Positions 1 to 64,000 of a DNA stretch of 64,000 nt are shown in pieces. The notes below the pieces were generated by a model. It saw only the letters and a program-made list of their open reading frames with translations. It did not search any database and was not told the origin of the DNA. This stretch comes from Pontiellaceae bacterium B1224 (GTDB lineage: Bacteria; Verrucomicrobiota; Kiritimatiellia; Kiritimatiellales; Pontiellaceae): positions 1 through 64,000 of the forward strand of contig JAROBA010000021.1 of the NCBI GenBank assembly GCA_029432815.1, in the 5' to 3' direction. The position numbers were made by a program, and so were the translations under genes. The first letter of the stretch is position 1. Every line of letters begins with the position of its first letter.

Positions 1-278
1 TGTATACACCAAGATAATTCAAGTTAAAGTCACTTATTTTTACCGAATCTACGGGGGTTTTTTGTATGGAAGGAGCCCTTAAGGAAGTGCCATTCGGGTC
101 AGGCCCGTAATCTAGTAATCCATGGTCGTGGTCAGTCCGCCGAAGTAATGCTTTTGGTATTGCCGTTCCTTTCAGTCACTACCGATTTCATCGGTCTCGC
201 TACGCGTCCCCGCGCCCCTTTCCTATCTAAATTTCCGTGGTTGAGCCTGCTCGGTAGACAGCGGTTGCGGTCTACCTT

Positions 279-293
279 TTCCAAGCATTGGAA
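279..293. repeat. perfect 15-bp palindrome TTCCAA-GCA-TTGGAA
   Basis: One of eight perfect copies of TTCCAANNNTTGGAA in the window. It lies about 150 bp upstream of the promoter block of the GH95-like gene, too far for a simple promoter operator. Function is unknown. Confidence 0.8.
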
Positions 294-439
294 CTTTGTT
301 TGCAAAAAAATGGTCCTGTCATTTCATGGTCCTGTTAAAAATGAATCCCGCCTGCACTGTTAATCCAGATTGCCGTAATAATTTGCTGACGTCCTGTGAA
401 TAGGGGACTAACTCACCGCGCTAGATGAAATGTAATAAT

Positions 440-482
440 CCTGTATACGGGGGATTAACAGGTTTATAGATCCCTGTAGTTT
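440..482 (+). promoter_or_regulatory. shared 43-bp promoter block of the GH95-GH43-sulfatase operon
   Basis: The imperfect dyad CCTGTATACGGGGG (440-453) is followed by ATT, exactly 20 nt, and the -10-like box TAGTTT (477-482). The start would be near 489, leaving a leader of about 30 nt before the ATG at 519. The same geometry recurs at 12 other starts in the window. Confidence 0.65.
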
Positions 483-518
483 ATAGGTCTGAATCAATGT
501 GTAGACCAAGGAACGGAT

Positions 519-2885
519 ATGAAATGGATAGTATTAATTTTTGGCGTACTTGCATCGCAGCTCGCAGGTGCTGCTTCCGCAGAAACAGAGATCGACTATG
601 AAGCATTTCTGAATCGGCAGGATATGCTCTGGGATCGAGTGCCGAACCGCTGGGAAGTTTCGCCGTATACCGGAAACGGTAATGTCGGCTTTCTTTTTTA
701 TCAGGCGAAGGGCGAAGCGAAGAATGTGATTTCAATCTATGCGGGGCGGCACGATTATTACGATCATCGTGCGCCGCACGACGGAAATGAAAACCTGTGG
801 ATCTATCGCAGTCGTTTGCCGCTGGGCCATTTTAATCTGGAATCGAATGGCGATGTTCTGGATGCCGACCTGCGGTTGGACCTGTGGAATGCCGAACTGA
901 CGGGATCGATTACGACCTCGAAAGGATCGTATGCCGTGCGCGGCTTTTCGCATGCACTCATCGACGTGATCTATTTTGAGACCGATGCATCCGAGGGTGA
1001 ATCGATTCAGATCAGCTGGCATCCGGAGGTGCCTTTTGCACCGGTGCGGGCGACTCTGGATGCGGGCGGCGGACCCAAGGGCGGGAGCTGGGATCGGATG
1101 CGCACGGCTCCCTATGAGCTGCCGCCGGAGCCGACGATTAGTACCGAAAAAAACGTCACGCTCTGTTTCCAACCGCTGTACGAAAACCGCGGGGAAACCA
1201 CAACGGGGTGGGAAGTGATCGGCGAGCCGGACGCAACGCAGATTTTGCTCGCGAGTATTTACCATAGTTTCCCGGAACACGACAGTCGGGAAAAGGTGAA
1301 ACAGAATCTGTTGAAGGCCGATGAGATGCTGGCGGAGCAGTCGTTTATTCCGACGCATCAGCAGTGGTGGCATGACTACTATCCGCTCAGTTTCCTGACC
1401 ATCAACGATCCGGAGAAAGAAGCCTTTTACTGGATTCAGATGTATAAGTTTGCATCGGCCACGCGTGGCAACGGGCCGGTGATGGATCTGATGGGGCCGT
1501 GGTATCACAAAACCTTCTGGCCGATGGTCTGGGGCGACCTGAATGTGGAGCTGCAGTATTGGACGCATCTGACGGCCAACCGTCTGGATGCGGGTTCTTC
1601 GCTATGCAACTGGTTCGATAAAAACGAACAGAACCTTTATGGCAATGTACCGGATCATTGGGAAGACAGCATGGGGCTTTCCACCTGTTTTCCGCAGGAT
1701 CTGGTGGGCAGTCAGGGCGGCAGTGTGCCGGATATGCTCTGCTGGATTCTGCATAACTATTGGCTGCACTGTGATTTTGCAGGGGATCGGGAACGCATGC
1801 GCGATGGGCTGTATCCGAAGCTGAAGGCGACCATGAACAGCTACATCAATTATCTGAACGATAATCCGCTGGAATCCGAGGATGGGAAAATTCATATCAA
1901 GAAAAGCTGGTCGCCCGAATATCCGGGCGGGCGCGGGCAGGACGTGAATTTTACGATCGGTCTGATGCGCTGGAATCTGCAGACGTTGCTGGCAATTAAT
2001 GAAGAGCATAATCTGAATGATCCGCAGGCTGCGGAATGGCAGGAGATGCTGGATAACCTGGTTGAGTTTCAGATTGATGAAGACGGGCTGCGGATCGGTG
2101 CGGCCATTCCGTTTGATAAACCGCACCGTCACTATTCCCATCTGCTGCCGTTCTATCCGCTGGCCGTGCTGACGCCGGATACGCCGGAGGGCAGTGAGCT
2201 GCTGCGTACCTCGTTGGATCATTGGCTGGACGTAACGTTTAACCGGGAAAAGAAAGATACCGCGATGTCGGTCACGGGATATACCGCCACGGGCGCGGCC
2301 TCGATGTATGCCTGGCTGGGCGATGAAGATCAGGCCTATCACTACCTCGATTTTCTGATCAAACACGATCGGGTTTCCCCGACCACGATGTATGCGGAGG
2401 GTAATCCTGTGATTGAAAGCCCGCTCTCTTTTGCCACCTGCATTCACGATATGCTGCTGCAGAGCTGGGGCGGGAAGATTCGCGTTTTCCCGGCGGTACC
2501 GGAGGTCTGGGGCGATGTTGCCTTTAAGGATTTCCGGACGCAGGGCGCATTCCTGGTGAGTGCCAAGAAGGAAGCCGGTATCACGCAGTTTGTTGAGGTG
2601 GAAAGTCTGATCGGTTCGCCCTGTTTTGTGCAGACCGATATTCCGAAGCCGAAGATTTTCATTAACGGCGAGCCCGCCAAAAAGAAACAGGTCCGCGTGT
2701 TGGATGGCGGCATGTTTCAGATCGCCCTTCAGCAGGGCGACACGGTTGTTTTTACCCCCGTTGCGCTAGAGGAAACTGATTTTACAATTCGGCCGATTGC
2801 GGTTGCAGATGAAAGTAAAAATCTTTTTGGTCTGAGCGAAAAAACCGAGCGGCTTCCCGGGCATCAGCATTATTATAAAAAATAG
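519..2885 (+). CDS. secreted GH95-like glycoside hydrolase
   Basis: Predicted exported (alpha/alpha)6-barrel exo-glycosidase of 788 residues, the usual GH95 length; GH95 enzymes remove alpha-L-fucose or alpha-L-galactose. The Sec signal spans about residues 1-21. A beta-domain carrying a GNGNVG motif follows, then the barrel. Family landmarks are SPE (Glu467, matching the GH95 general acid), the HRHYSHL signature (from His536) and the DLN-V-ELQYW stretch at 340-348. In typical GH95 enzymes that stretch begins N-x-N; here the first Asn is Asp340. The start follows AAGGAA at a good distance. It is first in an operon with GH43 and sulfatase genes, under the shared promoter block. A close paralogue begins at 62146. 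Family placement is fairly firm; substrate is inferred. Confidence 0.8.
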   Translation: MKWIVLIFGVLASQLAGAASAETEIDYEAFLNRQDMLWDRVPNRWEVSPYTGNGNVGFLFYQAKGEAKNVISIYAGRHDYYDHRAPHDGNENLWIYRSRLPLGHFNLESNGDVLDADLRLDLWNAELTGSITTSKGSYAVRGFSHALIDVIYFETDASEGESIQISWHPEVPFAPVRATLDAGGGPKGGSWDRMRTAPYELPPEPTISTEKNVTLCFQPLYENRGETTTGWEVIGEPDATQILLASIYHSFPEHDSREKVKQNLLKADEMLAEQSFIPTHQQWWHDYYPLSFLTINDPEKEAFYWIQMYKFASATRGNGPVMDLMGPWYHKTFWPMVWGDLNVELQYWTHLTANRLDAGSSLCNWFDKNEQNLYGNVPDHWEDSMGLSTCFPQDLVGSQGGSVPDMLCWILHNYWLHCDFAGDRERMRDGLYPKLKATMNSYINYLNDNPLESEDGKIHIKKSWSPEYPGGRGQDVNFTIGLMRWNLQTLLAINEEHNLNDPQAAEWQEMLDNLVEFQIDEDGLRIGAAIPFDKPHRHYSHLLPFYPLAVLTPDTPEGSELLRTSLDHWLDVTFNREKKDTAMSVTGYTATGAASMYAWLGDEDQAYHYLDFLIKHDRVSPTTMYAEGNPVIESPLSFATCIHDMLLQSWGGKIRVFPAVPEVWGDVAFKDFRTQGAFLVSAKKEAGITQFVEVESLIGSPCFVQTDIPKPKIFINGEPAKKKQVRVLDGGMFQIALQQGDTVVFTPVALEETDFTIRPIAVADESKNLFGLSEKTERLPGHQHYYKK

Positions 2886-2919
2886 AGACCCAATAAAAAG
2901 ATGGCAAACGAAGGAACGC

Positions 2920-4356
2920 ATGACTAAACAACTGAAACAAAAAATCGTGTTGGGAATGTGCAGTGCATTTACACTAAGTACTGTGGCGGGCAATCCGATT
3001 CTGAAAGAGACCGATCCTGCATTTCTCTACGCGGCGGATTCTGCCGCAGAGGTTTTTGATGGGAAGGTTTATGTCTACTGCTCGCACGATCAGCCGGATG
3101 CAAAGGGGTATTCCTCCATGCAGGATTATATGATCCTCGAGTCGTCGGACATGACGAACTGGATCAATCACGGTGTGGTGCTTCGTCCGCGAACGGACGC
3201 GGGTTTTGAATATGCAGACGGGCAGATGAATGCGCCGGACTGTGCCTATAAAGATGGCTGGTATTATTGGTATTTCCCCTACAACAAAACCTACGTCGGG
3301 GTTGCGAAAAGCGAGTCTCCTATCGGGCCATGGGAATCGGCTGTTAGCACGAATATGGCCGTCATTTTTGATCCGACGGTTTTTGTGGACGACGATGGGC
3401 AGGCCTACATCTATGGCAATGACCTCAAGGTGCGGTTCAAGAAGGGACCGACGTATATCTACGGAGCAAAGCTCAAAGACAATATGATCGAGCTCGACGG
3501 TCCGTGGCATCGGCTTGCTGCAGAGAACGTCTCGGAAGCAGTGACCGTTTTCAAACGCGACGGGGTTTACTATTTCATGGCCAGACGGGGTTGGGATGAA
3601 ACGGCGTATTGGATGGCGGATAATCCGTTGCCGTATCCGGAGAATCCGGAACGTCCGAAGAACCCCATTCACAACGACCCGGAAACCGGCTACGCATCCT
3701 ATAAAGGATTGATTACAGGAAAAGAAAATCATGCGGTGAATGCGCCGGCGCACATGTCGGCCATAGAATTCAAGGACGACTGGTATTTCTTCTACCATCG
3801 CGGCGATGTTAACAGCGGGTCCGGCAACCGCCGCTCCGCCTGCGTCGACCGGATGTATTTCAATGAGGATGGCACCATTAAACCGATTGTTTACACGCTG
3901 GATGAAGGAATGAACGATGCATCGTCGGAGAATCCGCGCGGGGTTGGGACGAGTCATCTGGAAGCGGAAGGGTTTAAAAATCAGTCCGGTATCAAGGTTG
4001 AGGGATGTCGGGACATCGGTGACGGCAAGCAACTCGGTTTCATCAATAACGGGGACTGGGTTTCCTATGCGAAGGTTGATTTTGGGAACGAATCCAGAAA
4101 GGGCATTCCGCTGTATGTCCGGGCTTCGAGCAAAAACAAAGGCGGTACAATTGAGTTCCGGCTGAACAGCGAAACCGGCCCCGTTGTTGGAACGGTGGCG
4201 GTGAAAGGAACGGGCGGATGGGAAACGTATGAAACCGTTGACGGAACTCTGTCGGGCGTGAGCGGAGTTCAGGATCTCTATCTGACCTTCAGCGGTGGCG
4301 AAGGCAACCTGCTGAATCTGAACTGGATTGAATGGACGCCCGCTTCCGGTAAATAG
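2920..4356 (+). CDS. secreted GH43-type glycosidase with C-terminal CBM6
   Basis: Likely a five-bladed beta-propeller glycosidase acting on arabinose- or xylose-type linkages outside the cytoplasm. After a short signal peptide, residues about 27-335 show GH43 hallmarks: an Asp at about residue 40 in AADSAAEVFDG where the catalytic base normally sits, DPTVFVDDDG (transition-state Asp blade), and SEAVTVFKRDGVYYF, where GH43 carries its acid Glu. Residues about 345-476 are a CBM6 beta-sandwich (LEAEGF, then NNGDWVSYAKVDFG). The start follows AAGGAA. It lies 34 bp after the GH95-like gene and 25 bp before the sulfatase, so the three are probably cotranscribed. The subfamily cannot be assigned by eye. 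Confidence 0.85.
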   Translation: MTKQLKQKIVLGMCSAFTLSTVAGNPILKETDPAFLYAADSAAEVFDGKVYVYCSHDQPDAKGYSSMQDYMILESSDMTNWINHGVVLRPRTDAGFEYADGQMNAPDCAYKDGWYYWYFPYNKTYVGVAKSESPIGPWESAVSTNMAVIFDPTVFVDDDGQAYIYGNDLKVRFKKGPTYIYGAKLKDNMIELDGPWHRLAAENVSEAVTVFKRDGVYYFMARRGWDETAYWMADNPLPYPENPERPKNPIHNDPETGYASYKGLITGKENHAVNAPAHMSAIEFKDDWYFFYHRGDVNSGSGNRRSACVDRMYFNEDGTIKPIVYTLDEGMNDASSENPRGVGTSHLEAEGFKNQSGIKVEGCRDIGDGKQLGFINNGDWVSYAKVDFGNESRKGIPLYVRASSKNKGGTIEFRLNSETGPVVGTVAVKGTGGWETYETVDGTLSGVSGVQDLYLTFSGGEGNLLNLNWIEWTPASGK

Positions 4357-4381
4357 GCGGAACTCAGAAGGTGGGTTGGAG

Positions 4382-5905
4382 ATGAAAATGAATAAAAAGT
4401 CAGTCGTATTAGCGCTGGGCCTGATCGTTGCAACCAGTTTTGCAGAGCGCGCAAAACCTAATGTGATTTTCATCAAGACCGATGATCAGCGGTTCGATTC
4501 GCTGAGTATGACCGGGCATCCGGTCACAAAAACCCCGAACATTGACCGGTTGGCGAAGGAGGGGGTGTTTTTTGAAAACGCCTTTATCACCAGTCCGATC
4601 TGCGGGCCGAGCCGCGCCAATTTTATGACGGGGCAGTGGGAGCGTAAAAACCGGTTGGGGTTCCACTATGTTTCTAAAAATGTCATGCCGTACGAGGTGT
4701 TCGATAACAGCTGGCTGATGCGTCTGAAGGCGGCGGGTTATTTTACGGGCTACATTGGAAAGAACCATGTGACGGTGGGCGCGAATAAAGAACGAAACCG
4801 CTACATGCAGGAAAATATTGATTTCTGCTATATGCGGAGCGGTCATCTTGGTTTTGATCTGCACAGCAAGCAGGAGTTCCAGAACTTGAAAAACTCCAGT
4901 CAGGTGGAAGGGCTCTACGAAGCGACTGAGGTGTTCATGCGCTCGGGCGAAGACAGGGACTATTTCTTTGAGAATGCCCAGGATTCGATGAAGGATTTTC
5001 TGCATAAGCGGAATCCCGCACAACCGTTTTGTCTGTCGATCAATTTTAATCTGCCGCACGAGGCGAGTATCGGCGGGATGGGCGGAAAAGAGAGCGATCC
5101 TGAAATGTATAAATCGCTCTACAACGAGGTGCGGGATCGACAGCCGATGCCGGTCGGATATCCGAATCCGGTGTCGCTTCCGATGGATGTTTTCACGCAG
5201 GACGAGCTGATGGGGTACTACCAAAACCTCAATAAAGGAAAACTGATCGAAAAGAAAACCCGCATGTCCCGCGCGGTTACAGCCATTGATGGTTTTGTCG
5301 GGAAGCTCCGCGACGATCTGGAGGAGCTGGGCGTGGCGGAGAATACGATTCTGGTGTTTGCATCGGACCACGGGCTGATGCTCGGCGAACACGGGCTGGG
5401 CGGAAAAACCTTTCTCTATGAAGAGTCGCTGCGGATTCCGATGATTTTTTACTCCCCGTATTTCCCCGCAAAGATTCAGGGAATGGTCGTTGACGAATTG
5501 GTGGTCGGTCAGGATCTGCCCGCCACGATACTGGAGCTCTGCGGCGTTCCGGTTCCTGAGACCTATCAGGGGCAGAGCATGGTCCCGCTGATTGCCGGGA
5601 AAAAGGTGGAGTGGCGCGAAGAGGTCTTCTGCGAAAACCTGTTCACCGATCAGGGCTATCCGCGCATGGAAGCGGTACGCGGAACGGAGTGGAAATATAT
5701 CCGCTATTTCTCGAAAGAGAATGACCGCAAACAATATTTGCCTGACGCCTCGATCGAAGGCGAACAGCCCATTTATGAGGAGCTGTTTAATTTGAAAGAC
5801 GACCCGAAAGAGCAGAACAATCTTGCGGCAAATCCGGAATACAAAAACGTGCTGGATCAATATCGGACCCGGTGCCAGGAACTGGTGACAGAGTTGGCTG
5901 AATAA
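4382..5905 (+). CDS. S1-family sulfatase, secreted
   Basis: Formylglycine-dependent sulfatase removing sulfate esters from glycans in the periplasm or outside. I chose the ATG at 4382 (507 residues) over an upstream in-frame start at 4328, because the latter overlaps the GH43 gene and lacks a signal, whereas 4382 follows a GGTGGGTTGGAG ribosome site and opens a Sec signal ending near SFA-ER. Visible features are the N-terminal metal-site segment (VIFIKTDDQ), the CGPSR motif with Cys74 as the residue to be converted to formylglycine, GYIGKNHV, and the late metal-site ASDHGLMLGEHG. A maturation enzyme (anSME or FGE) is needed but none is encoded in the window. Substrate position is unknown. Confidence 0.93.
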   Translation: MKMNKKSVVLALGLIVATSFAERAKPNVIFIKTDDQRFDSLSMTGHPVTKTPNIDRLAKEGVFFENAFITSPICGPSRANFMTGQWERKNRLGFHYVSKNVMPYEVFDNSWLMRLKAAGYFTGYIGKNHVTVGANKERNRYMQENIDFCYMRSGHLGFDLHSKQEFQNLKNSSQVEGLYEATEVFMRSGEDRDYFFENAQDSMKDFLHKRNPAQPFCLSINFNLPHEASIGGMGGKESDPEMYKSLYNEVRDRQPMPVGYPNPVSLPMDVFTQDELMGYYQNLNKGKLIEKKTRMSRAVTAIDGFVGKLRDDLEELGVAENTILVFASDHGLMLGEHGLGGKTFLYEESLRIPMIFYSPYFPAKIQGMVVDELVVGQDLPATILELCGVPVPETYQGQSMVPLIAGKKVEWREEVFCENLFTDQGYPRMEAVRGTEWKYIRYFSKENDRKQYLPDASIEGEQPIYEELFNLKDDPKEQNNLAANPEYKNVLDQYRTRCQELVTELAE

Positions 5906-5926
5906 GCAACGTACTTTTCATTTCAT

Positions 5927-5969
5927 CCCCTAAACACAGGATAGACGATTTTTGTCCTCCGCTTACTAT
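5927..5969 (+). promoter_or_regulatory. shared 43-bp promoter block of the TonB-like/VWA gene
   Basis: Dyad CCCCTAAACACAGG (5927-5940), ATA, exactly 20 nt, then the -10-like TACTAT (5964-5969). The predicted start (about 5976) falls inside the palindrome at 5971-5985, so this promoter has both an upstream activator-like site and a start-site palindrome. Confidence 0.65.
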
Positions 5970-5970
5970 A

Positions 5971-5985
5971 TTCCAAACCTTGGAA
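5971..5985. promoter_or_regulatory. palindrome TTCCAA-ACC-TTGGAA at the predicted start site
   Basis: A perfect 15-bp palindrome one base after the predicted -10 box, where a bound protein would block polymerase. It pairs with another perfect copy at 6015-6029; the centres are 44 bp apart, roughly four helical turns. The operator role is inferred from position. Confidence 0.6.
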
Positions 5986-6014
5986 AGAAGTCCTCTTTGT
6001 GTTGAGGGGCCGGG

Positions 6015-6029
6015 TTCCAATGTTTGGAA
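6015..6029. promoter_or_regulatory. palindrome TTCCAA-TGT-TTGGAA in the leader
   Basis: Second perfect copy between the promoter and the ribosome site of the gene at 6051; G/C flanks extend the dyad to 17 bp (6014-6030). Confidence 0.6.
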
Positions 6030-6050
6030 CTTTTGAGGGGGATTAGAGAT

Positions 6051-7331
6051 ATGAAGAAACGTTTTTTTGCCAATCACGCCAAATCCAGCGCGGCACTGGT
6101 CAGTCTGGGTATCCATGCGGTTTTGATTGTGGTGGCCTTGTCGTTTGTTGCGGTGACGGTGATTAACAAGGAGGATGCCAAATTCGAGGCCAAACCGGTC
6201 AGCCGACCGAAGATGAACCTGCGTAAGTTACAGGTGCCAGTAAACATTAAGAAAAAGGTTCAAAAACCGAAATTACGCAAACGCATTGTCGTACAGCCGA
6301 AATTGAACAAGACGATGCCGGATATTAAAATGCCGGAAATTACCGGTGTGAAAGGTGGGCTTGGCAATGCAGCCGGCGATGGACTTGGAGGTGCGGGCGC
6401 GCTGGGTTTTTCGATGCCGGAAATCGAGCTGTTTGGTATTAAGGGCAAGGGGGAGAAAATATTCATCATTCTCGATTCCACGCCCTGGATTATGTACGAC
6501 GAGCTGGGTGGGATTCCGGCCTACACCTTGATTAAGCAGGAGCTGGTAAAAATTCTGGGTAACTTAAATTCAACCGTAGTGTTCAATGTTGCGGTGTATG
6601 GACATCAGACCGGTTCCTATACACTTTTTCCGGGCATGGTGCCGGCAACGTCCGATAATGTCGCGAAAGTTGAAGAGTGGCTTCAGCCGCTGAATGCGGT
6701 TAAAGCGGGAGGATATGGAACCAAAACGCTGGGGCCGGGCGGTAAAAAAATTGAGGGAGATGACCTCGTTGTTGAGCCGTTGAAAGGGGTGAACCACTGG
6801 AGTGAACCTGCAATGTTTGCCATGCAGCAACAGGCGGACACGGTCTTTGTTCTGGCGCATGGCTGGGGGCATCTGTTGTATGATATTGCTCCGCGTAAAC
6901 CGTGGAGCGAAGCGAAAATGGCCCGGTTCAGAGAAATACAGCAGCAGGCGAAGGAGAAACTGGCCGAGGAAAATCGAAAAAGAAAGGCCAACGGGCAGCC
7001 GGAACGCGTGCTGGTGGGCTACTCAATCGTGAAAGAGTATTTTCCCGGAACGGAAACACCTCCTTTGCCGGAACGCCATTGGTATACGCCTAAGGAAATG
7101 GCACAAGCCTATGTGAACCAAAGAAAAATAAGTGCGGCGAAAGAACAGATCAATACGATAAGAGGCAGTAAAAAGGATAAGTTTACGCTGAATGTGGTGC
7201 AGTTTGTGCCAAAGGAAGGTGCAGATGGAAAGGATGCTGAGCGTTTTAAACAAGTGACTTCCTTATTGAACGGTGAGTATCGGGCACTACCCGGAATGGA
7301 AGCCATTGAGTCGGCTCTTTCGTCGGACTAA
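6051..7331 (+). CDS. TonB-like N-terminal anchor with VWA-like domain
   Basis: No named family recognised for the full protein. I chose ATG 6051 (426 residues), which follows GAGGGGGATTAGAG, over 6024. One transmembrane helix lies at about 14-37 and acts as an uncleaved signal anchor. A Pro/Lys/Arg-rich periplasmic stretch (about 45-90) resembles the TonB or ExbD-type linker. A Gly-rich stretch (105-125) and a VWA-like fold starting near IFIILDSTPW (Asp142) follow, then a charged helix (about 290-320). The metal-site motif is DSTPW rather than DxSxS, so metal binding may be lost. The C-terminal domain of TonB proper is not visible. A close paralogue is at 34047, and 20203 shares only the N-terminal half. 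It heads an operon with an esterase and a sulfatase. A structural or sensory role at the envelope is a guess. Confidence 0.7.
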   Translation: MKKRFFANHAKSSAALVSLGIHAVLIVVALSFVAVTVINKEDAKFEAKPVSRPKMNLRKLQVPVNIKKKVQKPKLRKRIVVQPKLNKTMPDIKMPEITGVKGGLGNAAGDGLGGAGALGFSMPEIELFGIKGKGEKIFIILDSTPWIMYDELGGIPAYTLIKQELVKILGNLNSTVVFNVAVYGHQTGSYTLFPGMVPATSDNVAKVEEWLQPLNAVKAGGYGTKTLGPGGKKIEGDDLVVEPLKGVNHWSEPAMFAMQQQADTVFVLAHGWGHLLYDIAPRKPWSEAKMARFREIQQQAKEKLAEENRKRKANGQPERVLVGYSIVKEYFPGTETPPLPERHWYTPKEMAQAYVNQRKISAAKEQINTIRGSKKDKFTLNVVQFVPKEGADGKDAERFKQVTSLLNGEYRALPGMEAIESALSSD

Positions 7332-7354
7332 GAGCATGGTTTCTGGCTGAAAGT

Positions 7355-7369
7355 TTCCAATCATTGGAA
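7355..7369. promoter_or_regulatory. palindrome TTCCAA-TCA-TTGGAA before the esterase start
   Basis: Perfect copy in the 49-bp gap between two operon genes, ending just before the GGAGAG ribosome site of the gene at 7381. It could bind a protein on DNA or fold in RNA; the sequence does not distinguish these. Confidence 0.6.
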
Positions 7370-7380
7370 AATGGAGAGCT

Positions 7381-9234
7381 ATGATGTTGAAGATAAAAGC
7401 AATAGCACTGTTCGTGTTCAGTCTCGTTGGGTTGACGGTGGCGTCAGCACGGGAAACGCTTCCGCCTTTGGCAGATGGGGCTGCGCCGCAAACCTATGAT
7501 GAATTGTGGGCCGGTTTCGATCCGCAGGCGGAGCCGTTGGATGTTGAGATTCTGAAAGAGTGGGAAGAAGACGGTGTGGTAATGAAGGTGCTGCGCTATC
7601 GCATTGGTATATTTAAAGGCAAGAAGTCCATGATGGCCGCCGTCTACGGATTTCCAAAGGGTGGAAAAAAACTGCCCGGACTGGTGCAGATCCACGGAGG
7701 CGGACAGTATGCTCACGCTAATGCGGTGTTCACCAATGCGAAACGAGGATACGCCACGATTTCCATTTCCTGGGCGGGCCGGATCGATGCACCGGACTAC
7801 AAGGTTCGGCCGGATACGGTGAAACTCTTCTGGGAAAATAAAACGGACGACCCCGACTATAAACTGATCACAGATTGGGGCGCATTGGATGCATACCATG
7901 CACCGACCCGAAGCGGGCTGAGTTCCTTCGGAAATACGAAGCCTTCGGAGTGGACGCTGGACTCGATTGATTCCTCGCGAAACAATCAGTGGTTTCTATG
8001 CACGATTGGGGCGCGCCGCGCGCTGACTTTTCTGGAACAACAGCCGGAGGTGGATGGAAACCGTTTGGGCGTATACGGACATTCCATGGGCGGAAAACTG
8101 ACGGTGTTGACGGCCGGCTCCGATTCGCGGGTCAAGGCCGCCGCGCCTTCTTGCGGGGGGATCAGCGGGCGTGACGGGGACAGCCTGCTTTCCGATGCGG
8201 TGTATCTTCAGCGAATTTCCTGCCCGATCATGTTCCTGAGCCCAGCCAATGATTTTCATGGACGCATTAACGATCTGCAAACGGCGGTAACGGAAATACA
8301 AACCGCCGAGTGGCGCGTCACCTGTGCCGCGCATCACAATCATCAGGACACGGCTGGTTATGAAGTCGCCACCCAGATCTGGTTCGATCAGTTTTTAAAG
8401 GGAACATTTGAGTGTCCGGAAACGCCGCAAACCGAACTCCGTCTATCTGGCGGGACACCGGTCTGTGCGGTCCGCCCGGATGATTTGAGAACCATTAAGT
8501 CGGTGGACATCTTCTACACGCAGCAGGGGCAGATAGATGGTTTGAAAGATGATCGGGAAAATACGAAGGCTCGTTTCTGGCATTGCGGGAATACCGTGAA
8601 GAACGGAAGCACATGGATAGGGGAACTTCCGATTGGCAGTCTGGAAAAACCACTATGGGTTTATGCCAATGTTGTCTATGCACTGGATGAACCGGTCACG
8701 GGTGCCGGCTATTATTATCGAACCTATACCACCGATCAGTTTAACCTTTCGTCTTTAATGGTGATGGTGCTGCCGGAGGATTTAAAAGCGGCAGGCGTGA
8801 AAGCAACGCTGCAACCATCGCTTCTGATTGAAACGTTTCAGGGAGACTGGGAGAAGGAGTGGTTTACTTACCGACCGGAAGAGTGGCCGCTTAAGACCCA
8901 TAAGGTTTATGATCCGGTCTATGCCGCTCCCGAAGGAGCAAAGCTGGCGTTTGAAGTACGTTCGGCAGAACCGAATAAGCTGGTGGTCGGCATGGATCAA
9001 TATGCGGTAGAGGTGGAGCTGAAAGGCGGCGAAGATTGGCATCAGGTTGTGCTTACGCTGGCCGACTTCAGGGATGTTTCCGGCGAACCGCTGCATGATT
9101 GGGGCGGGATTCGGGAGCTTCGACTCGGGGACAAGGAAAAGCTGCAGGATAAGAAAAAAAATCTGAAGCTGGAATTTGGTGGCAGATGGAACGATGCCGC
9201 TCCCGAATTTCGCAACCTGCAGTGGGTTCAGTAG
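7381..9234 (+). CDS. secreted alpha/beta-hydrolase esterase (acetyl-xylan-esterase-like)
   Basis: Predicted carbohydrate esterase of 617 residues with a Sec signal (about 1-23). The alpha/beta-hydrolase core shows an oxyanion-type QIHGGG loop, the nucleophile elbow GHSMGG with Ser235, a probable acid in SPANDFHG and a His in AAHHNHQD, so the triad looks complete. After about residue 370 comes a beta-rich part ending in a module beginning ETFQGDWEKEW, which recurs after the esterase domains at 43267 and 27439. The fold is typical of CE7/CE15-type or dienelactone-hydrolase-like esterases; the exact CE family is not certain. It sits between the TonB-like gene and a sulfatase, consistent with removing acyl groups so that sulfatases and glycosidases can act. 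GGAGAG precedes the start; ATG 7384 is an equal alternative. Confidence 0.82.
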   Translation: MMLKIKAIALFVFSLVGLTVASARETLPPLADGAAPQTYDELWAGFDPQAEPLDVEILKEWEEDGVVMKVLRYRIGIFKGKKSMMAAVYGFPKGGKKLPGLVQIHGGGQYAHANAVFTNAKRGYATISISWAGRIDAPDYKVRPDTVKLFWENKTDDPDYKLITDWGALDAYHAPTRSGLSSFGNTKPSEWTLDSIDSSRNNQWFLCTIGARRALTFLEQQPEVDGNRLGVYGHSMGGKLTVLTAGSDSRVKAAAPSCGGISGRDGDSLLSDAVYLQRISCPIMFLSPANDFHGRINDLQTAVTEIQTAEWRVTCAAHHNHQDTAGYEVATQIWFDQFLKGTFECPETPQTELRLSGGTPVCAVRPDDLRTIKSVDIFYTQQGQIDGLKDDRENTKARFWHCGNTVKNGSTWIGELPIGSLEKPLWVYANVVYALDEPVTGAGYYYRTYTTDQFNLSSLMVMVLPEDLKAAGVKATLQPSLLIETFQGDWEKEWFTYRPEEWPLKTHKVYDPVYAAPEGAKLAFEVRSAEPNKLVVGMDQYAVEVELKGGEDWHQVVLTLADFRDVSGEPLHDWGGIRELRLGDKEKLQDKKKNLKLEFGGRWNDAAPEFRNLQWVQ

Positions 9235-9264
9235 TGGAATTGATGAATATTTTAAGGAGACACA

Positions 9265-10647
9265 ATGAATATTAAGAAAGCTGTTCTAGGGATAATGTTT
9301 GCGACCGTCATGCATGTTTCAGCGGATTCGAAACCCAACATTCTGTTCATTTTTACGGATGATTGGGGGTGGGGCGATCTGAGCTGCCACGGACATCCTT
9401 ATGTCAAAACGCCGAACATTGATCGACTCGCAGAAGAGGGGACTGATTTTACCCGGTTCACCGTGGCCAGCGGCGTATGCTCTCCGAGCCGTACGGCCGT
9501 GGTGACCGGGCATTTTCCGGCTCGCTACAACATTGACGGCCACTTCGCCTGGGTGCCGTCGAATGAAAAGCGCAACATGCCGGACTGGTTGGCGCTGGAT
9601 GCTCCGTTTCTTCCGCGCTTTCTGAAAAATGCGGGTTATGCCACGGCCCACTTTGGGAAATGGCATCTCTCCAATAATATGATTCCGGATTCACCGGCAC
9701 CGGGCGAGTATGGCTACGATGTCTATGGCGCGTTCAACTGTTCCGGTGAACAAATGCCGGTGCATGAGGATGCCGACAACGCCATCGCCTTCATGGAACA
9801 ATGCAAGCAGGATGGAAAACCTTTCTTCATCAACCTCTGGATGCATGAACCGCATACCCCGTTCCATACAGTTCCGAAATATCGCTGGCGTTTCCAGGAG
9901 TTGGAAGAAGCGGACAACATCTACGCTTCGGTCCTGTCGCACGCAGACGACCGGATCGGCGAAATGCTTGACGCATTGGACGAACTGGGTCTGGCCGAAA
10001 ATACGCTGGTAGTGTTCAGCTCGGACAATGGCCCGGCTCGATCGGCATCCCCGCAGGAACCCGAGTTGTCGTATGACAGTGCGACGGGGCCTGGGTTCGG
10101 CATCGGGGCTTCCAAAGGAACCACAGGTGGCCGAAAAGCCTACAAAGCCTCCCTGTTCGAAGGCGGGATCGGGGTTCCATTCATTGTGCGTTGGCCGGGC
10201 AAGGTGGCGGCCGGACAGGTGGATGAGGTTTCTCTGATATCGGCCGTTGATCTGCTGCCAACCTTTTGCGAAGTGGCCGGAGCCGAACTGCCGGCTTCCT
10301 ACGAACCGGACGGAGTCAGTCAGGTGAAAACGCTGATGGGAACAGAAAGTTCCAAACGTTGGAAACCGCTGTTCTGGAAAATGGACCATGGCTGGCCGCC
10401 GCAGAAAAGTCGGCCTGATCATTGGGTGTCCTATGCAGTGGTTGACCAGCAGTGGAAGCTGGTGGCCAACAACGATCTTTCCTACGTTGAACTCTACGAC
10501 ATTTCAGCCGATCCCTTTGAGCAGAATGACCTCGCCAAAGAGAACCCGGAAGCCGTATCGGAGCTGATTAAACAGATCCAGCAATGGCAGAAGACCCTTC
10601 CGGCCAAACCGACCGGCGATGTTTTTTCCAATGAGCGGAAAAAATAA
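9265..10647 (+). CDS. S1-family sulfatase, secreted
   Basis: A 460-residue arylsulfatase-type enzyme with a short Sec signal (cleavage near SADSK). Landmarks: ILFIFTDDWGWGDLSC metal site, CSPSR with Cys72 as the formylglycine precursor, HFGKWHLSN, FINLWMHEPHTPF, FSSDNGP and the GRKAYKASLFEGGIGVPFIVRW segment common in N-acetylgalactosamine-6-sulfatase-like S1 enzymes. AAGGAG lies before the ATG. It is the third gene of the operon starting at 6051 and clearly differs from the sulfatases at 4382 and 45479, suggesting removal of a different sulfate position. A TTCCAANNNTTGGAA palindrome lies inside the gene, encoding SSKRWK. Confidence 0.93.
   Translation: MNIKKAVLGIMFATVMHVSADSKPNILFIFTDDWGWGDLSCHGHPYVKTPNIDRLAEEGTDFTRFTVASGVCSPSRTAVVTGHFPARYNIDGHFAWVPSNEKRNMPDWLALDAPFLPRFLKNAGYATAHFGKWHLSNNMIPDSPAPGEYGYDVYGAFNCSGEQMPVHEDADNAIAFMEQCKQDGKPFFINLWMHEPHTPFHTVPKYRWRFQELEEADNIYASVLSHADDRIGEMLDALDELGLAENTLVVFSSDNGPARSASPQEPELSYDSATGPGFGIGASKGTTGGRKAYKASLFEGGIGVPFIVRWPGKVAAGQVDEVSLISAVDLLPTFCEVAGAELPASYEPDGVSQVKTLMGTESSKRWKPLFWKMDHGWPPQKSRPDHWVSYAVVDQQWKLVANNDLSYVELYDISADPFEQNDLAKENPEAVSELIKQIQQWQKTLPAKPTGDVFSNERKK
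10350..10364. repeat. intragenic palindrome TTCCAA-ACG-TTGGAA
   Basis: Perfect copy within the sulfatase reading frame. Its presence inside a coding region argues against a purely promoter-linked role for this motif. Confidence 0.75.
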
Positions 10648-10659
10648 GGGTTCCTTTCT

Positions 10660-10702
10660 CATTCAAATAGAGGATAGGCAGTTTGCAGATGCAGGATACA
10701 CT
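10660..10702 (+). promoter_or_regulatory. shared 43-bp promoter block of the GH115-GH28 operon
   Basis: Dyad CATTCAAATAGAGG (10660-10673), ATA, 20 nt, then TACACT (10697-10702). The right half-site fits the consensus better than the left. The predicted start is near 10709, 27 nt before the ATG. Confidence 0.65.
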
Positions 10703-10735
10703 GGGTGTTGAATTGATTTAACTCAGGAGTAGACC

Positions 10736-12931
10736 ATGCATTGCCGTACCATTCTAATTGCTTTCATCACCGTGTTTGTTCTGGGCGTTTTGACGAGCGT
10801 TCAAGCTGTATCAATCAACGGGGATACGCCCTGGATTGTCATGGCGGATGATTTTGAAAACCCAGCCATCCAGGAGGCCATACGCGATGCGGAGCGCGAT
10901 TGGTATAAGGTATTCGGCTATCCGCCGGTCATCTTTAAAAATGATACGCGGTCAAGCTGGGATGGTCCGGTCATTCTGTTCGGCTCCGCTGAAAGCACGG
11001 AGAAACTGATCGACAGCCAGCTGCCGGAAGGCGCGGAGCAACACCGCCTGTTTTTCGGGAAGGTTAAAAACAATCAGGCCATCGTAGCCACGGGGTCCGA
11101 TACGCGCGGAACCATTTATGCCATCTACACGTTTTGTGAGCGCATACTCGGCATTGATCCGATGTATGTCTTCACGGACAATGTACCTCAAATGCGCCGT
11201 GAAATTGAGATCACGGCTGAGATGGCATACACCTCAAAAAAACCGACGTTTGAAAACCGCGGCTGGTTCATCAACGATGAAGAGCTACACGACGGGATGC
11301 ACCGCGATCCACTCGGCGGCAATGTGATTTCGATGGAGTGGATGGATAAGATTCTCGAAACGTTGCTGCGCTGCAAAGGCAACATGATCGCGCCGGAGTC
11401 CGCGCCGTATTCCGATGCAACGGTATACGAACTATGCGAACGCCGGGGTGTCATCATTACCTTCCACCACATTCTCCCGGTCGGACTCAATATGATGGAT
11501 TGGCCGAAGGGGGTTCCTTTTTCGTATATTACGCATAAAGAAATTCTGGAAGATGCCTGGCGGAAATCAGCAAAGGTATTGGCCGATAAACAAGTGGCTT
11601 GGATTATCGGGTTCCGTGGCGAGAGCGATGGTGCGTTCTGGAACAGCGATCCGGCGGCCCCGGAGGATAATGAGGGGCGGGCGGCCGTAATTTCCGAGGC
11701 GATGCATAAACAGGTGGAGATTATTCAAGAGGCAGATCCAGACGCGACCATTGTTGCCGCGCTATGGAATGAGCAGGGGCGGTTTTATAATGACGGTATC
11801 CTGAGAGTTCCGGATGGGGTCAGTAAAATGTTTTCCGACGATGGGCGCGGCTTCATGCGCGACAAAGGCGACGGCTCAGACCTGTCGCCGGGAGACGGGC
11901 TTTATTATCACGTCATGATGATGATGAACACGCAGAACCGCACCACGGAGGGCGTTCCCCCCGCACGCTTCTACAGCGAGCTGAAGCGCTATGTCGATGC
12001 GGGTGCCACGAAATATGCCATCATCAACGTCAGCGGCATCCGTCCGGCGGCGATGTCGGTGGAAGCCATTACGGATTTTCTTTGGGACGCCGAGCCGGCT
12101 CTGAGCATGACGCCCGACGAAGCGATGAATGAATATTTACTGGCGTGGTATGCCAAGGAGTTTTTGCCGGATCTGGCCCCCGCATTAACGCAGTTACGTC
12201 TGAACTATTATAATATTCCCTACATGCGGACCGAGGCGCCGGATCCGTATCGGTGGCGCGGGGCCCGCGGCGAACATTTGATCCAGTATCAGATCCAGGA
12301 ACTGCTTAAAAATAACAGAAAAGCAATTCTTGCGGGGGAGGATATCAGCGAGACCAAGCAGTTTGATGCTCGTCTGAAACAGGCGCTTGCTCCGCTCACA
12401 GAAACAGCGGAATTTTTCCCGCCGTTGTGGGAAGCCACGAAGCGATTGGATAAAGAAATTCCCCGGGATCGGAAGAACTATTATCAGGCGCACTTTACCT
12501 ATCAGGTGGCGGTTCACATGTATTCATGCCGGGCTCTGGAAATTGTCAGCGATGCCGTGGTGAAGTATTCACAGGATCAGGATCAGGATCCTGAGGCTTT
12601 TGCATTGCGGATTACTCCGGCGCTGGATGAAATTGAAAAAATCATTCACGAGGCGCATAAGGCGGAATACGGTATTTGGGATACGATGTTTATGCATGTG
12701 CGGTTGATGGATTTCTGGAAGACCCGGCTGATGCTCAAACAGGTCATTGCTGAAATTGAAGGGAAGCCGTACACCTCGATGTATCGCGGTTTTATGAACG
12801 GCAGTTTCTGGGGATCGGCACAGGATTATATGGAATATGGCGACGGGGTTTTCCCGTATTTTTATAAATCGAGCGGACGCGGCCTGGATGTGCTGGAAAG
12901 CGGAGACTTGATGAAAAAGGACGGGGAGTAA
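10736..12931 (+). CDS. GH115-type alpha-glucuronidase, secreted
   Basis: Predicted to remove (4-O-methyl-)glucuronic acid side chains from xylan-type polymers. The protein has 731 residues with a Sec signal (about 1-24). An N-terminal alpha/beta domain carries ATGSDTRGTIYAIYTFCE. The TIM-barrel region begins at about 170 (KPTFENRGWFINDEE), with KGNMIAPESAPYSD, GFRGESDGAFW and the long barrel typical of GH115. The family often has an extra C-terminal beta-sandwich; this one ends earlier, so that module seems absent. AGGAG precedes the ATG. The gene leads a two-gene operon with a GH28 gene 2 bp downstream. GH115 placement is by motif memory and overall pattern. Confidence 0.82.
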   Translation: MHCRTILIAFITVFVLGVLTSVQAVSINGDTPWIVMADDFENPAIQEAIRDAERDWYKVFGYPPVIFKNDTRSSWDGPVILFGSAESTEKLIDSQLPEGAEQHRLFFGKVKNNQAIVATGSDTRGTIYAIYTFCERILGIDPMYVFTDNVPQMRREIEITAEMAYTSKKPTFENRGWFINDEELHDGMHRDPLGGNVISMEWMDKILETLLRCKGNMIAPESAPYSDATVYELCERRGVIITFHHILPVGLNMMDWPKGVPFSYITHKEILEDAWRKSAKVLADKQVAWIIGFRGESDGAFWNSDPAAPEDNEGRAAVISEAMHKQVEIIQEADPDATIVAALWNEQGRFYNDGILRVPDGVSKMFSDDGRGFMRDKGDGSDLSPGDGLYYHVMMMMNTQNRTTEGVPPARFYSELKRYVDAGATKYAIINVSGIRPAAMSVEAITDFLWDAEPALSMTPDEAMNEYLLAWYAKEFLPDLAPALTQLRLNYYNIPYMRTEAPDPYRWRGARGEHLIQYQIQELLKNNRKAILAGEDISETKQFDARLKQALAPLTETAEFFPPLWEATKRLDKEIPRDRKNYYQAHFTYQVAVHMYSCRALEIVSDAVVKYSQDQDQDPEAFALRITPALDEIEKIIHEAHKAEYGIWDTMFMHVRLMDFWKTRLMLKQVIAEIEGKPYTSMYRGFMNGSFWGSAQDYMEYGDGVFPYFYKSSGRGLDVLESGDLMKKDGE

Positions 12932-12933
12932 AA

Positions 12934-14307
12934 ATGAACCGAAGAATCAGTTTAATGACGATTGGAGCGGGCCTGGCCTCGCAGGCATTGGCGATGTCGA
13001 GAACGCCGGCTATGTATGCGGTGAAAACGTTTGGCGCAAAGGGTGATGGAATCACCCTCGATACCAAAGCTGTGCAGTCCGCGATAGACGCCTGTAAACC
13101 CGGCGGTGTGGTTTTCGTTGAACCGGGGCAGTATGTTGTTGGAACGCTGAAGCTCAAAAGTGATATGGAACTGCAGGTGGCCGAAGGCGCTGAACTGTTG
13201 GGTAGCACGTCGCTGGCGGATTACGCCACAGATAATCAGGGAGCCATCGAAGCTCCAGCATTTGATAAATGTCTGTTGTACGCGGAAAACGCTAAAAATA
13301 TCCACATTACGGGCGGTGGGATTATTGACGGTCGAGGTGCCCGGGAGACGTTTCCGGTGAAGCTGGAAGACGGCTCGCTGGGGGATCGGCCCATGTTGAT
13401 TCGTTTTGTGGATTGTAAAAACGTTCAGTTTACAAAGGTGACGTTCAAAAATGCGGCATCCTGGTGCGTTCATCTTGTTTCGTGCGATGCCGTTAAGGCG
13501 GTAAACGTTACGATCGACAGCCATGTGAATACCAATAATGACGGCTTTGATCTGGATGGCTGCTCCAATGTACTGATCGAAGGCTGCGACATTCATACGG
13601 GCGATGACTCGATCTGCCCGAAAAGCACAACGATGAAACTGTGCGAAAATATTACGGTGAAGAACTGCCGAGCCCAGAGCCATACGGCCGCTTTTAAATG
13701 CGGCACTTCATCGCGCGGCGGCTTTCGGAATATCAGCATATCCGACTGCGACTTTTCCAATACCCGGATGGGAGTGATTAAACTGCTGACGGTGGATGGC
13801 GGTATTCTCGAAAACATTTCCATTTCTAACATCGTGATGAATGACGTCGAGGGGCCGGTTTTTATCCGGTTGGGCAATCGGGGCCGAATCTATGATAAGC
13901 CGACCGAGCAGGTTTACGGCGAAGAGGTAAAACCGGAAGGGGCTCCGCCCGGAACCGTGAAAAATATTAAAATCAGCAACATCAAAGCCATAGTGGCCGG
14001 CGATATTCAGAAGCGAAATGGGATCATGATTTCCGGTATCCCGGATCATTATATTGAAGATGTGGTTCTTGAAAATATCGAGATCAGTTTTCCAGGGGGT
14101 GGAACGGCGGAGGATGCCGCGCGTGAGGTGCCTGAAGACGAAGCCCGCTATCCAGAACAGTTTTTCTTCGGTGTGCTGCCTTCGTGGGGGGCATACGTTC
14201 GACATGCGAAGAACGTAACCTTTAAGAACGTCAACCTGACAACGCGGCAACCTGATGCGCGGAAGGAACTTGTGCTGGTGGATGTGAACGACTTTTCGGA
14301 GAGCTGA
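12934..14307 (+). CDS. GH28-like polygalacturonase-type beta-helix hydrolase
   Basis: A right-handed parallel beta-helix enzyme of 457 residues, expected to cleave uronic-acid (galacturonan- or rhamnogalacturonan-type) linkages. The N terminus is signal-like (MNRRISLMTIGAG...ALA). The classical catalytic motifs are present in modified form: NNDG for NTD, TGDD for the paired Asp, QSHTAAFKCG where GHG is usual (His kept, both Gly changed), and VIKLL for RIK (Lys kept). GGGGAG precedes the ATG and the gene follows GH115 by 2 bp. Its stop abuts the stop of the convergent response regulator with no spacer. Activity is probable but the altered third motif makes substrate uncertain. Confidence 0.82.
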   Translation: MNRRISLMTIGAGLASQALAMSRTPAMYAVKTFGAKGDGITLDTKAVQSAIDACKPGGVVFVEPGQYVVGTLKLKSDMELQVAEGAELLGSTSLADYATDNQGAIEAPAFDKCLLYAENAKNIHITGGGIIDGRGARETFPVKLEDGSLGDRPMLIRFVDCKNVQFTKVTFKNAASWCVHLVSCDAVKAVNVTIDSHVNTNNDGFDLDGCSNVLIEGCDIHTGDDSICPKSTTMKLCENITVKNCRAQSHTAAFKCGTSSRGGFRNISISDCDFSNTRMGVIKLLTVDGGILENISISNIVMNDVEGPVFIRLGNRGRIYDKPTEQVYGEEVKPEGAPPGTVKNIKISNIKAIVAGDIQKRNGIMISGIPDHYIEDVVLENIEISFPGGGTAEDAAREVPEDEARYPEQFFFGVLPSWGAYVRHAKNVTFKNVNLTTRQPDARKELVLVDVNDFSES

Positions 14308-14967
14308 TCAGCCGGGAAAAATACCCATACGGAACGCCTTGGCTACCGCTGCCGGGGCGTTCTGCACATTGAGCTTTTCATAAATGTTCCCGACATGAGT
14401 GGCGACCGTCGTGATGCTGATGCCGAGCTGGTCGGCGATCTCTTTTTTCAGTAAGCCGTCAGCCAATAAACTTAGTGTTTCCAGTTCACGGTCGGTCAGC
14501 AGCTTTTCCATTTCGGTTTCAGGCAATTTTGTCTGCAGTGTGTTCAGGATGAATTTCGCAATTTTGGCATCGAGCGAGGCGCCTCCGCCGTTCACGGTCC
14601 GGATGCCGTCGGTAATCTGGCTCAGGGTAGCCGACTTCAGCAGATAGCCGGATGCTCCCTGTGAAATGGCATGGAGGACATCGGCTTCGGTATCGGATTG
14701 GGTCAAAACGATGATTCTTGAATCGGGGATAGACTTTTGAAAATAAGGAATGGCTTCGAGCCCGCTCATTCCCGGAAGATTTAAGTCGAGAAGAATAATG
14801 TCGGGCACTAAGCGTAAAGAGCGGTCCTGCAGGCTGCGAAGCGCCTCTTCAGCTGTACCGAACTGATTGCCCAGTTCAATATCTTTTTCTTTGCCGAGGG
14901 CAAATGAAATGATTTCCCGATACTCGGGATGATCTTCAATCAGCATGACTCGAATTTTTCTTTTCAT
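14308..14967 (-). CDS. NarL/FixJ-family response regulator
   Basis: Cytoplasmic two-component regulator of 219 residues. The receiver domain covers about 1-125, with the acidic pair ED at 11-12, phospho-acceptor Asp61 in ILLDLNLPG and VLTQSDTE with the conserved Thr. A LuxR-type helix-turn-helix follows at about 150-215 (LTDRELETLSLLADGLLKKEI). It lies 9 bp after the sensor kinase gene and is surely its partner; AGGAA precedes the start. LuxR-type regulators bind dyad DNA, so it is a reasonable candidate for the CCT-N8-AGG element found upstream of 13 genes here, but nothing in the sequence proves this. Confidence 0.93.
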   Translation of the reverse strand: MKRKIRVMLIEDHPEYREIISFALGKEKDIELGNQFGTAEEALRSLQDRSLRLVPDIILLDLNLPGMSGLEAIPYFQKSIPDSRIIVLTQSDTEADVLHAISQGASGYLLKSATLSQITDGIRTVNGGGASLDAKIAKFILNTLQTKLPETEMEKLLTDRELETLSLLADGLLKKEIADQLGISITTVATHVGNIYEKLNVQNAPAAVAKAFRMGIFPG

Positions 14968-14976
14968 AATTGATTC

Positions 14977-16953
14977 CTATTTTCTACGGGCCCATTTCCG
15001 GAGGCGGAGGGACAGGCTGATGCAGGTTCCTCCCTCAGGAGGGTTCTCTGTTGAAAGTTTTGCTCCGATCAATTGGGCCCGCCGTTTCAGAGATTTCGGG
15101 GTGGTGGTGATGCCTTTCCCATTATCCGTTATAGTGAGTGTGATCTTATCAGAATTAGCAGTCAGGCGGGTTGTGATTTCGGTTGCCTGTGCATGGCGGC
15201 AAATGTTGACGAGACACTCCTTATAAAAGAGAAACAGATCAATACGGGTACGCGGCGGAAGCCGTTCAAGGTAGATCTCGCCTTCGATGGAAAAGTCGTG
15301 TTCAAAATTGGTAATGATACGGTTGGCAGCGCGCTGCATGTCGTGCACGAGTCCTATGTAAAGGTCATCGGCTTCGAGTATGTTGGTGCAGTGGCGGATG
15401 GCGGTACCGGTGCGTTCGGTCAGTTCGCGGATGCGCCCGAGCAGCATTTTCCATTCTGTCGGGGAGTCTTCGGCCCCTTGTACGCAATCGCTCAGCAGCC
15501 CGATCGTGTGGATGTTGGCTCCCAGTTCATCGTGCAGGTCGGCGGCAAAGCGTTCTTTTATTTTTGCGATGTCGCGCTCTCGTTTCATCCGGTCGAGCAG
15601 CACCGTGATGATGATACCGACAGCCAGCAGGGCCGCCAGCCATCCCATCCGGCGGAGGTTCGTTTTCTGGCGCGTGTAGCGCTGTTGCAGTTCATTTGCA
15701 ACAATTGGGCGTTCGGTTTCAAGATCGTGCCGGCGTGCCAGTTCCTGCATCCAGCTGCGGATGGGGAGGATCTGCCCGTAAAGGTTCTTGCCGTCGGTTA
15801 ACGCAGCTAATGTGCGATCGGGGGTGCTGGCCTCGAAATTGGTAAGGATGGATTTCCCTTGTGCTACATTCCGACCATTGGAAAAAAGTTCAATTTCTGC
15901 AAATCCGATCTGGGAACCGCTTCCCCGGGGTTCGTTGCCGATATAGGGATCAAGGGCAATCAGTCGGACATAGCGGCAAACGGTTTTGGGGAAACCGAGC
16001 ATGATGATCGGACCCACCTCGAAGACGGAATCCTGCTGGAATTCGAGCAGTTGTTCGGCATCTGAAAAATCCGCTTGGTTGGCTCCTTCCAGAACCACCT
16101 TTTTCGGTATTCCGAAGGTGGCCGGAGTGGAGTGGGGGACGGTATCGCTGAGGTCGGTGGCGTGCAGATGGATGCGGTTGATAGCATACGGCTCACCGAG
16201 GTCGAGGCTCATGGTTGGCTTTTCCCCGATGTCCATCTTGCTGACAAAGGCGATGCTTTGTTCGCCCTGGAAGGCGTCCATCAGGTAGGGGACAAAACCA
16301 TCCACCGCAAACCGGGCTTTCCTGGAGTTGCCTTCGCCCTTTCCTTTGGACGACGTATGTACAGGTTTGCGGAGTGCCACATTTTCCTGCCCGTTGAAAA
16401 CCATGACTTCCGCCAGTTCCATATCATATTGTCCATCCCATGCACGTTGCGACAGGTCGGTGGCCTCCACGCGAAGCCAGGAGGCCGTGGCGTTGCAGGA
16501 GACCACTACAGGGGCAATGCGTGGCAACAGGTGGTCTGCCTTCGTGAAGGTGGCGAGAACGGTACCATTCGTATCCGCACCGGAGCCTGCAATGATTTTA
16601 AAACCGAGAGGAAAGCCGTCCGCCCGGAAGCCCGTCTTTGTATCACGCCAGATGGAGGGGACCAGTACGATTTGGTCGATCGGGGTTGTTTCACCGAATT
16701 CAACTTGAATCCACTCGGTTGCAGATTGGTTTGGGTGGCTTAACGAGCGGTAGCCGACCGGCCCCACACCGCCGCGTAAACTATAATGAGCCAGCTGGCC
16801 GATCTCTGAATCGATGGCGGCGAGCCGCTGTTCGAGTTGCGTTAGGGACAGCTTGATTAAGGGCTCTTTTTCCTCCGCAGGTAGAATGGAAGGGGAAAGA
16901 ACACCTGTAACGGTGATGCAGGCACAAATAGTCAGTATACGAAACATACTCAT
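14977..16953 (-). CDS. histidine kinase with periplasmic discoidin-like sensor
   Basis: Membrane sensor kinase of 658 residues. An N-terminal signal/TM (about 1-25) is followed by a helical stretch and two galactose-binding-like (F5/8 type C) beta-sandwiches at roughly 55-210 and 215-385; these fit carbohydrate sensing outside the membrane. A second TM (about 437-457) leads to a HisKA_3 dimerisation helix with His474 in DLHDELGANIH. The ATPase domain has CRHAQATEI (N box) and ITDNGKGI (G1 box), the NarX/DegS-type layout matching its LuxR-type partner. No clear ribosome site precedes the start; ATG 16947 is an alternative. Its position inside the degradation locus suggests it detects a glycan fragment. 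Confidence 0.88.
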   Translation of the reverse strand: MSMFRILTICACITVTGVLSPSILPAEEKEPLIKLSLTQLEQRLAAIDSEIGQLAHYSLRGGVGPVGYRSLSHPNQSATEWIQVEFGETTPIDQIVLVPSIWRDTKTGFRADGFPLGFKIIAGSGADTNGTVLATFTKADHLLPRIAPVVVSCNATASWLRVEATDLSQRAWDGQYDMELAEVMVFNGQENVALRKPVHTSSKGKGEGNSRKARFAVDGFVPYLMDAFQGEQSIAFVSKMDIGEKPTMSLDLGEPYAINRIHLHATDLSDTVPHSTPATFGIPKKVVLEGANQADFSDAEQLLEFQQDSVFEVGPIIMLGFPKTVCRYVRLIALDPYIGNEPRGSGSQIGFAEIELFSNGRNVAQGKSILTNFEASTPDRTLAALTDGKNLYGQILPIRSWMQELARRHDLETERPIVANELQQRYTRQKTNLRRMGWLAALLAVGIIITVLLDRMKRERDIAKIKERFAADLHDELGANIHTIGLLSDCVQGAEDSPTEWKMLLGRIRELTERTGTAIRHCTNILEADDLYIGLVHDMQRAANRIITNFEHDFSIEGEIYLERLPPRTRIDLFLFYKECLVNICRHAQATEITTRLTANSDKITLTITDNGKGITTTPKSLKRRAQLIGAKLSTENPPEGGTCISLSLRLRKWARRK

Positions 16954-16997
16954 AATAATAGCACGAACGACTGATGAGTCGATATGACGGTTGCGAA

Positions 16998-17027
16998 TAA
17001 AAAAGTCCCCGCCCGGAAGCGAGGACT
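16998..17027 (-). terminator. intrinsic terminator after the beta-repeat protein gene
   Basis: On the minus strand a near-perfect 9-bp GC-rich stem (17027-17019 with 17012-17004) is followed by six T. A second perfect 9-bp hairpin (17032-17040 with 17051-17059) lies just upstream. Together they separate the gene ending at 17075 from the kinase gene. Confidence 0.75.
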
Positions 17028-17074
17028 GACTCCTCCCGGAACATCTCTGCTCCGGGAGGTTGCATGTGGGATCC

Positions 17075-19870
17075 TTAGTTTCCGATTACCCGGTAGAATG
17101 TCTGCGGGTCGCCGGAGATCGTATTGGTCACACTCATGGGGCCGTCAACGCCGGGTATATCAACGATATCGGTCCAGTCGGGTGCAATAGCCAGATTATT
17201 ATCTGATTGCAGGGTATAGGTTGCGTATTTTGAACCCTCTGCCCATCCCAGAATCAGATCCGATCCTTCGATGCTATAAGTGAGCGTCCCGATTTCCGGG
17301 ATCACCGGAATAAACGTGACGGTCAGACTACCGGAGCTCAAGGGGTGAATCGCTCCGCCATAGACAGGATGACTCCTAAGTTCTGCACTGGTGTATGTGC
17401 CGATAGCAAGCTCAACACCCCAGAGGACGACTTTGTTTGCCGTCATATCATGGTCCAGCTGAATCTGTCCGCCCGCAGCAGAGTTGGTGGGATTGATTAC
17501 CACGGTAAGGTCTGCATTGGTGTTGACGTATTCAGCACCCGGCTGAAGGAATCCATTCACTCCTACAATGAAGCTGCCCTGAGCAAGGCCTTCGCCTTTG
17601 AGGTATCCCTTTTCGATATTCCAGGTTCCTGCGAAGGTATTCGATGGATTTGAGAAGGTAAAGCCGGTGGCTGTTTCTGCGCCTGCAGTAAAGCCGTTGC
17701 AGGTGATGGTAATGTTCGTGAACGACTCATCGGCCGTAATCAGCGAGGCCATCTCCAGTTTTCTGGTCGGTATCTCCGTATTACAGGTGATACCGCCTTC
17801 ACCGACCAATGCCAGGTCACCTGCAAAACCGGTGCCTGTGACGGCACGGATCTCGCAACCGGCATGCATGGTAAAGTTGGTGATGGTCGCATAGCCGGAG
17901 TGACGGGATTTGAGCCTTGCACCGTTCATCAGGGTGATGGATCTTCCGCCAAAGACCGGGCCTGCTACATTCGCGGAGCGGAAATCCAAGGCTCTATCAC
18001 AGATATAGTCAAATATATTGGTAGGAGCCAGACCGTTATCCCACGAGGTCGGGTCGTTCCATCCCAGTCCGGTGGGTTGCGACTTGGTCTGGAAAACAGG
18101 GGGTGCGACACCCACGGCAAGAACCGCAGTGTCCAACGTTTTGTTTCCGGAAAAAGCACCGCCGTTGCCGTTGGTATCTGTACCGAAGACCGGGTGCGCT
18201 TTCAGATCCGCACCGGAATAAAGTCCGGGGGCCAGAGTTTCTCCCCAGATGGTGGCCGAGCCGACAGTGACCGTCTGGTCGAGAATCATAGTTCCATCGC
18301 CAATGTTGGTATTGGAAGACATTTCGATGGTCAGGTCGGCGCCGAGGTTGAAGTAGGTCTCATCAAAGTCAAGGCGGCCCATGTCGGTTACCAGGAAGCT
18401 GCCGGAACCGAAACCAATGCCTTTGAGCATACCGGCCTCCACTTTCCACAGGCCGGTAAAGTCGGACTCCTTGGAGAAGATAAAGCCGCTGTTCGCTTTC
18501 ACGGCCGTATTACTGGTGGAATTCTCTTCCACATCGATAGCGATCGTGTCGATGCTGCTGTTGGACGTCGTGATAAACGATGCAATGGTCGATAGTGCGT
18601 TTGTGGCCAGGGCGCTGAAGGTTACCGTACCGGAACCGGTCAGGTCCAGCGTACCGTTCAGAGTGGCGGCACCGGTGGTGCCGCGCGTGATTTTACTGCC
18701 GCCGCCGAGCTTCAGACCGTCAACCGTGTAGGTGGCTGCACCCTGGAGGTTGAGGATGCCACCGTTTTCAATAGTCAGGTCATAGCCGCCGAAAATATCC
18801 GAAGCGACCGGTGTCTGCAGTACCCAGCCTGAGGTATCATTGGCGTAAAAGTATGCCTGGGATGGTGTTTCTGTGTTGGTCCAGTAGCCGGCATCATTCC
18901 AGTCTGTGCCTGCCGGCATGTCGGCGGTCAGGTACTGGGTTTCAGTTGGTAGCGGCGGTGGGCCGGACAGAACCGTCAGAGTGGCGTTATCCAGAGAGGC
19001 CGTATCAAATGCGTTGCTGTATACGGGATGAACTTTGAGTTCGGCGCCGGACCAGGTTTTGGCACCCATTTGCTCCAGGTTCACAAAGCACTCATCCATC
19101 GTGATATTCTGATCAAGCAGGATCATACCGCCGGGCTGGATGGTCAGGACTTCGCCGGTATAGTCGGCGTCCGGGTCCAGATAGGCGGTGGTATCAACAT
19201 AGAAGCTTCCGCCGTTACCCAAAAAACCTTTGAGCAGGCCATGCTGAACATTCCACAGACCGTCAAAAGAATTGGCAGGGTTGGTCAGGGTAAACCCGGA
19301 GCTCGTATACGCCGGTACGGTCGTGGGGGTCTGGTTCATGGCCAGGTCAATCGTATCGATTCCGGCATCAACCGTGACCGTAGCGCTGATGGTGGTCAGC
19401 CTGTTGGGTCCCTGTGAATCCAGTGTGGCCGTCCCCGTTCCCTTGAGGAATAACGCGCCGTCAATGATGGCCCCGTTGGCACCGCCGTTTGAAATTTTCC
19501 CGTCCCGGACACCGTCTGACCATACGCTCAGACTGTTGAACGTATAGGTACCCGTTCCCTTAAGGGTAATGAAGCCGCCGTTGGTGAGCGTCAGGGAATC
19601 ACCTCCGAACGTGTGGCTTTCAGAGCCACCGGGGGTCCTAGTGGTCCAGGCGGTTGTCCCGGTTCCGTTGTTGTCATTGGCGTTGACATAGTCGTTGCCT
19701 GCTGTCGGAGCATTGGTGTTTGACCAAAAGTCAGCATCCAACCAGCTCTTTCCCACAGACATGGACGCTGTTTGGTATATAGTTTGCGCCTGAGCACTCA
19801 GTCCTAGACTGAGGATGGCACTCCATGCGCTCAGACACAGAATGTGTTTGGTTGTTCGTGATTTCTTCAT
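17075..19870 (-). CDS. large secreted beta-repeat protein
   Basis: A secreted protein of 931 residues whose start at 19870 is set by AGGAG and a Sec signal ending near AQA-QT; an upstream in-frame ATG (19960) has no such support. It holds three repeats of about 280 residues. Each opens with a W-x-D/W-N-D...W motif (SWLDADFWSN, DWNDAGYWTN, GWNDPTSWDN), followed by GG(D/R)SLTL-type beta strands and a GxWNxxxGxLKG-like stretch. This is the autotransporter-associated beta-strand pattern, but no outer-membrane barrel is present. The C terminus has the module running from YTLQSDNNL to FYRVIGN, shared with several proteins here. It is transcribed alone from its own shared promoter block and ends in a strong terminator. 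A glycan-binding or surface-layer role is inferred. Confidence 0.7.
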   Translation of the reverse strand: MKKSRTTKHILCLSAWSAILSLGLSAQAQTIYQTASMSVGKSWLDADFWSNTNAPTAGNDYVNANDNNGTGTTAWTTRTPGGSESHTFGGDSLTLTNGGFITLKGTGTYTFNSLSVWSDGVRDGKISNGGANGAIIDGALFLKGTGTATLDSQGPNRLTTISATVTVDAGIDTIDLAMNQTPTTVPAYTSSGFTLTNPANSFDGLWNVQHGLLKGFLGNGGSFYVDTTAYLDPDADYTGEVLTIQPGGMILLDQNITMDECFVNLEQMGAKTWSGAELKVHPVYSNAFDTASLDNATLTVLSGPPPLPTETQYLTADMPAGTDWNDAGYWTNTETPSQAYFYANDTSGWVLQTPVASDIFGGYDLTIENGGILNLQGAATYTVDGLKLGGGSKITRGTTGAATLNGTLDLTGSGTVTFSALATNALSTIASFITTSNSSIDTIAIDVEENSTSNTAVKANSGFIFSKESDFTGLWKVEAGMLKGIGFGSGSFLVTDMGRLDFDETYFNLGADLTIEMSSNTNIGDGTMILDQTVTVGSATIWGETLAPGLYSGADLKAHPVFGTDTNGNGGAFSGNKTLDTAVLAVGVAPPVFQTKSQPTGLGWNDPTSWDNGLAPTNIFDYICDRALDFRSANVAGPVFGGRSITLMNGARLKSRHSGYATITNFTMHAGCEIRAVTGTGFAGDLALVGEGGITCNTEIPTRKLEMASLITADESFTNITITCNGFTAGAETATGFTFSNPSNTFAGTWNIEKGYLKGEGLAQGSFIVGVNGFLQPGAEYVNTNADLTVVINPTNSAAGGQIQLDHDMTANKVVLWGVELAIGTYTSAELRSHPVYGGAIHPLSSGSLTVTFIPVIPEIGTLTYSIEGSDLILGWAEGSKYATYTLQSDNNLAIAPDWTDIVDIPGVDGPMSVTNTISGDPQTFYRVIGN

Positions 19871-19955
19871 AACTGGCTCCTCGTGTAGTGTTTCCCTTTG
19901 TTTACACCGCGCTACCTTTGCATTAAGTACCGCGCTATTTTTTACAACTGTCTCC

Positions 19956-19998
19956 AACATATCAGGAAATGAAAGGGCGCATATCCTACGTTTAGAGG
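19956..19998 (-). promoter_or_regulatory. shared 43-bp promoter block of the beta-repeat gene
   Basis: On the minus strand: dyad CCTCTAAACGTAGG (19998-19985), ATA, 20 nt, then TATGTT (19961-19956). It faces away from the block at 20067-20109, so the 332-bp divergent intergenic region 19871-20202 holds two oppositely directed copies with a TTCCAANNNTTGGAA palindrome between them. Confidence 0.65.
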
Positions 19999-20009
19999 AG
20001 GGGGCTTAT

Positions 20010-20024
20010 TTCCAATCATTGGAA
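20010..20024. promoter_or_regulatory. palindrome TTCCAA-TCA-TTGGAA in the divergent region
   Basis: Perfect copy 11 bp upstream of the minus-strand dyad and about 43 bp upstream of the plus-strand dyad; it could influence both promoters. Confidence 0.65.
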
Positions 20025-20066
20025 GAAATGCCATATTTGCCCAAAATAGTGTGTTTTTCGGCATCT

Positions 20067-20109
20067 CCTCTATTTGAAGGATGTACAGGTTGCGAAGCGG
20101 TTATATATT
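20067..20109 (+). promoter_or_regulatory. shared 43-bp promoter block of the TonB-like/PA14/SHD1 gene
   Basis: Dyad CCTCTATTTGAAGG (20067-20080), ATG, 20 nt, then TATATT (20104-20109). The left half-site is identical to that at 51964. The leader to the ATG at 20203 is about 87 nt. Confidence 0.65.
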
Positions 20110-20202
20110 AAAACTGCTCGACAGCTGAATACACTCATTGATGAGGGCAGACGGTTTGCTGAATTCAAATGGCAGGAAAGACCGCGGTAAAGGGACGGGA
20201 CG

Positions 20203-22056
20203 ATGAAACGGAATTCTAAAAAAAGTAACAACATCGGGAAAGGGGCTCCGAGCGGAGTGGTCATCAGCCTGTTGGTGCACGCGGCAGCTTTTCTGCTGGC
20301 AGGCGTGCTGGTGGTGTTTAATGTAGTGAATAAGGAGGAAAAGAAATTTGTGCCTCCGAAACCGGTTGAACGACCGAAGATGAAACTGAAGAAACCGAAG
20401 GTGAAGGTGAAAAAAAACTCCAAGCCCAAATCTTCAGAACGAATCGTTACGAAGGTACAGAAGGCAAATATGCCGGAGATTTATCTGCCGGAAATGAGCG
20501 GTATTGGCGACGGAGTCGGTACCGGTGGTGGTTATGCCGGCTTTGATCTCATGCCGAATTTGGATGATATCGGTTTTCTGGGGAGTCCTCAGAGTATCGG
20601 CAGCGATCTGGAAGGTACGTTCTACGATTTTAACCGGCGGAGTGACGGAAGTACATACGGCATGGATACCGACGTTTTTATCACCGAGCTTGCGGCCTTC
20701 GTTAAAAGCGGCTGGAAAACAACCAAACTGGCACGGTATTACAAATCACCAAAAAAGCTGTATGCGACAACAATTGCCGTTCCGCCTATGCCGTCTCCAT
20801 TGGCACCTTCCGCATTTGGTGAACCGGACAATATGGATTTTTGCTGGATGGTGCATTACCGGGGAAAACTGGTCCACAAAGATGGAATCCGCTTCCGGTT
20901 TGTGGGGAACGGGGACGATATTCTCGTCGTCCGGGTGGATGGAAAAACGGTGCTGAACGGGAGTCGCGGCTGGGATCGTGATAACAGTCGGTGGGTGGAT
21001 TGTGCGGACTGGCAGCCAACTTCCGCCGATAATCGGAAATGGATCAAATGCCACGATTTTGCGGCGGTCGGTGATTTAATCGAATTGAAACCGGGCGTGC
21101 CGGTGGATATCGACATTATGTTTGCCGAAGTTCCCGGAGGGCAGTTCAATGCGTTTCTCTGTGTTATGGAAGAGGGCGTTAAATATGAAAATAATTCAAA
21201 GGGGGAGCCGATATTGCCCCTGTTTAAAACCGCCGCACTGCCCCGGTCGTTGCAGGATATGATCTATCGGGGTATGCCGGTTGGTGAAATATCAGTAACC
21301 AACGGCCCCGTTTTTAATGATTACGCTTCTGAGGTAACCGCACCGGTGGAAATTGTTCAAAAGCCCGATTGGGAGACCGACAAACCCGAGCCATGGCCCA
21401 CCGGTCTGCGCACCTGGCATTCTAACGACGGACAGCCTTTGGAAGCGGAATTCATAACGTCGATGGGCAATACCGTGGTGCTGAAAACAGCTCAGGGAAA
21501 ACAAAAGAAAATTCCGCTCGCCGATTTGTCAGAGGAAGATCGCCGATATGTCACGCTTTCCAATCCGCCGGATTTCAAGCTGGATCTGGGTAAGAAAATC
21601 CGGCAGCGGCGCCTGAAGTATGGTGCCGACGCGATTGGAATCAACGAATATACATTCACAACCAAAGTGAAACAGAGTTCTTCGGGGCAGTACGCGCATC
21701 CTTTAACGGTCGATACGTATGTGCTGGGGACTGAAATCGGGGCGAATCAATACATTCTGCTGGACCGTATGTCTTCCTCGTTTGTGCCTGCGGAAGTGGA
21801 GAATGGCGAGAATTTTGAATTTTCCGGGCGGACCATCGATCTGTTGGATTACGATGCCTATGAAATGCGCCGCGGCGATAAGTATGATGGATTTCTGATT
21901 ACGGTGACGGATGAGCGCGGAGAGATTATTGCCCATCGATCAACGCCCACCTGGATGTTTAAAAACCTGGAGAATCTGAAAGCTCTTCCTGTCGGGAGTT
22001 TCATGGATAATACCTGCACCCGGGTTTGGCCGACTCCGCTTCGAGCGAATCACTGA
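20203..22056 (+). CDS. TonB-like anchored protein with PA14-like and SHD1 domains
   Basis: Envelope protein of 617 residues. A single TM (about 20-42, GVVISLLVHAAAFLLAGVLVV) is followed by a Lys/Pro-rich stretch (50-85) like that of the proteins at 6051 and 34047, and a Gly-rich linker. The region around 165-330 resembles a PA14-type beta-barrel (DGIRFRFVGNGDDILVVRVDG). Residues about 403-447 (RTWHSNDGQPLEAEF to LSEEDRRYV) match the SHD1 fold seen in many PVC proteins. The C-terminal third (about 455-617) is not recognised. The shared N-terminal half with different C-terminal cargo suggests a modular family. PA14 domains bind glycans in other proteins, so substrate capture at the membrane is possible but unproven. 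Confidence 0.68.
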   Translation: MKRNSKKSNNIGKGAPSGVVISLLVHAAAFLLAGVLVVFNVVNKEEKKFVPPKPVERPKMKLKKPKVKVKKNSKPKSSERIVTKVQKANMPEIYLPEMSGIGDGVGTGGGYAGFDLMPNLDDIGFLGSPQSIGSDLEGTFYDFNRRSDGSTYGMDTDVFITELAAFVKSGWKTTKLARYYKSPKKLYATTIAVPPMPSPLAPSAFGEPDNMDFCWMVHYRGKLVHKDGIRFRFVGNGDDILVVRVDGKTVLNGSRGWDRDNSRWVDCADWQPTSADNRKWIKCHDFAAVGDLIELKPGVPVDIDIMFAEVPGGQFNAFLCVMEEGVKYENNSKGEPILPLFKTAALPRSLQDMIYRGMPVGEISVTNGPVFNDYASEVTAPVEIVQKPDWETDKPEPWPTGLRTWHSNDGQPLEAEFITSMGNTVVLKTAQGKQKKIPLADLSEEDRRYVTLSNPPDFKLDLGKKIRQRRLKYGADAIGINEYTFTTKVKQSSSGQYAHPLTVDTYVLGTEIGANQYILLDRMSSSFVPAEVENGENFEFSGRTIDLLDYDAYEMRRGDKYDGFLITVTDERGEIIAHRSTPTWMFKNLENLKALPVGSFMDNTCTRVWPTPLRANH

Positions 22057-22131
22057 TATGCCCTATGCGGGAAAGTTTTCATCAGCTGATGATTAGGAAA
22101 TAATTCCACGGTCTTTCCATTCAGCATTCCT

Positions 22132-22174
22132 CCTCTGTTTGAAGGATTTCGCAAAATTGAACGTGTGCTATATC
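22132..22174 (+). promoter_or_regulatory. shared 43-bp promoter block of the TIM-barrel/CBM operon
   Basis: Dyad CCTCTGTTTGAAGG (22132-22145), ATT, 20 nt, then TATATC (22169-22174) preceded by TGC (extended -10). It is the only one of the 13 boxes that does not end in T. Confidence 0.6.
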
Positions 22175-22235
22175 TTGTGAGTCAATCGGTCTCCTGCCTA
22201 AGGGCCGAATATTACGAATAAAGAGGAACGGATAG

Positions 22236-25200
22236 ATGACGATCAAACAACGAAGATGGATATATGCGCTTTGTATTGCCGCATGGACAGTGGTTCCCGG
22301 TTATGCAGCAACCATCTATCAGACCGCAGTTCATAATGTGGGGGAGAGCTGGGACACCGCTTCCAAGTGGTCCGATGGATTAGGTCCGGTTGCCGGTAAT
22401 GCTTATATCAATGAGTTGGGGGTAAACTCCCGAACCCCTTCAAGTGGCGGAACATTTGCCGGGGATTCCTTAACACTGCGGAATGCTTCCGCTCTTGTGC
22501 TAAAGCATGGAAGCACGGCCCTTTCAGTCGACCTGATCATGGAAAATGGTTCATCGGTTCAGAATGGAGGTGGTGGACTGGCCATGCTTGATGGAACGAT
22601 GACTGGATCCGGGGCGATCCGTATATACAACGACGGTTTTGCCAGCCGGTCCATTCAACTGGATGCACAAATCCTGCCTGGTAATACCATTTCAACCATC
22701 ATCATTGGAAAAAGCGGAGCAGCAGAAGATGGCACCGTTTTTGTGAATAATGCCGGGAATACTTTTTCCGGACTTTGGAATGTTGAAAACGGCCGTCTGG
22801 AAGGGATTGGTTTCGGCGAAGCCAGTTTTAATGTCGATGCCGCCGGCTTTCTTGATTTCAATACTGATTATTCAAATCCTGCCGGCTCATTAACGTGCAA
22901 TGGTGTGTTGCGGCTTGATCAGAATCTTACCTTCGGAACAGCCTCCATCGGCGGGATGGGTCTGGAAGCGGGCAGTTATTCCGCGAGTGATTTGATCAAT
23001 ACGGTTGGAGTTGATGCGGCGGTGCTGGAAGACGGACTTGCTTCCACTGGAACGCTCACAGTACTCAACACCACGGAGACGGCAAATTCAGAGCTTTCGT
23101 TTCATTCCAATGGAGAACCCGCCACGTTGGTGCTGAACGGAGTGGACCGTTTGTCTGCCAACTCCAGCGATGGATTTCATCTGCGCTACTTCGACGGCGA
23201 GAATTATTCCACCACCAAAATGGAAAACATAGTCACCGTCGGCGATACCCTGACCGTATCGGAGTCGGGCGGTTTCCCGCGTTTCACGATTCGGATCGAT
23301 GCATACGAGAAACATGTGTCGGTTCACTTGATCAATGTTGAAGGGATTCCCGATGATGAGCTGCGAGCCTATGGACTTTACCTGAAACTCTACAGCAACG
23401 CCTCGATCGGATTTAAGGACCTCGACGATGTGATTTATTCCACCGGGGCTGATCCGGTTTATTTCCGCTGGCAGCATCTGTGGGGGCAGACGCTGGATGG
23501 CAGACGCGGCGGCGTTGCGCTCTACGACGGCACGCTCGACGGCACGGCACTCGACAACTGCCTCGCATCCATCTGGGCCCATGAAGATCTGCCGCATCCG
23601 GCGGGGTTTACCAGCTGGACGGAAACAGATGTGCTGAACTGGGTGGAAAACTATCGGACCAATATCGTGGATCTCAATGAGGTGATTCTGGAGGCGGATA
23701 CCGAGGCGGAGCTCTACAGCCTGACCGATACCATTGTGTTTCCGAACAATGCGAAGCGCGTATACCTTCATTGCCAAACCTGGCGCGGTGAATACTGGCC
23801 CAAGTATAATGGACAGACCCATGTGAACACGGATGTGTTTCCCAATGGAGAGGCCGACCTGAAGGCCTATGCCGACTACCTTGCAGCAAAGGGGGTGAAG
23901 CTGCGGCTGCATATGGTGAGTTTCGGCATCGGAAAGCACGATCCGGACTATGTTGCGGGTGCCGTGGACCGCCGGTTGGCCAGCTGGGGACGCGGTACGC
24001 TGGAGAAAGCGGTGGACAGCTCCGAAAAGCGCCTGTTGTTCCGGCCGGAGCCCGGTACGGTTCCGCCGCTGTTGGGGCAGGGCATTGCCCATGCGCACGG
24101 CATCTCATATTATGACTATTTCCGGATCGGTGAGGAAATTGTGCAGGCCGGCCGGATCAGCCGCACGGAAGAGGATGTCTGGGTGCTTGAAAACTGCACG
24201 CGCGGTTATGAAGGAACAGATGCTTTTGCACACGGTGCCGATGTGGAGGCCGCTGGCCTCTACTGTTCCTATGGTCAGAACTATATTCCGGAATACGATC
24301 TCGGCCAGACCAACAGCCTGATGGAGGAAATGGTGCTGGAATATACCCGGATGGCAAACAGTCTCGAACTAGGACACATGCACTTCGACGGGCCGGAAAT
24401 CCATCGGATTGCTCCCTGGGTTGAGCGCGACCTTCTTGATTTTTACTATAGTCAGATGACCGTGCCGGCTTCCTCCTCGCGGGTCGGTAAAAGCATTGCC
24501 GCCAACTTTGAGCAGGACTTCAGTGGAATCCGCGATGACCTTTCGCTCAGCTACTTTGCGATGAATATTGATATCCGGACCGATGAACTGCACAACGATT
24601 TTCTGGCAACCAGCCGACTGGACACCCATTTCCATGTTCATGAGAGCATCATGGTTAACGGTCGCCGTGCGTTTTTCTCGGTACCGATGAGCGGGCGCGG
24701 AATTTCTGCATCCGTCATGAACAATCATGGTCTCTTTGATGAAATGAACCACCTGTTCGGGGATTGGATTAAACTGGCGCCGGTTTTGCATGACGACGAT
24801 GTCGCCTATGTTGACTCATTCATGTGGAAGAACGGCAACCATTATGAGAGTGAAGAGGTGCTGGTGCTCAGTACAAACGCGGCCGGCAAATATGTCTGGA
24901 CGCCGCATCACGTAATGGGCCGAACGAATGGCTCCGATGCGCCGTTCCTGATTGAACAGGAAAAAGGAACGCACGCCCGTAAACAGACCATCGCGGCCGG
25001 CACCACGTTGACGCTCAATAATCCTGAACCGGCTCAGGTGCTCAATTTCGTCATCCGTGTTGATCATGAAGGAAGCGCGTCGCTCATCAATCCAACGGTT
25101 TCGCTGGGGAGCGGCGGATCGCTGACGGTTACCGGCACCGTCGCTTCGGGGCAGTATCTGGAATATTACGGCGGCTCAACGGCACAGCTTTATGACAACA

Positions 25201-25367
25201 ACTGGAACCTGCTCGGCAATCTGCCGGCGGCCAACAGCTCCTTTTCGGTTTCCAGCGGAGCCAACACGGTAACGGTGAACAATGGCGGAAGTTCGACGCC
25301 GACGATCGAAACCCAGTTCATTGTGCTGGGCGCAGCGTATGTGCTTAAAACCAACGACAATCTTTAA
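22236..25367 (+). CDS. secreted TIM-barrel-like enzyme with N-terminal beta repeat; family not recognised
   Basis: A 1043-residue secreted protein with a Sec signal (1-24). Residues about 25-280 are one autotransporter-type beta repeat (ESWDTASKWSDG onward). About 285-410 is a beta-sandwich that recurs in the next gene (LVLNGVDRL...FTIRIDAYEKHV). About 410-870 looks like a catalytic TIM barrel: YLHCQTWRGEYWPKYNG, LRLHMVSFGIGKHDPDYV, ELGHMHFDGPEIH, with several acidic residues at strand ends. I cannot name the family. The C-terminal part is beta-rich and the protein stops at YVLKTNDNL, the opening of the C-terminal module seen whole in neighbours, so it seems truncated there. It lies 20 bp before the CBM-like gene, in one operon. 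A new glycoside hydrolase family is plausible. Confidence 0.65.
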   Translation: MTIKQRRWIYALCIAAWTVVPGYAATIYQTAVHNVGESWDTASKWSDGLGPVAGNAYINELGVNSRTPSSGGTFAGDSLTLRNASALVLKHGSTALSVDLIMENGSSVQNGGGGLAMLDGTMTGSGAIRIYNDGFASRSIQLDAQILPGNTISTIIIGKSGAAEDGTVFVNNAGNTFSGLWNVENGRLEGIGFGEASFNVDAAGFLDFNTDYSNPAGSLTCNGVLRLDQNLTFGTASIGGMGLEAGSYSASDLINTVGVDAAVLEDGLASTGTLTVLNTTETANSELSFHSNGEPATLVLNGVDRLSANSSDGFHLRYFDGENYSTTKMENIVTVGDTLTVSESGGFPRFTIRIDAYEKHVSVHLINVEGIPDDELRAYGLYLKLYSNASIGFKDLDDVIYSTGADPVYFRWQHLWGQTLDGRRGGVALYDGTLDGTALDNCLASIWAHEDLPHPAGFTSWTETDVLNWVENYRTNIVDLNEVILEADTEAELYSLTDTIVFPNNAKRVYLHCQTWRGEYWPKYNGQTHVNTDVFPNGEADLKAYADYLAAKGVKLRLHMVSFGIGKHDPDYVAGAVDRRLASWGRGTLEKAVDSSEKRLLFRPEPGTVPPLLGQGIAHAHGISYYDYFRIGEEIVQAGRISRTEEDVWVLENCTRGYEGTDAFAHGADVEAAGLYCSYGQNYIPEYDLGQTNSLMEEMVLEYTRMANSLELGHMHFDGPEIHRIAPWVERDLLDFYYSQMTVPASSSRVGKSIAANFEQDFSGIRDDLSLSYFAMNIDIRTDELHNDFLATSRLDTHFHVHESIMVNGRRAFFSVPMSGRGISASVMNNHGLFDEMNHLFGDWIKLAPVLHDDDVAYVDSFMWKNGNHYESEEVLVLSTNAAGKYVWTPHHVMGRTNGSDAPFLIEQEKGTHARKQTIAAGTTLTLNNPEPAQVLNFVIRVDHEGSASLINPTVSLGSGGSLTVTGTVASGQYLEYYGGSTAQLYDNNWNLLGNLPAANSSFSVSSGANTVTVNNGGSSTPTIETQFIVLGAAYVLKTNDNL

Positions 25368-25387
25368 GGCCTGGAAGAGGAATCAGA

Positions 25388-27127
25388 ATGACGATCACTA
25401 AAACCAAACCATTTTTGACTATAGCCTGCATAGGCGTGCTGCTTTCTGCGGCGAGCGCTTCGGCTGTGGGCCTTTATGAAGCGGAGGACGCGATCTTCTC
25501 ATCGGGCAGTGCTAAAACCCATGCCGATGCGTCCGGTGGGTGGTACCTCGATGGTAACGGAGGATTTAATATAACATGGTCCGTTAATGCTGAAGCCGGA
25601 GACCATGTTTTGGCTTTCGGTATTAAAGTGCCCAGCGGCGACCGCACCATGGGAGTTTTTGTGAATAATGCAAAAGTCGGAACCGTCAATACCGCTGCCC
25701 GGTCGTGGGAAGTGATGTCGGTTCAGGCAACCCTGGCTGCCGGGCTGAATACGATTGAGTTGAGGGATTCCGAAGGGACCGCTGAACTGGACGTGGATTT
25801 TATGTTTGTTTCCGAGGCGGGTGGTTCACTATTTGAAGCAGAAGATATGGTGCTCACTGGATATGCGGTTGAAACCAATAGCGCAGCTTCGGGCGGACAA
25901 TTAGTCAGGCTCGATGGCAATCAGGGGACGGCTGCCGACACGCTCTATACCATCGCCGGGGGCATGTATGATCTGACCATCAGCTATTTCGATGAAACAG
26001 ATGGTGAAGCGGCGTTCAAGGTCTATCTGAATGACCGGTTGATCGATTCCTGGCTGGCGGACCGACTGCTGGGCAGCTCGGAGCCGGCGGCAGTCAACCG
26101 GATGGAACGGACGGTTAAAAATGTTTCCCTCCGCGGGGGCGACACGCTGGAGATCTGCGGTTTTGCGAATGACGGGGAAGAGGCCCGTATCGATGGATAC
26201 AGCCTTCAGGCCGCGGCTGAACCCGCCGGGATTTCCATGGATTGGAATTCCGATGGGTCGATCGCCCATCTCATCCTCAACGGAACAGAGCATCTGGATG
26301 CCTCTGAAGCCTCCGGCGTCATCTTCCGCATTTTTGATGGGTATGGCATTGATACGCTTGAGCAGTATGCCGCTGAACAGACCGGCTCCATGGTTGAAAT
26401 TCATGAGGCGGACCTGGATTATGCCCGCTTCTATTTCCGTATGGATGAATACGATCATCACCTGGTTCTCCGCCTTATCGGCATGGATGGTGTGCCGCGT
26501 GATGACGCATCGTTGAACATTCGCCTGGAAATACCCTATACCACACTGCCGGGATACCAGTTGCTGGACGCTTCAGTCTCAGTGGATGTCTCCGGCGGCG
26601 TATTGGAGCTCGACTGGAACCAGCTGGCGCAGCGCGATCTGCTGGCCGGTGGACAGATTGCCCTTTATGCCGCCTCTGATGCGACGGCCGCCCTGGCGGA
26701 AATTGAACAGGTTCATACCGATAACGGTAATCTCGACGACTACTATGCGTGGATCGGCGGTTTTCCAATCATTGGAACCGATGCCGATCTCTTTGCTGAT
26801 CCGGATGGCGACGGCATCAATAACCTGACCGAGTATGCCATGGGCGGACTTCCAGCCCTTGGAAGCGATCCGGTCCGTCCGATGATTATCAATCAAGCTG
26901 ATGAGCTGGAGCTCTATTATAATCGGCGTCGCGATGCCGACGACCGGGGCCTGACTTATGCTTTGCTGCGCACGGATAACCTGGTTAAACCCGTGTGGTA
27001 TACCAATGGTGTTGCGGAAGCCGGTTCGCTGGTGCTGGATAGTGAATTTGAAAGCGTGACCAACCGTGTGGGTACCACGGACTCCGAAGCCGGTTTCTTC
27101 CAACTGGATGTAGATCTGGAAAGATAG
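25388..27127 (+). CDS. secreted protein with two CBM35/CBM6-like domains and beta-sandwich
   Basis: A 579-residue secreted protein (Sec signal 1-27). Two carbohydrate-binding-type beta-sandwiches lie at about 28-140 and 147-285 (GLYEAEDAIFSSGSAKTHAD, LFEAEDMVLTG...VRLDGNQG). A domain at about 290-425 is homologous to the beta-sandwich of the upstream protein (LILNGTEHLDA...FRMDEYDHHLVLRLIGMDG). The rest holds a Ca-binding-type DPDGDGINNLTEY segment and the C-terminal module (YALLRTDNL to GFFQLDVDLER). No catalytic barrel is visible. It looks like a non-catalytic partner that binds the same glycan as the upstream enzyme. AGAGGAA precedes the ATG. One perfect and one near-perfect TTCCAANNNTTGGAA palindrome lie in its 3' part. 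Confidence 0.7.
   Translation: MTITKTKPFLTIACIGVLLSAASASAVGLYEAEDAIFSSGSAKTHADASGGWYLDGNGGFNITWSVNAEAGDHVLAFGIKVPSGDRTMGVFVNNAKVGTVNTAARSWEVMSVQATLAAGLNTIELRDSEGTAELDVDFMFVSEAGGSLFEAEDMVLTGYAVETNSAASGGQLVRLDGNQGTAADTLYTIAGGMYDLTISYFDETDGEAAFKVYLNDRLIDSWLADRLLGSSEPAAVNRMERTVKNVSLRGGDTLEICGFANDGEEARIDGYSLQAAAEPAGISMDWNSDGSIAHLILNGTEHLDASEASGVIFRIFDGYGIDTLEQYAAEQTGSMVEIHEADLDYARFYFRMDEYDHHLVLRLIGMDGVPRDDASLNIRLEIPYTTLPGYQLLDASVSVDVSGGVLELDWNQLAQRDLLAGGQIALYAASDATAALAEIEQVHTDNGNLDDYYAWIGGFPIIGTDADLFADPDGDGINNLTEYAMGGLPALGSDPVRPMIINQADELELYYNRRRDADDRGLTYALLRTDNLVKPVWYTNGVAEAGSLVLDSEFESVTNRVGTTDSEAGFFQLDVDLER
26763..26777. repeat. intragenic palindrome TTCCAA-TCA-TTGGAA
   Basis: Perfect copy in coding sequence; a one-mismatch copy (TTCCAG-CCC-TTGGAA) follows at 26850-26864, 87 bp away. 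Confidence 0.75.
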
Positions 27128-27202
27128 ACCGTTGCTGAAAAGGGGATTAATCTTCTCCTGTATCTGAATGAAAGGGCATACATGTCAGCGTGTGTGCCGT
27201 CT

Positions 27203-27245
27203 CCTTCAAACGCAGGATAGGCGGCTTATAGAAGTCGTTTAGAAT
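27203..27245 (+). promoter_or_regulatory. shared 43-bp promoter block of the giant esterase gene
   Basis: Dyad CCTTCAAACGCAGG (27203-27216), ATA, 20 nt, then TAGAAT (27240-27245). The predicted leader is unusually long (about 190 nt) and contains the structured repeat at 27326-27379. The 311-bp gap 27128-27438 holds nothing else I can support. Confidence 0.68.
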
Positions 27246-27325
27246 GAATGATCAAATTGCCAAAGGTCTTTGTCTGGTCATGGATCCAGTGCTGGAGCAT
27301 TTTCATATTTGTAAGTCGTATGCAA

Positions 27326-27379
27326 GCAAGGCCGCCAGGATGGCGGCGATACGTACCGCAGGCTTCCAGCCTGCCTTGC
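27326..27379. repeat. REP-like element with three-way-junction pairing
   Basis: Outer arms GCAAGGC (27326-27332) and GCCTTGC (27373-27379) enclose two perfect hairpins: CCGCCA-GGA-TGGCGG (27332-27346) and GCAGGCT-TCC-AGCCTGC (27358-27374). The arms share a base or two with the hairpins. The compact nested layout resembles dispersed palindromic repeats. Only one copy is in the window, so mobility is inferred from structure. Confidence 0.55.
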
Positions 27380-27438
27380 TGCGACAAACTAAACGGAATC
27401 TGCTCTAGTGAAGAAATAGTTTCGCTGATGGAGAGAAT

Positions 27439-30400
27439 ATGAAGAAGATACTTTGTGCTTATGCGGTATGTTTATTTGCGGCAGTTTTTACCCGGGCGGA
27501 AGTGGTAGCGGAGTTTAACTTTACCGGCGATTCTGCGGCGTCCTCCGACAGTTCGATCTACAGTACGGTCTCGGCATTCAATGTGGGCGTAGGTGCGATT
27601 GGCGGTGATTTGATCAGCGCCTCTGGCGCCGAGACTACGCTGGGCGGTGATGTCGATCCCGCCGGCACCGGGGCTCAGTATCACTCGTTTAACGTGACGG
27701 TAGCCGGTCTGGGCGCAGGAGAAACGCTGGATCTGACCTCTCTAACGTATACGTATACCGTCCTTAGTCCGCTTAATATGGCCGTCGGCCTCTATTCGAG
27801 TGTCGACGGCTTCGCCAGCACCGCCGCCCAGCTGGACGGCGTGGATACCGGCTCAGATTATACCAACCCGCAAACCTTCAACCAAACGGCCACCCTTTCC
27901 GGGGCGGGTTTCACGGGGTTGGAAAATAATGATGTCATTGAGTTTCGTTTTTATCTTGCGGATTCATCGAGCTCTGCCGGCCGCCATCATCAACTGGACG
28001 ACATCGTTTTGAATGGTTCCGTGCAGGGCGGAGTCGTGGGAGGGATTGATGTATACCTGATCGCCGGGCAATCAAATGCCGATGGTCGCGGTGCGACGAA
28101 TGATTTAACCGGTCGCCTGGCCGGCTGGGCAGGGGAGCAGACCAATGCTCCGACCTACTATGCCAACCCGATTAACGGCGATCCGATCAATCCGTCCTAC
28201 CTGACCGGCTGGACCAACCTGATGCCGGGCCTCAGCGTGGCTCCGGGCTATACCGGCGGCTTACCTTCGCCGACCTTCGGGCCGGGCATTTCGTTCGAAA
28301 AAATGATGGCAGACAGTGACCCGAATCAGGAGATCGCGCTGATCAAAGTCACCAAGGGAGGCTCGAACCTGTACAGCAACTGGAGTCCGGCGGGGAATGG
28401 CTTCATGTGGCAAACCTTTACCAACCATGTGACCGTGGCGATGCAGCAGTTGGCGGATGCCGGGGAAACGGCCACGATTCGCGGGCTGATCTGGCATCAG
28501 GGCGAATCGGACATCAGCCGCACAAGCGCCGAATATACAGCGGATCTAATCAGCTTTCTTGCGGCGGTCCGCTCCTTTACAGGCAACGCCAACCTGCCGA
28601 TTGTTATGGGGGAACTAAGCGACACCTACAGTGCACGCACCGTGGACATGAATGCGGTGGCGGCACTCGATCCGAACACTGCGATTGCCTCCTCTGACGG
28701 GCTGGCTACGCAGGATGGAACCCACTTCAATCCGGTGTCGCAGTTGCGGCTGGGGCGGCGCTTCGCCGCCACGTTGCAGTCCCCGCCCGCATCCTCCGCG
28801 CTGGTGAATAATGACACGTTGGTCTTTTTAGGTGACTCGATCACGGCAGCAGGCACCGATCCCGGTGGGTACATCACGCTCTTTGCCGCAGACGTTGCCG
28901 CGGCTTATCCCGCCAGCGGAATTCAGGTCATCGGTGCGGGTGTCGGCGGGAACAAGGTGGCCGACTTGATGGCTCGCCTGGATGCAGACGTTTTAAGCCA
29001 GAATCCGTCGATCGTGGTGATTTATATTGGCATCAACGACGTCTGGCACTGGACCAAGCCGGATCCCGTTACGGGATTGCCGCGCGAGGGAACCACCGCT
29101 GAAAACTATCACGCAGGGCTCATCGATTTGGTGCTACGGGTGGAGGCAGCCGGTGCCCGTGCCGTACTTTGCACACCTACCGTGATCAGTGAAGCGGCCG
29201 ATCCGAACGACCCCAACTATGTCATGCTGGAAGAGTTTTCGGCGATCTGCCGCACCGTGGCTCAACAAACCGGTTCTCAACTGGTCGACCTGAGAAATAT
29301 TTTTACGGATTATAATCTACTGAACAATACGGCGGATGCAACGGCGGGGATTCTGACCTCTGATACGGTTCATATGAATGCAACGGGTAATCAGTTGATT
29401 GCGGACACCTTGATTGACGCGTTCAGCGTGTCTGCCGCTACGAATGTGGGTATGACCATCACGCAAACAGGCGCCAATGGCATTAACGAAAGCTGGGAAA
29501 CCGGTGCCGATTGGTCCGATGGAAATCCGGCCTCCGCCGGGAATGATTATGTCAACCAGGCCAGTGGACGGATTTCTCGTACGCCCGCCGTTTCCGGTCC
29601 GGTATTTCCAGGGGCCTCCCTGACGATGACCAACGGCGCCATCCTGCGCTGCAAGCACAGTGGCACTGCGTTGATTTCAGATCTGCGAATCAGTGCCGGC
29701 AGCCAGCTGGATAATGGCGGCGCCAGTTGTTCAATTGACGGCAACCTGACCCTGATGGGTTCCGGGGCGGTGAACTTTGATTCGCAAATATCGAGCCGGC
29801 TTACCACGATTGAATCGCTGGTGACGGCTGATGCCACCATCGACACGATTAACATTTATATGACCCAGACCCCATGGACGGCGGCGTCGGATACGGGCGG
29901 GTTCGTTCTCAACAATGCCAATAATGATTTTTCCGGAACCTGGAACGTATCGGCCGGTATGCTGAAGGGTTCAGGGCTCGGCTTGGCCAACTTCAATATC
30001 GGGGCACTGGGCTTTCTGGATATCGACGGCACCTATCTCAACACGAATGCAACCCTTACGATTGAGAGCGGCGGGGTCATGTTGCTCGATGAATTTGTAT
30101 CGGTCGGTTCCGCAACCCTTTGGGGCGTAGCACTCTCGCCGGGGCTCTATTCCGGTTCTGATCTGAAGGCGGATGCCGGGTATGGAGGCGCGTTCGATTC
30201 GGCTTCGCTGGATACGGCAACCCTGGCCGTCGGAGTGGATGCGGAGCCTCCACAGCCATTGGTGGTGCAAACCGTGGGGCATGGTGCCGGCAGCCTTCTT
30301 GGCTGGGAAGATGCCGCCACTTGGTCGGACGGGCTGACGCCATCCGCCGACAAAGACTATGTGAATAACTCATCGGCCATGCAGACGCGCTCGCCGCAGT

Positions 30401-33400
30401 TGTCGAATCCGGTGTTTGCGGGAGCGTCGCTCACCCTGACGAATTCAGCCGCGTTTATAGCCAAGCACAGCGGAACGGCCACGGTTGCCGATTTCCGGCT
30501 TGCGGGCGGCTGTTCGGTCGGCATGGTCAGCGGAACGTCTCTGGCTGGCGGGCTGACGCTGACCGGCAATGGCACGCTCTTTTTCAATGCCTCGACAGCA
30601 AACCGCAAGCTCTCCATTGATTCGTTGATGAATGCGGGTTCCGGGATTGAGGCCATCCAGATTTATGTGGGCGGCGATTGGGATGCGAGCGCATTCAAAA
30701 ATACCGGTTTCACGTTTACCGATTCCAATAACCACTTTGACGGATTGTGGGATGTGCAGGGCGGCTTTCTCAAGGGTAGCGGCTTCGGCTCCGGCAGCTT
30801 TCGGGTGCACGATATGGGCTATCTCGATTTCGATGCCGACTTTACCGGCAGCGAAAGCGATCTGACCATTCTGTCCGGTGGCCTGGTCAAGCTGGACCAG
30901 GATGTGACGGTTCAAACGATGACGATTGACGGCCAGGTGGTCTTCGCCGGAACCTATACCGGGAGCCAGTTGAAATCGCTGTATCCTTCCGCATTTGATG
31001 CCTCGTCGTTGGACAGTTCTGAGTTGGAGGTGTTGGCTCCGCATCCGGCGGCAACCATCACCTGGACGGGTTCGGAGGGCGGACAGTGGACGAACGCATC
31101 CAACTGGGATCTCGCCCGTGTACCTTCCATGCTCGATACCATCGTTATTGCAGATGATCACAACATCGCTGTGGATACGGATGTGAGCCTGAACGGCGGA
31201 AGCATGGCTTATGCGTTGACGGCCGGCAGCCATGCGCTGTCGTTGGTGAATGGATCCGACCTGAGCCTGGCAAACGGAGCGGATGTGGATTTGGTTTCCG
31301 AGTTGTCTCTGTCGGATGGTTCCGAGCTGAACATTTCCGGCAGTGGCAATCTGTTCAGTGCGTATCGGCTCGTGGTTGAATCCAATGCCACGGTGGTTGT
31401 GGTTGCTGACCGGCAGGGCTTTACTCCGATCACACTGGATGACCGCCTTGTTCCGCAACCGGGCAGCAAGCTGACGATCGATCTGCGTGAATATGATATT
31501 GCCAACGGCGATGAACTGACGCTCTTCAGTGCGGCATCCGCACCGGATCAGCCATTCAGCACGGTTGAAATCATCAGCGATCTCAACGCGACGCTGACCG
31601 GAACGAATTCCAATGTCTGGACCGTTTCGATGGTCACGCCCAGTATGATTCCGGTGATGGAGGGCGGAACGGCTCCAAACTCGTTTGCCGAGGTGTGGGC
31701 GGGGTATAACCCGACCGTGGAGCCGCTGAATATGGAAATCATGCGCGAGTGGACGGAAGGGGATCTTACCCTGCGCGCGGTCCGTTATGACATCGGCACG
31801 TTCACCACGCCGTACGGCGGCACGCAGGTGTCGAAAATGTCCGGCTTCTACGGCTTCCCGACCGGCGCAACTAACGCCCCGGCGATTCTTCAGATTCACG
31901 GTGGCGGCGGACGTGCATTGCTAGATGAGGTGCGCTATGCCGCAAACAACGGCTATGCCTGCCTGTCCCAGAACTGGCTGGGCAATGAACTCGAAGGAGC
32001 CGCGCCGGGCGAGCCGAACACGGAGTGGGGCTCGGTCGATGCGCGCCAAGGCTACCATCAGGCTACCTTCATCACCGTCGAGCCGGATACAAAAACCATC
32101 GATCGCGTGGCCTCGCCGCGTAACAGCAACTGGTTCCTGCTCTGCGTCGCCAACCGACGCGGCTTGACCTTCCTGCAACAGCAGGCAGAAACGGACGGCG
32201 TCCGGCTGGGTGTGACCGGCTTTTCCATGGGAGGGGAGCAGACCACCTATCTGAGCGGAGTCGACGACCGCCTGTGGGCAGCCGCACCAAGTGTCGGGGG
32301 TTCCGGGGAGATGACGCAGGAAGACATCGATGCCACCGGATTGCCCGGTTTCCACGATGGACTACGCAATCGGACCGAAATGTCCAAGATGGCCGTTTGT
32401 AAAGCCACCATGCCGACCATTACCACACCGATCCTGTATTGGGGGCCGGCCAACGACTTTAATGCGCCGAGCGATAATCTGATGTACAACTATGAACAGC
32501 TGATTCCGCCGACTACGGATCGACGCTTCTCGATTCCGCCGCACATGAGTCATCAGAATATTCCGGAAAATCAGATCACCGCCATGTTCTGGTTTAACCA
32601 GCAGATGAAAGGGGATTATACGCTGCCCGATCAGCCTGTGATCTCCATGGATCTGACGGGTTCGGATGAAGGGCCGGTGGTGACGGTTACGGCCGATACC
32701 TCCAAGCCCATCACCAAGGTGGAAATCTTCTATACGATCGATGAACAGCCGCGTACCCGCTTCTGGCGTGCGGCACTGGATGTGACCCAAACCGGTTCCA
32801 ATGAGTGGAAAGGAACCTGCCGCAACATCGTGCAGGGCCAGCCGTTGATTACGTATGCCAATGTGTTTTATGATTATGATCACAGCTCCTACACGATCGT
32901 GAACCGGGGCGACTCCGTGCCGTACACCGGGGACTACCTGCTGAGCTCCAACCTGAAGCAAATCCCGGCACAGGACATGATCGATGCGGGGACCTCGTTC
33001 ATTGCCGACGGCAAGGCGATGCTGTGGGATGATTTCACGCGGGATTGGCAGGACTGGCTGCATAAGAGCTGGACCAGCAGCACCGGATGGCAGGCGTATA
33101 CGCTGAAACCCAAGGATCCGTTTTACAAAGGCTTCCCGAATGCGGTGCTGGCGATGGATATTAAATCCAGCTCGGCAAAGTCGCTCCTGATCGGCATCGA
33201 GACCAACGGACGCAGGGATATCGACAACGGCAGCGAGGTAACCTATGCCGTATTAAAGAGTGTGAGCGGTTCTGGGGATTGGGAAACCATCACCATTGAC
33301 CCGTCCGAGTTTCGTCCGGTTGTGACCGGCGAAGAACCATTCAGCGATTTTACACGGGTATCCTGGCTGTTTCTGCGGTCGGGTAATATGACGGTGTATA

Positions 33401-33837
33401 ACTCTGACGGAAGCAGCGAAACGCTTTCAGCCTCCAGCTGGACGGAAGCCGAGCGCCGGTTTGCCAATCTGCGCTGGATCGTTCCGGCGTCTTCCTGGCA
33501 GTCGGAGTACAGCCTTTCCAATGACTGGACAGAAGATGTGGATGGCGATGGGTTGAGTGCGCTTGAGGAATACGCTTTTGACTTCAACCCGCTGACCTAC
33601 GACAGCCAGGGCTTTGCACCGTTTTCGCTCAATTCATCCGGTGAGCTGGAGGCACGGTATCTGGAGATGCAGGCCGATGTTCGGTATGATGTTGAAGCAA
33701 CGACCAACCTCGTTGACGGGGTCTGGACGAATGCCGGTGTAACCTTCAACACCGACGCATCCGGCATGACCATCGGCACCGTACCGCCGGACAAAGACGA
33801 GCGCTTCATCCACCTCAAACTTCAGTTGCTCCCATAG
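27439..33837 (+). CDS. giant secreted triple-esterase protein (SASA + SGNH + alpha/beta-hydrolase)
   Basis: A 2132-residue secreted protein (Sec signal 1-20). In order: a beta-domain (21-195); a sialate-O-acetylesterase/CE6-like SGNH domain (about 200-450; Ser212 in AGQSN, HQGESD, DGTHFN); a second GDSL/SGNH lipase-type domain (about 462-665; Ser467 in GDSI, GVGGNK, GIND, and an SDTVHMNATG acid/His segment); autotransporter-type beta repeats (about 668-1320); an alpha/beta-hydrolase esterase homologous to the genes at 7381 and 43267 (about 1405-1760; Ser1596 in GFSMGG, HGGGG, PPHMSH); the companion beta-module (WDDFTRDWQDW); a DVDGDGLSALEEY Ca-type segment; and the C-terminal module (YDVEATTNL). 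Probably a surface deacylase for a heavily esterified glycan. GGAGAG precedes the ATG. Confidence 0.82.
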   Translation: MKKILCAYAVCLFAAVFTRAEVVAEFNFTGDSAASSDSSIYSTVSAFNVGVGAIGGDLISASGAETTLGGDVDPAGTGAQYHSFNVTVAGLGAGETLDLTSLTYTYTVLSPLNMAVGLYSSVDGFASTAAQLDGVDTGSDYTNPQTFNQTATLSGAGFTGLENNDVIEFRFYLADSSSSAGRHHQLDDIVLNGSVQGGVVGGIDVYLIAGQSNADGRGATNDLTGRLAGWAGEQTNAPTYYANPINGDPINPSYLTGWTNLMPGLSVAPGYTGGLPSPTFGPGISFEKMMADSDPNQEIALIKVTKGGSNLYSNWSPAGNGFMWQTFTNHVTVAMQQLADAGETATIRGLIWHQGESDISRTSAEYTADLISFLAAVRSFTGNANLPIVMGELSDTYSARTVDMNAVAALDPNTAIASSDGLATQDGTHFNPVSQLRLGRRFAATLQSPPASSALVNNDTLVFLGDSITAAGTDPGGYITLFAADVAAAYPASGIQVIGAGVGGNKVADLMARLDADVLSQNPSIVVIYIGINDVWHWTKPDPVTGLPREGTTAENYHAGLIDLVLRVEAAGARAVLCTPTVISEAADPNDPNYVMLEEFSAICRTVAQQTGSQLVDLRNIFTDYNLLNNTADATAGILTSDTVHMNATGNQLIADTLIDAFSVSAATNVGMTITQTGANGINESWETGADWSDGNPASAGNDYVNQASGRISRTPAVSGPVFPGASLTMTNGAILRCKHSGTALISDLRISAGSQLDNGGASCSIDGNLTLMGSGAVNFDSQISSRLTTIESLVTADATIDTINIYMTQTPWTAASDTGGFVLNNANNDFSGTWNVSAGMLKGSGLGLANFNIGALGFLDIDGTYLNTNATLTIESGGVMLLDEFVSVGSATLWGVALSPGLYSGSDLKADAGYGGAFDSASLDTATLAVGVDAEPPQPLVVQTVGHGAGSLLGWEDAATWSDGLTPSADKDYVNNSSAMQTRSPQLSNPVFAGASLTLTNSAAFIAKHSGTATVADFRLAGGCSVGMVSGTSLAGGLTLTGNGTLFFNASTANRKLSIDSLMNAGSGIEAIQIYVGGDWDASAFKNTGFTFTDSNNHFDGLWDVQGGFLKGSGFGSGSFRVHDMGYLDFDADFTGSESDLTILSGGLVKLDQDVTVQTMTIDGQVVFAGTYTGSQLKSLYPSAFDASSLDSSELEVLAPHPAATITWTGSEGGQWTNASNWDLARVPSMLDTIVIADDHNIAVDTDVSLNGGSMAYALTAGSHALSLVNGSDLSLANGADVDLVSELSLSDGSELNISGSGNLFSAYRLVVESNATVVVVADRQGFTPITLDDRLVPQPGSKLTIDLREYDIANGDELTLFSAASAPDQPFSTVEIISDLNATLTGTNSNVWTVSMVTPSMIPVMEGGTAPNSFAEVWAGYNPTVEPLNMEIMREWTEGDLTLRAVRYDIGTFTTPYGGTQVSKMSGFYGFPTGATNAPAILQIHGGGGRALLDEVRYAANNGYACLSQNWLGNELEGAAPGEPNTEWGSVDARQGYHQATFITVEPDTKTIDRVASPRNSNWFLLCVANRRGLTFLQQQAETDGVRLGVTGFSMGGEQTTYLSGVDDRLWAAAPSVGGSGEMTQEDIDATGLPGFHDGLRNRTEMSKMAVCKATMPTITTPILYWGPANDFNAPSDNLMYNYEQLIPPTTDRRFSIPPHMSHQNIPENQITAMFWFNQQMKGDYTLPDQPVISMDLTGSDEGPVVTVTADTSKPITKVEIFYTIDEQPRTRFWRAALDVTQTGSNEWKGTCRNIVQGQPLITYANVFYDYDHSSYTIVNRGDSVPYTGDYLLSSNLKQIPAQDMIDAGTSFIADGKAMLWDDFTRDWQDWLHKSWTSSTGWQAYTLKPKDPFYKGFPNAVLAMDIKSSSAKSLLIGIETNGRRDIDNGSEVTYAVLKSVSGSGDWETITIDPSEFRPVVTGEEPFSDFTRVSWLFLRSGNMTVYNSDGSSETLSASSWTEAERRFANLRWIVPASSWQSEYSLSNDWTEDVDGDGLSALEEYAFDFNPLTYDSQGFAPFSLNSSGELEARYLEMQADVRYDVEATTNLVDGVWTNAGVTFNTDASGMTIGTVPPDKDERFIHLKLQLLP

Positions 33838-33845
33838 ATCGATCT

Positions 33846-33888
33846 CCTGCAAACGGAGGATGGTTTGTCGCTAAATGCAGACTAAACT
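33846..33888 (+). promoter_or_regulatory. shared 43-bp promoter block of the second TonB-like/VWA gene
   Basis: Dyad CCTGCAAACGGAGG (33846-33859), ATG, 20 nt, then TAAACT (33883-33888). Leader about 150 nt. Unlike its paralogue at 5927-5969, no TTCCAANNNTTGGAA palindrome follows. Confidence 0.65.
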
Positions 33889-34046
33889 GTTTCTGTTAAT
33901 CAGGGATCATTGTGATGGGTAAATCGAAAATCACGTGGCCATTTGAACTCAACATCCCGGGCCGCTGGCAGACCGTTTTTTAGCCAGTTTAGATCTGTGA
34001 AGTTTGGTTGATTCTCTGGGTGAAGTTTTAGGAAGCGGGGGTTGTG

Positions 34047-35351
34047 ATGAGTGTTAAAAATCGATTGTTTACGAAGCATGCAAAGTCGAGTGCGGCACTG
34101 GTCAGCCTGGGCATTCATGCCGTGCTGATTTTGGTGGCACTCTCTTTCGTGGCCGTGACGGTCATCACTAAAGAAGAGCAGGCTTTTGAAGCCAAACCCG
34201 TGAACCGCCCCAAAATGCAGCTCAAAAAGCTGCAGATTCCGGTGAAAATCAAGAAAACCCCGAAGCCGAAGCTACGTAAGCGCATCGTCGTGCAGCCGAA
34301 AATAAACCAAACCATGCCGGATATCACGATGCCGGAAATTACCGGGGTCAAGGGTGGAATTGGATCTGCCGGTACCGGAGGCCTGGGGGGGGCGGGCAGT
34401 CTGGGTTTTTCCATGCCGGAAATGAACGTATTTGGTATCAAGGGCAAGGGGGAGAAGGTATTCATCATATTGGATTCCACTCCATGGATCATGTATGACG
34501 AACTGGGAGGAATCCCCGCCTACAGCCTGATTAAGGATGAATTGGTTCGAATCCTGAGCAAGCTGAATTCGACAGTGTTGTTTAATGTGGCGGTATATGG
34601 CCATGGGACCGGAACCTACACCCTGTTTCCGCAGTTGGTTCCTGCCTCGTCTACGAATGTGGCCAAGGTCGAAGCCTGGTTGAAACCGCTGAATGCGGTG
34701 CAGGCTGACGGCTACGGCACCCGCACCCTGGGGGGGGGAGGTATCAAGGTGGAAGAGGATCTGGTAATTGAACCGCTGATCAACGTCAACCATTGGAGCG
34801 AACCGGTGATGTATGCCATGCGGCGGCAGGTGGATACCGTTTTCCTGCTTGCAAGTGGATGGGGCCATATTCTCTACAAAAAAGAGCCGGCTAAACAATG
34901 GAGCGAATCCAAGATGGCTAAATTCAAGGAGATTCAGCGGAAAGCCAAAGAGAAGCTTGCCGAGGAAAACAGGAAACGGAAAGCGAACGGCCAGCCGGAG
35001 CGTGTTTTGGTTGGCTCTTCCCTTATCGTGGAATATTTTCCCGGAACGGAGTTCCCTCCCCAGCCCATACACCATTGGTATACGCCCAAAGAAATTGCCA
35101 AGGCGTGTGTGAACCAACGCAAAGCATCTGCTCCCCGCACTCCAACCAAAAGTGGGTTGAGATCCAGAAGGGGAAATCCCAGAGACACGTTTACATTCAA
35201 CGTGGTTCAGTTTATCCCTGAGACGGACGGTGTCCAGGAGGAGCGCTTTAAGAAGCTCAGTGGTATGCTCGACGGAGAATACCGGTCATTACCCGGTCTC
35301 GCGGCGATTGAAAGCTATCTTGATTCGGGTAAGAAAAAGGCGGGTGAATGA
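34047..35351 (+). CDS. TonB-like N-terminal anchor with VWA-like domain (paralogue)
   Basis: Close paralogue of the protein at 6051, 434 residues from ATG 34047 (a GTG at 34044 is a less likely start; GGAAGCGGGGG precedes both). It has the same KSSAALVSLGIHAV transmembrane entry, Lys/Pro-rich stretch, MPEITGVKGG Gly-rich hinge and FIILDSTPWIM segment with Asp143 in the same altered VWA metal motif. The charged helix KEKLAEENRKRKANGQPERV is nearly identical in both. The tails differ. It stands alone between the giant esterase gene and the GH116 operon, with its own shared promoter block. Conservation of the central and C-terminal parts shows that they are functional, not just linkers. Function unknown. 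Confidence 0.7.
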   Translation: MSVKNRLFTKHAKSSAALVSLGIHAVLILVALSFVAVTVITKEEQAFEAKPVNRPKMQLKKLQIPVKIKKTPKPKLRKRIVVQPKINQTMPDITMPEITGVKGGIGSAGTGGLGGAGSLGFSMPEMNVFGIKGKGEKVFIILDSTPWIMYDELGGIPAYSLIKDELVRILSKLNSTVLFNVAVYGHGTGTYTLFPQLVPASSTNVAKVEAWLKPLNAVQADGYGTRTLGGGGIKVEEDLVIEPLINVNHWSEPVMYAMRRQVDTVFLLASGWGHILYKKEPAKQWSESKMAKFKEIQRKAKEKLAEENRKRKANGQPERVLVGSSLIVEYFPGTEFPPQPIHHWYTPKEIAKACVNQRKASAPRTPTKSGLRSRRGNPRDTFTFNVVQFIPETDGVQEERFKKLSGMLDGEYRSLPGLAAIESYLDSGKKKAGE

Positions 35352-35393
35352 ACAACAGTTCTGATCCGGCCGGGGCTTACGGGTCCGGTGCAT

Positions 35394-35436
35394 CCTACAA
35401 ACGGGGGATTAGATACCGGCCATACTGTGCTAGGAT
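35394..35436 (+). promoter_or_regulatory. shared 43-bp promoter block of the long GH116-phosphatase-esterase operon
   Basis: Dyad CCTACAAACGGGGG (35394-35407), ATT, 20 nt, then TAGGAT (35431-35436) with TGC before it. A second, imperfect match follows at 35470-35496 (GGATG, only 16 nt, TAAACT), possibly a decayed duplicate or a second start. Confidence 0.6.
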
Positions 35437-35550
35437 CATTGGAATCCGTCCCGCCCGCAGATATTCTGAGGATGGGTAGGCATTGTAGACTAAACTAGGT
35501 GTGTTTTTATTCATGGGGTGTTTATGCCTGAGTTCAGCGATGGGAGAGCG

Positions 35551-38292
35551 ATGAAGTATAATTCTATGATGGTGACCATGTTGTGCGTGGCAAAAATTAC
35601 AACCTCCGGTGTTTTGGCCGCGACCGATCCCCTGATTCCGGAAAACAAGCAATTGGATCCGGGCTGGGTTGATTCTTTGACCCTGAGGGGGCATCCGCAG
35701 GATGCGGCGATCCGGGCTTCGACCAAAGAGGGTGGTCTGGATTATATTGGCATGCCGGTGGGTGGCATTGGTTGCGGTCAGTTATACCTCTCGGGCGACG
35801 GTCAGCTCTGGCTCTGGGATATCTTCAAGAGCAACTATACCCGGGAGTCCGTTAAGGGCTTGAAGCTGTCGATCATGACGATGGGCGGGCACTATTCCGT
35901 GCCGGTTAAATCCGAAGGCGGGATATATTCCGATCGTAACGGGGCTGAGGTTGATCAGGGATTTGTGCTTCAGGTTACTACGGCAGACGGCAAGGTGGAG
36001 ACGCGACCGCTCAACCGCCACGGTTTCTCCTCGGTTTCCTTTGAAGGTGAATATCCCATTGGCCGGGTCACGTATGAGGACGCCGCGTCTCCGGTAACGG
36101 TCGAATTGGAAGCTTTTTCACCTTTTATTCCGCTCAACGCCAAAGACTCGGCCATTCCGGCCACGATAATGGCCTTAACGGTTGAAAATCGCGGCAAAGA
36201 GCCGTTGCAGTTTTCACTCCAGGGCTACCTGCAGAATGCCGTAAATCCCTATGACCATGATCCAAAGCTTGGAAGCCGGAAGAATACGCTCATACAGCAG
36301 GATGGCCTTGTGACGCTGCTCAGCACATCCATTCCCGCTGACACGGCACCCGAGGGACAGACCGGTTTAGAACAGCGGCATGGCTGGGGCTCAATGGCCT
36401 TAAGTCTGCTCGGTGCAAAGGAGGGGCTGGGTGGCTCCGCGGAGGCAGCAGTCCCTGCTTTCCCGTTTAAGAACAATTCTACATCAACAATGGCTCTGGA
36501 TAAAAAACTGATCGGGTCGCTTGGGCAACAGTTTGCGCTGGAACCCGGAGAACGCAAAACTATCACCTTTCTCGTGAGTTGGTATTTCCCGCTGCACCAG
36601 GAGCGCGGCGGATTCCTGAATAAGATGACCGAAGGCGACACGGTGAACCGTCATTATAAACCCTGGTTTACTGATGCCGCGGATGTGGCGGCCTATGTGA
36701 GGCGCGATTTTGATCGTCTGGCGGGCGGCACGCGCCTATGGAATAAAACCTGGTACGATTCAACGCTGCCCGTCTGGCTGCTGGACCGGGCCATCATTCC
36801 GGTGAACACGTTGGCTACGCAGACGTTTTTTTGGTTCGACAACGGTCGGCCGTGGGGATGGGAGGGCGTTGATTCCTGCGAAGGGACCTGTACGCATGTC
36901 TGGAGCTATGCCCAGGCGATGTCGCGGCTTTTTCCGGAACTGGAACGACGGCTGCGCGAGATTACGGATTACGGCATCGCCTTTGACGAAACAACCGGCT
37001 TAATCGGGTATCGGGGGGATCATATAAAAAAGGTCGCCATTGACGGTCAGGCCGGAACCATTATCCGCACTTGGCGAGAACACACCATGTCCCCAAACAA
37101 TGAGTTTCTTGAGCGGGTCTGGCCGCAGACCAAAAAGGCCATCGAATTTCTGATCAGTCAGGATCCTGATCAGGACGGCGTACTCGAAGGTTCGCAGGCC
37201 CACACGTTGGATGCCAGTTGGTCGGGGCCGATGGGCTGGCTCTCTTCGGTTTATTGTGGCGCCCTGAGGGCTGGTGAACAGATGGCGCTGGTGATGGGGG
37301 ATGATGCCTTTGCCTATACCTGCGGACGGATTGCCGACAGCGGGTATGAAGCGATTGTTGAAAAGGTCTACAACGGCGAATATTTCATTCACCGTCCGCC
37401 AAATAAGAAGCAGATTAACACGAGTGACGGCAGCCATATCGATCAGGTACTGGGGCAGTCCTGGGCGGTGCAGACCGGGCTACCGCGCGTTTTGCCGAAA
37501 GAGGAAACGGTGTCCGCGCTGAATGCCCTTTGGAAATACAATGTGTCGCCCGAAGCCGAAGGGTATGCGGTCAAACATACGGCCATCAAAGGCCACCGTG
37601 TTTATGCCGCAAAAGGCGAAGCCGGCATGCTCATGACCACGTGGCCGACCGGCAAGGGGGCCGAAACCGCGGTACCCGGCATGAGTGAGCGTGTCGAGGA
37701 TTTTGAGACCTGGCTCGGCCCCGGTGGCTACTTTGATGAATGTATGACCGGATTTGAATACCAGGCCGCGGCCCATATGGTCTATGAAGGGGAGCCGGGA
37801 AGTGAGCTGGTTAAATACGGACTGGCCGTTGCCCGTAATATTCATGACCGGTATGCACCCGAAAAACGCAATCCGTTCAATGAAATCGAGTGCGGCGATC
37901 ACTATGCCCGGGCGATGGCCGGCTACGGCGTTTTGCTCGGCACCTGCGGTTTTGAATATAACGGTCCGCAAGGTGAAATCGGCTTTGCCCCGCGCATCAC
38001 CCTCGAAAATTTCCGTGCACCGTTCACGGCCGCGGAAGGGTGGGGCACCTTCAGTCAGAGGTTGGATAAAAAGGAAATGGATGCTCGCATTGCCCTCAAA
38101 CACGGAGCCCTTGAGGTGCAGACCGTTCGATTGCACCCGGAAGGACTAGAGGTAAAGACCGTTCATGTGACCTTGGGCGGGGAGCCTGTGTCAGCAACCG
38201 TGAACATGCATAAGGGCACTGCGGTAATCGAACTCGAGTCTCCAATCCGGATCCTGGAACAACAGGAATTGCGTTTTGTGCTGGCCCCCTGA
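35551..38292 (+). CDS. GH116-type glycoside hydrolase, Sec-exported
   Basis: GH116 enzymes are retaining beta-glucosidases/xylosidases related to GBA2. I chose ATG 35551 (913 residues), preceded by GGGAGAG and opening a Sec-like signal ending near VLA-AT; a GTG at 35518 is less likely. The N-terminal beta-domain starts at GMPVGGIGCGQLYLSG (typical GH116 opening). The (alpha/alpha)6 barrel carries GWEGVDSCEGTCTHVWSYA with Glu438 as candidate nucleophile, and DPDQDGVLEGSQAHTLDAS with Asp554 as candidate acid/base. Landmarks GYFDECMTGFEYQAA and GPQGEIGFAPR are also present. Two Tat-exported relatives occur at 48357 and 59142, the latter very similar. It heads a run of co-directional genes to 51764. 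Confidence 0.85.
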   Translation: MKYNSMMVTMLCVAKITTSGVLAATDPLIPENKQLDPGWVDSLTLRGHPQDAAIRASTKEGGLDYIGMPVGGIGCGQLYLSGDGQLWLWDIFKSNYTRESVKGLKLSIMTMGGHYSVPVKSEGGIYSDRNGAEVDQGFVLQVTTADGKVETRPLNRHGFSSVSFEGEYPIGRVTYEDAASPVTVELEAFSPFIPLNAKDSAIPATIMALTVENRGKEPLQFSLQGYLQNAVNPYDHDPKLGSRKNTLIQQDGLVTLLSTSIPADTAPEGQTGLEQRHGWGSMALSLLGAKEGLGGSAEAAVPAFPFKNNSTSTMALDKKLIGSLGQQFALEPGERKTITFLVSWYFPLHQERGGFLNKMTEGDTVNRHYKPWFTDAADVAAYVRRDFDRLAGGTRLWNKTWYDSTLPVWLLDRAIIPVNTLATQTFFWFDNGRPWGWEGVDSCEGTCTHVWSYAQAMSRLFPELERRLREITDYGIAFDETTGLIGYRGDHIKKVAIDGQAGTIIRTWREHTMSPNNEFLERVWPQTKKAIEFLISQDPDQDGVLEGSQAHTLDASWSGPMGWLSSVYCGALRAGEQMALVMGDDAFAYTCGRIADSGYEAIVEKVYNGEYFIHRPPNKKQINTSDGSHIDQVLGQSWAVQTGLPRVLPKEETVSALNALWKYNVSPEAEGYAVKHTAIKGHRVYAAKGEAGMLMTTWPTGKGAETAVPGMSERVEDFETWLGPGGYFDECMTGFEYQAAAHMVYEGEPGSELVKYGLAVARNIHDRYAPEKRNPFNEIECGDHYARAMAGYGVLLGTCGFEYNGPQGEIGFAPRITLENFRAPFTAAEGWGTFSQRLDKKEMDARIALKHGALEVQTVRLHPEGLEVKTVHVTLGGEPVSATVNMHKGTAVIELESPIRILEQQELRFVLAP

Positions 38293-38334
38293 TTAGCATT
38301 CAGAACCGGATTTTATGAAAAACAAGGAATAGAT

Positions 38335-38533
38335 ATGTTTGTAAAAAAAGTGAGCAGGAGCATCAGTGTTTATGCATGCCTTTGGGTTGATCCTGGCTGC
38401 GGGGGTTCCGGCAGTTCCAAAACCGAATATTGTCCAGATTCAGGTTTCGGAAGAGGGTCATCATCTGCTTGCATACAAATTGCTCGACAGCCGACTCGAT
38501 GAAATCAAAGAAGTATTATGGAGAAAAATATGA
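38335..38533 (+). pseudogene. frameshifted 5' remnant, possibly of a sulfatase
   Basis: An ATG at 38335 with an AAGGAA ribosome site opens a basic signal start (MFVKKVSRSISVYA). After a shift of frame (the second frame opens at 38372) the text continues as GLILAAGVPAVPKPNIV, the usual signal end plus KPNIV opening of secreted sulfatases. The rest of a sulfatase is missing. The second frame stops in an ATGA overlap with the start of the next gene. Read as a decayed gene start; a real 53-residue peptide is the alternative. Confidence 0.45.
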
Positions 38534-39465
38534 AGACAAAATTTATGCCTCTGTTCATGTGGGCCTGTTTGGGAACCGGTGGATGGCTGCAGGTTTCCAA
38601 TGCTGCTATCACGCTGGAAAATCTCAACAGCGTAACACAAACCGGTAACTGGACGGGATCGAGTGTCGGCGAATCGACATTAGTTGTCGATGATGCGACT
38701 GGAAATCGTGGTGCATTGTTCGGGCGGGACGGTCTGGACCTAACCGCTAATTTCACCAGTGCCGGATCGTTGGCTTCCGGTGTAACCATCACGTATGACC
38801 TCGGGCTTCGGCGAACGGACTCAACCGCGCGAACCATGATGATGAAAGGGATTGATTCCGGAGGGAACGTCCTCTTTGTGCTCGGCCTGCAGGGAGATGA
38901 TGGAAGTAGTAGTGATGGGCACGAGCGGCTGGTTGTTTTCAGCGAGGATTTTACGGGCAGTCCAACGGGAGGCGGGGGCGGCACGATTACCTACCTCGGA
39001 ACCATTGGCACATTTGTTAAAGGAACCAATGCTTACGATGAGGACATCATGCATACGGTCAAACTTGTGTTGTCGGCAAGCAATTTCGACGTATTGGTCG
39101 ATGGCTCATTGGTGGCAAATGGTAATGATATTCCCTATTTCAGTGGCGCAGGAACCGATATTCAAGCGCTCAATTTTCAAACCGATATCGCCGGCGGCGC
39201 GTGGTACGATAACTTTGAGGTGATCGCGCTTGCCCCGAAGGAGGTTGTGCCAGCCTCGCTGGGCATGGTTGGGATGGTGGATGGAACCAATGCGGTTGTC
39301 GGGGCTTCGGGGTTCGGGACCGGTTCAGTGAACTCGTTGCAAATGTGTGATGACCTGCTGAGTAACAACTGGGTTACCGTCGCCACCACAACAGGGGTCG
39401 AGAGTGCCGAATGGGTGCTTTTGTCCACGAATTCATCTGCATTTTACCGGGTCATTTCTGAATAA
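38530..39465 (+). CDS. secreted jelly-roll (LamG-like) protein with C-terminal FYRV module
   Basis: A 311-residue secreted protein of unknown role (Sec signal about 1-26, ending VSNA-AI). I chose ATG 38530, downstream of GGAGA; an in-frame ATG at 38518 is possible. One beta-sandwich (about 30-232) has ITYDLGLRRT, MMMKGIDSGGNVLFVLGLQG and WYDNFEV strands of concanavalin/LamG type. The C-terminal module runs from NSLQMCDDL to FYRVISE. The beta-sandwich is duplicated in the next gene, where it is fused to a phosphatase. Likely glycan binding, by fold only. Confidence 0.7.
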   Translation: MKTKFMPLFMWACLGTGGWLQVSNAAITLENLNSVTQTGNWTGSSVGESTLVVDDATGNRGALFGRDGLDLTANFTSAGSLASGVTITYDLGLRRTDSTARTMMMKGIDSGGNVLFVLGLQGDDGSSSDGHERLVVFSEDFTGSPTGGGGGTITYLGTIGTFVKGTNAYDEDIMHTVKLVLSASNFDVLVDGSLVANGNDIPYFSGAGTDIQALNFQTDIAGGAWYDNFEVIALAPKEVVPASLGMVGMVDGTNAVVGASGFGTGSVNSLQMCDDLLSNNWVTVATTTGVESAEWVLLSTNSSAFYRVISE

Positions 39466-40232
39466 TGAAATCAAAAAACTCCATCTTAATAAGCAGGAGA
39501 AACGCTCTAATGAAAAATTCTTTATATCTTCCAGCCGCTGTCGTTTGTATGGCTCTCTTTACATTGGAGGCTCATGCGACCGCGTTGTTCAGTGCGGACT
39601 TTCAAGGTGGGGCTGACGGTTCTGCCACGGTGGGCAATCTCAACAGCGGAACGCAAATCGGAACCTGGGCGGGTTCGAGTATCGGCACATCGACTCTGGA
39701 CACTGCGGGCAGCAACCGGGGGGTGCTGTTTGGAAGGGACGGTCTGGACGTTACCGCTAATTTTAGTAGTGTCGGATCGCTGACCGCCGGTGTAACCATC
39801 ACGTATGACCTCGGGCTTCGTCGAACGGGCGATCCCACGCGAACCATGATGATGAAGGGGATTGATTCCGACGGGAACGTTCTCTTCGTGCTCGGCCTGC
39901 AGGGACACGATAGGTCGATTGATGTGGGGTACGGGCGACTGGTTGTTTTCAGTGAGGATTTTACAGGCAGCCCAACCGGAGGCGGGGGAGGCACGATTAC
40001 CTACCTCGGAACCAAGGGCACTTTCAGTAAAGGAACCGACGCATACAATGAGAGCATCATGCATGAGGTCAGTTTGGTTCTCTCTGCGAGCAGTTTCGAC
40101 GTGTACGTCGATGGCTCATTGGTAGAGAACGGGAATGATATTGCCTATTTCAGCGGCGCAGGAACCGATATTCAAGCGCTCAATTTCCAGGCCGATATAG
40201 CCGGCGGTGCCTGGTATGATAACTTCGAGGTA
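38620..40232 (+). repeat. tandem duplication of a 600-bp jelly-roll segment
   Basis: The segment 38620-39222 (603 bp) is repeated at 39636-40232 (597 bp), in frame in two neighbouring genes. Long stretches are nearly identical at the DNA level, for example around 38765-38890 and 39787-39904. The few differences keep the frame, so the duplication is recent and both copies are under selection for coding. Confidence 0.85.
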
Positions 40233-41678
40233 CAGGGGACGGGATTGTCCGTTCAGGAAGTCGTGCTCTTTGCCGCCGACTTTGAGGGAGAGATTGAGTT
40301 TGGGCCGGTTACTTTATCCGAAGCCCATAGAGGGACGCTGGAGATTGATCTGCGTATGCTGAATCAATATGAGGATCAGCCTCAGGAGGTGCAGGATTTT
40401 TATGCTGCTTGTCGGGAAGCATTCACTGGGGAGACTCCCGAGTCGGATGTGGCGGCAATCTGTCAGACTTCCAATCGTTGGAAGCTAGGTGGTCCGATGT
40501 TGGGCGATGTGACTACAACGAACGTTTCGGTTTGGACGCACCTGCCGGAATCGAGCGTTGTTGAAGTTACCGTGACCCCGGAAGCCGGTGGCGCGTCTCA
40601 AATCTTTCAGTCGAGTGAAACGAACCTGATGCCGGCGGTGCGTTGCGAGGGGCTTTTGCCGAATACGGCGTATACCTATCAAGTCGCAAATGCGGATGGA
40701 CAGGACTTAGGGGGTGGGCGTTTCGTGACAGCTCCGACTGCGTTAACAGAAGAAACGTTGCGTATCGCATTTGGGTCGTGCTTCCATAAAATCGGGCTCC
40801 ATCGGCCGGAGCTATTGGATCTCATTCAGGAGCGAGGCAACCGCGCAATGCTGGTGCTCGGCGATTCCGCCGTAGATGACCGGAAGAACGACTTCGGGTT
40901 AATCAACGCGGATTATTTGCTACGCAATCTGTCGCCGCCATGGCAGGAGATGACGGCGAATGTTCCGGTTTTCGCCGGATGGGATGACCATGATTATTGG
41001 CACGACGACTCCTTCGGTACGGAAACGAGAGGCCAGTGGATTGATGTTGAAGGATTGCGAAAAAACTGGAAAAGCCAGTGGAACAATCCGGATCGGGATG
41101 TGGAACGTGAGGGCATCTATTTTCAGACTCAAATCGGGCCGATACATTATATCGCCCTTGATACGCGCTCCTGCCGGGTGAATGATGCGCGTGGAGCTCT
41201 GAATTCATATTTGGGTGAAGAGCAAATGAACTGGTTGAAAGCGCAACTTAATGCATCGACTTCACCCTATATCCTTCTGAGCAGTGGCACGATGTGGAGC
41301 GATGATATCTCCGCTGGAAAAGATAGCTGGGGAACGTGGGATACCGCTGGACGGGAAGAGATCTTTCAACTGATTGACGCGAAAACGGATTCGCAGGTGA
41401 TTCTGCTGTCCGGTGACCGCCACGGTGCGCGCGGCTTTGCCATTCCGCGCCCCGGCGGCAAGAAAATCTACGAGTTTGAGGCCGCGACGCTGGGCGGAGT
41501 CCCTGGGCCTGGCGCGTGGGCAGACGACCCGATGAATCAGCTCTTTGGCTATACGGGTTCGGACTTCTGGGCCTTTGGTGAACTTTCGTTCAGTACAGTA
41601 ACGAATGAGCCTCAGGCGACCTTCCGCCTGATCGATGAAAATGGTGATGCTTTAGAAACAATTGTGCTGGAGAAGTGA
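39510..41678 (+). CDS. LamG-like domain fused to PhoD-type phosphatase, Sec-exported
   Basis: A 722-residue protein from ATG 39510 (AGGAGA ribosome site); an upstream ATG at 39465 lacks one. The Sec signal ends near AHA-TA. Residues about 25-240 are the jelly-roll domain duplicated from the previous gene. About 330-420 is a fibronectin-like PhoD N-terminal domain (WTHLPESSVVEVTVTP). About 420-722 is the PhoD metallophosphoesterase core: FGSCFH, LGDSAVDD, WDDHDYWHDD, and LSGDRHGARGF. Family members hydrolyse phosphomono- or diesters; sulfatase-like promiscuity is possible in this setting. The next gene is the same phosphatase without the jelly-roll and with a Tat signal. A TTCCAANNNTTGGAA copy lies inside, encoding TSNRWK. 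Confidence 0.85.
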   Translation: MKNSLYLPAAVVCMALFTLEAHATALFSADFQGGADGSATVGNLNSGTQIGTWAGSSIGTSTLDTAGSNRGVLFGRDGLDVTANFSSVGSLTAGVTITYDLGLRRTGDPTRTMMMKGIDSDGNVLFVLGLQGHDRSIDVGYGRLVVFSEDFTGSPTGGGGGTITYLGTKGTFSKGTDAYNESIMHEVSLVLSASSFDVYVDGSLVENGNDIAYFSGAGTDIQALNFQADIAGGAWYDNFEVQGTGLSVQEVVLFAADFEGEIEFGPVTLSEAHRGTLEIDLRMLNQYEDQPQEVQDFYAACREAFTGETPESDVAAICQTSNRWKLGGPMLGDVTTTNVSVWTHLPESSVVEVTVTPEAGGASQIFQSSETNLMPAVRCEGLLPNTAYTYQVANADGQDLGGGRFVTAPTALTEETLRIAFGSCFHKIGLHRPELLDLIQERGNRAMLVLGDSAVDDRKNDFGLINADYLLRNLSPPWQEMTANVPVFAGWDDHDYWHDDSFGTETRGQWIDVEGLRKNWKSQWNNPDRDVEREGIYFQTQIGPIHYIALDTRSCRVNDARGALNSYLGEEQMNWLKAQLNASTSPYILLSSGTMWSDDISAGKDSWGTWDTAGREEIFQLIDAKTDSQVILLSGDRHGARGFAIPRPGGKKIYEFEAATLGGVPGPGAWADDPMNQLFGYTGSDFWAFGELSFSTVTNEPQATFRLIDENGDALETIVLEK
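40469..40483. repeat. intragenic palindrome TTCCAA-TCG-TTGGAA
   Basis: Perfect copy in the coding sequence. The paralogous gene at 41743 encodes FKRAKLG at the matching place and lacks the palindrome, so the motif is not forced by the protein sequence. Confidence 0.75.
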
Positions 41679-41742
41679 AATCATAACCAACGTGCTGAAA
41701 ATTGAGCAAGATAAGGTTAAAGGAAGTAAAAGGACCATTGAA

Positions 41743-43263
41743 ATGAGTGAGTCGAAAAATAATGAGAACAAGGGGGCGAGTACGTTTCTGTCGAGCAAAG
41801 GCGGGATCTTGAGCGGTCGCCGGAGCTTTCTGGCCTATGCAGGCGTGGTAACGGTCGGTCTGGCAGCGCGGCCGGTTCGGGCTGAAGAAGAGTCCCGCAT
41901 AGTTTCGCTGAAGGAGGCGCACAAGGGGACGCTGGAAATTGATCTACGGATCATGAACCAATATGTCGAGCAGCCGCAGGTGGAGCTTGATTTTTATACC
42001 GGAGGTCGCACGGCGCTGACAGGGCCGAACCCGGAAGAGGCCCTGGCAGCACACTGTCGTAAATTCAAGCGCGCGAAGTTGGGTGGACCGATGTTGGGCG
42101 ATATCACTGCTGCCGGCGTTTCAGTTTGGCTGCATCTTCCTGAGCCGGTTTCGGTCGAAGTTAAAATGGCTCCGAAAACGGGCGGCGCATCGAAAACATT
42201 TACCTCGGAAGCGGCTCGGTTTCAGGTGGTGCGTTGCGAAGGGCTCCTGCCGGGCACAGAATATCGCTACACTGTGACCGATTCTAAGGACCGAAAGCTT
42301 GGCGGCGGTGATTTTGTGACGGCGCCGTCAGCGCTTTCAGAAAAGCCAATGAAGATCGCTTTTGGAACCTGTTTTCATAAAGTCGGGCTATACCGTCCTG
42401 AGTTGATGAAGCTGGTGCAGGAGCGGGGCAGCCGCGCGATGCTGGTGCTTGGCGATTCCGCCGTGGATGGTCGCGGGAACAACTACGGATTGGTTCAGGC
42501 TGATTATCTGCTGCGCAATCTATCTCAGCCGTGGCAACGGTTGACCGCGAATGTTCCGGTTTTTGCCATCTGGGATGACCACGACTATTGGGGCGACGAT
42601 TCGGGAGGTACCACAACGAGAGGTCGCTCGATTGATCCCGTAGGGCTGCGCAAAAGCTGGAAGACGCACTGGAACAATCCGGACCGGCAGGTGGATCGCA
42701 AGGGGATTTATTTCCAGACCCACATCGGCCCGATTCACTACATCGCGCTCGATACGCGTTCCTGCCGAATCCAGGAGGAGCGGGGGAAACGGAATTCGTT
42801 CCTTGGCAAAGAGCAGATGGACTGGCTGAAGCAGCAGATCCGGGAATCCACTTCGCCTTACATTCTGCTAAGCGGCGGTACGATGTGGAGCGATTATATC
42901 TCCAACGGAAAGGACAGCTGGGGCACCTGGGACACGGAAGGACGCGAAGAAATTTTCCAGGTAATCGATGCCAAGAAGGATACGCAGGTCATCCTGCTCT
43001 GCGGCGACCGCCACGGCGCACGCGGCTTTGCCATTCCTCGTCCGGACGGTAAGAAGATCTACGAGTTTGAAGTCGCCACGCTGGGCGGTGTTCCGGGGCC
43101 GGGGCCCTTCGGGGAAGACCGAAGCGCTCAGCTGTTCGGGCTGAAGAGCAGGTCATGGGCCTTTGGTGAATTTTCATTCTGTACAGCCGATGGCGTTCCT
43201 CAGGCGACCTTCCGTCTGGTCAATGAGCGCGGAGAAGAGGTGGAAACGGTTGTGCTGGATTAA
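41743..43263 (+). CDS. PhoD-type phosphatase, Tat-exported
   Basis: A 506-residue metallophosphoesterase. I chose ATG 41743 because it places the twin-arginine motif GRRSFLAYAG at residues 26-35, followed by a hydrophobic stretch and ARPVRA-EE; the longer frame from 41662 overlaps the previous gene. Core motifs match its neighbour: FGTCFH, LGDSAVDG, WDDHDYWGDD, CGDRHGARG. Fold and metal sites appear intact. The Tat route fits PhoD enzymes that load metal cofactors in the cytoplasm, whereas the fused copy uses Sec. It lies 64 bp after that gene and 3 bp before the esterase, in one transcription unit. Confidence 0.88.
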   Translation: MSESKNNENKGASTFLSSKGGILSGRRSFLAYAGVVTVGLAARPVRAEEESRIVSLKEAHKGTLEIDLRIMNQYVEQPQVELDFYTGGRTALTGPNPEEALAAHCRKFKRAKLGGPMLGDITAAGVSVWLHLPEPVSVEVKMAPKTGGASKTFTSEAARFQVVRCEGLLPGTEYRYTVTDSKDRKLGGGDFVTAPSALSEKPMKIAFGTCFHKVGLYRPELMKLVQERGSRAMLVLGDSAVDGRGNNYGLVQADYLLRNLSQPWQRLTANVPVFAIWDDHDYWGDDSGGTTTRGRSIDPVGLRKSWKTHWNNPDRQVDRKGIYFQTHIGPIHYIALDTRSCRIQEERGKRNSFLGKEQMDWLKQQIRESTSPYILLSGGTMWSDYISNGKDSWGTWDTEGREEIFQVIDAKKDTQVILLCGDRHGARGFAIPRPDGKKIYEFEVATLGGVPGPGPFGEDRSAQLFGLKSRSWAFGEFSFCTADGVPQATFRLVNERGEEVETVVLD

Positions 43264-43266
43264 TCG

Positions 43267-45435
43267 ATGAAAAAGCTATGTTTGTTAGTTTTTGGGTTGC
43301 TGTGCCAGTCGCTCATTGCAGAGGAGGACTCTCTGCCGCCGTTAAAGGATGGCCGGTCGCCTCAGACGGTTGTAGAGGCCTGGGCGGGCTATGATCCACA
43401 GGCTGAGTCGCTTGAGGTCGAGATATTCAAGGAGTGGGAAGAGGAAGGAATCATTTTTCGCGCGTTGCGGTACCGGATCGGGATCTTTAAAGGTCAAAAG
43501 GCGTGGATGGCTGCCCTGTACAGTTTTCCCAAAGGCGCAAAAAACCTGCCAGGCTTGGTTCAGGTACATGGCGGGGGCGGGTTTGCTACAACCAAGGAAG
43601 GTCTCAGTAATGGCAAACGGGGATATGCCACCATTTCTTTAAGTTGGCGAGGGGATGAGAAATATTTGGAAAGGCATGATCTGCCGCCAACGGCGCAAAC
43701 GGATTGGGGCGCTGTGGAAGGAAGGCAGGTTGCTGGAACCCGCGATGTGAAGTCGGAAAGCGAGAAGCACTACGATCCGGTGGATTCGGCACGGAACAAT
43801 GGATACTTTTTGCGGACCATTGCTGCGCGGCGCGCACTGACTTTTCTGGAGCAGCAGCCGGAAGTCGATGCAAACCGCCTGGGCGTAAATGGTTTTTCAA
43901 TGGGCGGTGTCATCACCTTTATGACGGCTGCCATGGATTCGCGCGTGAAAGCGGCCGTTCCGTGGTGGGCGCCGCCCTTGGTGCTGGACGGCAGTCTGCT
44001 GGGACGAACCGCCAAATCGAATGCGTATGCGGAGCATATTAAGTGTCCATTGCTTATAATGGCACCTTCAAATGATTTTCATGGAAAGGCTGAAGATGTG
44101 GCGTGGATGATCGATCACATTCCAGGCAAAGACATCCGCATTGCCCGGTCTGTGCATTACAACCACAAGAACGATTCCGCTTCCATGGCAGCGAGAGAAC
44201 TGTGGCTTGATGCCAGGTTGAAAGGCGGATCGTCATTTCCGGTCCAGCCCGAAATCAGTGCTAATCTGAAAACATCTGACCGGCGACCGGAGATTACGGT
44301 TATTCCGGATGACTCGATGCCGATCTCCCATGTGGATCTATTTTACACGCGGGATGGGAACGAACCGGAGATGCGGACGCGCTACTGGCAATATGCCAAG
44401 GTCCGGCAACAGAGTGGAAACTATAGTGCCAGCCTGGATCTTTTTGAGATGGAAGAACCGGTGTGGGTATTCGCCAATGTCTATTATGCGCTGGAAGATT
44501 CCGGTGAATCCCGGGATCTAACGGAGGAGTCTGATACGTTTACGGTTTCCTCACGGCTGCAGATGTGGTCGGCCGAAGAGCTGAATCAAGCCGTCGTCAG
44601 GATGCAAAGTAAAACTACGCCGCTGATTGAACCCTTCGATGCGGACTGGGAAAAGGAGTGGATGGTTTTTGATTACAGGTGGGATTCATGGATACTGAAT
44701 AACCCGCGCGTCCCGATGCCCCGGTACGGCAGGCTGGTGCTCGACGTTCAGAGCGCCGACGCCAACCATCTGACGGTTGAGATCGGGGACTACCGCGGCA
44801 CTTTTAAGATGAAGGGTGGAGCCGATGCCCAACGGATTGAAATCTATCCCTTCGACCTGAAGGAAAAGAAGACCAAGGCAAGGCTGTTAAACTGGTCCGC
44901 TCTGAAGAGGCCGATGATCAGATTATCTACGAGCCGGAGCAAGCCTGAACCTTTGTTCAAGCGACTGGCCTGGGAAACGATTTCTGAGGCAGAGTTTATG
45001 GCCAAACGGCCCTTTCAGTTAGGAGAGGTCGGGAAAATAGATGGGAGTGTCATGCTCACTTTCGGACTGGCCGACCAGGTGGAAGGAAGATTCGATCCGG
45101 AGAACAAATCGGTCAAGGTCGACGAGTCAATTGCCGCAGTCGATGTTACAACCGGCCTGCAGGTGCACTCGCACAGCGAGCTGACCTATTTTCTGAGCGG
45201 AAAATTTTCAACGTTCTCGGCTTCGCTAATTCCATGTTACCAGGCATCGGTGACCTTTGAGGCCTATGCGGATGGGAAGAAGGTCTATGCGTCTGATTAT
45301 TTTAAAGGGAAAACCCCGCCCGAAGAGATTCGGATCGATGTTTCCGGCGCGCAAATGCTCAAGCTGATTGTGACCGAAGGCGGCAATGGCTGGGGAGGCG
45401 ACTGGGTCATGTGGGGGAATGCATCACTGCGATGA
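43267..45435 (+). CDS. secreted alpha/beta-hydrolase esterase with C-terminal NPCBM-like domain
   Basis: A 722-residue carbohydrate esterase (Sec signal about 1-19) homologous to the genes at 7381 and the C-terminal part of 27439. The core has QVHGGGG, nucleophile Ser211 in GFSMGG, APSNDFHG and SVHYNHKND (probable Asp and His). The companion beta-module begins near EPFDADWEKEW. Residues about 575-720 add a domain of NPCBM type (VDESIAAVDVTTGLQVHSHS...VTEGGNGWGGDWVMWGNA), a galactose-binding fold not present in the other two copies. It starts 3 bp after the phosphatase stop with no strong ribosome site, so coupled translation is likely. Probable deacetylase; acyl group and sugar unknown. Confidence 0.82.
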   Translation: MKKLCLLVFGLLCQSLIAEEDSLPPLKDGRSPQTVVEAWAGYDPQAESLEVEIFKEWEEEGIIFRALRYRIGIFKGQKAWMAALYSFPKGAKNLPGLVQVHGGGGFATTKEGLSNGKRGYATISLSWRGDEKYLERHDLPPTAQTDWGAVEGRQVAGTRDVKSESEKHYDPVDSARNNGYFLRTIAARRALTFLEQQPEVDANRLGVNGFSMGGVITFMTAAMDSRVKAAVPWWAPPLVLDGSLLGRTAKSNAYAEHIKCPLLIMAPSNDFHGKAEDVAWMIDHIPGKDIRIARSVHYNHKNDSASMAARELWLDARLKGGSSFPVQPEISANLKTSDRRPEITVIPDDSMPISHVDLFYTRDGNEPEMRTRYWQYAKVRQQSGNYSASLDLFEMEEPVWVFANVYYALEDSGESRDLTEESDTFTVSSRLQMWSAEELNQAVVRMQSKTTPLIEPFDADWEKEWMVFDYRWDSWILNNPRVPMPRYGRLVLDVQSADANHLTVEIGDYRGTFKMKGGADAQRIEIYPFDLKEKKTKARLLNWSALKRPMIRLSTSRSKPEPLFKRLAWETISEAEFMAKRPFQLGEVGKIDGSVMLTFGLADQVEGRFDPENKSVKVDESIAAVDVTTGLQVHSHSELTYFLSGKFSTFSASLIPCYQASVTFEAYADGKKVYASDYFKGKTPPEEIRIDVSGAQMLKLIVTEGGNGWGGDWVMWGNASLR

Positions 45436-45478
45436 GACCAAGGCGCAGTGACCGTGTCTTAATAAGGATCACTTGATA

Positions 45479-48310
45479 ATGAAAAATAGCATTAAACGAT
45501 TCGCGACCGGTGTGACGGCATTGCTTTGCACCTGTACCATGGGTTTGCACGCCGCTCCTGAGGACGGTTCGCATGCTGAAACAAATCGAAAAACGGATTG
45601 GACGTTTACACCGGATCCTGCTTTGCCGAATGTCCTTATTCTGGGCGATTCCATCTCGATTGGCTACACGAGACAGGTGCGTGAGCTGTTGAAAGGCAAG
45701 GCCAATGTATATCGGCCGGTGAGTAGCGATGGAACGCGTCCAAAAAACTGCAATGGAACCATGGTTGGGTTGAAGATTAGTGAACCCATGTTGAACGCAC
45801 ACCCATGGGATGTGATTCATTTTAATTGGGGGTTGCACGATCTCAAACATGTCAAAAAAGCACATACCAATATAAAGTCGAACGATCCGAATGATCCTCA
45901 GCAGTCCACACCTCAGGAATATGAGGCGAATCTGCGGAACATTGTTGCAGCACTGCGCAAGACGGATGCCCGGTTGGTCTTTGCAACCACCACGCCCGTT
46001 GTGCCCGGCACGCTGAACCCGCTCCGTACACCGGAGGCTCCGGTTGAATACAATGCCATTGCCGTGAAGATCATGGCAGACAACAACATTCGGGTGAACG
46101 ATCTTCATGCCTATTGTCTGCCGAATCTGGCGGAGTGGCAACAGCCTGAGAATGTGCACTTCAAGCCTAAAGGACAACAGGCGCTCGCAGAACGGGTGGC
46201 CGCTGTCATTGCGGAAGAGTTAGCAGAAAAAGAGAAGAACGCTTCAGCACCTTCTGTTGAAGACCCCATTGTCGGAGATAAGCCGATCATTCGCTTGTGG
46301 CCGATTGAACAGGTCGGCGGTGAGCCGAATCGGCTTCGTTATGACGTCACCAACCGCGGCAAGGTTCGGTACGAAAACGTGAAAGATCCGCATCTGGTCG
46401 TTTTTCCGACGCAGTCAAAAGGCCCGACGCCCGCCGTGCTTTATTGTCCGGGTGGTGGGTATAAGCACCTTACCCCGAAGCCGGAGGTGATCGACTGGCT
46501 GAACGAATGCGGGATCACGGTATTTATGCTCAGGTATACCGTACCGCATGACCGCGAAGCCGCCTTTTGCGATGTACAGCGCGCCATGTGCATGGTTCGG
46601 CACAGCGCTGGGAAATGGAATATTGACCCGAAGCAACTTGGGGTGCTGGGAAGCTCGGCTGGCGGGCATCTGGTTGCCCGGTTGAGCCAGAATCTCGAAC
46701 CCAGGGCGTATCCGGGCATTGACGCTGCGGATGAAGAGAGCTGCGAACCCGCATTCGTAATCCTGACCTCTGCGGCGTATCTCTTCAAAAAGGAGGGAAA
46801 GAAGGTTGTGCCTCTTCTCGCGAATGAATTTCACATGAACAATAACGTAGCCCCGACCTTCATGGTCTGCGCGAAAGATGATACCGCATTTTTCGCCGGT
46901 AATGTGGCGTACGAAAAGGCGCTGAGTGCTGCAGGAGGGTCGACACAGATTGTGATTTCGGAGACGGGTGGCCACGGTTTGAAGGAGGTCAACTGGTATC
47001 CGGAATGCCGGGAATGGTTGAAAGAACTGGGAATCAATATTAAAGAACAAAAGCAATGTTCATCGAAGCTGAACGTTATCCTGATCATGGCTGATGACAT
47101 CGCCTACGACAACAATTTCGGTGCATACGGTGCCCGAGAGTCCTGGACGCCGAGACTGGATCAACTGGCAAAAGAAGGCATGACCTTTGAACAGGCTTAT
47201 TCGACCCCCAAGTGCACACCCAGCCGCGTAAAGTTGATGACGGGGCGCAGCGGAATCCGGAACTACATCGGTTTCGGCTCATTGGCATCTTCTGAAATCA
47301 CCTTTGCCCAGATGCTTAAAGAGGCAGGATACAAAACGCATGTAGCCGGGAAATGGCAGCTTGATGATAAAGGGGGCACTCCAACCAGCGAGGCTGGTTT
47401 CGATTCGTGGATGCTCTGGAATACAGCGTCGGGGCGGGGGAGCCGTTATTGGGAGCCCAGTTTCGATGTGAACGGAACGTTTACCTCCTACGGCAAGGAG
47501 GTCTTTGGTCCCGATCTCTGCGTTCAATCGATTCTGGAATTCATCGAGGAAAACCGGGCGGGGCCGTTTTTGGTCTACTACCCGATGCTCCTCGTCCATG
47601 GGCCCTTCGTGACGACGCCTGACAGTGAAGTACACGAGCGCAAGGATTTGCAGGAAAACTTTAAGGATATGATCCAATATATGGATAAATGTGTGGGGCG
47701 GATTGTCGACGGGTTGAAGATCATGGGGCTTGCGGAGAATACGGTGGTGCTCTTCTGCAGTGATAACGGAACAAACCGGGCGCTTTCTTATGAGTCGTTC
47801 GGAAAAACTGTAGACGGGAAGAAGGGCGTTCCACACGACCGCGGCACGCACTCCCCGATGATTGTGCGTTGTCCGGGCACCGTATCGGCCGGAGCACGTT
47901 GCACCGACATCATCGATTTTTCTGATGTTCTGCCTACGCTGGCCGCTATTGGAAATGCGCAGCTGCCGAAGGTGGAACTCGACGGGCACAGTTTCTGGCC
48001 ACAGTGCCAAGGTAAACCGGGGAATCCGCGGGAATGGATTTTTCAGTATTACTGGCCGAAGAGCTGGAGCTGGATCCCGGATGAGCTGGGCGAAGAGGAG
48101 CTCGTCTGGGTGCACAATCAAAAATATAAGCTTCACGGAAACGGACTGTTTTACGACATTGTGAACGATCGCGAAGAGCTCAGTCCCATTCCGACGGAAC
48201 AGTTCACAGACGAACAGAAAAAAGTTTTCCAGCTGTTTAAAGAAGCCATGGCGTCTATGCCGGATACGAATGATGCCTATGCGAACAACCGGTCCAAAAA
48301 GGCGAAATAG
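45479..48310 (+). CDS. three-enzyme fusion: SGNH hydrolase, alpha/beta-hydrolase and S1 sulfatase
   Basis: A 943-residue secreted protein (ATG 45479 after AAGGA; Sec signal about 1-23). Residues about 40-250 form an SGNH/GDSL esterase (Ser58 in LGDSIS, NWGLHD, VHFKPKGQ with the His). About 265-525 form an alpha/beta-hydrolase of the BD-FAE/acetyl-esterase type (CPGGGY oxyanion loop, Ser393 in LGSSAGG, CAKDDTAFF acid, TGGHGL His). About 533-943 form an S1 sulfatase (VILIMADDIAYDN, CTPSR with Cys579, VAGKWQL, FCSDNGTN). All catalytic motifs look intact, so one chain could remove two kinds of acyl group and a sulfate. The frame is continuous with short linkers, not a sequencing merge. The second-domain join at KQCSSKLNVIL is very tight. 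Confidence 0.88.
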   Translation: MKNSIKRFATGVTALLCTCTMGLHAAPEDGSHAETNRKTDWTFTPDPALPNVLILGDSISIGYTRQVRELLKGKANVYRPVSSDGTRPKNCNGTMVGLKISEPMLNAHPWDVIHFNWGLHDLKHVKKAHTNIKSNDPNDPQQSTPQEYEANLRNIVAALRKTDARLVFATTTPVVPGTLNPLRTPEAPVEYNAIAVKIMADNNIRVNDLHAYCLPNLAEWQQPENVHFKPKGQQALAERVAAVIAEELAEKEKNASAPSVEDPIVGDKPIIRLWPIEQVGGEPNRLRYDVTNRGKVRYENVKDPHLVVFPTQSKGPTPAVLYCPGGGYKHLTPKPEVIDWLNECGITVFMLRYTVPHDREAAFCDVQRAMCMVRHSAGKWNIDPKQLGVLGSSAGGHLVARLSQNLEPRAYPGIDAADEESCEPAFVILTSAAYLFKKEGKKVVPLLANEFHMNNNVAPTFMVCAKDDTAFFAGNVAYEKALSAAGGSTQIVISETGGHGLKEVNWYPECREWLKELGINIKEQKQCSSKLNVILIMADDIAYDNNFGAYGARESWTPRLDQLAKEGMTFEQAYSTPKCTPSRVKLMTGRSGIRNYIGFGSLASSEITFAQMLKEAGYKTHVAGKWQLDDKGGTPTSEAGFDSWMLWNTASGRGSRYWEPSFDVNGTFTSYGKEVFGPDLCVQSILEFIEENRAGPFLVYYPMLLVHGPFVTTPDSEVHERKDLQENFKDMIQYMDKCVGRIVDGLKIMGLAENTVVLFCSDNGTNRALSYESFGKTVDGKKGVPHDRGTHSPMIVRCPGTVSAGARCTDIIDFSDVLPTLAAIGNAQLPKVELDGHSFWPQCQGKPGNPREWIFQYYWPKSWSWIPDELGEEELVWVHNQKYKLHGNGLFYDIVNDREELSPIPTEQFTDEQKKVFQLFKEAMASMPDTNDAYANNRSKKAK

Positions 48311-48356
48311 ATTTTCTTAGAACGGTATAATCATCCAAACCAGGGAGCTCATTTCA

Positions 48357-51300
48357 ATGGAAGCAAATGAAGAAACTATAAATCAGCAATTATGTTTCAC
48401 TCCATCCAGTGGACGCGGGCCGTCTCTTGGGCGCAGAACCTTTTTGGTGTCTGCCGGTACGGTGACGGCTGGCCTGGCCGCCGGCCCTGTTCTGGCGGCA
48501 GGTTACCGCAAGAAATACGCAGAGCTTGTCAAAGGGCACTCTGGCATCAGGGGTTACTGGCGCTTTGACGGGAAGCTCACTGATGAATTAGGCAAACAAC
48601 CCGCTGTTGAGGGGCCTGCGAACCTTGAGTTTGCGAAAGGCGCGGTGGAGGGGCAGGCTTTACACCTGACGCCGGGACAGCGTGTCGGCGTTCCCGGACT
48701 GGATGTCGTTGCGCGCGGCGCTGAAACGTTGGAGTTGTTCTTTAAGTTGAATGCCCTGCCGGACGAAACATACGATCCGGTGATTGTTTCCTGGGCATCC
48801 GAAGAGGTCGAACGCTTTATCCTGGGAGTGAAGCACGATTTATCGGGGCTGATCTGGAAGCAGGGCTATGCCGCCCATCATGTAACCTCTATCAAGCTTC
48901 CGACGGGAAAACCGGTTGAACTGGGGTGTTGGTATCACCTGACCATCATGAGTGAACAATATGATCTGCGCATGTATGTGAATGGATATGAATGTGCCCT
49001 GACGGGCGGGGCCATGCACATCAGCCGCCGATACAAGGAGAAGGTGGCCCCAATGACATTCGGCTATGTAGCCAGGGGGAAGGCTCGTGCTGCGAATATC
49101 GAAATTGATGAGTTCGCCCATTACGGCGAGGGGCTTTCCCTGGAGGAAGCTCGGAAACACCTGGTAGCCGGCGGTTGGAGCAAGCAGCTCGAAGCATACG
49201 GTCGCGAAGTCGAATCCTATCAAGGCAAATTGAAAAAGGTGCGCGAGAAGAAGCGGGCGTCTATTATGAACGATCCGGCGTTGGTGGCGCGCGGTGAGAG
49301 CACCGTCTATCAGGGAGAAAACCTTTCTGCTATTTCGTTCATGGTGGGCGGTATCGGTGCCGGTGCGGTTCAGTATAATGGCGAGGCCGAACCGGCGATC
49401 TGGCAGATCGCCTGCAACCACGACCAAACAAAAATTACAGACAGCTTCATGGCGATCCGGGCGCAGGCCGAAGGGGAAATACCTGTCATACGCGCCCTGC
49501 AGACAAAGTCGGTCGGACCCTTTGCGGCGATGAAGAGTCTGAAATTTATCGGAGAATACCCCATTGCCAGATATCAGTTTGAAGAGCCGGCGCTTCCGGT
49601 AGAGGTGGAACTGGAGCTGTTGAATCCTTTCACGCCGCTGGATCTGAAATCCTCGGCCATCCCCTGTATTGTCAGCACCGTAAAGGTCACGAATACATCA
49701 ACTGCCCGGGTTAAGGTTGATATCCTGGCCGCACAAAAGAATGTGGTCGGTTACACCTCCGGAGCAACGGGTTCCAAGCCGGCTTACGGACAAAACCGGA
49801 ACCGCCTGCTGCGCAAGGATGATGCGACGTTGCTGCATATGACCAAAGGCGGCGAGGGACAGGGGGGCGGAATGGATATGGTGCTGATGACTCAGGCGTC
49901 AGGCGCTTCGGGACTGGCCTCGTGGGATTCACAGGAAACACTGCACAGCACATTTTATAAAGCCGGGGAACTGAGCGGTTCAGATACAACCGACCTATCA
50001 ACAGCGGACCAGACTCAGAACGGGGTTCTGTCATCCCCTCTGGAGCTGGCTCCCGGAGCGTCAAAGTCGGTGACCTATGTCCTGACCTGGCATATGCCCC
50101 GGGCCGAGCATGGAGAGAAGGAGACGTGGACGCATAAAGGAAATATGTATACCAACTGGTGGCCCAATGCGATGGCGGTAGCGGATGATCTGCGGAATGA
50201 TCTGGATGATCTTACGGCGCGGACGCATCGTTTTCATGATTCATTCTATGCATCGAACTTGCCGCAGTGGTTATTGGACCGGCTGAGTTCACAGCTGGCC
50301 ACACTCCGGAGTCAGACCTGCTGGTGGGCGGCAGATGGATATTTTGGAGTGTATGAAGGGGTCGGGGCAAGCCAGGGCTGTTGCGCCGGAAACTGTGCCC
50401 ATGTCTGGCACTATGCGCAGTCACACGCCCGCCTGTTCCCGGAACTGGGGCGCAGGATGCGGGAGCAGGATTTCGACAACCAGAAAGACGACGGCCGGCT
50501 ACCCTTCCGGCATTCGCATCCGAACAGCCGTGCGACCGATGCGCAGTTCGGCACGATCCTGAATACCTATCGTGAATATCTATGCAGTAACGATGATGTA
50601 TGGTTGAAGGAGCAGTGGCCGAAACTGGAGCTGGCGATGAAATGGGCCATGGAGCAGTGGGATTCAGATCAGGATGGCTATATGGATGGGCGGCAGGATA
50701 ACACGCTGGATGGCCATATCTATGGATGCTCCTCCTGGCTTGGAACCATGTATTTGTCGACGCTCGAGGCGATGGCGCGCATGGCGGAAATTAATGAAAA
50801 CCCGCAGCTCGCCGCATCGTACCGAAAAATCCGCGCGTCCGGGCAGAAGCTACAAAACGAGCGTTTGTGGAATGGTGAATACTATATTCAGGAACCGGGC
50901 AAACAACGTAGTGGTGACTATTTCGATGGATGCCATATCGATCAGCTGCTCGGTGAATGGTGGGGAGAACAGGTGGGTGTTGATCGGAATTATCCGGCGG
51001 ACCGTTCGAAAAAGGCGATGGAGTCCTTGTTTAAATATAATTTCCACGCGGACTTCCACGGCCAGTCGATGCGACCCCGCCAGTTTGTGGCTGTAGAGGA
51101 TGGTGGCACCAAAATGATCACGTGGCCAAAGGGACAACGGCCTATTCCCTGCATGGATTACGGGGATGAGATTATGACCGGTTTTGAGTATGCCGCCGCC
51201 GCCACGATGATTCAGAATGGATTGCTTCGTGAGGGACTGACCGTGGTGAAAGCGAACCACGACCGTTATGACGGCCGAAAGAGGACCGAGAACATTTCGA

Positions 51301-51764
51301 AGTTGGGGGTCTGGGGCTACACCGGCAATCCCTTCGGCGATGATGAGTGCGGAAAGTTTTACGGTCGCGCTTTGAGCATCTGGTCGATGCTGCTGATGTT
51401 GCAGGGCTTCGAGTATGACGGTCCGGCAGGCCGCATTGGGTTTGCCCCGCGCTGGCAGCCCGAAGATCACGCCAGCTTCTTTACCGTTGCCGAAGGCTAT
51501 GGACTGTTTACACAAGAGCTGAATAAGAAAAAGCTTAACGCTTCTATTGATCTACGTGAAGGGCAACTGCGATTGACAGAGGTGCGATTAGCTTTTCCCT
51601 CAGGGATGAAACCCGCATCCGTGGACGTGAAGTTGGGCGTTCATGCGGTGCTGTCACGTTTTGAAATGAAAGGTGGGGCTTTGAGCATCCTATTGAAGAC
51701 TCCTCAGGTTCTGAAAGCGGATAAACAGCTTAATATTCGGGTGACGCATATAGAAAAAGATTGA
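48357..51764 (+). CDS. Tat-exported LamG-GH116 glycoside hydrolase
   Basis: A 1135-residue protein. The twin-arginine signal LGRRTFLVSAG (about 23-33) ends near VLA-AG. Residues about 55-265 are a LamG-type jelly roll (GYWRFDGKLTDELG, WYHLTIMSEQYDLRMYVNG). A coiled linker follows, then the GH116 region from SAISFMVGGIGAGAVQYNG. The barrel carries YEGVGASQGCCAGNCAHVWHYAQS in the nucleophile region and DSDQDGYMDGRQDNTLDGH in the acid/base region, then GRIGFAPRW near the end. It is more distant from the other two GH116 genes and the only one with a jelly-roll front. GGGAG precedes the ATG. It is last in the unit starting at 35551; its stop overlaps a gene remnant. Confidence 0.82.
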   Translation: MEANEETINQQLCFTPSSGRGPSLGRRTFLVSAGTVTAGLAAGPVLAAGYRKKYAELVKGHSGIRGYWRFDGKLTDELGKQPAVEGPANLEFAKGAVEGQALHLTPGQRVGVPGLDVVARGAETLELFFKLNALPDETYDPVIVSWASEEVERFILGVKHDLSGLIWKQGYAAHHVTSIKLPTGKPVELGCWYHLTIMSEQYDLRMYVNGYECALTGGAMHISRRYKEKVAPMTFGYVARGKARAANIEIDEFAHYGEGLSLEEARKHLVAGGWSKQLEAYGREVESYQGKLKKVREKKRASIMNDPALVARGESTVYQGENLSAISFMVGGIGAGAVQYNGEAEPAIWQIACNHDQTKITDSFMAIRAQAEGEIPVIRALQTKSVGPFAAMKSLKFIGEYPIARYQFEEPALPVEVELELLNPFTPLDLKSSAIPCIVSTVKVTNTSTARVKVDILAAQKNVVGYTSGATGSKPAYGQNRNRLLRKDDATLLHMTKGGEGQGGGMDMVLMTQASGASGLASWDSQETLHSTFYKAGELSGSDTTDLSTADQTQNGVLSSPLELAPGASKSVTYVLTWHMPRAEHGEKETWTHKGNMYTNWWPNAMAVADDLRNDLDDLTARTHRFHDSFYASNLPQWLLDRLSSQLATLRSQTCWWAADGYFGVYEGVGASQGCCAGNCAHVWHYAQSHARLFPELGRRMREQDFDNQKDDGRLPFRHSHPNSRATDAQFGTILNTYREYLCSNDDVWLKEQWPKLELAMKWAMEQWDSDQDGYMDGRQDNTLDGHIYGCSSWLGTMYLSTLEAMARMAEINENPQLAASYRKIRASGQKLQNERLWNGEYYIQEPGKQRSGDYFDGCHIDQLLGEWWGEQVGVDRNYPADRSKKAMESLFKYNFHADFHGQSMRPRQFVAVEDGGTKMITWPKGQRPIPCMDYGDEIMTGFEYAAAATMIQNGLLREGLTVVKANHDRYDGRKRTENISKLGVWGYTGNPFGDDECGKFYGRALSIWSMLLMLQGFEYDGPAGRIGFAPRWQPEDHASFFTVAEGYGLFTQELNKKKLNASIDLREGQLRLTEVRLAFPSGMKPASVDVKLGVHAVLSRFEMKGGALSILLKTPQVLKADKQLNIRVTHIEKD

Positions 51765-51858
51765 AAATGGATCGGTCGTTCTCGATACCGATTGCGAACG
51801 CGTCACCAACAGCGTCGGCAAATCGAATGAATACCTGAAATTGGATACCTACTTCTGG
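51763..51858 (+). pseudogene. remnant of a C-terminal module gene end
   Basis: Reading from 51763 in frame gives ENGSVVLDTDCERVTNSVGK and on to EYLKLDTYFW, which aligns with the end of the protein at 25388 (GSLVLDSEFESVTNRVG...GFFQLDVD). It has no start, overlaps the stop of the GH116 gene and lies in a 305-bp gap (51765-52069) with no other gene. It looks like the tail of a deleted secreted protein. Confidence 0.55.
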
Positions 51859-51963
51859 AATTGTAGGGCAGGGGGCGAGACCCCACCATAATTCCGCGAT
51901 CATGGATCGCACAGCTACACGTTTTCAAGCACCTGTCGCCTCGGAACGCCATTTTCCCGGCCT

Positions 51964-52006
51964 CCTCTATATAGAGGATATGCAGCTTGCTGGATTCGTG
52001 TAGAGT
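51964..52006 (+). promoter_or_regulatory. shared 43-bp promoter block, best dyad, of a PEP-CTERM gene
   Basis: CCTCTATATAGAGG (51964-51977) is a perfect 14-bp palindrome, followed by ATA, exactly 20 nt and TAGAGT (52001-52006). Its centre sits at about -42 relative to the predicted start, the classical class II activator position overlapping the -35 region. Confidence 0.72.
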
Positions 52007-52069
52007 TATTGTAACTTGGAAAAGGTCTCTGTTAATTCATGGGCCTTAACACTCACAAAAAGGGAAAAA

Positions 52070-52867
52070 ATGAAAACGAGCATAAACGCAACATTAATAG
52101 GCGCGTTCATCGCAACACTGGCCGCCCCCTTCGTATCGTCTGCTGCGAGTATTACTTACAATCCAGAGTTCAATCTGGATGAGGCTGCTGTCTCGAATCC
52201 ATACGCCATTGCTGCTAACACGGTCACTCCAGTTAATTCAGCGATAAGCGATGGAACAGCATCTACGAGCTATGTGTTTAATGATGCCGCTACCGGTCTA
52301 TCGTTTAGCTTTGATCTGAACTATAGTGGCACGGTTAATCAGGAGAATGGCTCACGGCTTCAACTCAACTCTTCGCCTACCGTCTCCCAATCTGTAACGA
52401 TTGAGTTTGGTGCCATCACAGTGGATACCAGCGGGTATATCCATGGAACGATCGGAGGGATCACGGGGCCTGTCAACGCGAGTGCCACGTCTGCTGGATT
52501 CAACTATTTTCTGGCTGAAAGCTTTTCAAATAGTGGAAGCGTCGAACCTTATAATATTCTTACCATCGATGACGGAACTGGCAGCTTAACTTCCTACACG
52601 ACAGATCCTGCAGCTGCAGGCTCTGCCCCGGCCGGGGCGACTGTCATTGACCTCCCTGCAGGAAATCAAGTTATCACGCTTGCTTCCACGACCATAAATG
52701 AAATCACTTTCACCGCGACACAGGATATTAATGGTGCCGTGCGTTTGAGTGATCTTGGCAGTACCATTCAGCTTGATGTGCAAGCGGTTCCGGAACCGGC
52801 TACACTGGGTCTGGTGGCCCTGTTCGGTGGCGGAGTTCTGTTTATCCGCCGCAGATTCATGATGTAA
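52070..52867 (+). CDS. PEP-CTERM secreted protein
   Basis: A 265-residue exported protein; ATG 52070 is chosen for the GGGAAAA site and the Sec signal (about 1-25), against an upstream in-frame ATG at 52016 with no signal. The mature part is a Ser/Thr/Asn-rich beta protein without a recognised family. The C terminus is a canonical PEP-CTERM sorting tag: VPEPATLGL, a hydrophobic helix and a terminal RRRF cluster. This tag is cut by an exosortase, which is not in the window. Monocistronic between a shared promoter block and a strong terminator. The same tag, almost word for word, ends the protein at 58254. Confidence 0.85.
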   Translation: MKTSINATLIGAFIATLAAPFVSSAASITYNPEFNLDEAAVSNPYAIAANTVTPVNSAISDGTASTSYVFNDAATGLSFSFDLNYSGTVNQENGSRLQLNSSPTVSQSVTIEFGAITVDTSGYIHGTIGGITGPVNASATSAGFNYFLAESFSNSGSVEPYNILTIDDGTGSLTSYTTDPAAAGSAPAGATVIDLPAGNQVITLASTTINEITFTATQDINGAVRLSDLGSTIQLDVQAVPEPATLGLVALFGGGVLFIRRRFMM

Positions 52868-52893
52868 CTGTTTCGACTCTATAAACAGTCCTT

Positions 52894-52922
52894 AAGCCCC
52901 GGATCTATGCCGGGGCTTTTTG
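52894..52922 (+). terminator. intrinsic terminator after the first PEP-CTERM gene
   Basis: Perfect 9-bp stem (52894-52902 with 52910-52918), 7-nt loop, then a T run. Confidence 0.92.
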
Positions 52923-52999
52923 TATTTCGGCATGGTCAGGTGGTATTCGGGTATTGGATGTCTTGAATAGCTATCCCGCTGATCCGTAAATGATTAACT

Positions 53000-53042
53000 C
53001 CTCTATATGTACGATATGAATTCATTGGATCTGTGTTAGCTT
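53000..53042 (+). promoter_or_regulatory. shared 43-bp promoter block of the CotH/lamin-tail gene
   Basis: Left half CCTCTAT is perfect, right half (TGTACG) is weak; ATA, exactly 20 nt and TAGCTT (53037-53042) with TGT before it keep the block geometry. Confidence 0.55.
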
Positions 53043-53085
53043 ATATAGTGATTCATCGAGTTTTCAGAGGAGTATCATTACCGTT

Positions 53086-56000
53086 ATGCAATTCAGGAAG
53101 AAGAAACTCACATTTGCGCTTTTCATTGGTTTAGCCTTAGTTTCGGGGAGCATTCAGGCGGCTGATGTCTATATAAGCGAATTTATGGCGAGCAATACCT
53201 CGACCTCACTGGATGAATTTTACGAGGCATCGGACTGGATTGAAATCTATAACGATTCCTCGCTGTCGATCAATCTGGCGGGCTGGTCGCTCACTGATAA
53301 TCCAACGCATCTGACCAAGTGGACCTTTCCTTCTGTCACGGTGGGCTCGAAGGGGTATCTGCTGGTGCGGGCATCCGGACGCGATACCGTTGAGAATGGC
53401 GAGTTGCACACCAGTTTTAAACTGGATGGCGATGGCGAATACCTGGCGCTCGTGCAGCCGGATGGCATCACGGTGCAGCACGACTTTGCGCCGGCCTATC
53501 CGGACCAGAAAAAAGATGTTTCCTATGGGTTGGCCTTTACTTCTAATGGGGATGAGGTGACCCTGTCGGATTCGCAGACAGCATGTAAATATCTGGTACC
53601 ATCCTCGGACCTTGGGACAGCCTGGCATGAGACCGTTTATGATGACAGTGCGTGGCAGGACGGCCTGACCCCCATCGGATATGATCGGTCAAGCAATCCG
53701 GTCATCGTCACGTATCAGGCAGAAGATAATTCAGCAACTTCAGGATGCAGCGTTCAGAGTTCATGGAGCGGTTATACGGGAACCGGCTATATGGATATGG
53801 GCGGTGTCGGCTCATATTTTGAATGGAATACGATTGATGGCGCTGGCGGGGGAACGACTACGCTGAACTTCATCTATGCTTCCTCTACCGATCGTCCCTG
53901 TACCATCAGCGTCAACGGTACCGATGTCGGTACGGTGGATTTTACCGCCACCGGAGGGTTCAGCAGTTGGGAATCCAAAGAGATTTCGGTGCCTTTAAAC
54001 AGTGGAGCGAATGTTGTCCGGGTTATCGCCGCAACCTCAGCCGGCGGTCCGAATGTGGATCTGCTGGAGATTGTCGTGTCAACGTCGGGATCGGGGCCCT
54101 ACGATGACCTGATCAATACCGATGTTGAAGGGGATATGTACGGTATCAGGGCCTCGATGTATATGCGCATTCCGTTTGTGGTGGATGATCCGGCTGAGCT
54201 CAGCGACGTTATGCTCCGTATGAGTTATGAAGATGGGTATTCCGCATATCTGAATGGAACGCCGATTGCCAGCGATAACCTGCCGTCCGGCTCGACGCCC
54301 ACGACGCTGGCCTGGAATGCGGGAGCCCAGACCGCCCGGAATGAATCCGACGCGGTGACGATGATGCCGGTATTTACCAGTTCATCGCCGGCGAGCTATC
54401 TCGTCCCCGGAACCAATATGCTGGTGATTCACGGCCTGAATAAAGGGACGTCCAGTTCAGACTTTCTGATGCAGACGGAGATTACGGCGAGTCTACAGGA
54501 TGGTTTTCAGGGATACACCGATGCATACTTTGCCATGCCATCCCCGGGGTACGAAAATTCCGGCGAAGCATTGGGTTTTGTGGCGGATACCACCTTCAGC
54601 GTCGACCGTGGTTTTTATTCTAATGCATTTGATGTGATCATTTCCACGGATACCGGCGGAGCAACCATTCATTATACCCTCGACGGCTCAACTCCTTCGG
54701 AAGTGAACGGGATAGAATATACCGCACCCATTCCAATTGCTGGAACAACCGTGCTGCGGGCCATCGCCTTCAAAGCCGGATGGGAGAGCTCAGACGTCGA
54801 TACGCAGACCTATATTTTCCCGGAAGACGTAGTTCAGCAACCGGAACTGCCTGCAGGCTGGCCGGCAGTCTGGACGGGCGACTATTCCGATTATGAGATG
54901 GATCCGGACATTATTACAAATCCGGTGTATGCCGCAGAGTTCCCGGCTGTTTTTTTGCGGATTCCAACGATTTCGATTGTAACGGATCAGGACAACCTGT
55001 TTGGCAGTTCCGGTATTTATGATAACAGCACCCGGGAAGGTGTTGCATGGGAGCGCCCGGCTTCAGCGGAGCTGATTCATCCGGACGGATCAAAAGGATT
55101 TCAGGTCAATTGCGGGCTGCGAATCCAGGGCGGGGCCAGCCGCATTGCTTCCCGTTCGGCCAAACATTCTTTCCGCCTGCTGTTCAAGGATATCTATGGG
55201 CCGACCAAGCTGAATTATGATCTGTTCAAGGATAGTCCGGTAGACTCTTTCGATACCATTATTCTTCGGGCCGGATACAACAACAGCTGGATTCACATGA
55301 GTGGAAGCCAGCGTAATAAGGCGCAGTATGCGCGCGACCTGTTTGCCCGCCGTGCCCAGGCCGCGATGGGGCAGCCGGCCTCGCACGGCATGTATGTTCA
55401 TCTCTATGTAAACGGGCTCTACTGGGGGATCTATAATCCCAGTGAACGCCCCGAGGCCACGTTTGCTTCCGATCATATGGGGGGCGACAAGGATGAGTGG
55501 GATGCAACCAATTCGGGGACAACGCCGTTTACGGATGGCGATGCGGTGGCCTATGAAACCATGGTGGACATTGCGACCAACGGTCTGTCAAGTTTGGCGG
55601 ACTATCAGACTTTCATGCAATACTGCGATGTGGAGAACCTGGCAGACTATATGATCGTAAATCACTTTATCGGCAACGGCGATTGGGATCATAAAAACTG
55701 GTATGGCGCGCGACGTCGAAGAGCTGGGGAGGGGTATAAGTTTTTCTGCTGGGATTCCGAGCAGTCGCTGACATCGGCAGGGGCGAACACAACCGGCAAA
55801 CATAATTCAGGTAAACCCACGGATCTCTTTCACAATGCCAGAACCAACGAGGAATTCCGGCTACTGTTCGCGGACCGGCTGCATAAACACCTGTTCAACG
55901 ATGGCGCATTAACGCCGGCCAGTACGTCCAATCTCTGGAAGGAAATCAGTAATGAACTCGATGATGTTGTGGTGGCGGAATCCGCACGGTGGGGCGATTG

Positions 56001-58110
56001 GCGAACGACCAATGTACCTTACACGGTGAACGATCATTATCTCCCGGAGCAGACCAATATTCTGCACACTATTCTGCCCGGCCGAACGGTAGTCGTGCTG
56101 GACCAGTATGTGAGTATGGGGCTTTATCCTGATCTGGCCGCTCCGGAATTCGGCTCTGTCGTATGCTGTTTCACGAACATGCTTACAGTAGGGCTGAACG
56201 GCCCGACCAATATGTACTATACGACGGATGGAACCGATCCGCGTGAATTCGGCACGGGGGCCATTCACGGTGCGCTGTATCAGCAGGAAATTCTGCTGAG
56301 CCATTCGGCTCGGATCATGGCCCGTTGTTATGATGGAATCACTTGGAGTGCGCTGGCAGAGCGGGAATTCTGTACGGCGGTTCCGGCGTTGGTCATCAGC
56401 GAAATCATGCATTCCCCCCGCATTCCGGATGCCGGTGAAATCGGTGTGAGTGGCGATGCGAACGATTATCAGTTTATCGAGCTATATAATGTAGGGCCGG
56501 ATCCCGTCGGCTTAAGTGGGCTGATGTTTGTGAACGGAGTCCGGTTTGACTTTTCCGATCACGACCTGCTGACATTGCTACCCGGTGAATATGCGCTGGT
56601 GGTTAGGGACCGGGCGGCTTTCCTTGCCCGGTATCCGGGGCTGGAGTTGAAAATTGCCGGGGAGTTTGTCGGGCGGCTTTCGGGGGATGGTGAGCAGATC
56701 CAGCTGGATTCGGCCGCCGGTGACAAATGGGAGATCAGCTACGGTGATGGTCGCGACTGGCCGCTGGCAGCGGACGGGGCAGGGCATTCACTGGTGCTGA
56801 ATGATTCCGATGCCGGAAACCTGAGCTATGGCGGCCACTGGAGTGCCAGCGCCATGATGGATGGTTCTCCGGGTGCCGCGGAACCGGTTTTTGATACCTC
56901 TCTCTGTTTAAACGAAATCACCGGTCACACGGACCTGAACGATCCGGCTTATCCGGATTATGATTCCAATGATTGGATCGAACTGTTTAACGCGGGTACA
57001 TCGACGGTGTCGCTGGCCGGTTATTATCTGAGTGATGATCCCTACGACCTGCTGAAATGGGCTGTTCCGACGGGCCTGGATCTTGGGCCTGGCGGCTTTA
57101 TTACGTTCGATGAAATTTCGGGTTTCCATGCCCCGGTCACATCCGGCTTCGGTATCAACAAAGCCGGGGAGCAGATTCTGCTGACCTATGCGCCGGACGG
57201 TGTGGTGCAGCGCGTGGTAGACAGCCATGAGTTCAAGGGGCAGGTGAATGGAATCAGTATAGGCCGCTATCCCGACGGAGCTGACTATTGGGTGTCAACC
57301 CTTCCTACCCCTGGAACAAATAATGTGATGGATGGTCAGCAGGTTGTGATTTCTGAAGTGATGTATCACCCCGTGGAAGATGGGGGAACGAATGAGAATA
57401 CAAATCTGGAATTCATTGAGCTCTATAATCCTTCAGGATCGGCTGTTCCACTCTGGTCCATGGATGGTGTCGATGTGCTTGGAAGCTGGCGGATCAAGGG
57501 CGACGTCAGCTACACGTTTCCCAGTAACACAACGCTGACCGTAAATCAACGGGTGCTGGTTGTTCCTTTCAACCCCCTCGATACAACGCTTCGGGGTGAA
57601 TTTATGAGTTATTACGGGATGCCGTATGCTCCCCCCATGTTTGGTCCGTTTGATGGAAAACTGTCGGACCAGGGGGGGCGGATCACACTTGAAAAACCAC
57701 AGGCACCGGATGCGTTTGATGAAAACATTTCCTGGGTGATTGTTGATGAACTGTTTTTCAGCGAAGCTGAACCCTGGATGCCGGCAGCGGATGGCGTGGG
57801 CTATGCGCTGCACCGCGTTTCTAATGATACTTCCGCGGCAGATCCCGGTTCATGGCAAGACGCGGTTCCCTCTCCGGGCACGGCTTCTGTCTTTCAGCCA
57901 GATCTGCTGATCACTTCGTTCTGGACTTCCGGTAATCAGGCGCTGTTTGATTTCCAGCTTCTGCCGGATACGGAATATACGCTGGAATATTCAACCAATC
58001 TTACGGACAACGTCTGGATGCCGGGAGCTACGCTGGAAAACCAGATCAATTACACTGTACCGATTTCATCTGAAACGAATGCCCTGTATTATCGCCTCAA
58101 GCGAAAATAA
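53086..58110 (+). CDS. giant secreted CotH-type protein with lamin-tail and CBM domains
   Basis: A 1674-residue secreted protein (Sec signal 1-25). In order: lamin-tail domain (about 27-150, VYISEFMASN...DWIEIYN), a jelly-roll insert containing a CBM35/CBM6-like domain (about 208-330, YQAEDNSATSGC), a chitobiase-type beta domain (about 505-575, IHYTLDGSTPSE), and a CotH kinase-like domain (about 620-980: GLRIQGGASR, KHSFRLLFKDIYG, NNSWIHMSGSQRNKAQYARD, WGIYNPSERP, FFCWDSE). Then another chitobiase-type strand set (YYTTDGTDP) and three further lamin-tail domains (from about 1105, 1275 and 1420), ending in the C-terminal module (YTLEYSTNL to YYRLKRK). CotH homologues phosphorylate proteins in Bacillus spores; whether this one is an active kinase is unknown. 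AGAGGAG lies 15 nt before the ATG. Flanked by PEP-CTERM genes. Confidence 0.82.
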   Translation: MQFRKKKLTFALFIGLALVSGSIQAADVYISEFMASNTSTSLDEFYEASDWIEIYNDSSLSINLAGWSLTDNPTHLTKWTFPSVTVGSKGYLLVRASGRDTVENGELHTSFKLDGDGEYLALVQPDGITVQHDFAPAYPDQKKDVSYGLAFTSNGDEVTLSDSQTACKYLVPSSDLGTAWHETVYDDSAWQDGLTPIGYDRSSNPVIVTYQAEDNSATSGCSVQSSWSGYTGTGYMDMGGVGSYFEWNTIDGAGGGTTTLNFIYASSTDRPCTISVNGTDVGTVDFTATGGFSSWESKEISVPLNSGANVVRVIAATSAGGPNVDLLEIVVSTSGSGPYDDLINTDVEGDMYGIRASMYMRIPFVVDDPAELSDVMLRMSYEDGYSAYLNGTPIASDNLPSGSTPTTLAWNAGAQTARNESDAVTMMPVFTSSSPASYLVPGTNMLVIHGLNKGTSSSDFLMQTEITASLQDGFQGYTDAYFAMPSPGYENSGEALGFVADTTFSVDRGFYSNAFDVIISTDTGGATIHYTLDGSTPSEVNGIEYTAPIPIAGTTVLRAIAFKAGWESSDVDTQTYIFPEDVVQQPELPAGWPAVWTGDYSDYEMDPDIITNPVYAAEFPAVFLRIPTISIVTDQDNLFGSSGIYDNSTREGVAWERPASAELIHPDGSKGFQVNCGLRIQGGASRIASRSAKHSFRLLFKDIYGPTKLNYDLFKDSPVDSFDTIILRAGYNNSWIHMSGSQRNKAQYARDLFARRAQAAMGQPASHGMYVHLYVNGLYWGIYNPSERPEATFASDHMGGDKDEWDATNSGTTPFTDGDAVAYETMVDIATNGLSSLADYQTFMQYCDVENLADYMIVNHFIGNGDWDHKNWYGARRRRAGEGYKFFCWDSEQSLTSAGANTTGKHNSGKPTDLFHNARTNEEFRLLFADRLHKHLFNDGALTPASTSNLWKEISNELDDVVVAESARWGDWRTTNVPYTVNDHYLPEQTNILHTILPGRTVVVLDQYVSMGLYPDLAAPEFGSVVCCFTNMLTVGLNGPTNMYYTTDGTDPREFGTGAIHGALYQQEILLSHSARIMARCYDGITWSALAEREFCTAVPALVISEIMHSPRIPDAGEIGVSGDANDYQFIELYNVGPDPVGLSGLMFVNGVRFDFSDHDLLTLLPGEYALVVRDRAAFLARYPGLELKIAGEFVGRLSGDGEQIQLDSAAGDKWEISYGDGRDWPLAADGAGHSLVLNDSDAGNLSYGGHWSASAMMDGSPGAAEPVFDTSLCLNEITGHTDLNDPAYPDYDSNDWIELFNAGTSTVSLAGYYLSDDPYDLLKWAVPTGLDLGPGGFITFDEISGFHAPVTSGFGINKAGEQILLTYAPDGVVQRVVDSHEFKGQVNGISIGRYPDGADYWVSTLPTPGTNNVMDGQQVVISEVMYHPVEDGGTNENTNLEFIELYNPSGSAVPLWSMDGVDVLGSWRIKGDVSYTFPSNTTLTVNQRVLVVPFNPLDTTLRGEFMSYYGMPYAPPMFGPFDGKLSDQGGRITLEKPQAPDAFDENISWVIVDELFFSEAEPWMPAADGVGYALHRVSNDTSAADPGSWQDAVPSPGTASVFQPDLLITSFWTSGNQALFDFQLLPDTEYTLEYSTNLTDNVWMPGATLENQINYTVPISSETNALYYRLKRK

Positions 58111-58143
58111 CCGGGAAGGATTTAGATTAACCCCGAGTTACCT

Positions 58144-58186
58144 CCTTCATACGGAGGATAGGCGGCCTTCAGAATTCGGATAGAAT
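58144..58186 (+). promoter_or_regulatory. shared 43-bp promoter block of the second PEP-CTERM gene
   Basis: Dyad CCTTCATACGGAGG (58144-58157), ATA, 20 nt, then TAGAAT (58181-58186). Spacer start GGCGGC and the -10 box match the block at 27203-27245 closely. Confidence 0.7.
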
Positions 58187-58253
58187 GGGGTCTTAATAGG
58201 AAAAGGCCTTAGTGTCGTCATGGGGCTCAACTCAAAATAAAAGGGACAATAAA

Positions 58254-58991
58254 ATGAAAAGATTAATAATAGTGTCAGCACTGATTCTTTCAGCCAGCTT
58301 GGCACAGGCTGGCTTGTATATTAATGCGGGGAATATCCCGGATGCAGGTATTGGGCCTAATGGGTCCAATGTGAACTATCTCGCATATAATACCGGAACC
58401 CATGAAGCATCCGATGTCGGGGCCCAGGAAATCTTTGGTGGGGTCACTTTTGCCGAAGGTGGAATCGCAGGAACATACGATGTCGGCGTGGAATATACCT
58501 TCCCTGATACGACAGCCGATACCGTTAAACAGTCTTATGGTCGACAGAATCTGGGTGGAAACAGCACGTTCTATGAAGATTGGATTGGTATCGACGTACG
58601 GGCCGGTAGTGGCGGAAATGGTGTTGGTACGACGCTTCGGCTTAATTTGACCGGTCTTCCTGCAAATCAGGAATTCACCCTCACATCCTATCATTTTGAT
58701 ACCCAGGACCAGGCGGGAACATTTACTACGAGCCTGACTGGAACAGATGTTTTTGCTTTTGGGAAAGATGTCGACAAAGATGGAACAACGGACCCGGCAC
58801 CCTTCGCGTATGACTTTACTTTGACCTCCGACGCACTTGGTAATGCATCGATTGATTACCAAAACGCCAGTGGATCATGGACTGCTACAAACGGATTTGA
58901 TCTGGTTGCAATTCCGGAGCCGGCCACGCTTGGTTTGATTACGGCGTTCGGGGGATCGATCCTCTTCATCCGCCGTAGATTCATGATGTAA
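58254..58991 (+). CDS. PEP-CTERM secreted protein
   Basis: A 245-residue exported protein from ATG 58254 (GGGACAA upstream; Sec signal about 1-19, ending AQA-GL). The beta-rich mature part has no recognised family (GLPANQEFTLTSYHFDTQDQ is reminiscent of small secreted jelly rolls). It ends in IPEPATLGL, a hydrophobic stretch and RRRF, nearly identical to the tag at 52070, although the mature domains are unrelated by eye. Its own promoter block and terminator make it a separate unit. Likely anchored or released by exosortase processing. Confidence 0.85.
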   Translation: MKRLIIVSALILSASLAQAGLYINAGNIPDAGIGPNGSNVNYLAYNTGTHEASDVGAQEIFGGVTFAEGGIAGTYDVGVEYTFPDTTADTVKQSYGRQNLGGNSTFYEDWIGIDVRAGSGGNGVGTTLRLNLTGLPANQEFTLTSYHFDTQDQAGTFTTSLTGTDVFAFGKDVDKDGTTDPAPFAYDFTLTSDALGNASIDYQNASGSWTATNGFDLVAIPEPATLGLITAFGGSILFIRRRFMM

Positions 58992-59010
58992 GTGTGCAGT
59001 CATAAAACGA

Positions 59011-59041
59011 AAAGCCCCGCGCAATGTCCGGGGCTTTTTTT
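59011..59041 (+). terminator. intrinsic terminator after the second PEP-CTERM gene
   Basis: Perfect 9-bp stem (59011-59019 with 59029-59037) followed by a run of T. No shared promoter block is visible between this terminator and the GH116 gene at 59142. Confidence 0.92.
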
Positions 59042-59141
59042 GGGTTCATGATCCATTTCCGGGGAAGGCTTGTCTTATCTTTAAAAAGAAGAACTCGTCA
59101 TTCCGGTAACCATAGGCCTTCGGAAATGGAGCTAAAGAGAC

Positions 59142-62012
59142 ATGGATATGAAGAAAAAGATGAAGACCTGCGATGACGCACCGGTAAATTGCGGTGCCTC
59201 CGAGGCTGGCTCCTACTCGGGTTTAGGCCGGCGCGACTTGATCAAGGCAGGGGGGCTGACATCGGCCTTGCTGTTGTCTGGAAAAATACCCATTATGGCT
59301 GGCCCTTTTATGAAGACTGACTTTCCAGATCATTTAATACCGGCGGATAAGAAGCTGGCCGTCGATTGGGTGGCCTCTCTGACCCAACGAGGTAAACCGG
59401 AGGTGTTCACCGGTGCTGAACTCACCTATATCGGCATGCCCATTGGCGGCATTGGCTGCGGGCAGTTGTATCTCGGTGGCGATGGGCGTCTTTGGCTCTG
59501 GGATATTTTCAAGTCGAACTATGCCCGCGAAAAGCATGAAATGAAAATGAGTGCCATGACAATGTGCGGGCACTATACCGATCCCGTCGCTTTCGGTGAG
59601 GAATATAATTCTCAGAATGGGGCCGAGGTGCAGCAGGGGTTTGCAATCCGAGTAAAATCGGGTGAGGAAACGCTTATACGTTCTCTCGATAAGAATGGTT
59701 TTCCCGGCGTGACCTTTCGTGGTGAATATCCGGTCGGCCGCGTGAACTACGAAGATGCCGATTTCCCGGTGGCGGTGACGCTGGAAGCCTTCAGTCCATT
59801 TATCCCTCTGAATGCAAAGGACTCAGCGCTTCCCGTCACGATCATGCATTACACGGTGACCAATACATCGGATAGGACATTAAAAGTCGATCTGGGCGGC
59901 TGGTTGCAGAATGCGGTCTGCCCCTACACGAAAGATCCAATGCTTGGAAAACGCGCCAACCAATTGGAACAGGGTGCGGGGTGCACATCGATCCTCAGTA
60001 CGATCGGCGGTTCAGAGGAAATCACGAAAGAACATGGGTACGGTTCCAGTGCGCTAACGGTTCTGGACGGTGAGGGTATTCGTGTCAACGGGGCGCCCTC
60101 CATCAGCAATGCTGATAACGCTCAACAGTTTTTTAATGCACTCGATAAGGCCATCGATGAACCCGTTTTCCAACCATTGGATAAATTGTTGGTCGGGGGC
60201 CTCAGCGCCTCCGTCGAACTCGAGGCCGGCGAGTCGAAAGTCATCACATATCTGGTTTCCTGGTACTTCCCCTTACATCAGAAAGGAGGGCGACGCGGCG
60301 ATCAGAAATTCACCAGTCGTCACTACCGTCCTTGGTTTAAGTCGGCCGGAGACGTCGCCGAATATGTGGCGGAAAAGCGTGAATCGCTGATCGATGGCAC
60401 CTTGCTTTGGAACAAGACCTGGTACGACAGCTCGCTGCCATATTGGTTGCTAGATCGCAGTATGATCTCGCTGGATTGCACGGCGACGCAAACATTCCAT
60501 TGGTTTGAAGATGGCCGCCCCTGGGCTTGGGAAGGGGTCGATTGTTGTCAGGGAACGTGCACCCACGTCTTCCACTATGCCCAGGCGATGGGCCGCATCT
60601 TTCCCGAATTGGAGCGTAGGCTTCGTGAGATGGTCGACTACGGTATCGCCTTCAAAGAGGATAGTGGAGGCATCGGCTATCGTGGAGAGTCCAGTCAGTT
60701 CGCGGCGGATGATGGACAGGCCGGCACGATTCTGCGTGTCTATCGTGAGCATCAGATGTCGGCCGATAACGAATTCCTCAATCGCTTATGGCCGCGGGTG
60801 AAACAGTCGATTGAATACCTTATGGTTAAAGACCCGGATGAAGACGGCCTTATGACCGGAGCGCAACCGCATACGCTCGATGCCTCATGGACGGGTGAAA
60901 TTGCCTGGTTGAGCTCGATGTATCTTGGGGCATTGGCCGCCGGCGAGGCCATGGCACTCGAAGTCGGCGACGACGCCTTTGCCGCGAAATGCCGCCGTAT
61001 TCTCGACCAAGGGTACAACACCATGGTTAGCGAACTTTTTGACGGCGAATATTTTATTCATAAACCCAGCGGAGGTGCAGGTGAGGTTGATGGCGATGAT
61101 GCGGATGAAATTGAAGGTGTCGTTGATGATTTAAACACGAATATCGGCTGTCATATCGATCAGGTGCTCGGACAGTCCTGGATGCATCAGGTTGGTCTGG
61201 GACGCATCATTCCGAAGAAGGAAACCATCTCGGCACTTGAGAGCCTGTGGAAATATAACTTTGCTCCGGATGCGGGTGGCTACGCCCTTAAGAACCGCGA
61301 AATTGAACCGGCTTTCCGATGGTATGCGATGGAAGGGGAAGCGGGTCTCTTGATGACAACGTGGCCGAAAGGCGGGGCAAAAGATGCTATTCCCGGCGAT
61401 AAACTCCGAAGTGTGGAAAATCCGGATGTCTGGACGGGGCCCGGTGGCTATTTTAATGAGTGCATGAACGGGTTTGAATATCAGGTGGCCGGACACATGA
61501 TTGCCGAAGGTGCGCCCGATAGCCCCTTGGTTGAGAAAGGCCTCGCGGTGATGAAGGCTGTGCACGAGCGCTACGGTGCGGCCAAGCGTAATCCCTATAA
61601 CGAAATTGAGTGCTCCGATCATTATGCCCGCTCCATGGCATCTTACGGAATCTTCCTGACGGCCTGCGGCTTTACCTATCATGGCCCAAAGGGCGAGATC
61701 GGCTTTGCGCCAAAGATCAACCCCGAAAATTTTAAGGCCCCGTTCACCGCTGCCGAAGGGTGGGGAACGTTCAGTCAAACGATCGATGAAGCCGGCTTGC
61801 TGGCCGAATTCCAAGTGAAATGGGGAACGCTTCAACTGCAGACCATTCGGTTAAATCCGGTGGGAATAGACATCAAGAAGGTTGCGGTAACCTGCAAAGG
61901 AAAACCGGAGGATGCAACGGTAAGGACGATGCAGGGCCATGCGGTAGTTCAGCTTAAATCCCCAGTGCAGATTCTTGAAGGTCAGGCACTGCGTGTGGTT
62001 TTAATACCTTAA
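59142..62012 (+). CDS. Tat-exported GH116-type glycoside hydrolase
   Basis: A 956-residue protein with a twin-arginine signal (LGRRDLIKAGG, about 28-38). The mature part is highly similar along its length to the Sec-exported protein at 35551: GMPIGGIGCGQLYLGG, WEGVDCCQGTCTHVFHYAQA, DPDEDGLMTGAQPHTLDAS, GYFNECMNGFEYQVA and GPKGEIGFAPK. It carries an acidic insert (EVDGDDADEIEGVVDD, around residues 648-663) absent from that paralogue. Intact candidate catalytic Glu/Asp suggest activity on a beta-linked sugar. It has no recognisable shared promoter block, so its regulation may differ from its neighbours. GGAG lies about 10 nt before the ATG. Confidence 0.85.
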   Translation: MDMKKKMKTCDDAPVNCGASEAGSYSGLGRRDLIKAGGLTSALLLSGKIPIMAGPFMKTDFPDHLIPADKKLAVDWVASLTQRGKPEVFTGAELTYIGMPIGGIGCGQLYLGGDGRLWLWDIFKSNYAREKHEMKMSAMTMCGHYTDPVAFGEEYNSQNGAEVQQGFAIRVKSGEETLIRSLDKNGFPGVTFRGEYPVGRVNYEDADFPVAVTLEAFSPFIPLNAKDSALPVTIMHYTVTNTSDRTLKVDLGGWLQNAVCPYTKDPMLGKRANQLEQGAGCTSILSTIGGSEEITKEHGYGSSALTVLDGEGIRVNGAPSISNADNAQQFFNALDKAIDEPVFQPLDKLLVGGLSASVELEAGESKVITYLVSWYFPLHQKGGRRGDQKFTSRHYRPWFKSAGDVAEYVAEKRESLIDGTLLWNKTWYDSSLPYWLLDRSMISLDCTATQTFHWFEDGRPWAWEGVDCCQGTCTHVFHYAQAMGRIFPELERRLREMVDYGIAFKEDSGGIGYRGESSQFAADDGQAGTILRVYREHQMSADNEFLNRLWPRVKQSIEYLMVKDPDEDGLMTGAQPHTLDASWTGEIAWLSSMYLGALAAGEAMALEVGDDAFAAKCRRILDQGYNTMVSELFDGEYFIHKPSGGAGEVDGDDADEIEGVVDDLNTNIGCHIDQVLGQSWMHQVGLGRIIPKKETISALESLWKYNFAPDAGGYALKNREIEPAFRWYAMEGEAGLLMTTWPKGGAKDAIPGDKLRSVENPDVWTGPGGYFNECMNGFEYQVAGHMIAEGAPDSPLVEKGLAVMKAVHERYGAAKRNPYNEIECSDHYARSMASYGIFLTACGFTYHGPKGEIGFAPKINPENFKAPFTAAEGWGTFSQTIDEAGLLAEFQVKWGTLQLQTIRLNPVGIDIKKVAVTCKGKPEDATVRTMQGHAVVQLKSPVQILEGQALRVVLIP

Positions 62013-62073
62013 ATCAGTCGCTGGGTTGATGTTGAAATGCGGTGGTCTAGCGTTAAGAAAATGGCACGTGCAT

Positions 62074-62116
62074 CATTCATATGCATGATAGGCAGCTTCG
62101 TGAATTCCCATATACT
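62074..62116 (+). promoter_or_regulatory. shared 43-bp promoter block of the right-edge GH95-like gene
   Basis: Dyad CATTCATATGCATG (62074-62087), ATA, 20 nt, then TATACT (62111-62116). Both half-sites deviate (CAT for CCT), yet the spacing and the following GGCAGCTT match other blocks. Confidence 0.62.
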
Positions 62117-62145
62117 CGTGCGAACTGTAAATAGGGTGTAGAGCG

Positions 62146-64000
62146 ATGGGGCTACTTAATTTGGGTATAAGCGGAGCAATCTGTTGTTTGGCTTTGGCGG
62201 CTTCTTCCGAGCCGGTTGTGAAGGTGGACTGGGAGCGGTTTCTGGCGCGGCACGATCTGGTTTGGACGGAAGCTCCGCAGTCGTGGCACGACGGGCCGTT
62301 TCTTGGCAACGGGATGCTCGGTTCCATGCTGCATCAGGTTGATGATCACACGCTGCGGATCAGTTTGGGTCGGGCGGACATGGAAGATCATCAGACCGCC
62401 GGCACAGCATTCATTGCCCAGTCGCGTCTGCCGAACGGCTATTTTACGCTGAAGACGGTCGGAAAAATCACCGGCTTTACCGGGAGGCTCGATCTCTACA
62501 ACGCCGAGACCCGTGTTCAGGTTCAGACCGAAAAAGGAACGATCGATCTGTTCGGCCTGGTTCACAGCGAGGATATGGTCATTTTTTACGAGCTTAAACC
62601 GTCCGCCGGTGAAGCGGAAATTCAGCTCGACTTTGTTCCGCTCAAGGCGATTGCGCCGGCGCGGCTGCAGGCGGAAATCGCCGTTGAGGAAAACGGAGAC
62701 AAAGCACCATCCAGCCGAAAGAAGTGGGCGTCCGCAAAATATACCTACAACCCCGACCCCGAATTAACGCAGATGGACGGCTGTTCGGTTTCGCGTCAGC
62801 CGTTGAAGGCCGGAGGCGAAAGCGGAACGGCGTGGATTGTGAAGGATGGAGCAGACGGGGCGAAACGACTCTACATTTCCATTGAGCACAGTTATCCGGA
62901 AGCCACGGCAACGGCCGATGCGGTTTCCAACCTTCGGAAAATCGAGAACGAACCGTTCGATCAGTTTATTTCCAGACATCGGAAGTGGTGGCACAATTAT
63001 TATCCGCTGAGTTTTATCAGCCTCGACGACACGCGCATGGAGAGTTTTTACTGGATTCAGGTTTATAAGTTCGGAGCTGGCGCGCGCAAAGGGCGGGCGT
63101 TCATGGACACGATGGGGCCGTGGATGGTGGAGGACACCGCCTGGGCGAACGGTTGGTTTAATCTGAACACGCAACTTTCCTATTGGTTTCTCAGCACGGC
63201 AAACCGCATGGAAGTGGCGGAAAGCCTCTTTTCTAAACTGGATGAAAAGCTGCCGCAGCTCATCGCTAACATGCCGGACGAATGTGGGGGTGAATGTGCA
63301 GGAATGGGTTCGATTGTTCCTCAAACTTTTATCAGTCATGTCGGCAAGGTCGGGAGTGGGTTTATGGGCGAGCTGCTGTGGACGTGCCATGATTATTGGC
63401 TGATGCTGGAGCGCACGATGGATGCGCAGCGCACAACGCAGCAGTTTTTCCCGCTGTTGAAAAAGTCGGTGAATACCTACCTGAGTTACAGCGTGGAGGG
63501 CGACGATGGCAACGTTCATCTGCCGCGCACCCGTTCACCGGAATATGGAAACGGGGAAGACTGCAACTTCAACCTGTCCCTGTTCCGCTGGGGATTGGCG
63601 ACGCTCATCGAAATTGACGAGCGCTACGACCTGAACGATCCGCAGCTTGCGCAATGGCAGGATGTATATGCGCGGCTGGTTGATTATCCGGTGAATGAAA
63701 ACGGCTTCATGGTCGCGAAGGATTTTCCGTTCGAACAGTCGCACCGTCACTACTCGCATCTGATGATGATTTATCCGCTGTGCGAAATTAATATCGACCA
63801 GCCTGAAAACCGCGAGCTGATTGCCAAATCGGTGGACCATTGGATCAATTATCCGGGCACGGGAAACGCGGGTTATTCCTGGAGCGCAGCGGCGGCAATG
63901 TATGCGCTGCAGGGTGACGGTGAAAAGGCGGCTGAATACCTGAATATCTTCATGAAGATGCAGCGGCTCTATCCCAATAATCCGGCGAAGATTTGGTGCA
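62146..64000 (+). CDS. secreted GH95-like glycoside hydrolase (3' end outside window)
   Basis: An open frame of 618 codons running off the right edge; a full-length protein would need roughly 170 more. The start ATG 62146 follows AGGGTG and opens a signal-like segment (about 1-21). It is a paralogue of the protein at 519: GNGMLGSML, RKWWHNYYPLSFI, SPE with Glu466, HRHYSHL from His533. Here the active-site strand reads NLNTQLSYW (Asn339, Asn341), the canonical GH95 N-x-N, whereas the other copy has D-L-N. Insertions around 185-205 also distinguish it. It has its own promoter block and may begin another operon. Confidence 0.82.
   Translation, partial: MGLLNLGISGAICCLALAASSEPVVKVDWERFLARHDLVWTEAPQSWHDGPFLGNGMLGSMLHQVDDHTLRISLGRADMEDHQTAGTAFIAQSRLPNGYFTLKTVGKITGFTGRLDLYNAETRVQVQTEKGTIDLFGLVHSEDMVIFYELKPSAGEAEIQLDFVPLKAIAPARLQAEIAVEENGDKAPSSRKKWASAKYTYNPDPELTQMDGCSVSRQPLKAGGESGTAWIVKDGADGAKRLYISIEHSYPEATATADAVSNLRKIENEPFDQFISRHRKWWHNYYPLSFISLDDTRMESFYWIQVYKFGAGARKGRAFMDTMGPWMVEDTAWANGWFNLNTQLSYWFLSTANRMEVAESLFSKLDEKLPQLIANMPDECGGECAGMGSIVPQTFISHVGKVGSGFMGELLWTCHDYWLMLERTMDAQRTTQQFFPLLKKSVNTYLSYSVEGDDGNVHLPRTRSPEYGNGEDCNFNLSLFRWGLATLIEIDERYDLNDPQLAQWQDVYARLVDYPVNENGFMVAKDFPFEQSHRHYSHLMMIYPLCEINIDQPENRELIAKSVDHWINYPGTGNAGYSWSAAAAMYALQGDGEKAAEYLNIFMKMQRLYPNNPAKIWC

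Follow-up and report, generated by a model that had tools for sequence, protein, structure and literature searches.

A single reading frame encoding an SGNH hydrolase, an alpha/beta-hydrolase and an S1 sulfatase in a Pontiellaceae bacterium

Chains in which an S1 sulfatase is joined to another carbohydrate-active enzyme have been described from two cultured Kiritimatiellales strains, F1 and F21, where the partners are GH10, GH32 and GH29 domains (PMC6388578), and are represented in the PDB by the GH78/sulfatase structure 6hr5. The F1 and F21 strains are sulfatase-rich relatives of the organism considered here, a Pontiellaceae bacterium of which we analysed a 64,000-nucleotide stretch of DNA (the window), contained in the 92.5-kb contig C118 of a 5.38-Mb draft assembly in 204 contigs; two genomes of its genus measure 8.7 and 7.4 Mb. 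The window encodes a fusion of the same broad kind, with an S1 sulfatase and other carbohydrate-active catalytic domains in one frame, but its partners are esterases rather than glycoside hydrolases, and it has three catalytic domains instead of two. A literature search for sulfatase-esterase fusions found no paper. The exact combination is new; its component families are known, and the group was already known for sulfatase fusions.

The frame runs for 943 amino acids from an ATG at 45479 to a stop codon ending at 48310, and its translation contains no internal stops. Its parts are:

45473..48310, forward strand: whole open reading frame, beginning with TTG at 45473; the likely start is the ATG at 45479, preceded by AAGGA.
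45479..45556, forward strand: putative Sec-type signal peptide, residues 1-26, with MKNSIKRFATGVTALLCTCTMGLHA ahead of APE, assigned by eye.
45611..46246, forward strand: SGNH/GDSL hydrolase domain, residues ~45-256, from PF13472 and conservation across 113 homologues.
46271..47029, forward strand: alpha/beta-hydrolase (ABH) domain of the BD-FAE/AxeA1-like acetylesterase type, residues ~265-517, from PF07859/PF20434, NCBIfam, Foldseek and invariant residues.
47027..47071, forward strand: fusion junction or linker, residues 517-531, from DNA alignment with contigs C6 and C233 of the relative G008.
47060..48307, forward strand: S1 formylglycine-type sulfatase domain, residues 528-943, from PF00884, residue tables, AlphaFold and Foldseek.

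A preliminary description of this DNA had placed all three domains in a single polypeptide, and this is borne out by the one frame and by Pfam, which recognises PF13472 (GDSL_2) over residues 55-235 (41.1 bits against a gathering cut-off of 32.9), PF07859 (Abhydrolase_3) and PF20434 (BD-FAE) both over residues 309-500 (39.4 bits against 25, and 36.5 against 26.8), and PF00884 (Sulfatase) over residues 532-823 (135.9 bits against 25). The nucleophile residues that it named, Ser58, Ser393 and Cys579, are correct and lie in G-D-S58, G-S-S393-A-G-G and C579-T-P-S-R. Linkers of ~13 residues between SGNH and ABH and of ~15 residues between ABH and sulfatase hold the chain together. The signal peptide of residues 1-26 would be the sole export signal in the fusion chain (AlphaFold gives a pLDDT of ~33 across residues 1-30), and with a single frame and one signal peptide, the coupling of deacylation and desulfation domains in one putatively secreted chain also stands. 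Chance domain resemblance is ruled out by the Pfam scores, by relatives that are 74-89% identical and by purifying selection. We also rejected a separate sulfatase translated from an internal start, as there is no in-frame ATG from the linker to the MADD motif and the sulfatase's signal peptide is gone.

Relatives of the window organism carry the same parts as free-standing genes. Sulfatases with their own signal peptides stand alone in the genomes G016 and G008, both 88% identical to the window sulfatase, and a free paralogue in the organism's own genome is 79% identical; in the clade tree, the window sulfatase groups with these free-standing copies with a support of 100/100, and this grouping indicates that the fusion is the derived state. 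The SGNH-ABH protein of G008 has 550 aa and no sulfatase; on another contig of that genome, an ABH copy stops at a TAG that lies 17 nt ahead of the start of the sulfatase, which has a signal peptide of its own. When the window is aligned with the G008 contigs C6 and C233, ~83 bp are absent from its junction, and the TAG stop is aligned to AAG: relative to G008, the window has lost the stop codon, the ribosome-binding site and the signal peptide of the sulfatase. Our best explanation, to which we give as a whole a probability of about 0.75, is that the fusion is genuine and recent and joins in frame an SGNH-ABH esterase gene and a secreted S1 sulfatase gene. The ancestor would have carried the two genes side by side in a polysaccharide-degradation cluster, and the loss of the three elements between them would have brought them into one frame.

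A second triple fusion occurs in G016, where a 1025-aa protein on the 253-kb contig C162 (L027:6546-10992) shares the domain order and the gene neighbourhood of the window fusion, with SGNH and ABH domains that are 89% and 75% identical to those of the window. Its sulfatase is of another subfamily, only ~27% identical to the window's and marked by CGASR and GKNH motifs, and the orthologue of the window sulfatase is a separate gene right after this triple fusion. The fusion of SGNH-ABH to its sulfatase in G016 is independent of that in the window. A free orthologue of the G016-fused sulfatase (82%) lies in the window organism's own genome on a contig with paralogues of the window ABH and sulfatase, and another lies in the genome G004, where a SASA-ABH esterase gene is 1.5 kb away; these neighbourhoods indicate that the esterase and both sulfatases belong to related clusters, fused or not.

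The coupling had been called unusual, which is right for the exact triple order but not for its pairwise components. We found that order only in the window and in G016, where the sulfatase is a different one; it was absent from the 80 loci listed from our contig scan of GTDB r220 and from the matches listed from ~600 genomes of the phylum. Partial fusions recur. The GTDB contig scan lists 75 loci of the SGNH family. A recognised sulfatase lies within the fetched DNA at 22 of them (in the same frame at three), and at 13 a sulfatase gene on the same strand is no more than 300 bp away; an ABH is fused at three, and the triple occurs at none. Pfam confirms sulfatase-SGNH fusions at five loci in Verrucomicrobiota and Planctomycetota (L038, L077, L085, L103 and L109), as well as an SGNH-sulfatase fusion in G004 (L033); these chains combine the window's SGNH family with an S1 sulfatase, but they lack the ABH, mostly have the sulfatase first, and use other sulfatase subfamilies. 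The window's esterase pair is found in the SGNH-ABH tandem esterases L089, L090, L100 and that of G008, which differ from the window protein in having no sulfatase and, in L089 and L090, in an extra N-terminal GDSL domain. Taken together, the SGNH, ABH and sulfatase families appear to be mixed and matched across relatives. The organism's own genome, that of a marine-type bacterium, has 100 sulfatase genes above the Pfam cut-off; a scan of 12 further long sulfatases revealed no second esterase-sulfatase fusion, the recognised partners there being non-catalytic modules such as Ig, LamG and PA14.

The genes that adjoin the fusion, identified by Pfam and tblastn synteny, are:

41662..43263, forward strand: PhoD-like phosphatase paralogue.
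43267..45435, forward strand: AXE1/DLH-type esterase with NPCBM, the upstream neighbour.
48357..51764, forward strand: GH116 with a LamG domain, the downstream neighbour.

In both G016 and G008, tblastn places PhoD directly 5' of the SGNH-ABH gene. A counterpart of the AXE1/DLH-type esterase adjoins the corresponding genes in G016 and the SGNH gene in Coraliomargarita, and GH116-LamG comes immediately after the free-standing sulfatase of G008 too. Elsewhere in the window, Pfam recognises glycoside hydrolases (GH95, GH43-CBM6, GH115, GH28 and, in all, three GH116 proteins), two more sulfatases and AXE1-like esterases. This neighbourhood suggests the breakdown of a heteropolysaccharide, the putative substrate being both sulfated and acylated.

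Several other features of these regions deserve mention. A 2132-aa protein at 27439-33837 of the window carries tandem SASA and GDSL esterase domains, and most of its chain has no Pfam match. The stretch at 38518-43263 is a repeated module in which the two PhoD proteins are paralogues; in G008, the sequences corresponding to the ORF at 38518 (315 aa) and to the PhoD N-terminus at 39465 cross-match at ~81% in DNA, pointing to a probable internal duplication. At two odd junctions in G008 (L025:1654-2433 and L026:8754-9000), an ABH is joined to a GH116 N-terminus and a sulfatase start is cut after LIMAD, which may reflect strain mixing, misassembly or real recombination.

The preliminary description considered all three active sites intact. 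The ABH triad is indeed complete and all three nucleophiles are present, but the SGNH domain is without its block-III Asn and block-V Asp, and the sulfatase, which keeps Cys579 and its other sulfate-site residues, has Gln627 for the GKxH His. These non-canonical residues at two of the three sites are, in our view, a more interesting point than the closeness of acyl and sulfate groups that the same description had drawn from the fusion.

In the sulfatase, the maturation motif C/S-x-P/A-x-R is present as C579-T-P-S-R (Cys579 at 47213-47215) and is invariant in the clade; also present are Arg583 and the calcium- and sulfate-site residues D539, D540, K625, H707, D762, N763 and K782. The second signature (PS00149 / SulfAtlas) is broken at the GKxH His, which is replaced by Gln627 (47357-47359), a residue common to all 18 sequences of what we call the GKWQ clade; this clade spans Kiritimatiellota and Planctomycetota and keeps the site's Cys, Arg, Lys, His, Asp and Lys in 18/18 sequences. 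In AtsA, the GKxH His (His115) is the base that eliminates sulfate, and the published updated signature admits H, L, G or N only at this position, with His in 81% of sequences (PMC5066984), so that the GKxH His is not universal among S1 sulfatases. The Gln627 substitution is a clade-wide variant and not decay. His791 (47849-47851) is a candidate replacement base: it occurs in 15 of the 18 GKWQ sulfatases versus 2 of 84 GKxH sulfatases, 65 of which have Arg there, although the co-occurrence of Gln627 and His791 may be explicable by shared descent. We modelled the SGNH-ABH pair and the sulfatase as two separate chains in AlphaFold; the sulfatase model (mean pLDDT 84.7, pTM 0.90) matches arylsulfatase A and PsS1_19B in Foldseek. 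Arylsulfatase A (1n2k) and the kappa-carrageenan sulfatases PsS1_19B (6psm) and S1_16 (9fo1) share the fold and the Cys/Ca/Lys/His/Asp site of the window sulfatase, from which they differ by an identity of 23-27% in the fold alignment and by GKWH rather than GKWQ.

The SGNH domain has the SGNH fold according to Pfam, but its predicted active site is not canonical. Ser58 (45650-45652) and His227 (46157-46159) are each invariant in 113/113 homologues, as are Asn90, Asn116 and Asp121. The Asn of the block-III GxND motif is absent, and its place is taken by His120 (45836-45838) in the motif GLHD; across the family, residue 120 is His in 102 of 113 sequences and Trp in the other 11. The invariant Asn116 and Asn90 may stand in for it. 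The non-canonical block-V stretch covers window positions 46148-46159: three residues before His227, where the DxxH motif has its Asp, the window has Glu224 and the family varies among A, K, R, N, V, G and E, a variability that points to a Ser-His dyad or to a different acidic residue. These departures are a family-wide trait and not decay.

The ABH domain has the most conventional site, with a triad of Ser393 (46655-46657), Asp468 (46880-46882) and His499 (46973-46975) that is invariant in 32/32 homologues. Its top sequence and fold matches are the acetyl xylan esterase 6a6o from Caldicellulosiruptor lactoaceticus, which is its best Foldseek match, BTAxe1 (7dwc) and the AxeA1 and PaeX families. 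Its identity to the two structures is 24-26%, and its best NCBIfam match, the AxeA1 equivalog NF042968, scores 100.9 bits against a cut-off of 700 (for PaeX, 76 bits against 550), so far below the equivalog level that the substrate is not transferable. Relatives of this domain are elsewhere fused also to GH28, SASA and GDSL domains according to Pfam. One paralogue in the organism's own genome is fused to a GH28 polygalacturonase-type domain in a 762-aa protein (L028:6884-9169).

We read the protein as a secreted multifunctional enzyme, probably functional, that would deacylate and desulfate one polysaccharide. Because the organism's own genome encodes an anaerobic sulfatase-maturing enzyme (anSME; TIGR03942, 516.6 bits against a cut-off of 349) and eight FGE-domain proteins, maturation of Cys579 to formylglycine is plausible. 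The anSME would carry out this conversion in the cytoplasm, ahead of export, and the one signal peptide would then take the whole three-domain chain across. Judging from their families and the gene neighbourhood, the two esterase domains would strip acyl, probably acetyl, groups from a polysaccharide from which the sulfatase would strip a sulfate, and together these steps would clear the way for the GH116, GH115, GH28, GH43 and GH95 enzymes of the cluster.

An assembly chimera or a sequencing error, with the two genes separate in the organism, is a very improbable origin of the frame. The draft state of the assembly speaks for it, as do contigs of the relative G008 that have truncated or odd junctions at the fusion locus; however, the 201-bp stretch spanning the junction is a single-copy sequence in the genome, its two flanks have no matches other than their known paralogues (at 80% and 87%), and the longest other matches of the linker are ~16-23 bp. 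A simple base-call error could not cause the loss of the sulfatase signal peptide, the flanking gene order agrees with that of relatives on both sides, and G016 carries a triple fusion of independent origin on a contig of 253 kb. A frame error at the junctions, which the preliminary description had named as a way in which its reading could fail, was looked for and none was found. We therefore set aside a frame error or chimera on the grounds of the unique junction, the conserved flanks and the independent G016 fusion.

Granted that the fusion is genuine, its chemistry could be read more tightly or more loosely than we do. If acyl and sulfate groups sat on the same or neighbouring sugars, as the preliminary description had proposed, the fusion might channel one oligosaccharide from site to site; the short linkers, the joining of the SGNH-ABH unit to sulfatases at least twice, and the nearness or fusion of sulfatases to the listed SGNH loci (22 and 13 of 75) are in keeping with this. 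We nevertheless think it unlikely, as the domains occur, and function, as separate proteins in relatives, the fusion of neighbouring genes indicates a shared pathway and not shared sugar residues, the sulfatases of the two triple fusions are so dissimilar that differing sulfate positions are likely, and the AlphaFold model of the SGNH-ABH pair (mean pLDDT 84.0, pTM 0.57) is confident within domains but loose in their mutual orientation, giving no fixed geometry. At the other extreme, the SGNH domain, the GKWQ sulfatase or both could now be non-catalytic, serving as binding modules or in other chemistry. The absence of textbook catalytic residues does make the activity of both domains uncertain: the SGNH family has His or Trp for the block-III Asn and lacks a conserved Asp three residues ahead of His227, and the sulfatase has, at the position of the sulfate-eliminating base, a Gln that falls outside the updated signature. 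An invariant nucleophile is, however, rarely retained by dead enzymes, and here the nucleophiles and remaining site residues are strictly conserved throughout the SGNH family and the sulfatase clade. Purifying selection on both domains is also strong: dN/dS is 0.09-0.12 for SGNH, 0.15-0.21 for ABH and 0.05-0.10 for the sulfatase (its lowest value from a distant paralogue comparison in which dS is saturated), and, with a dN of 0.063, the fused sulfatase shows no acceleration over its free counterparts (0.071). We hold a loss of catalysis to be quite unlikely on this evidence. A trifunctional secreted enzyme with two unusual centres, in which the sulfatase would use a base other than the GKxH His (His791 being the candidate) and the SGNH domain would work without the block-III Asn and block-V Asp, is a tentative possibility, held well short of even odds.

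For the secreted multifunctional enzyme that we favour, the joining of the genes provides an independent line of evidence that one polysaccharide is the target of both the esterase and the sulfatase families concerned, evidence that is otherwise hard to obtain where a genome holds ~100 sulfatases and few substrates are known. The GKWQ sulfatase clade and the SGNH family without the Asn and Asp offer testable exceptions to textbook mechanisms, and sister genomes, which between them carry fused and separate forms, provide a natural experiment that could tell whether there is a benefit in linking deacylation to desulfation.
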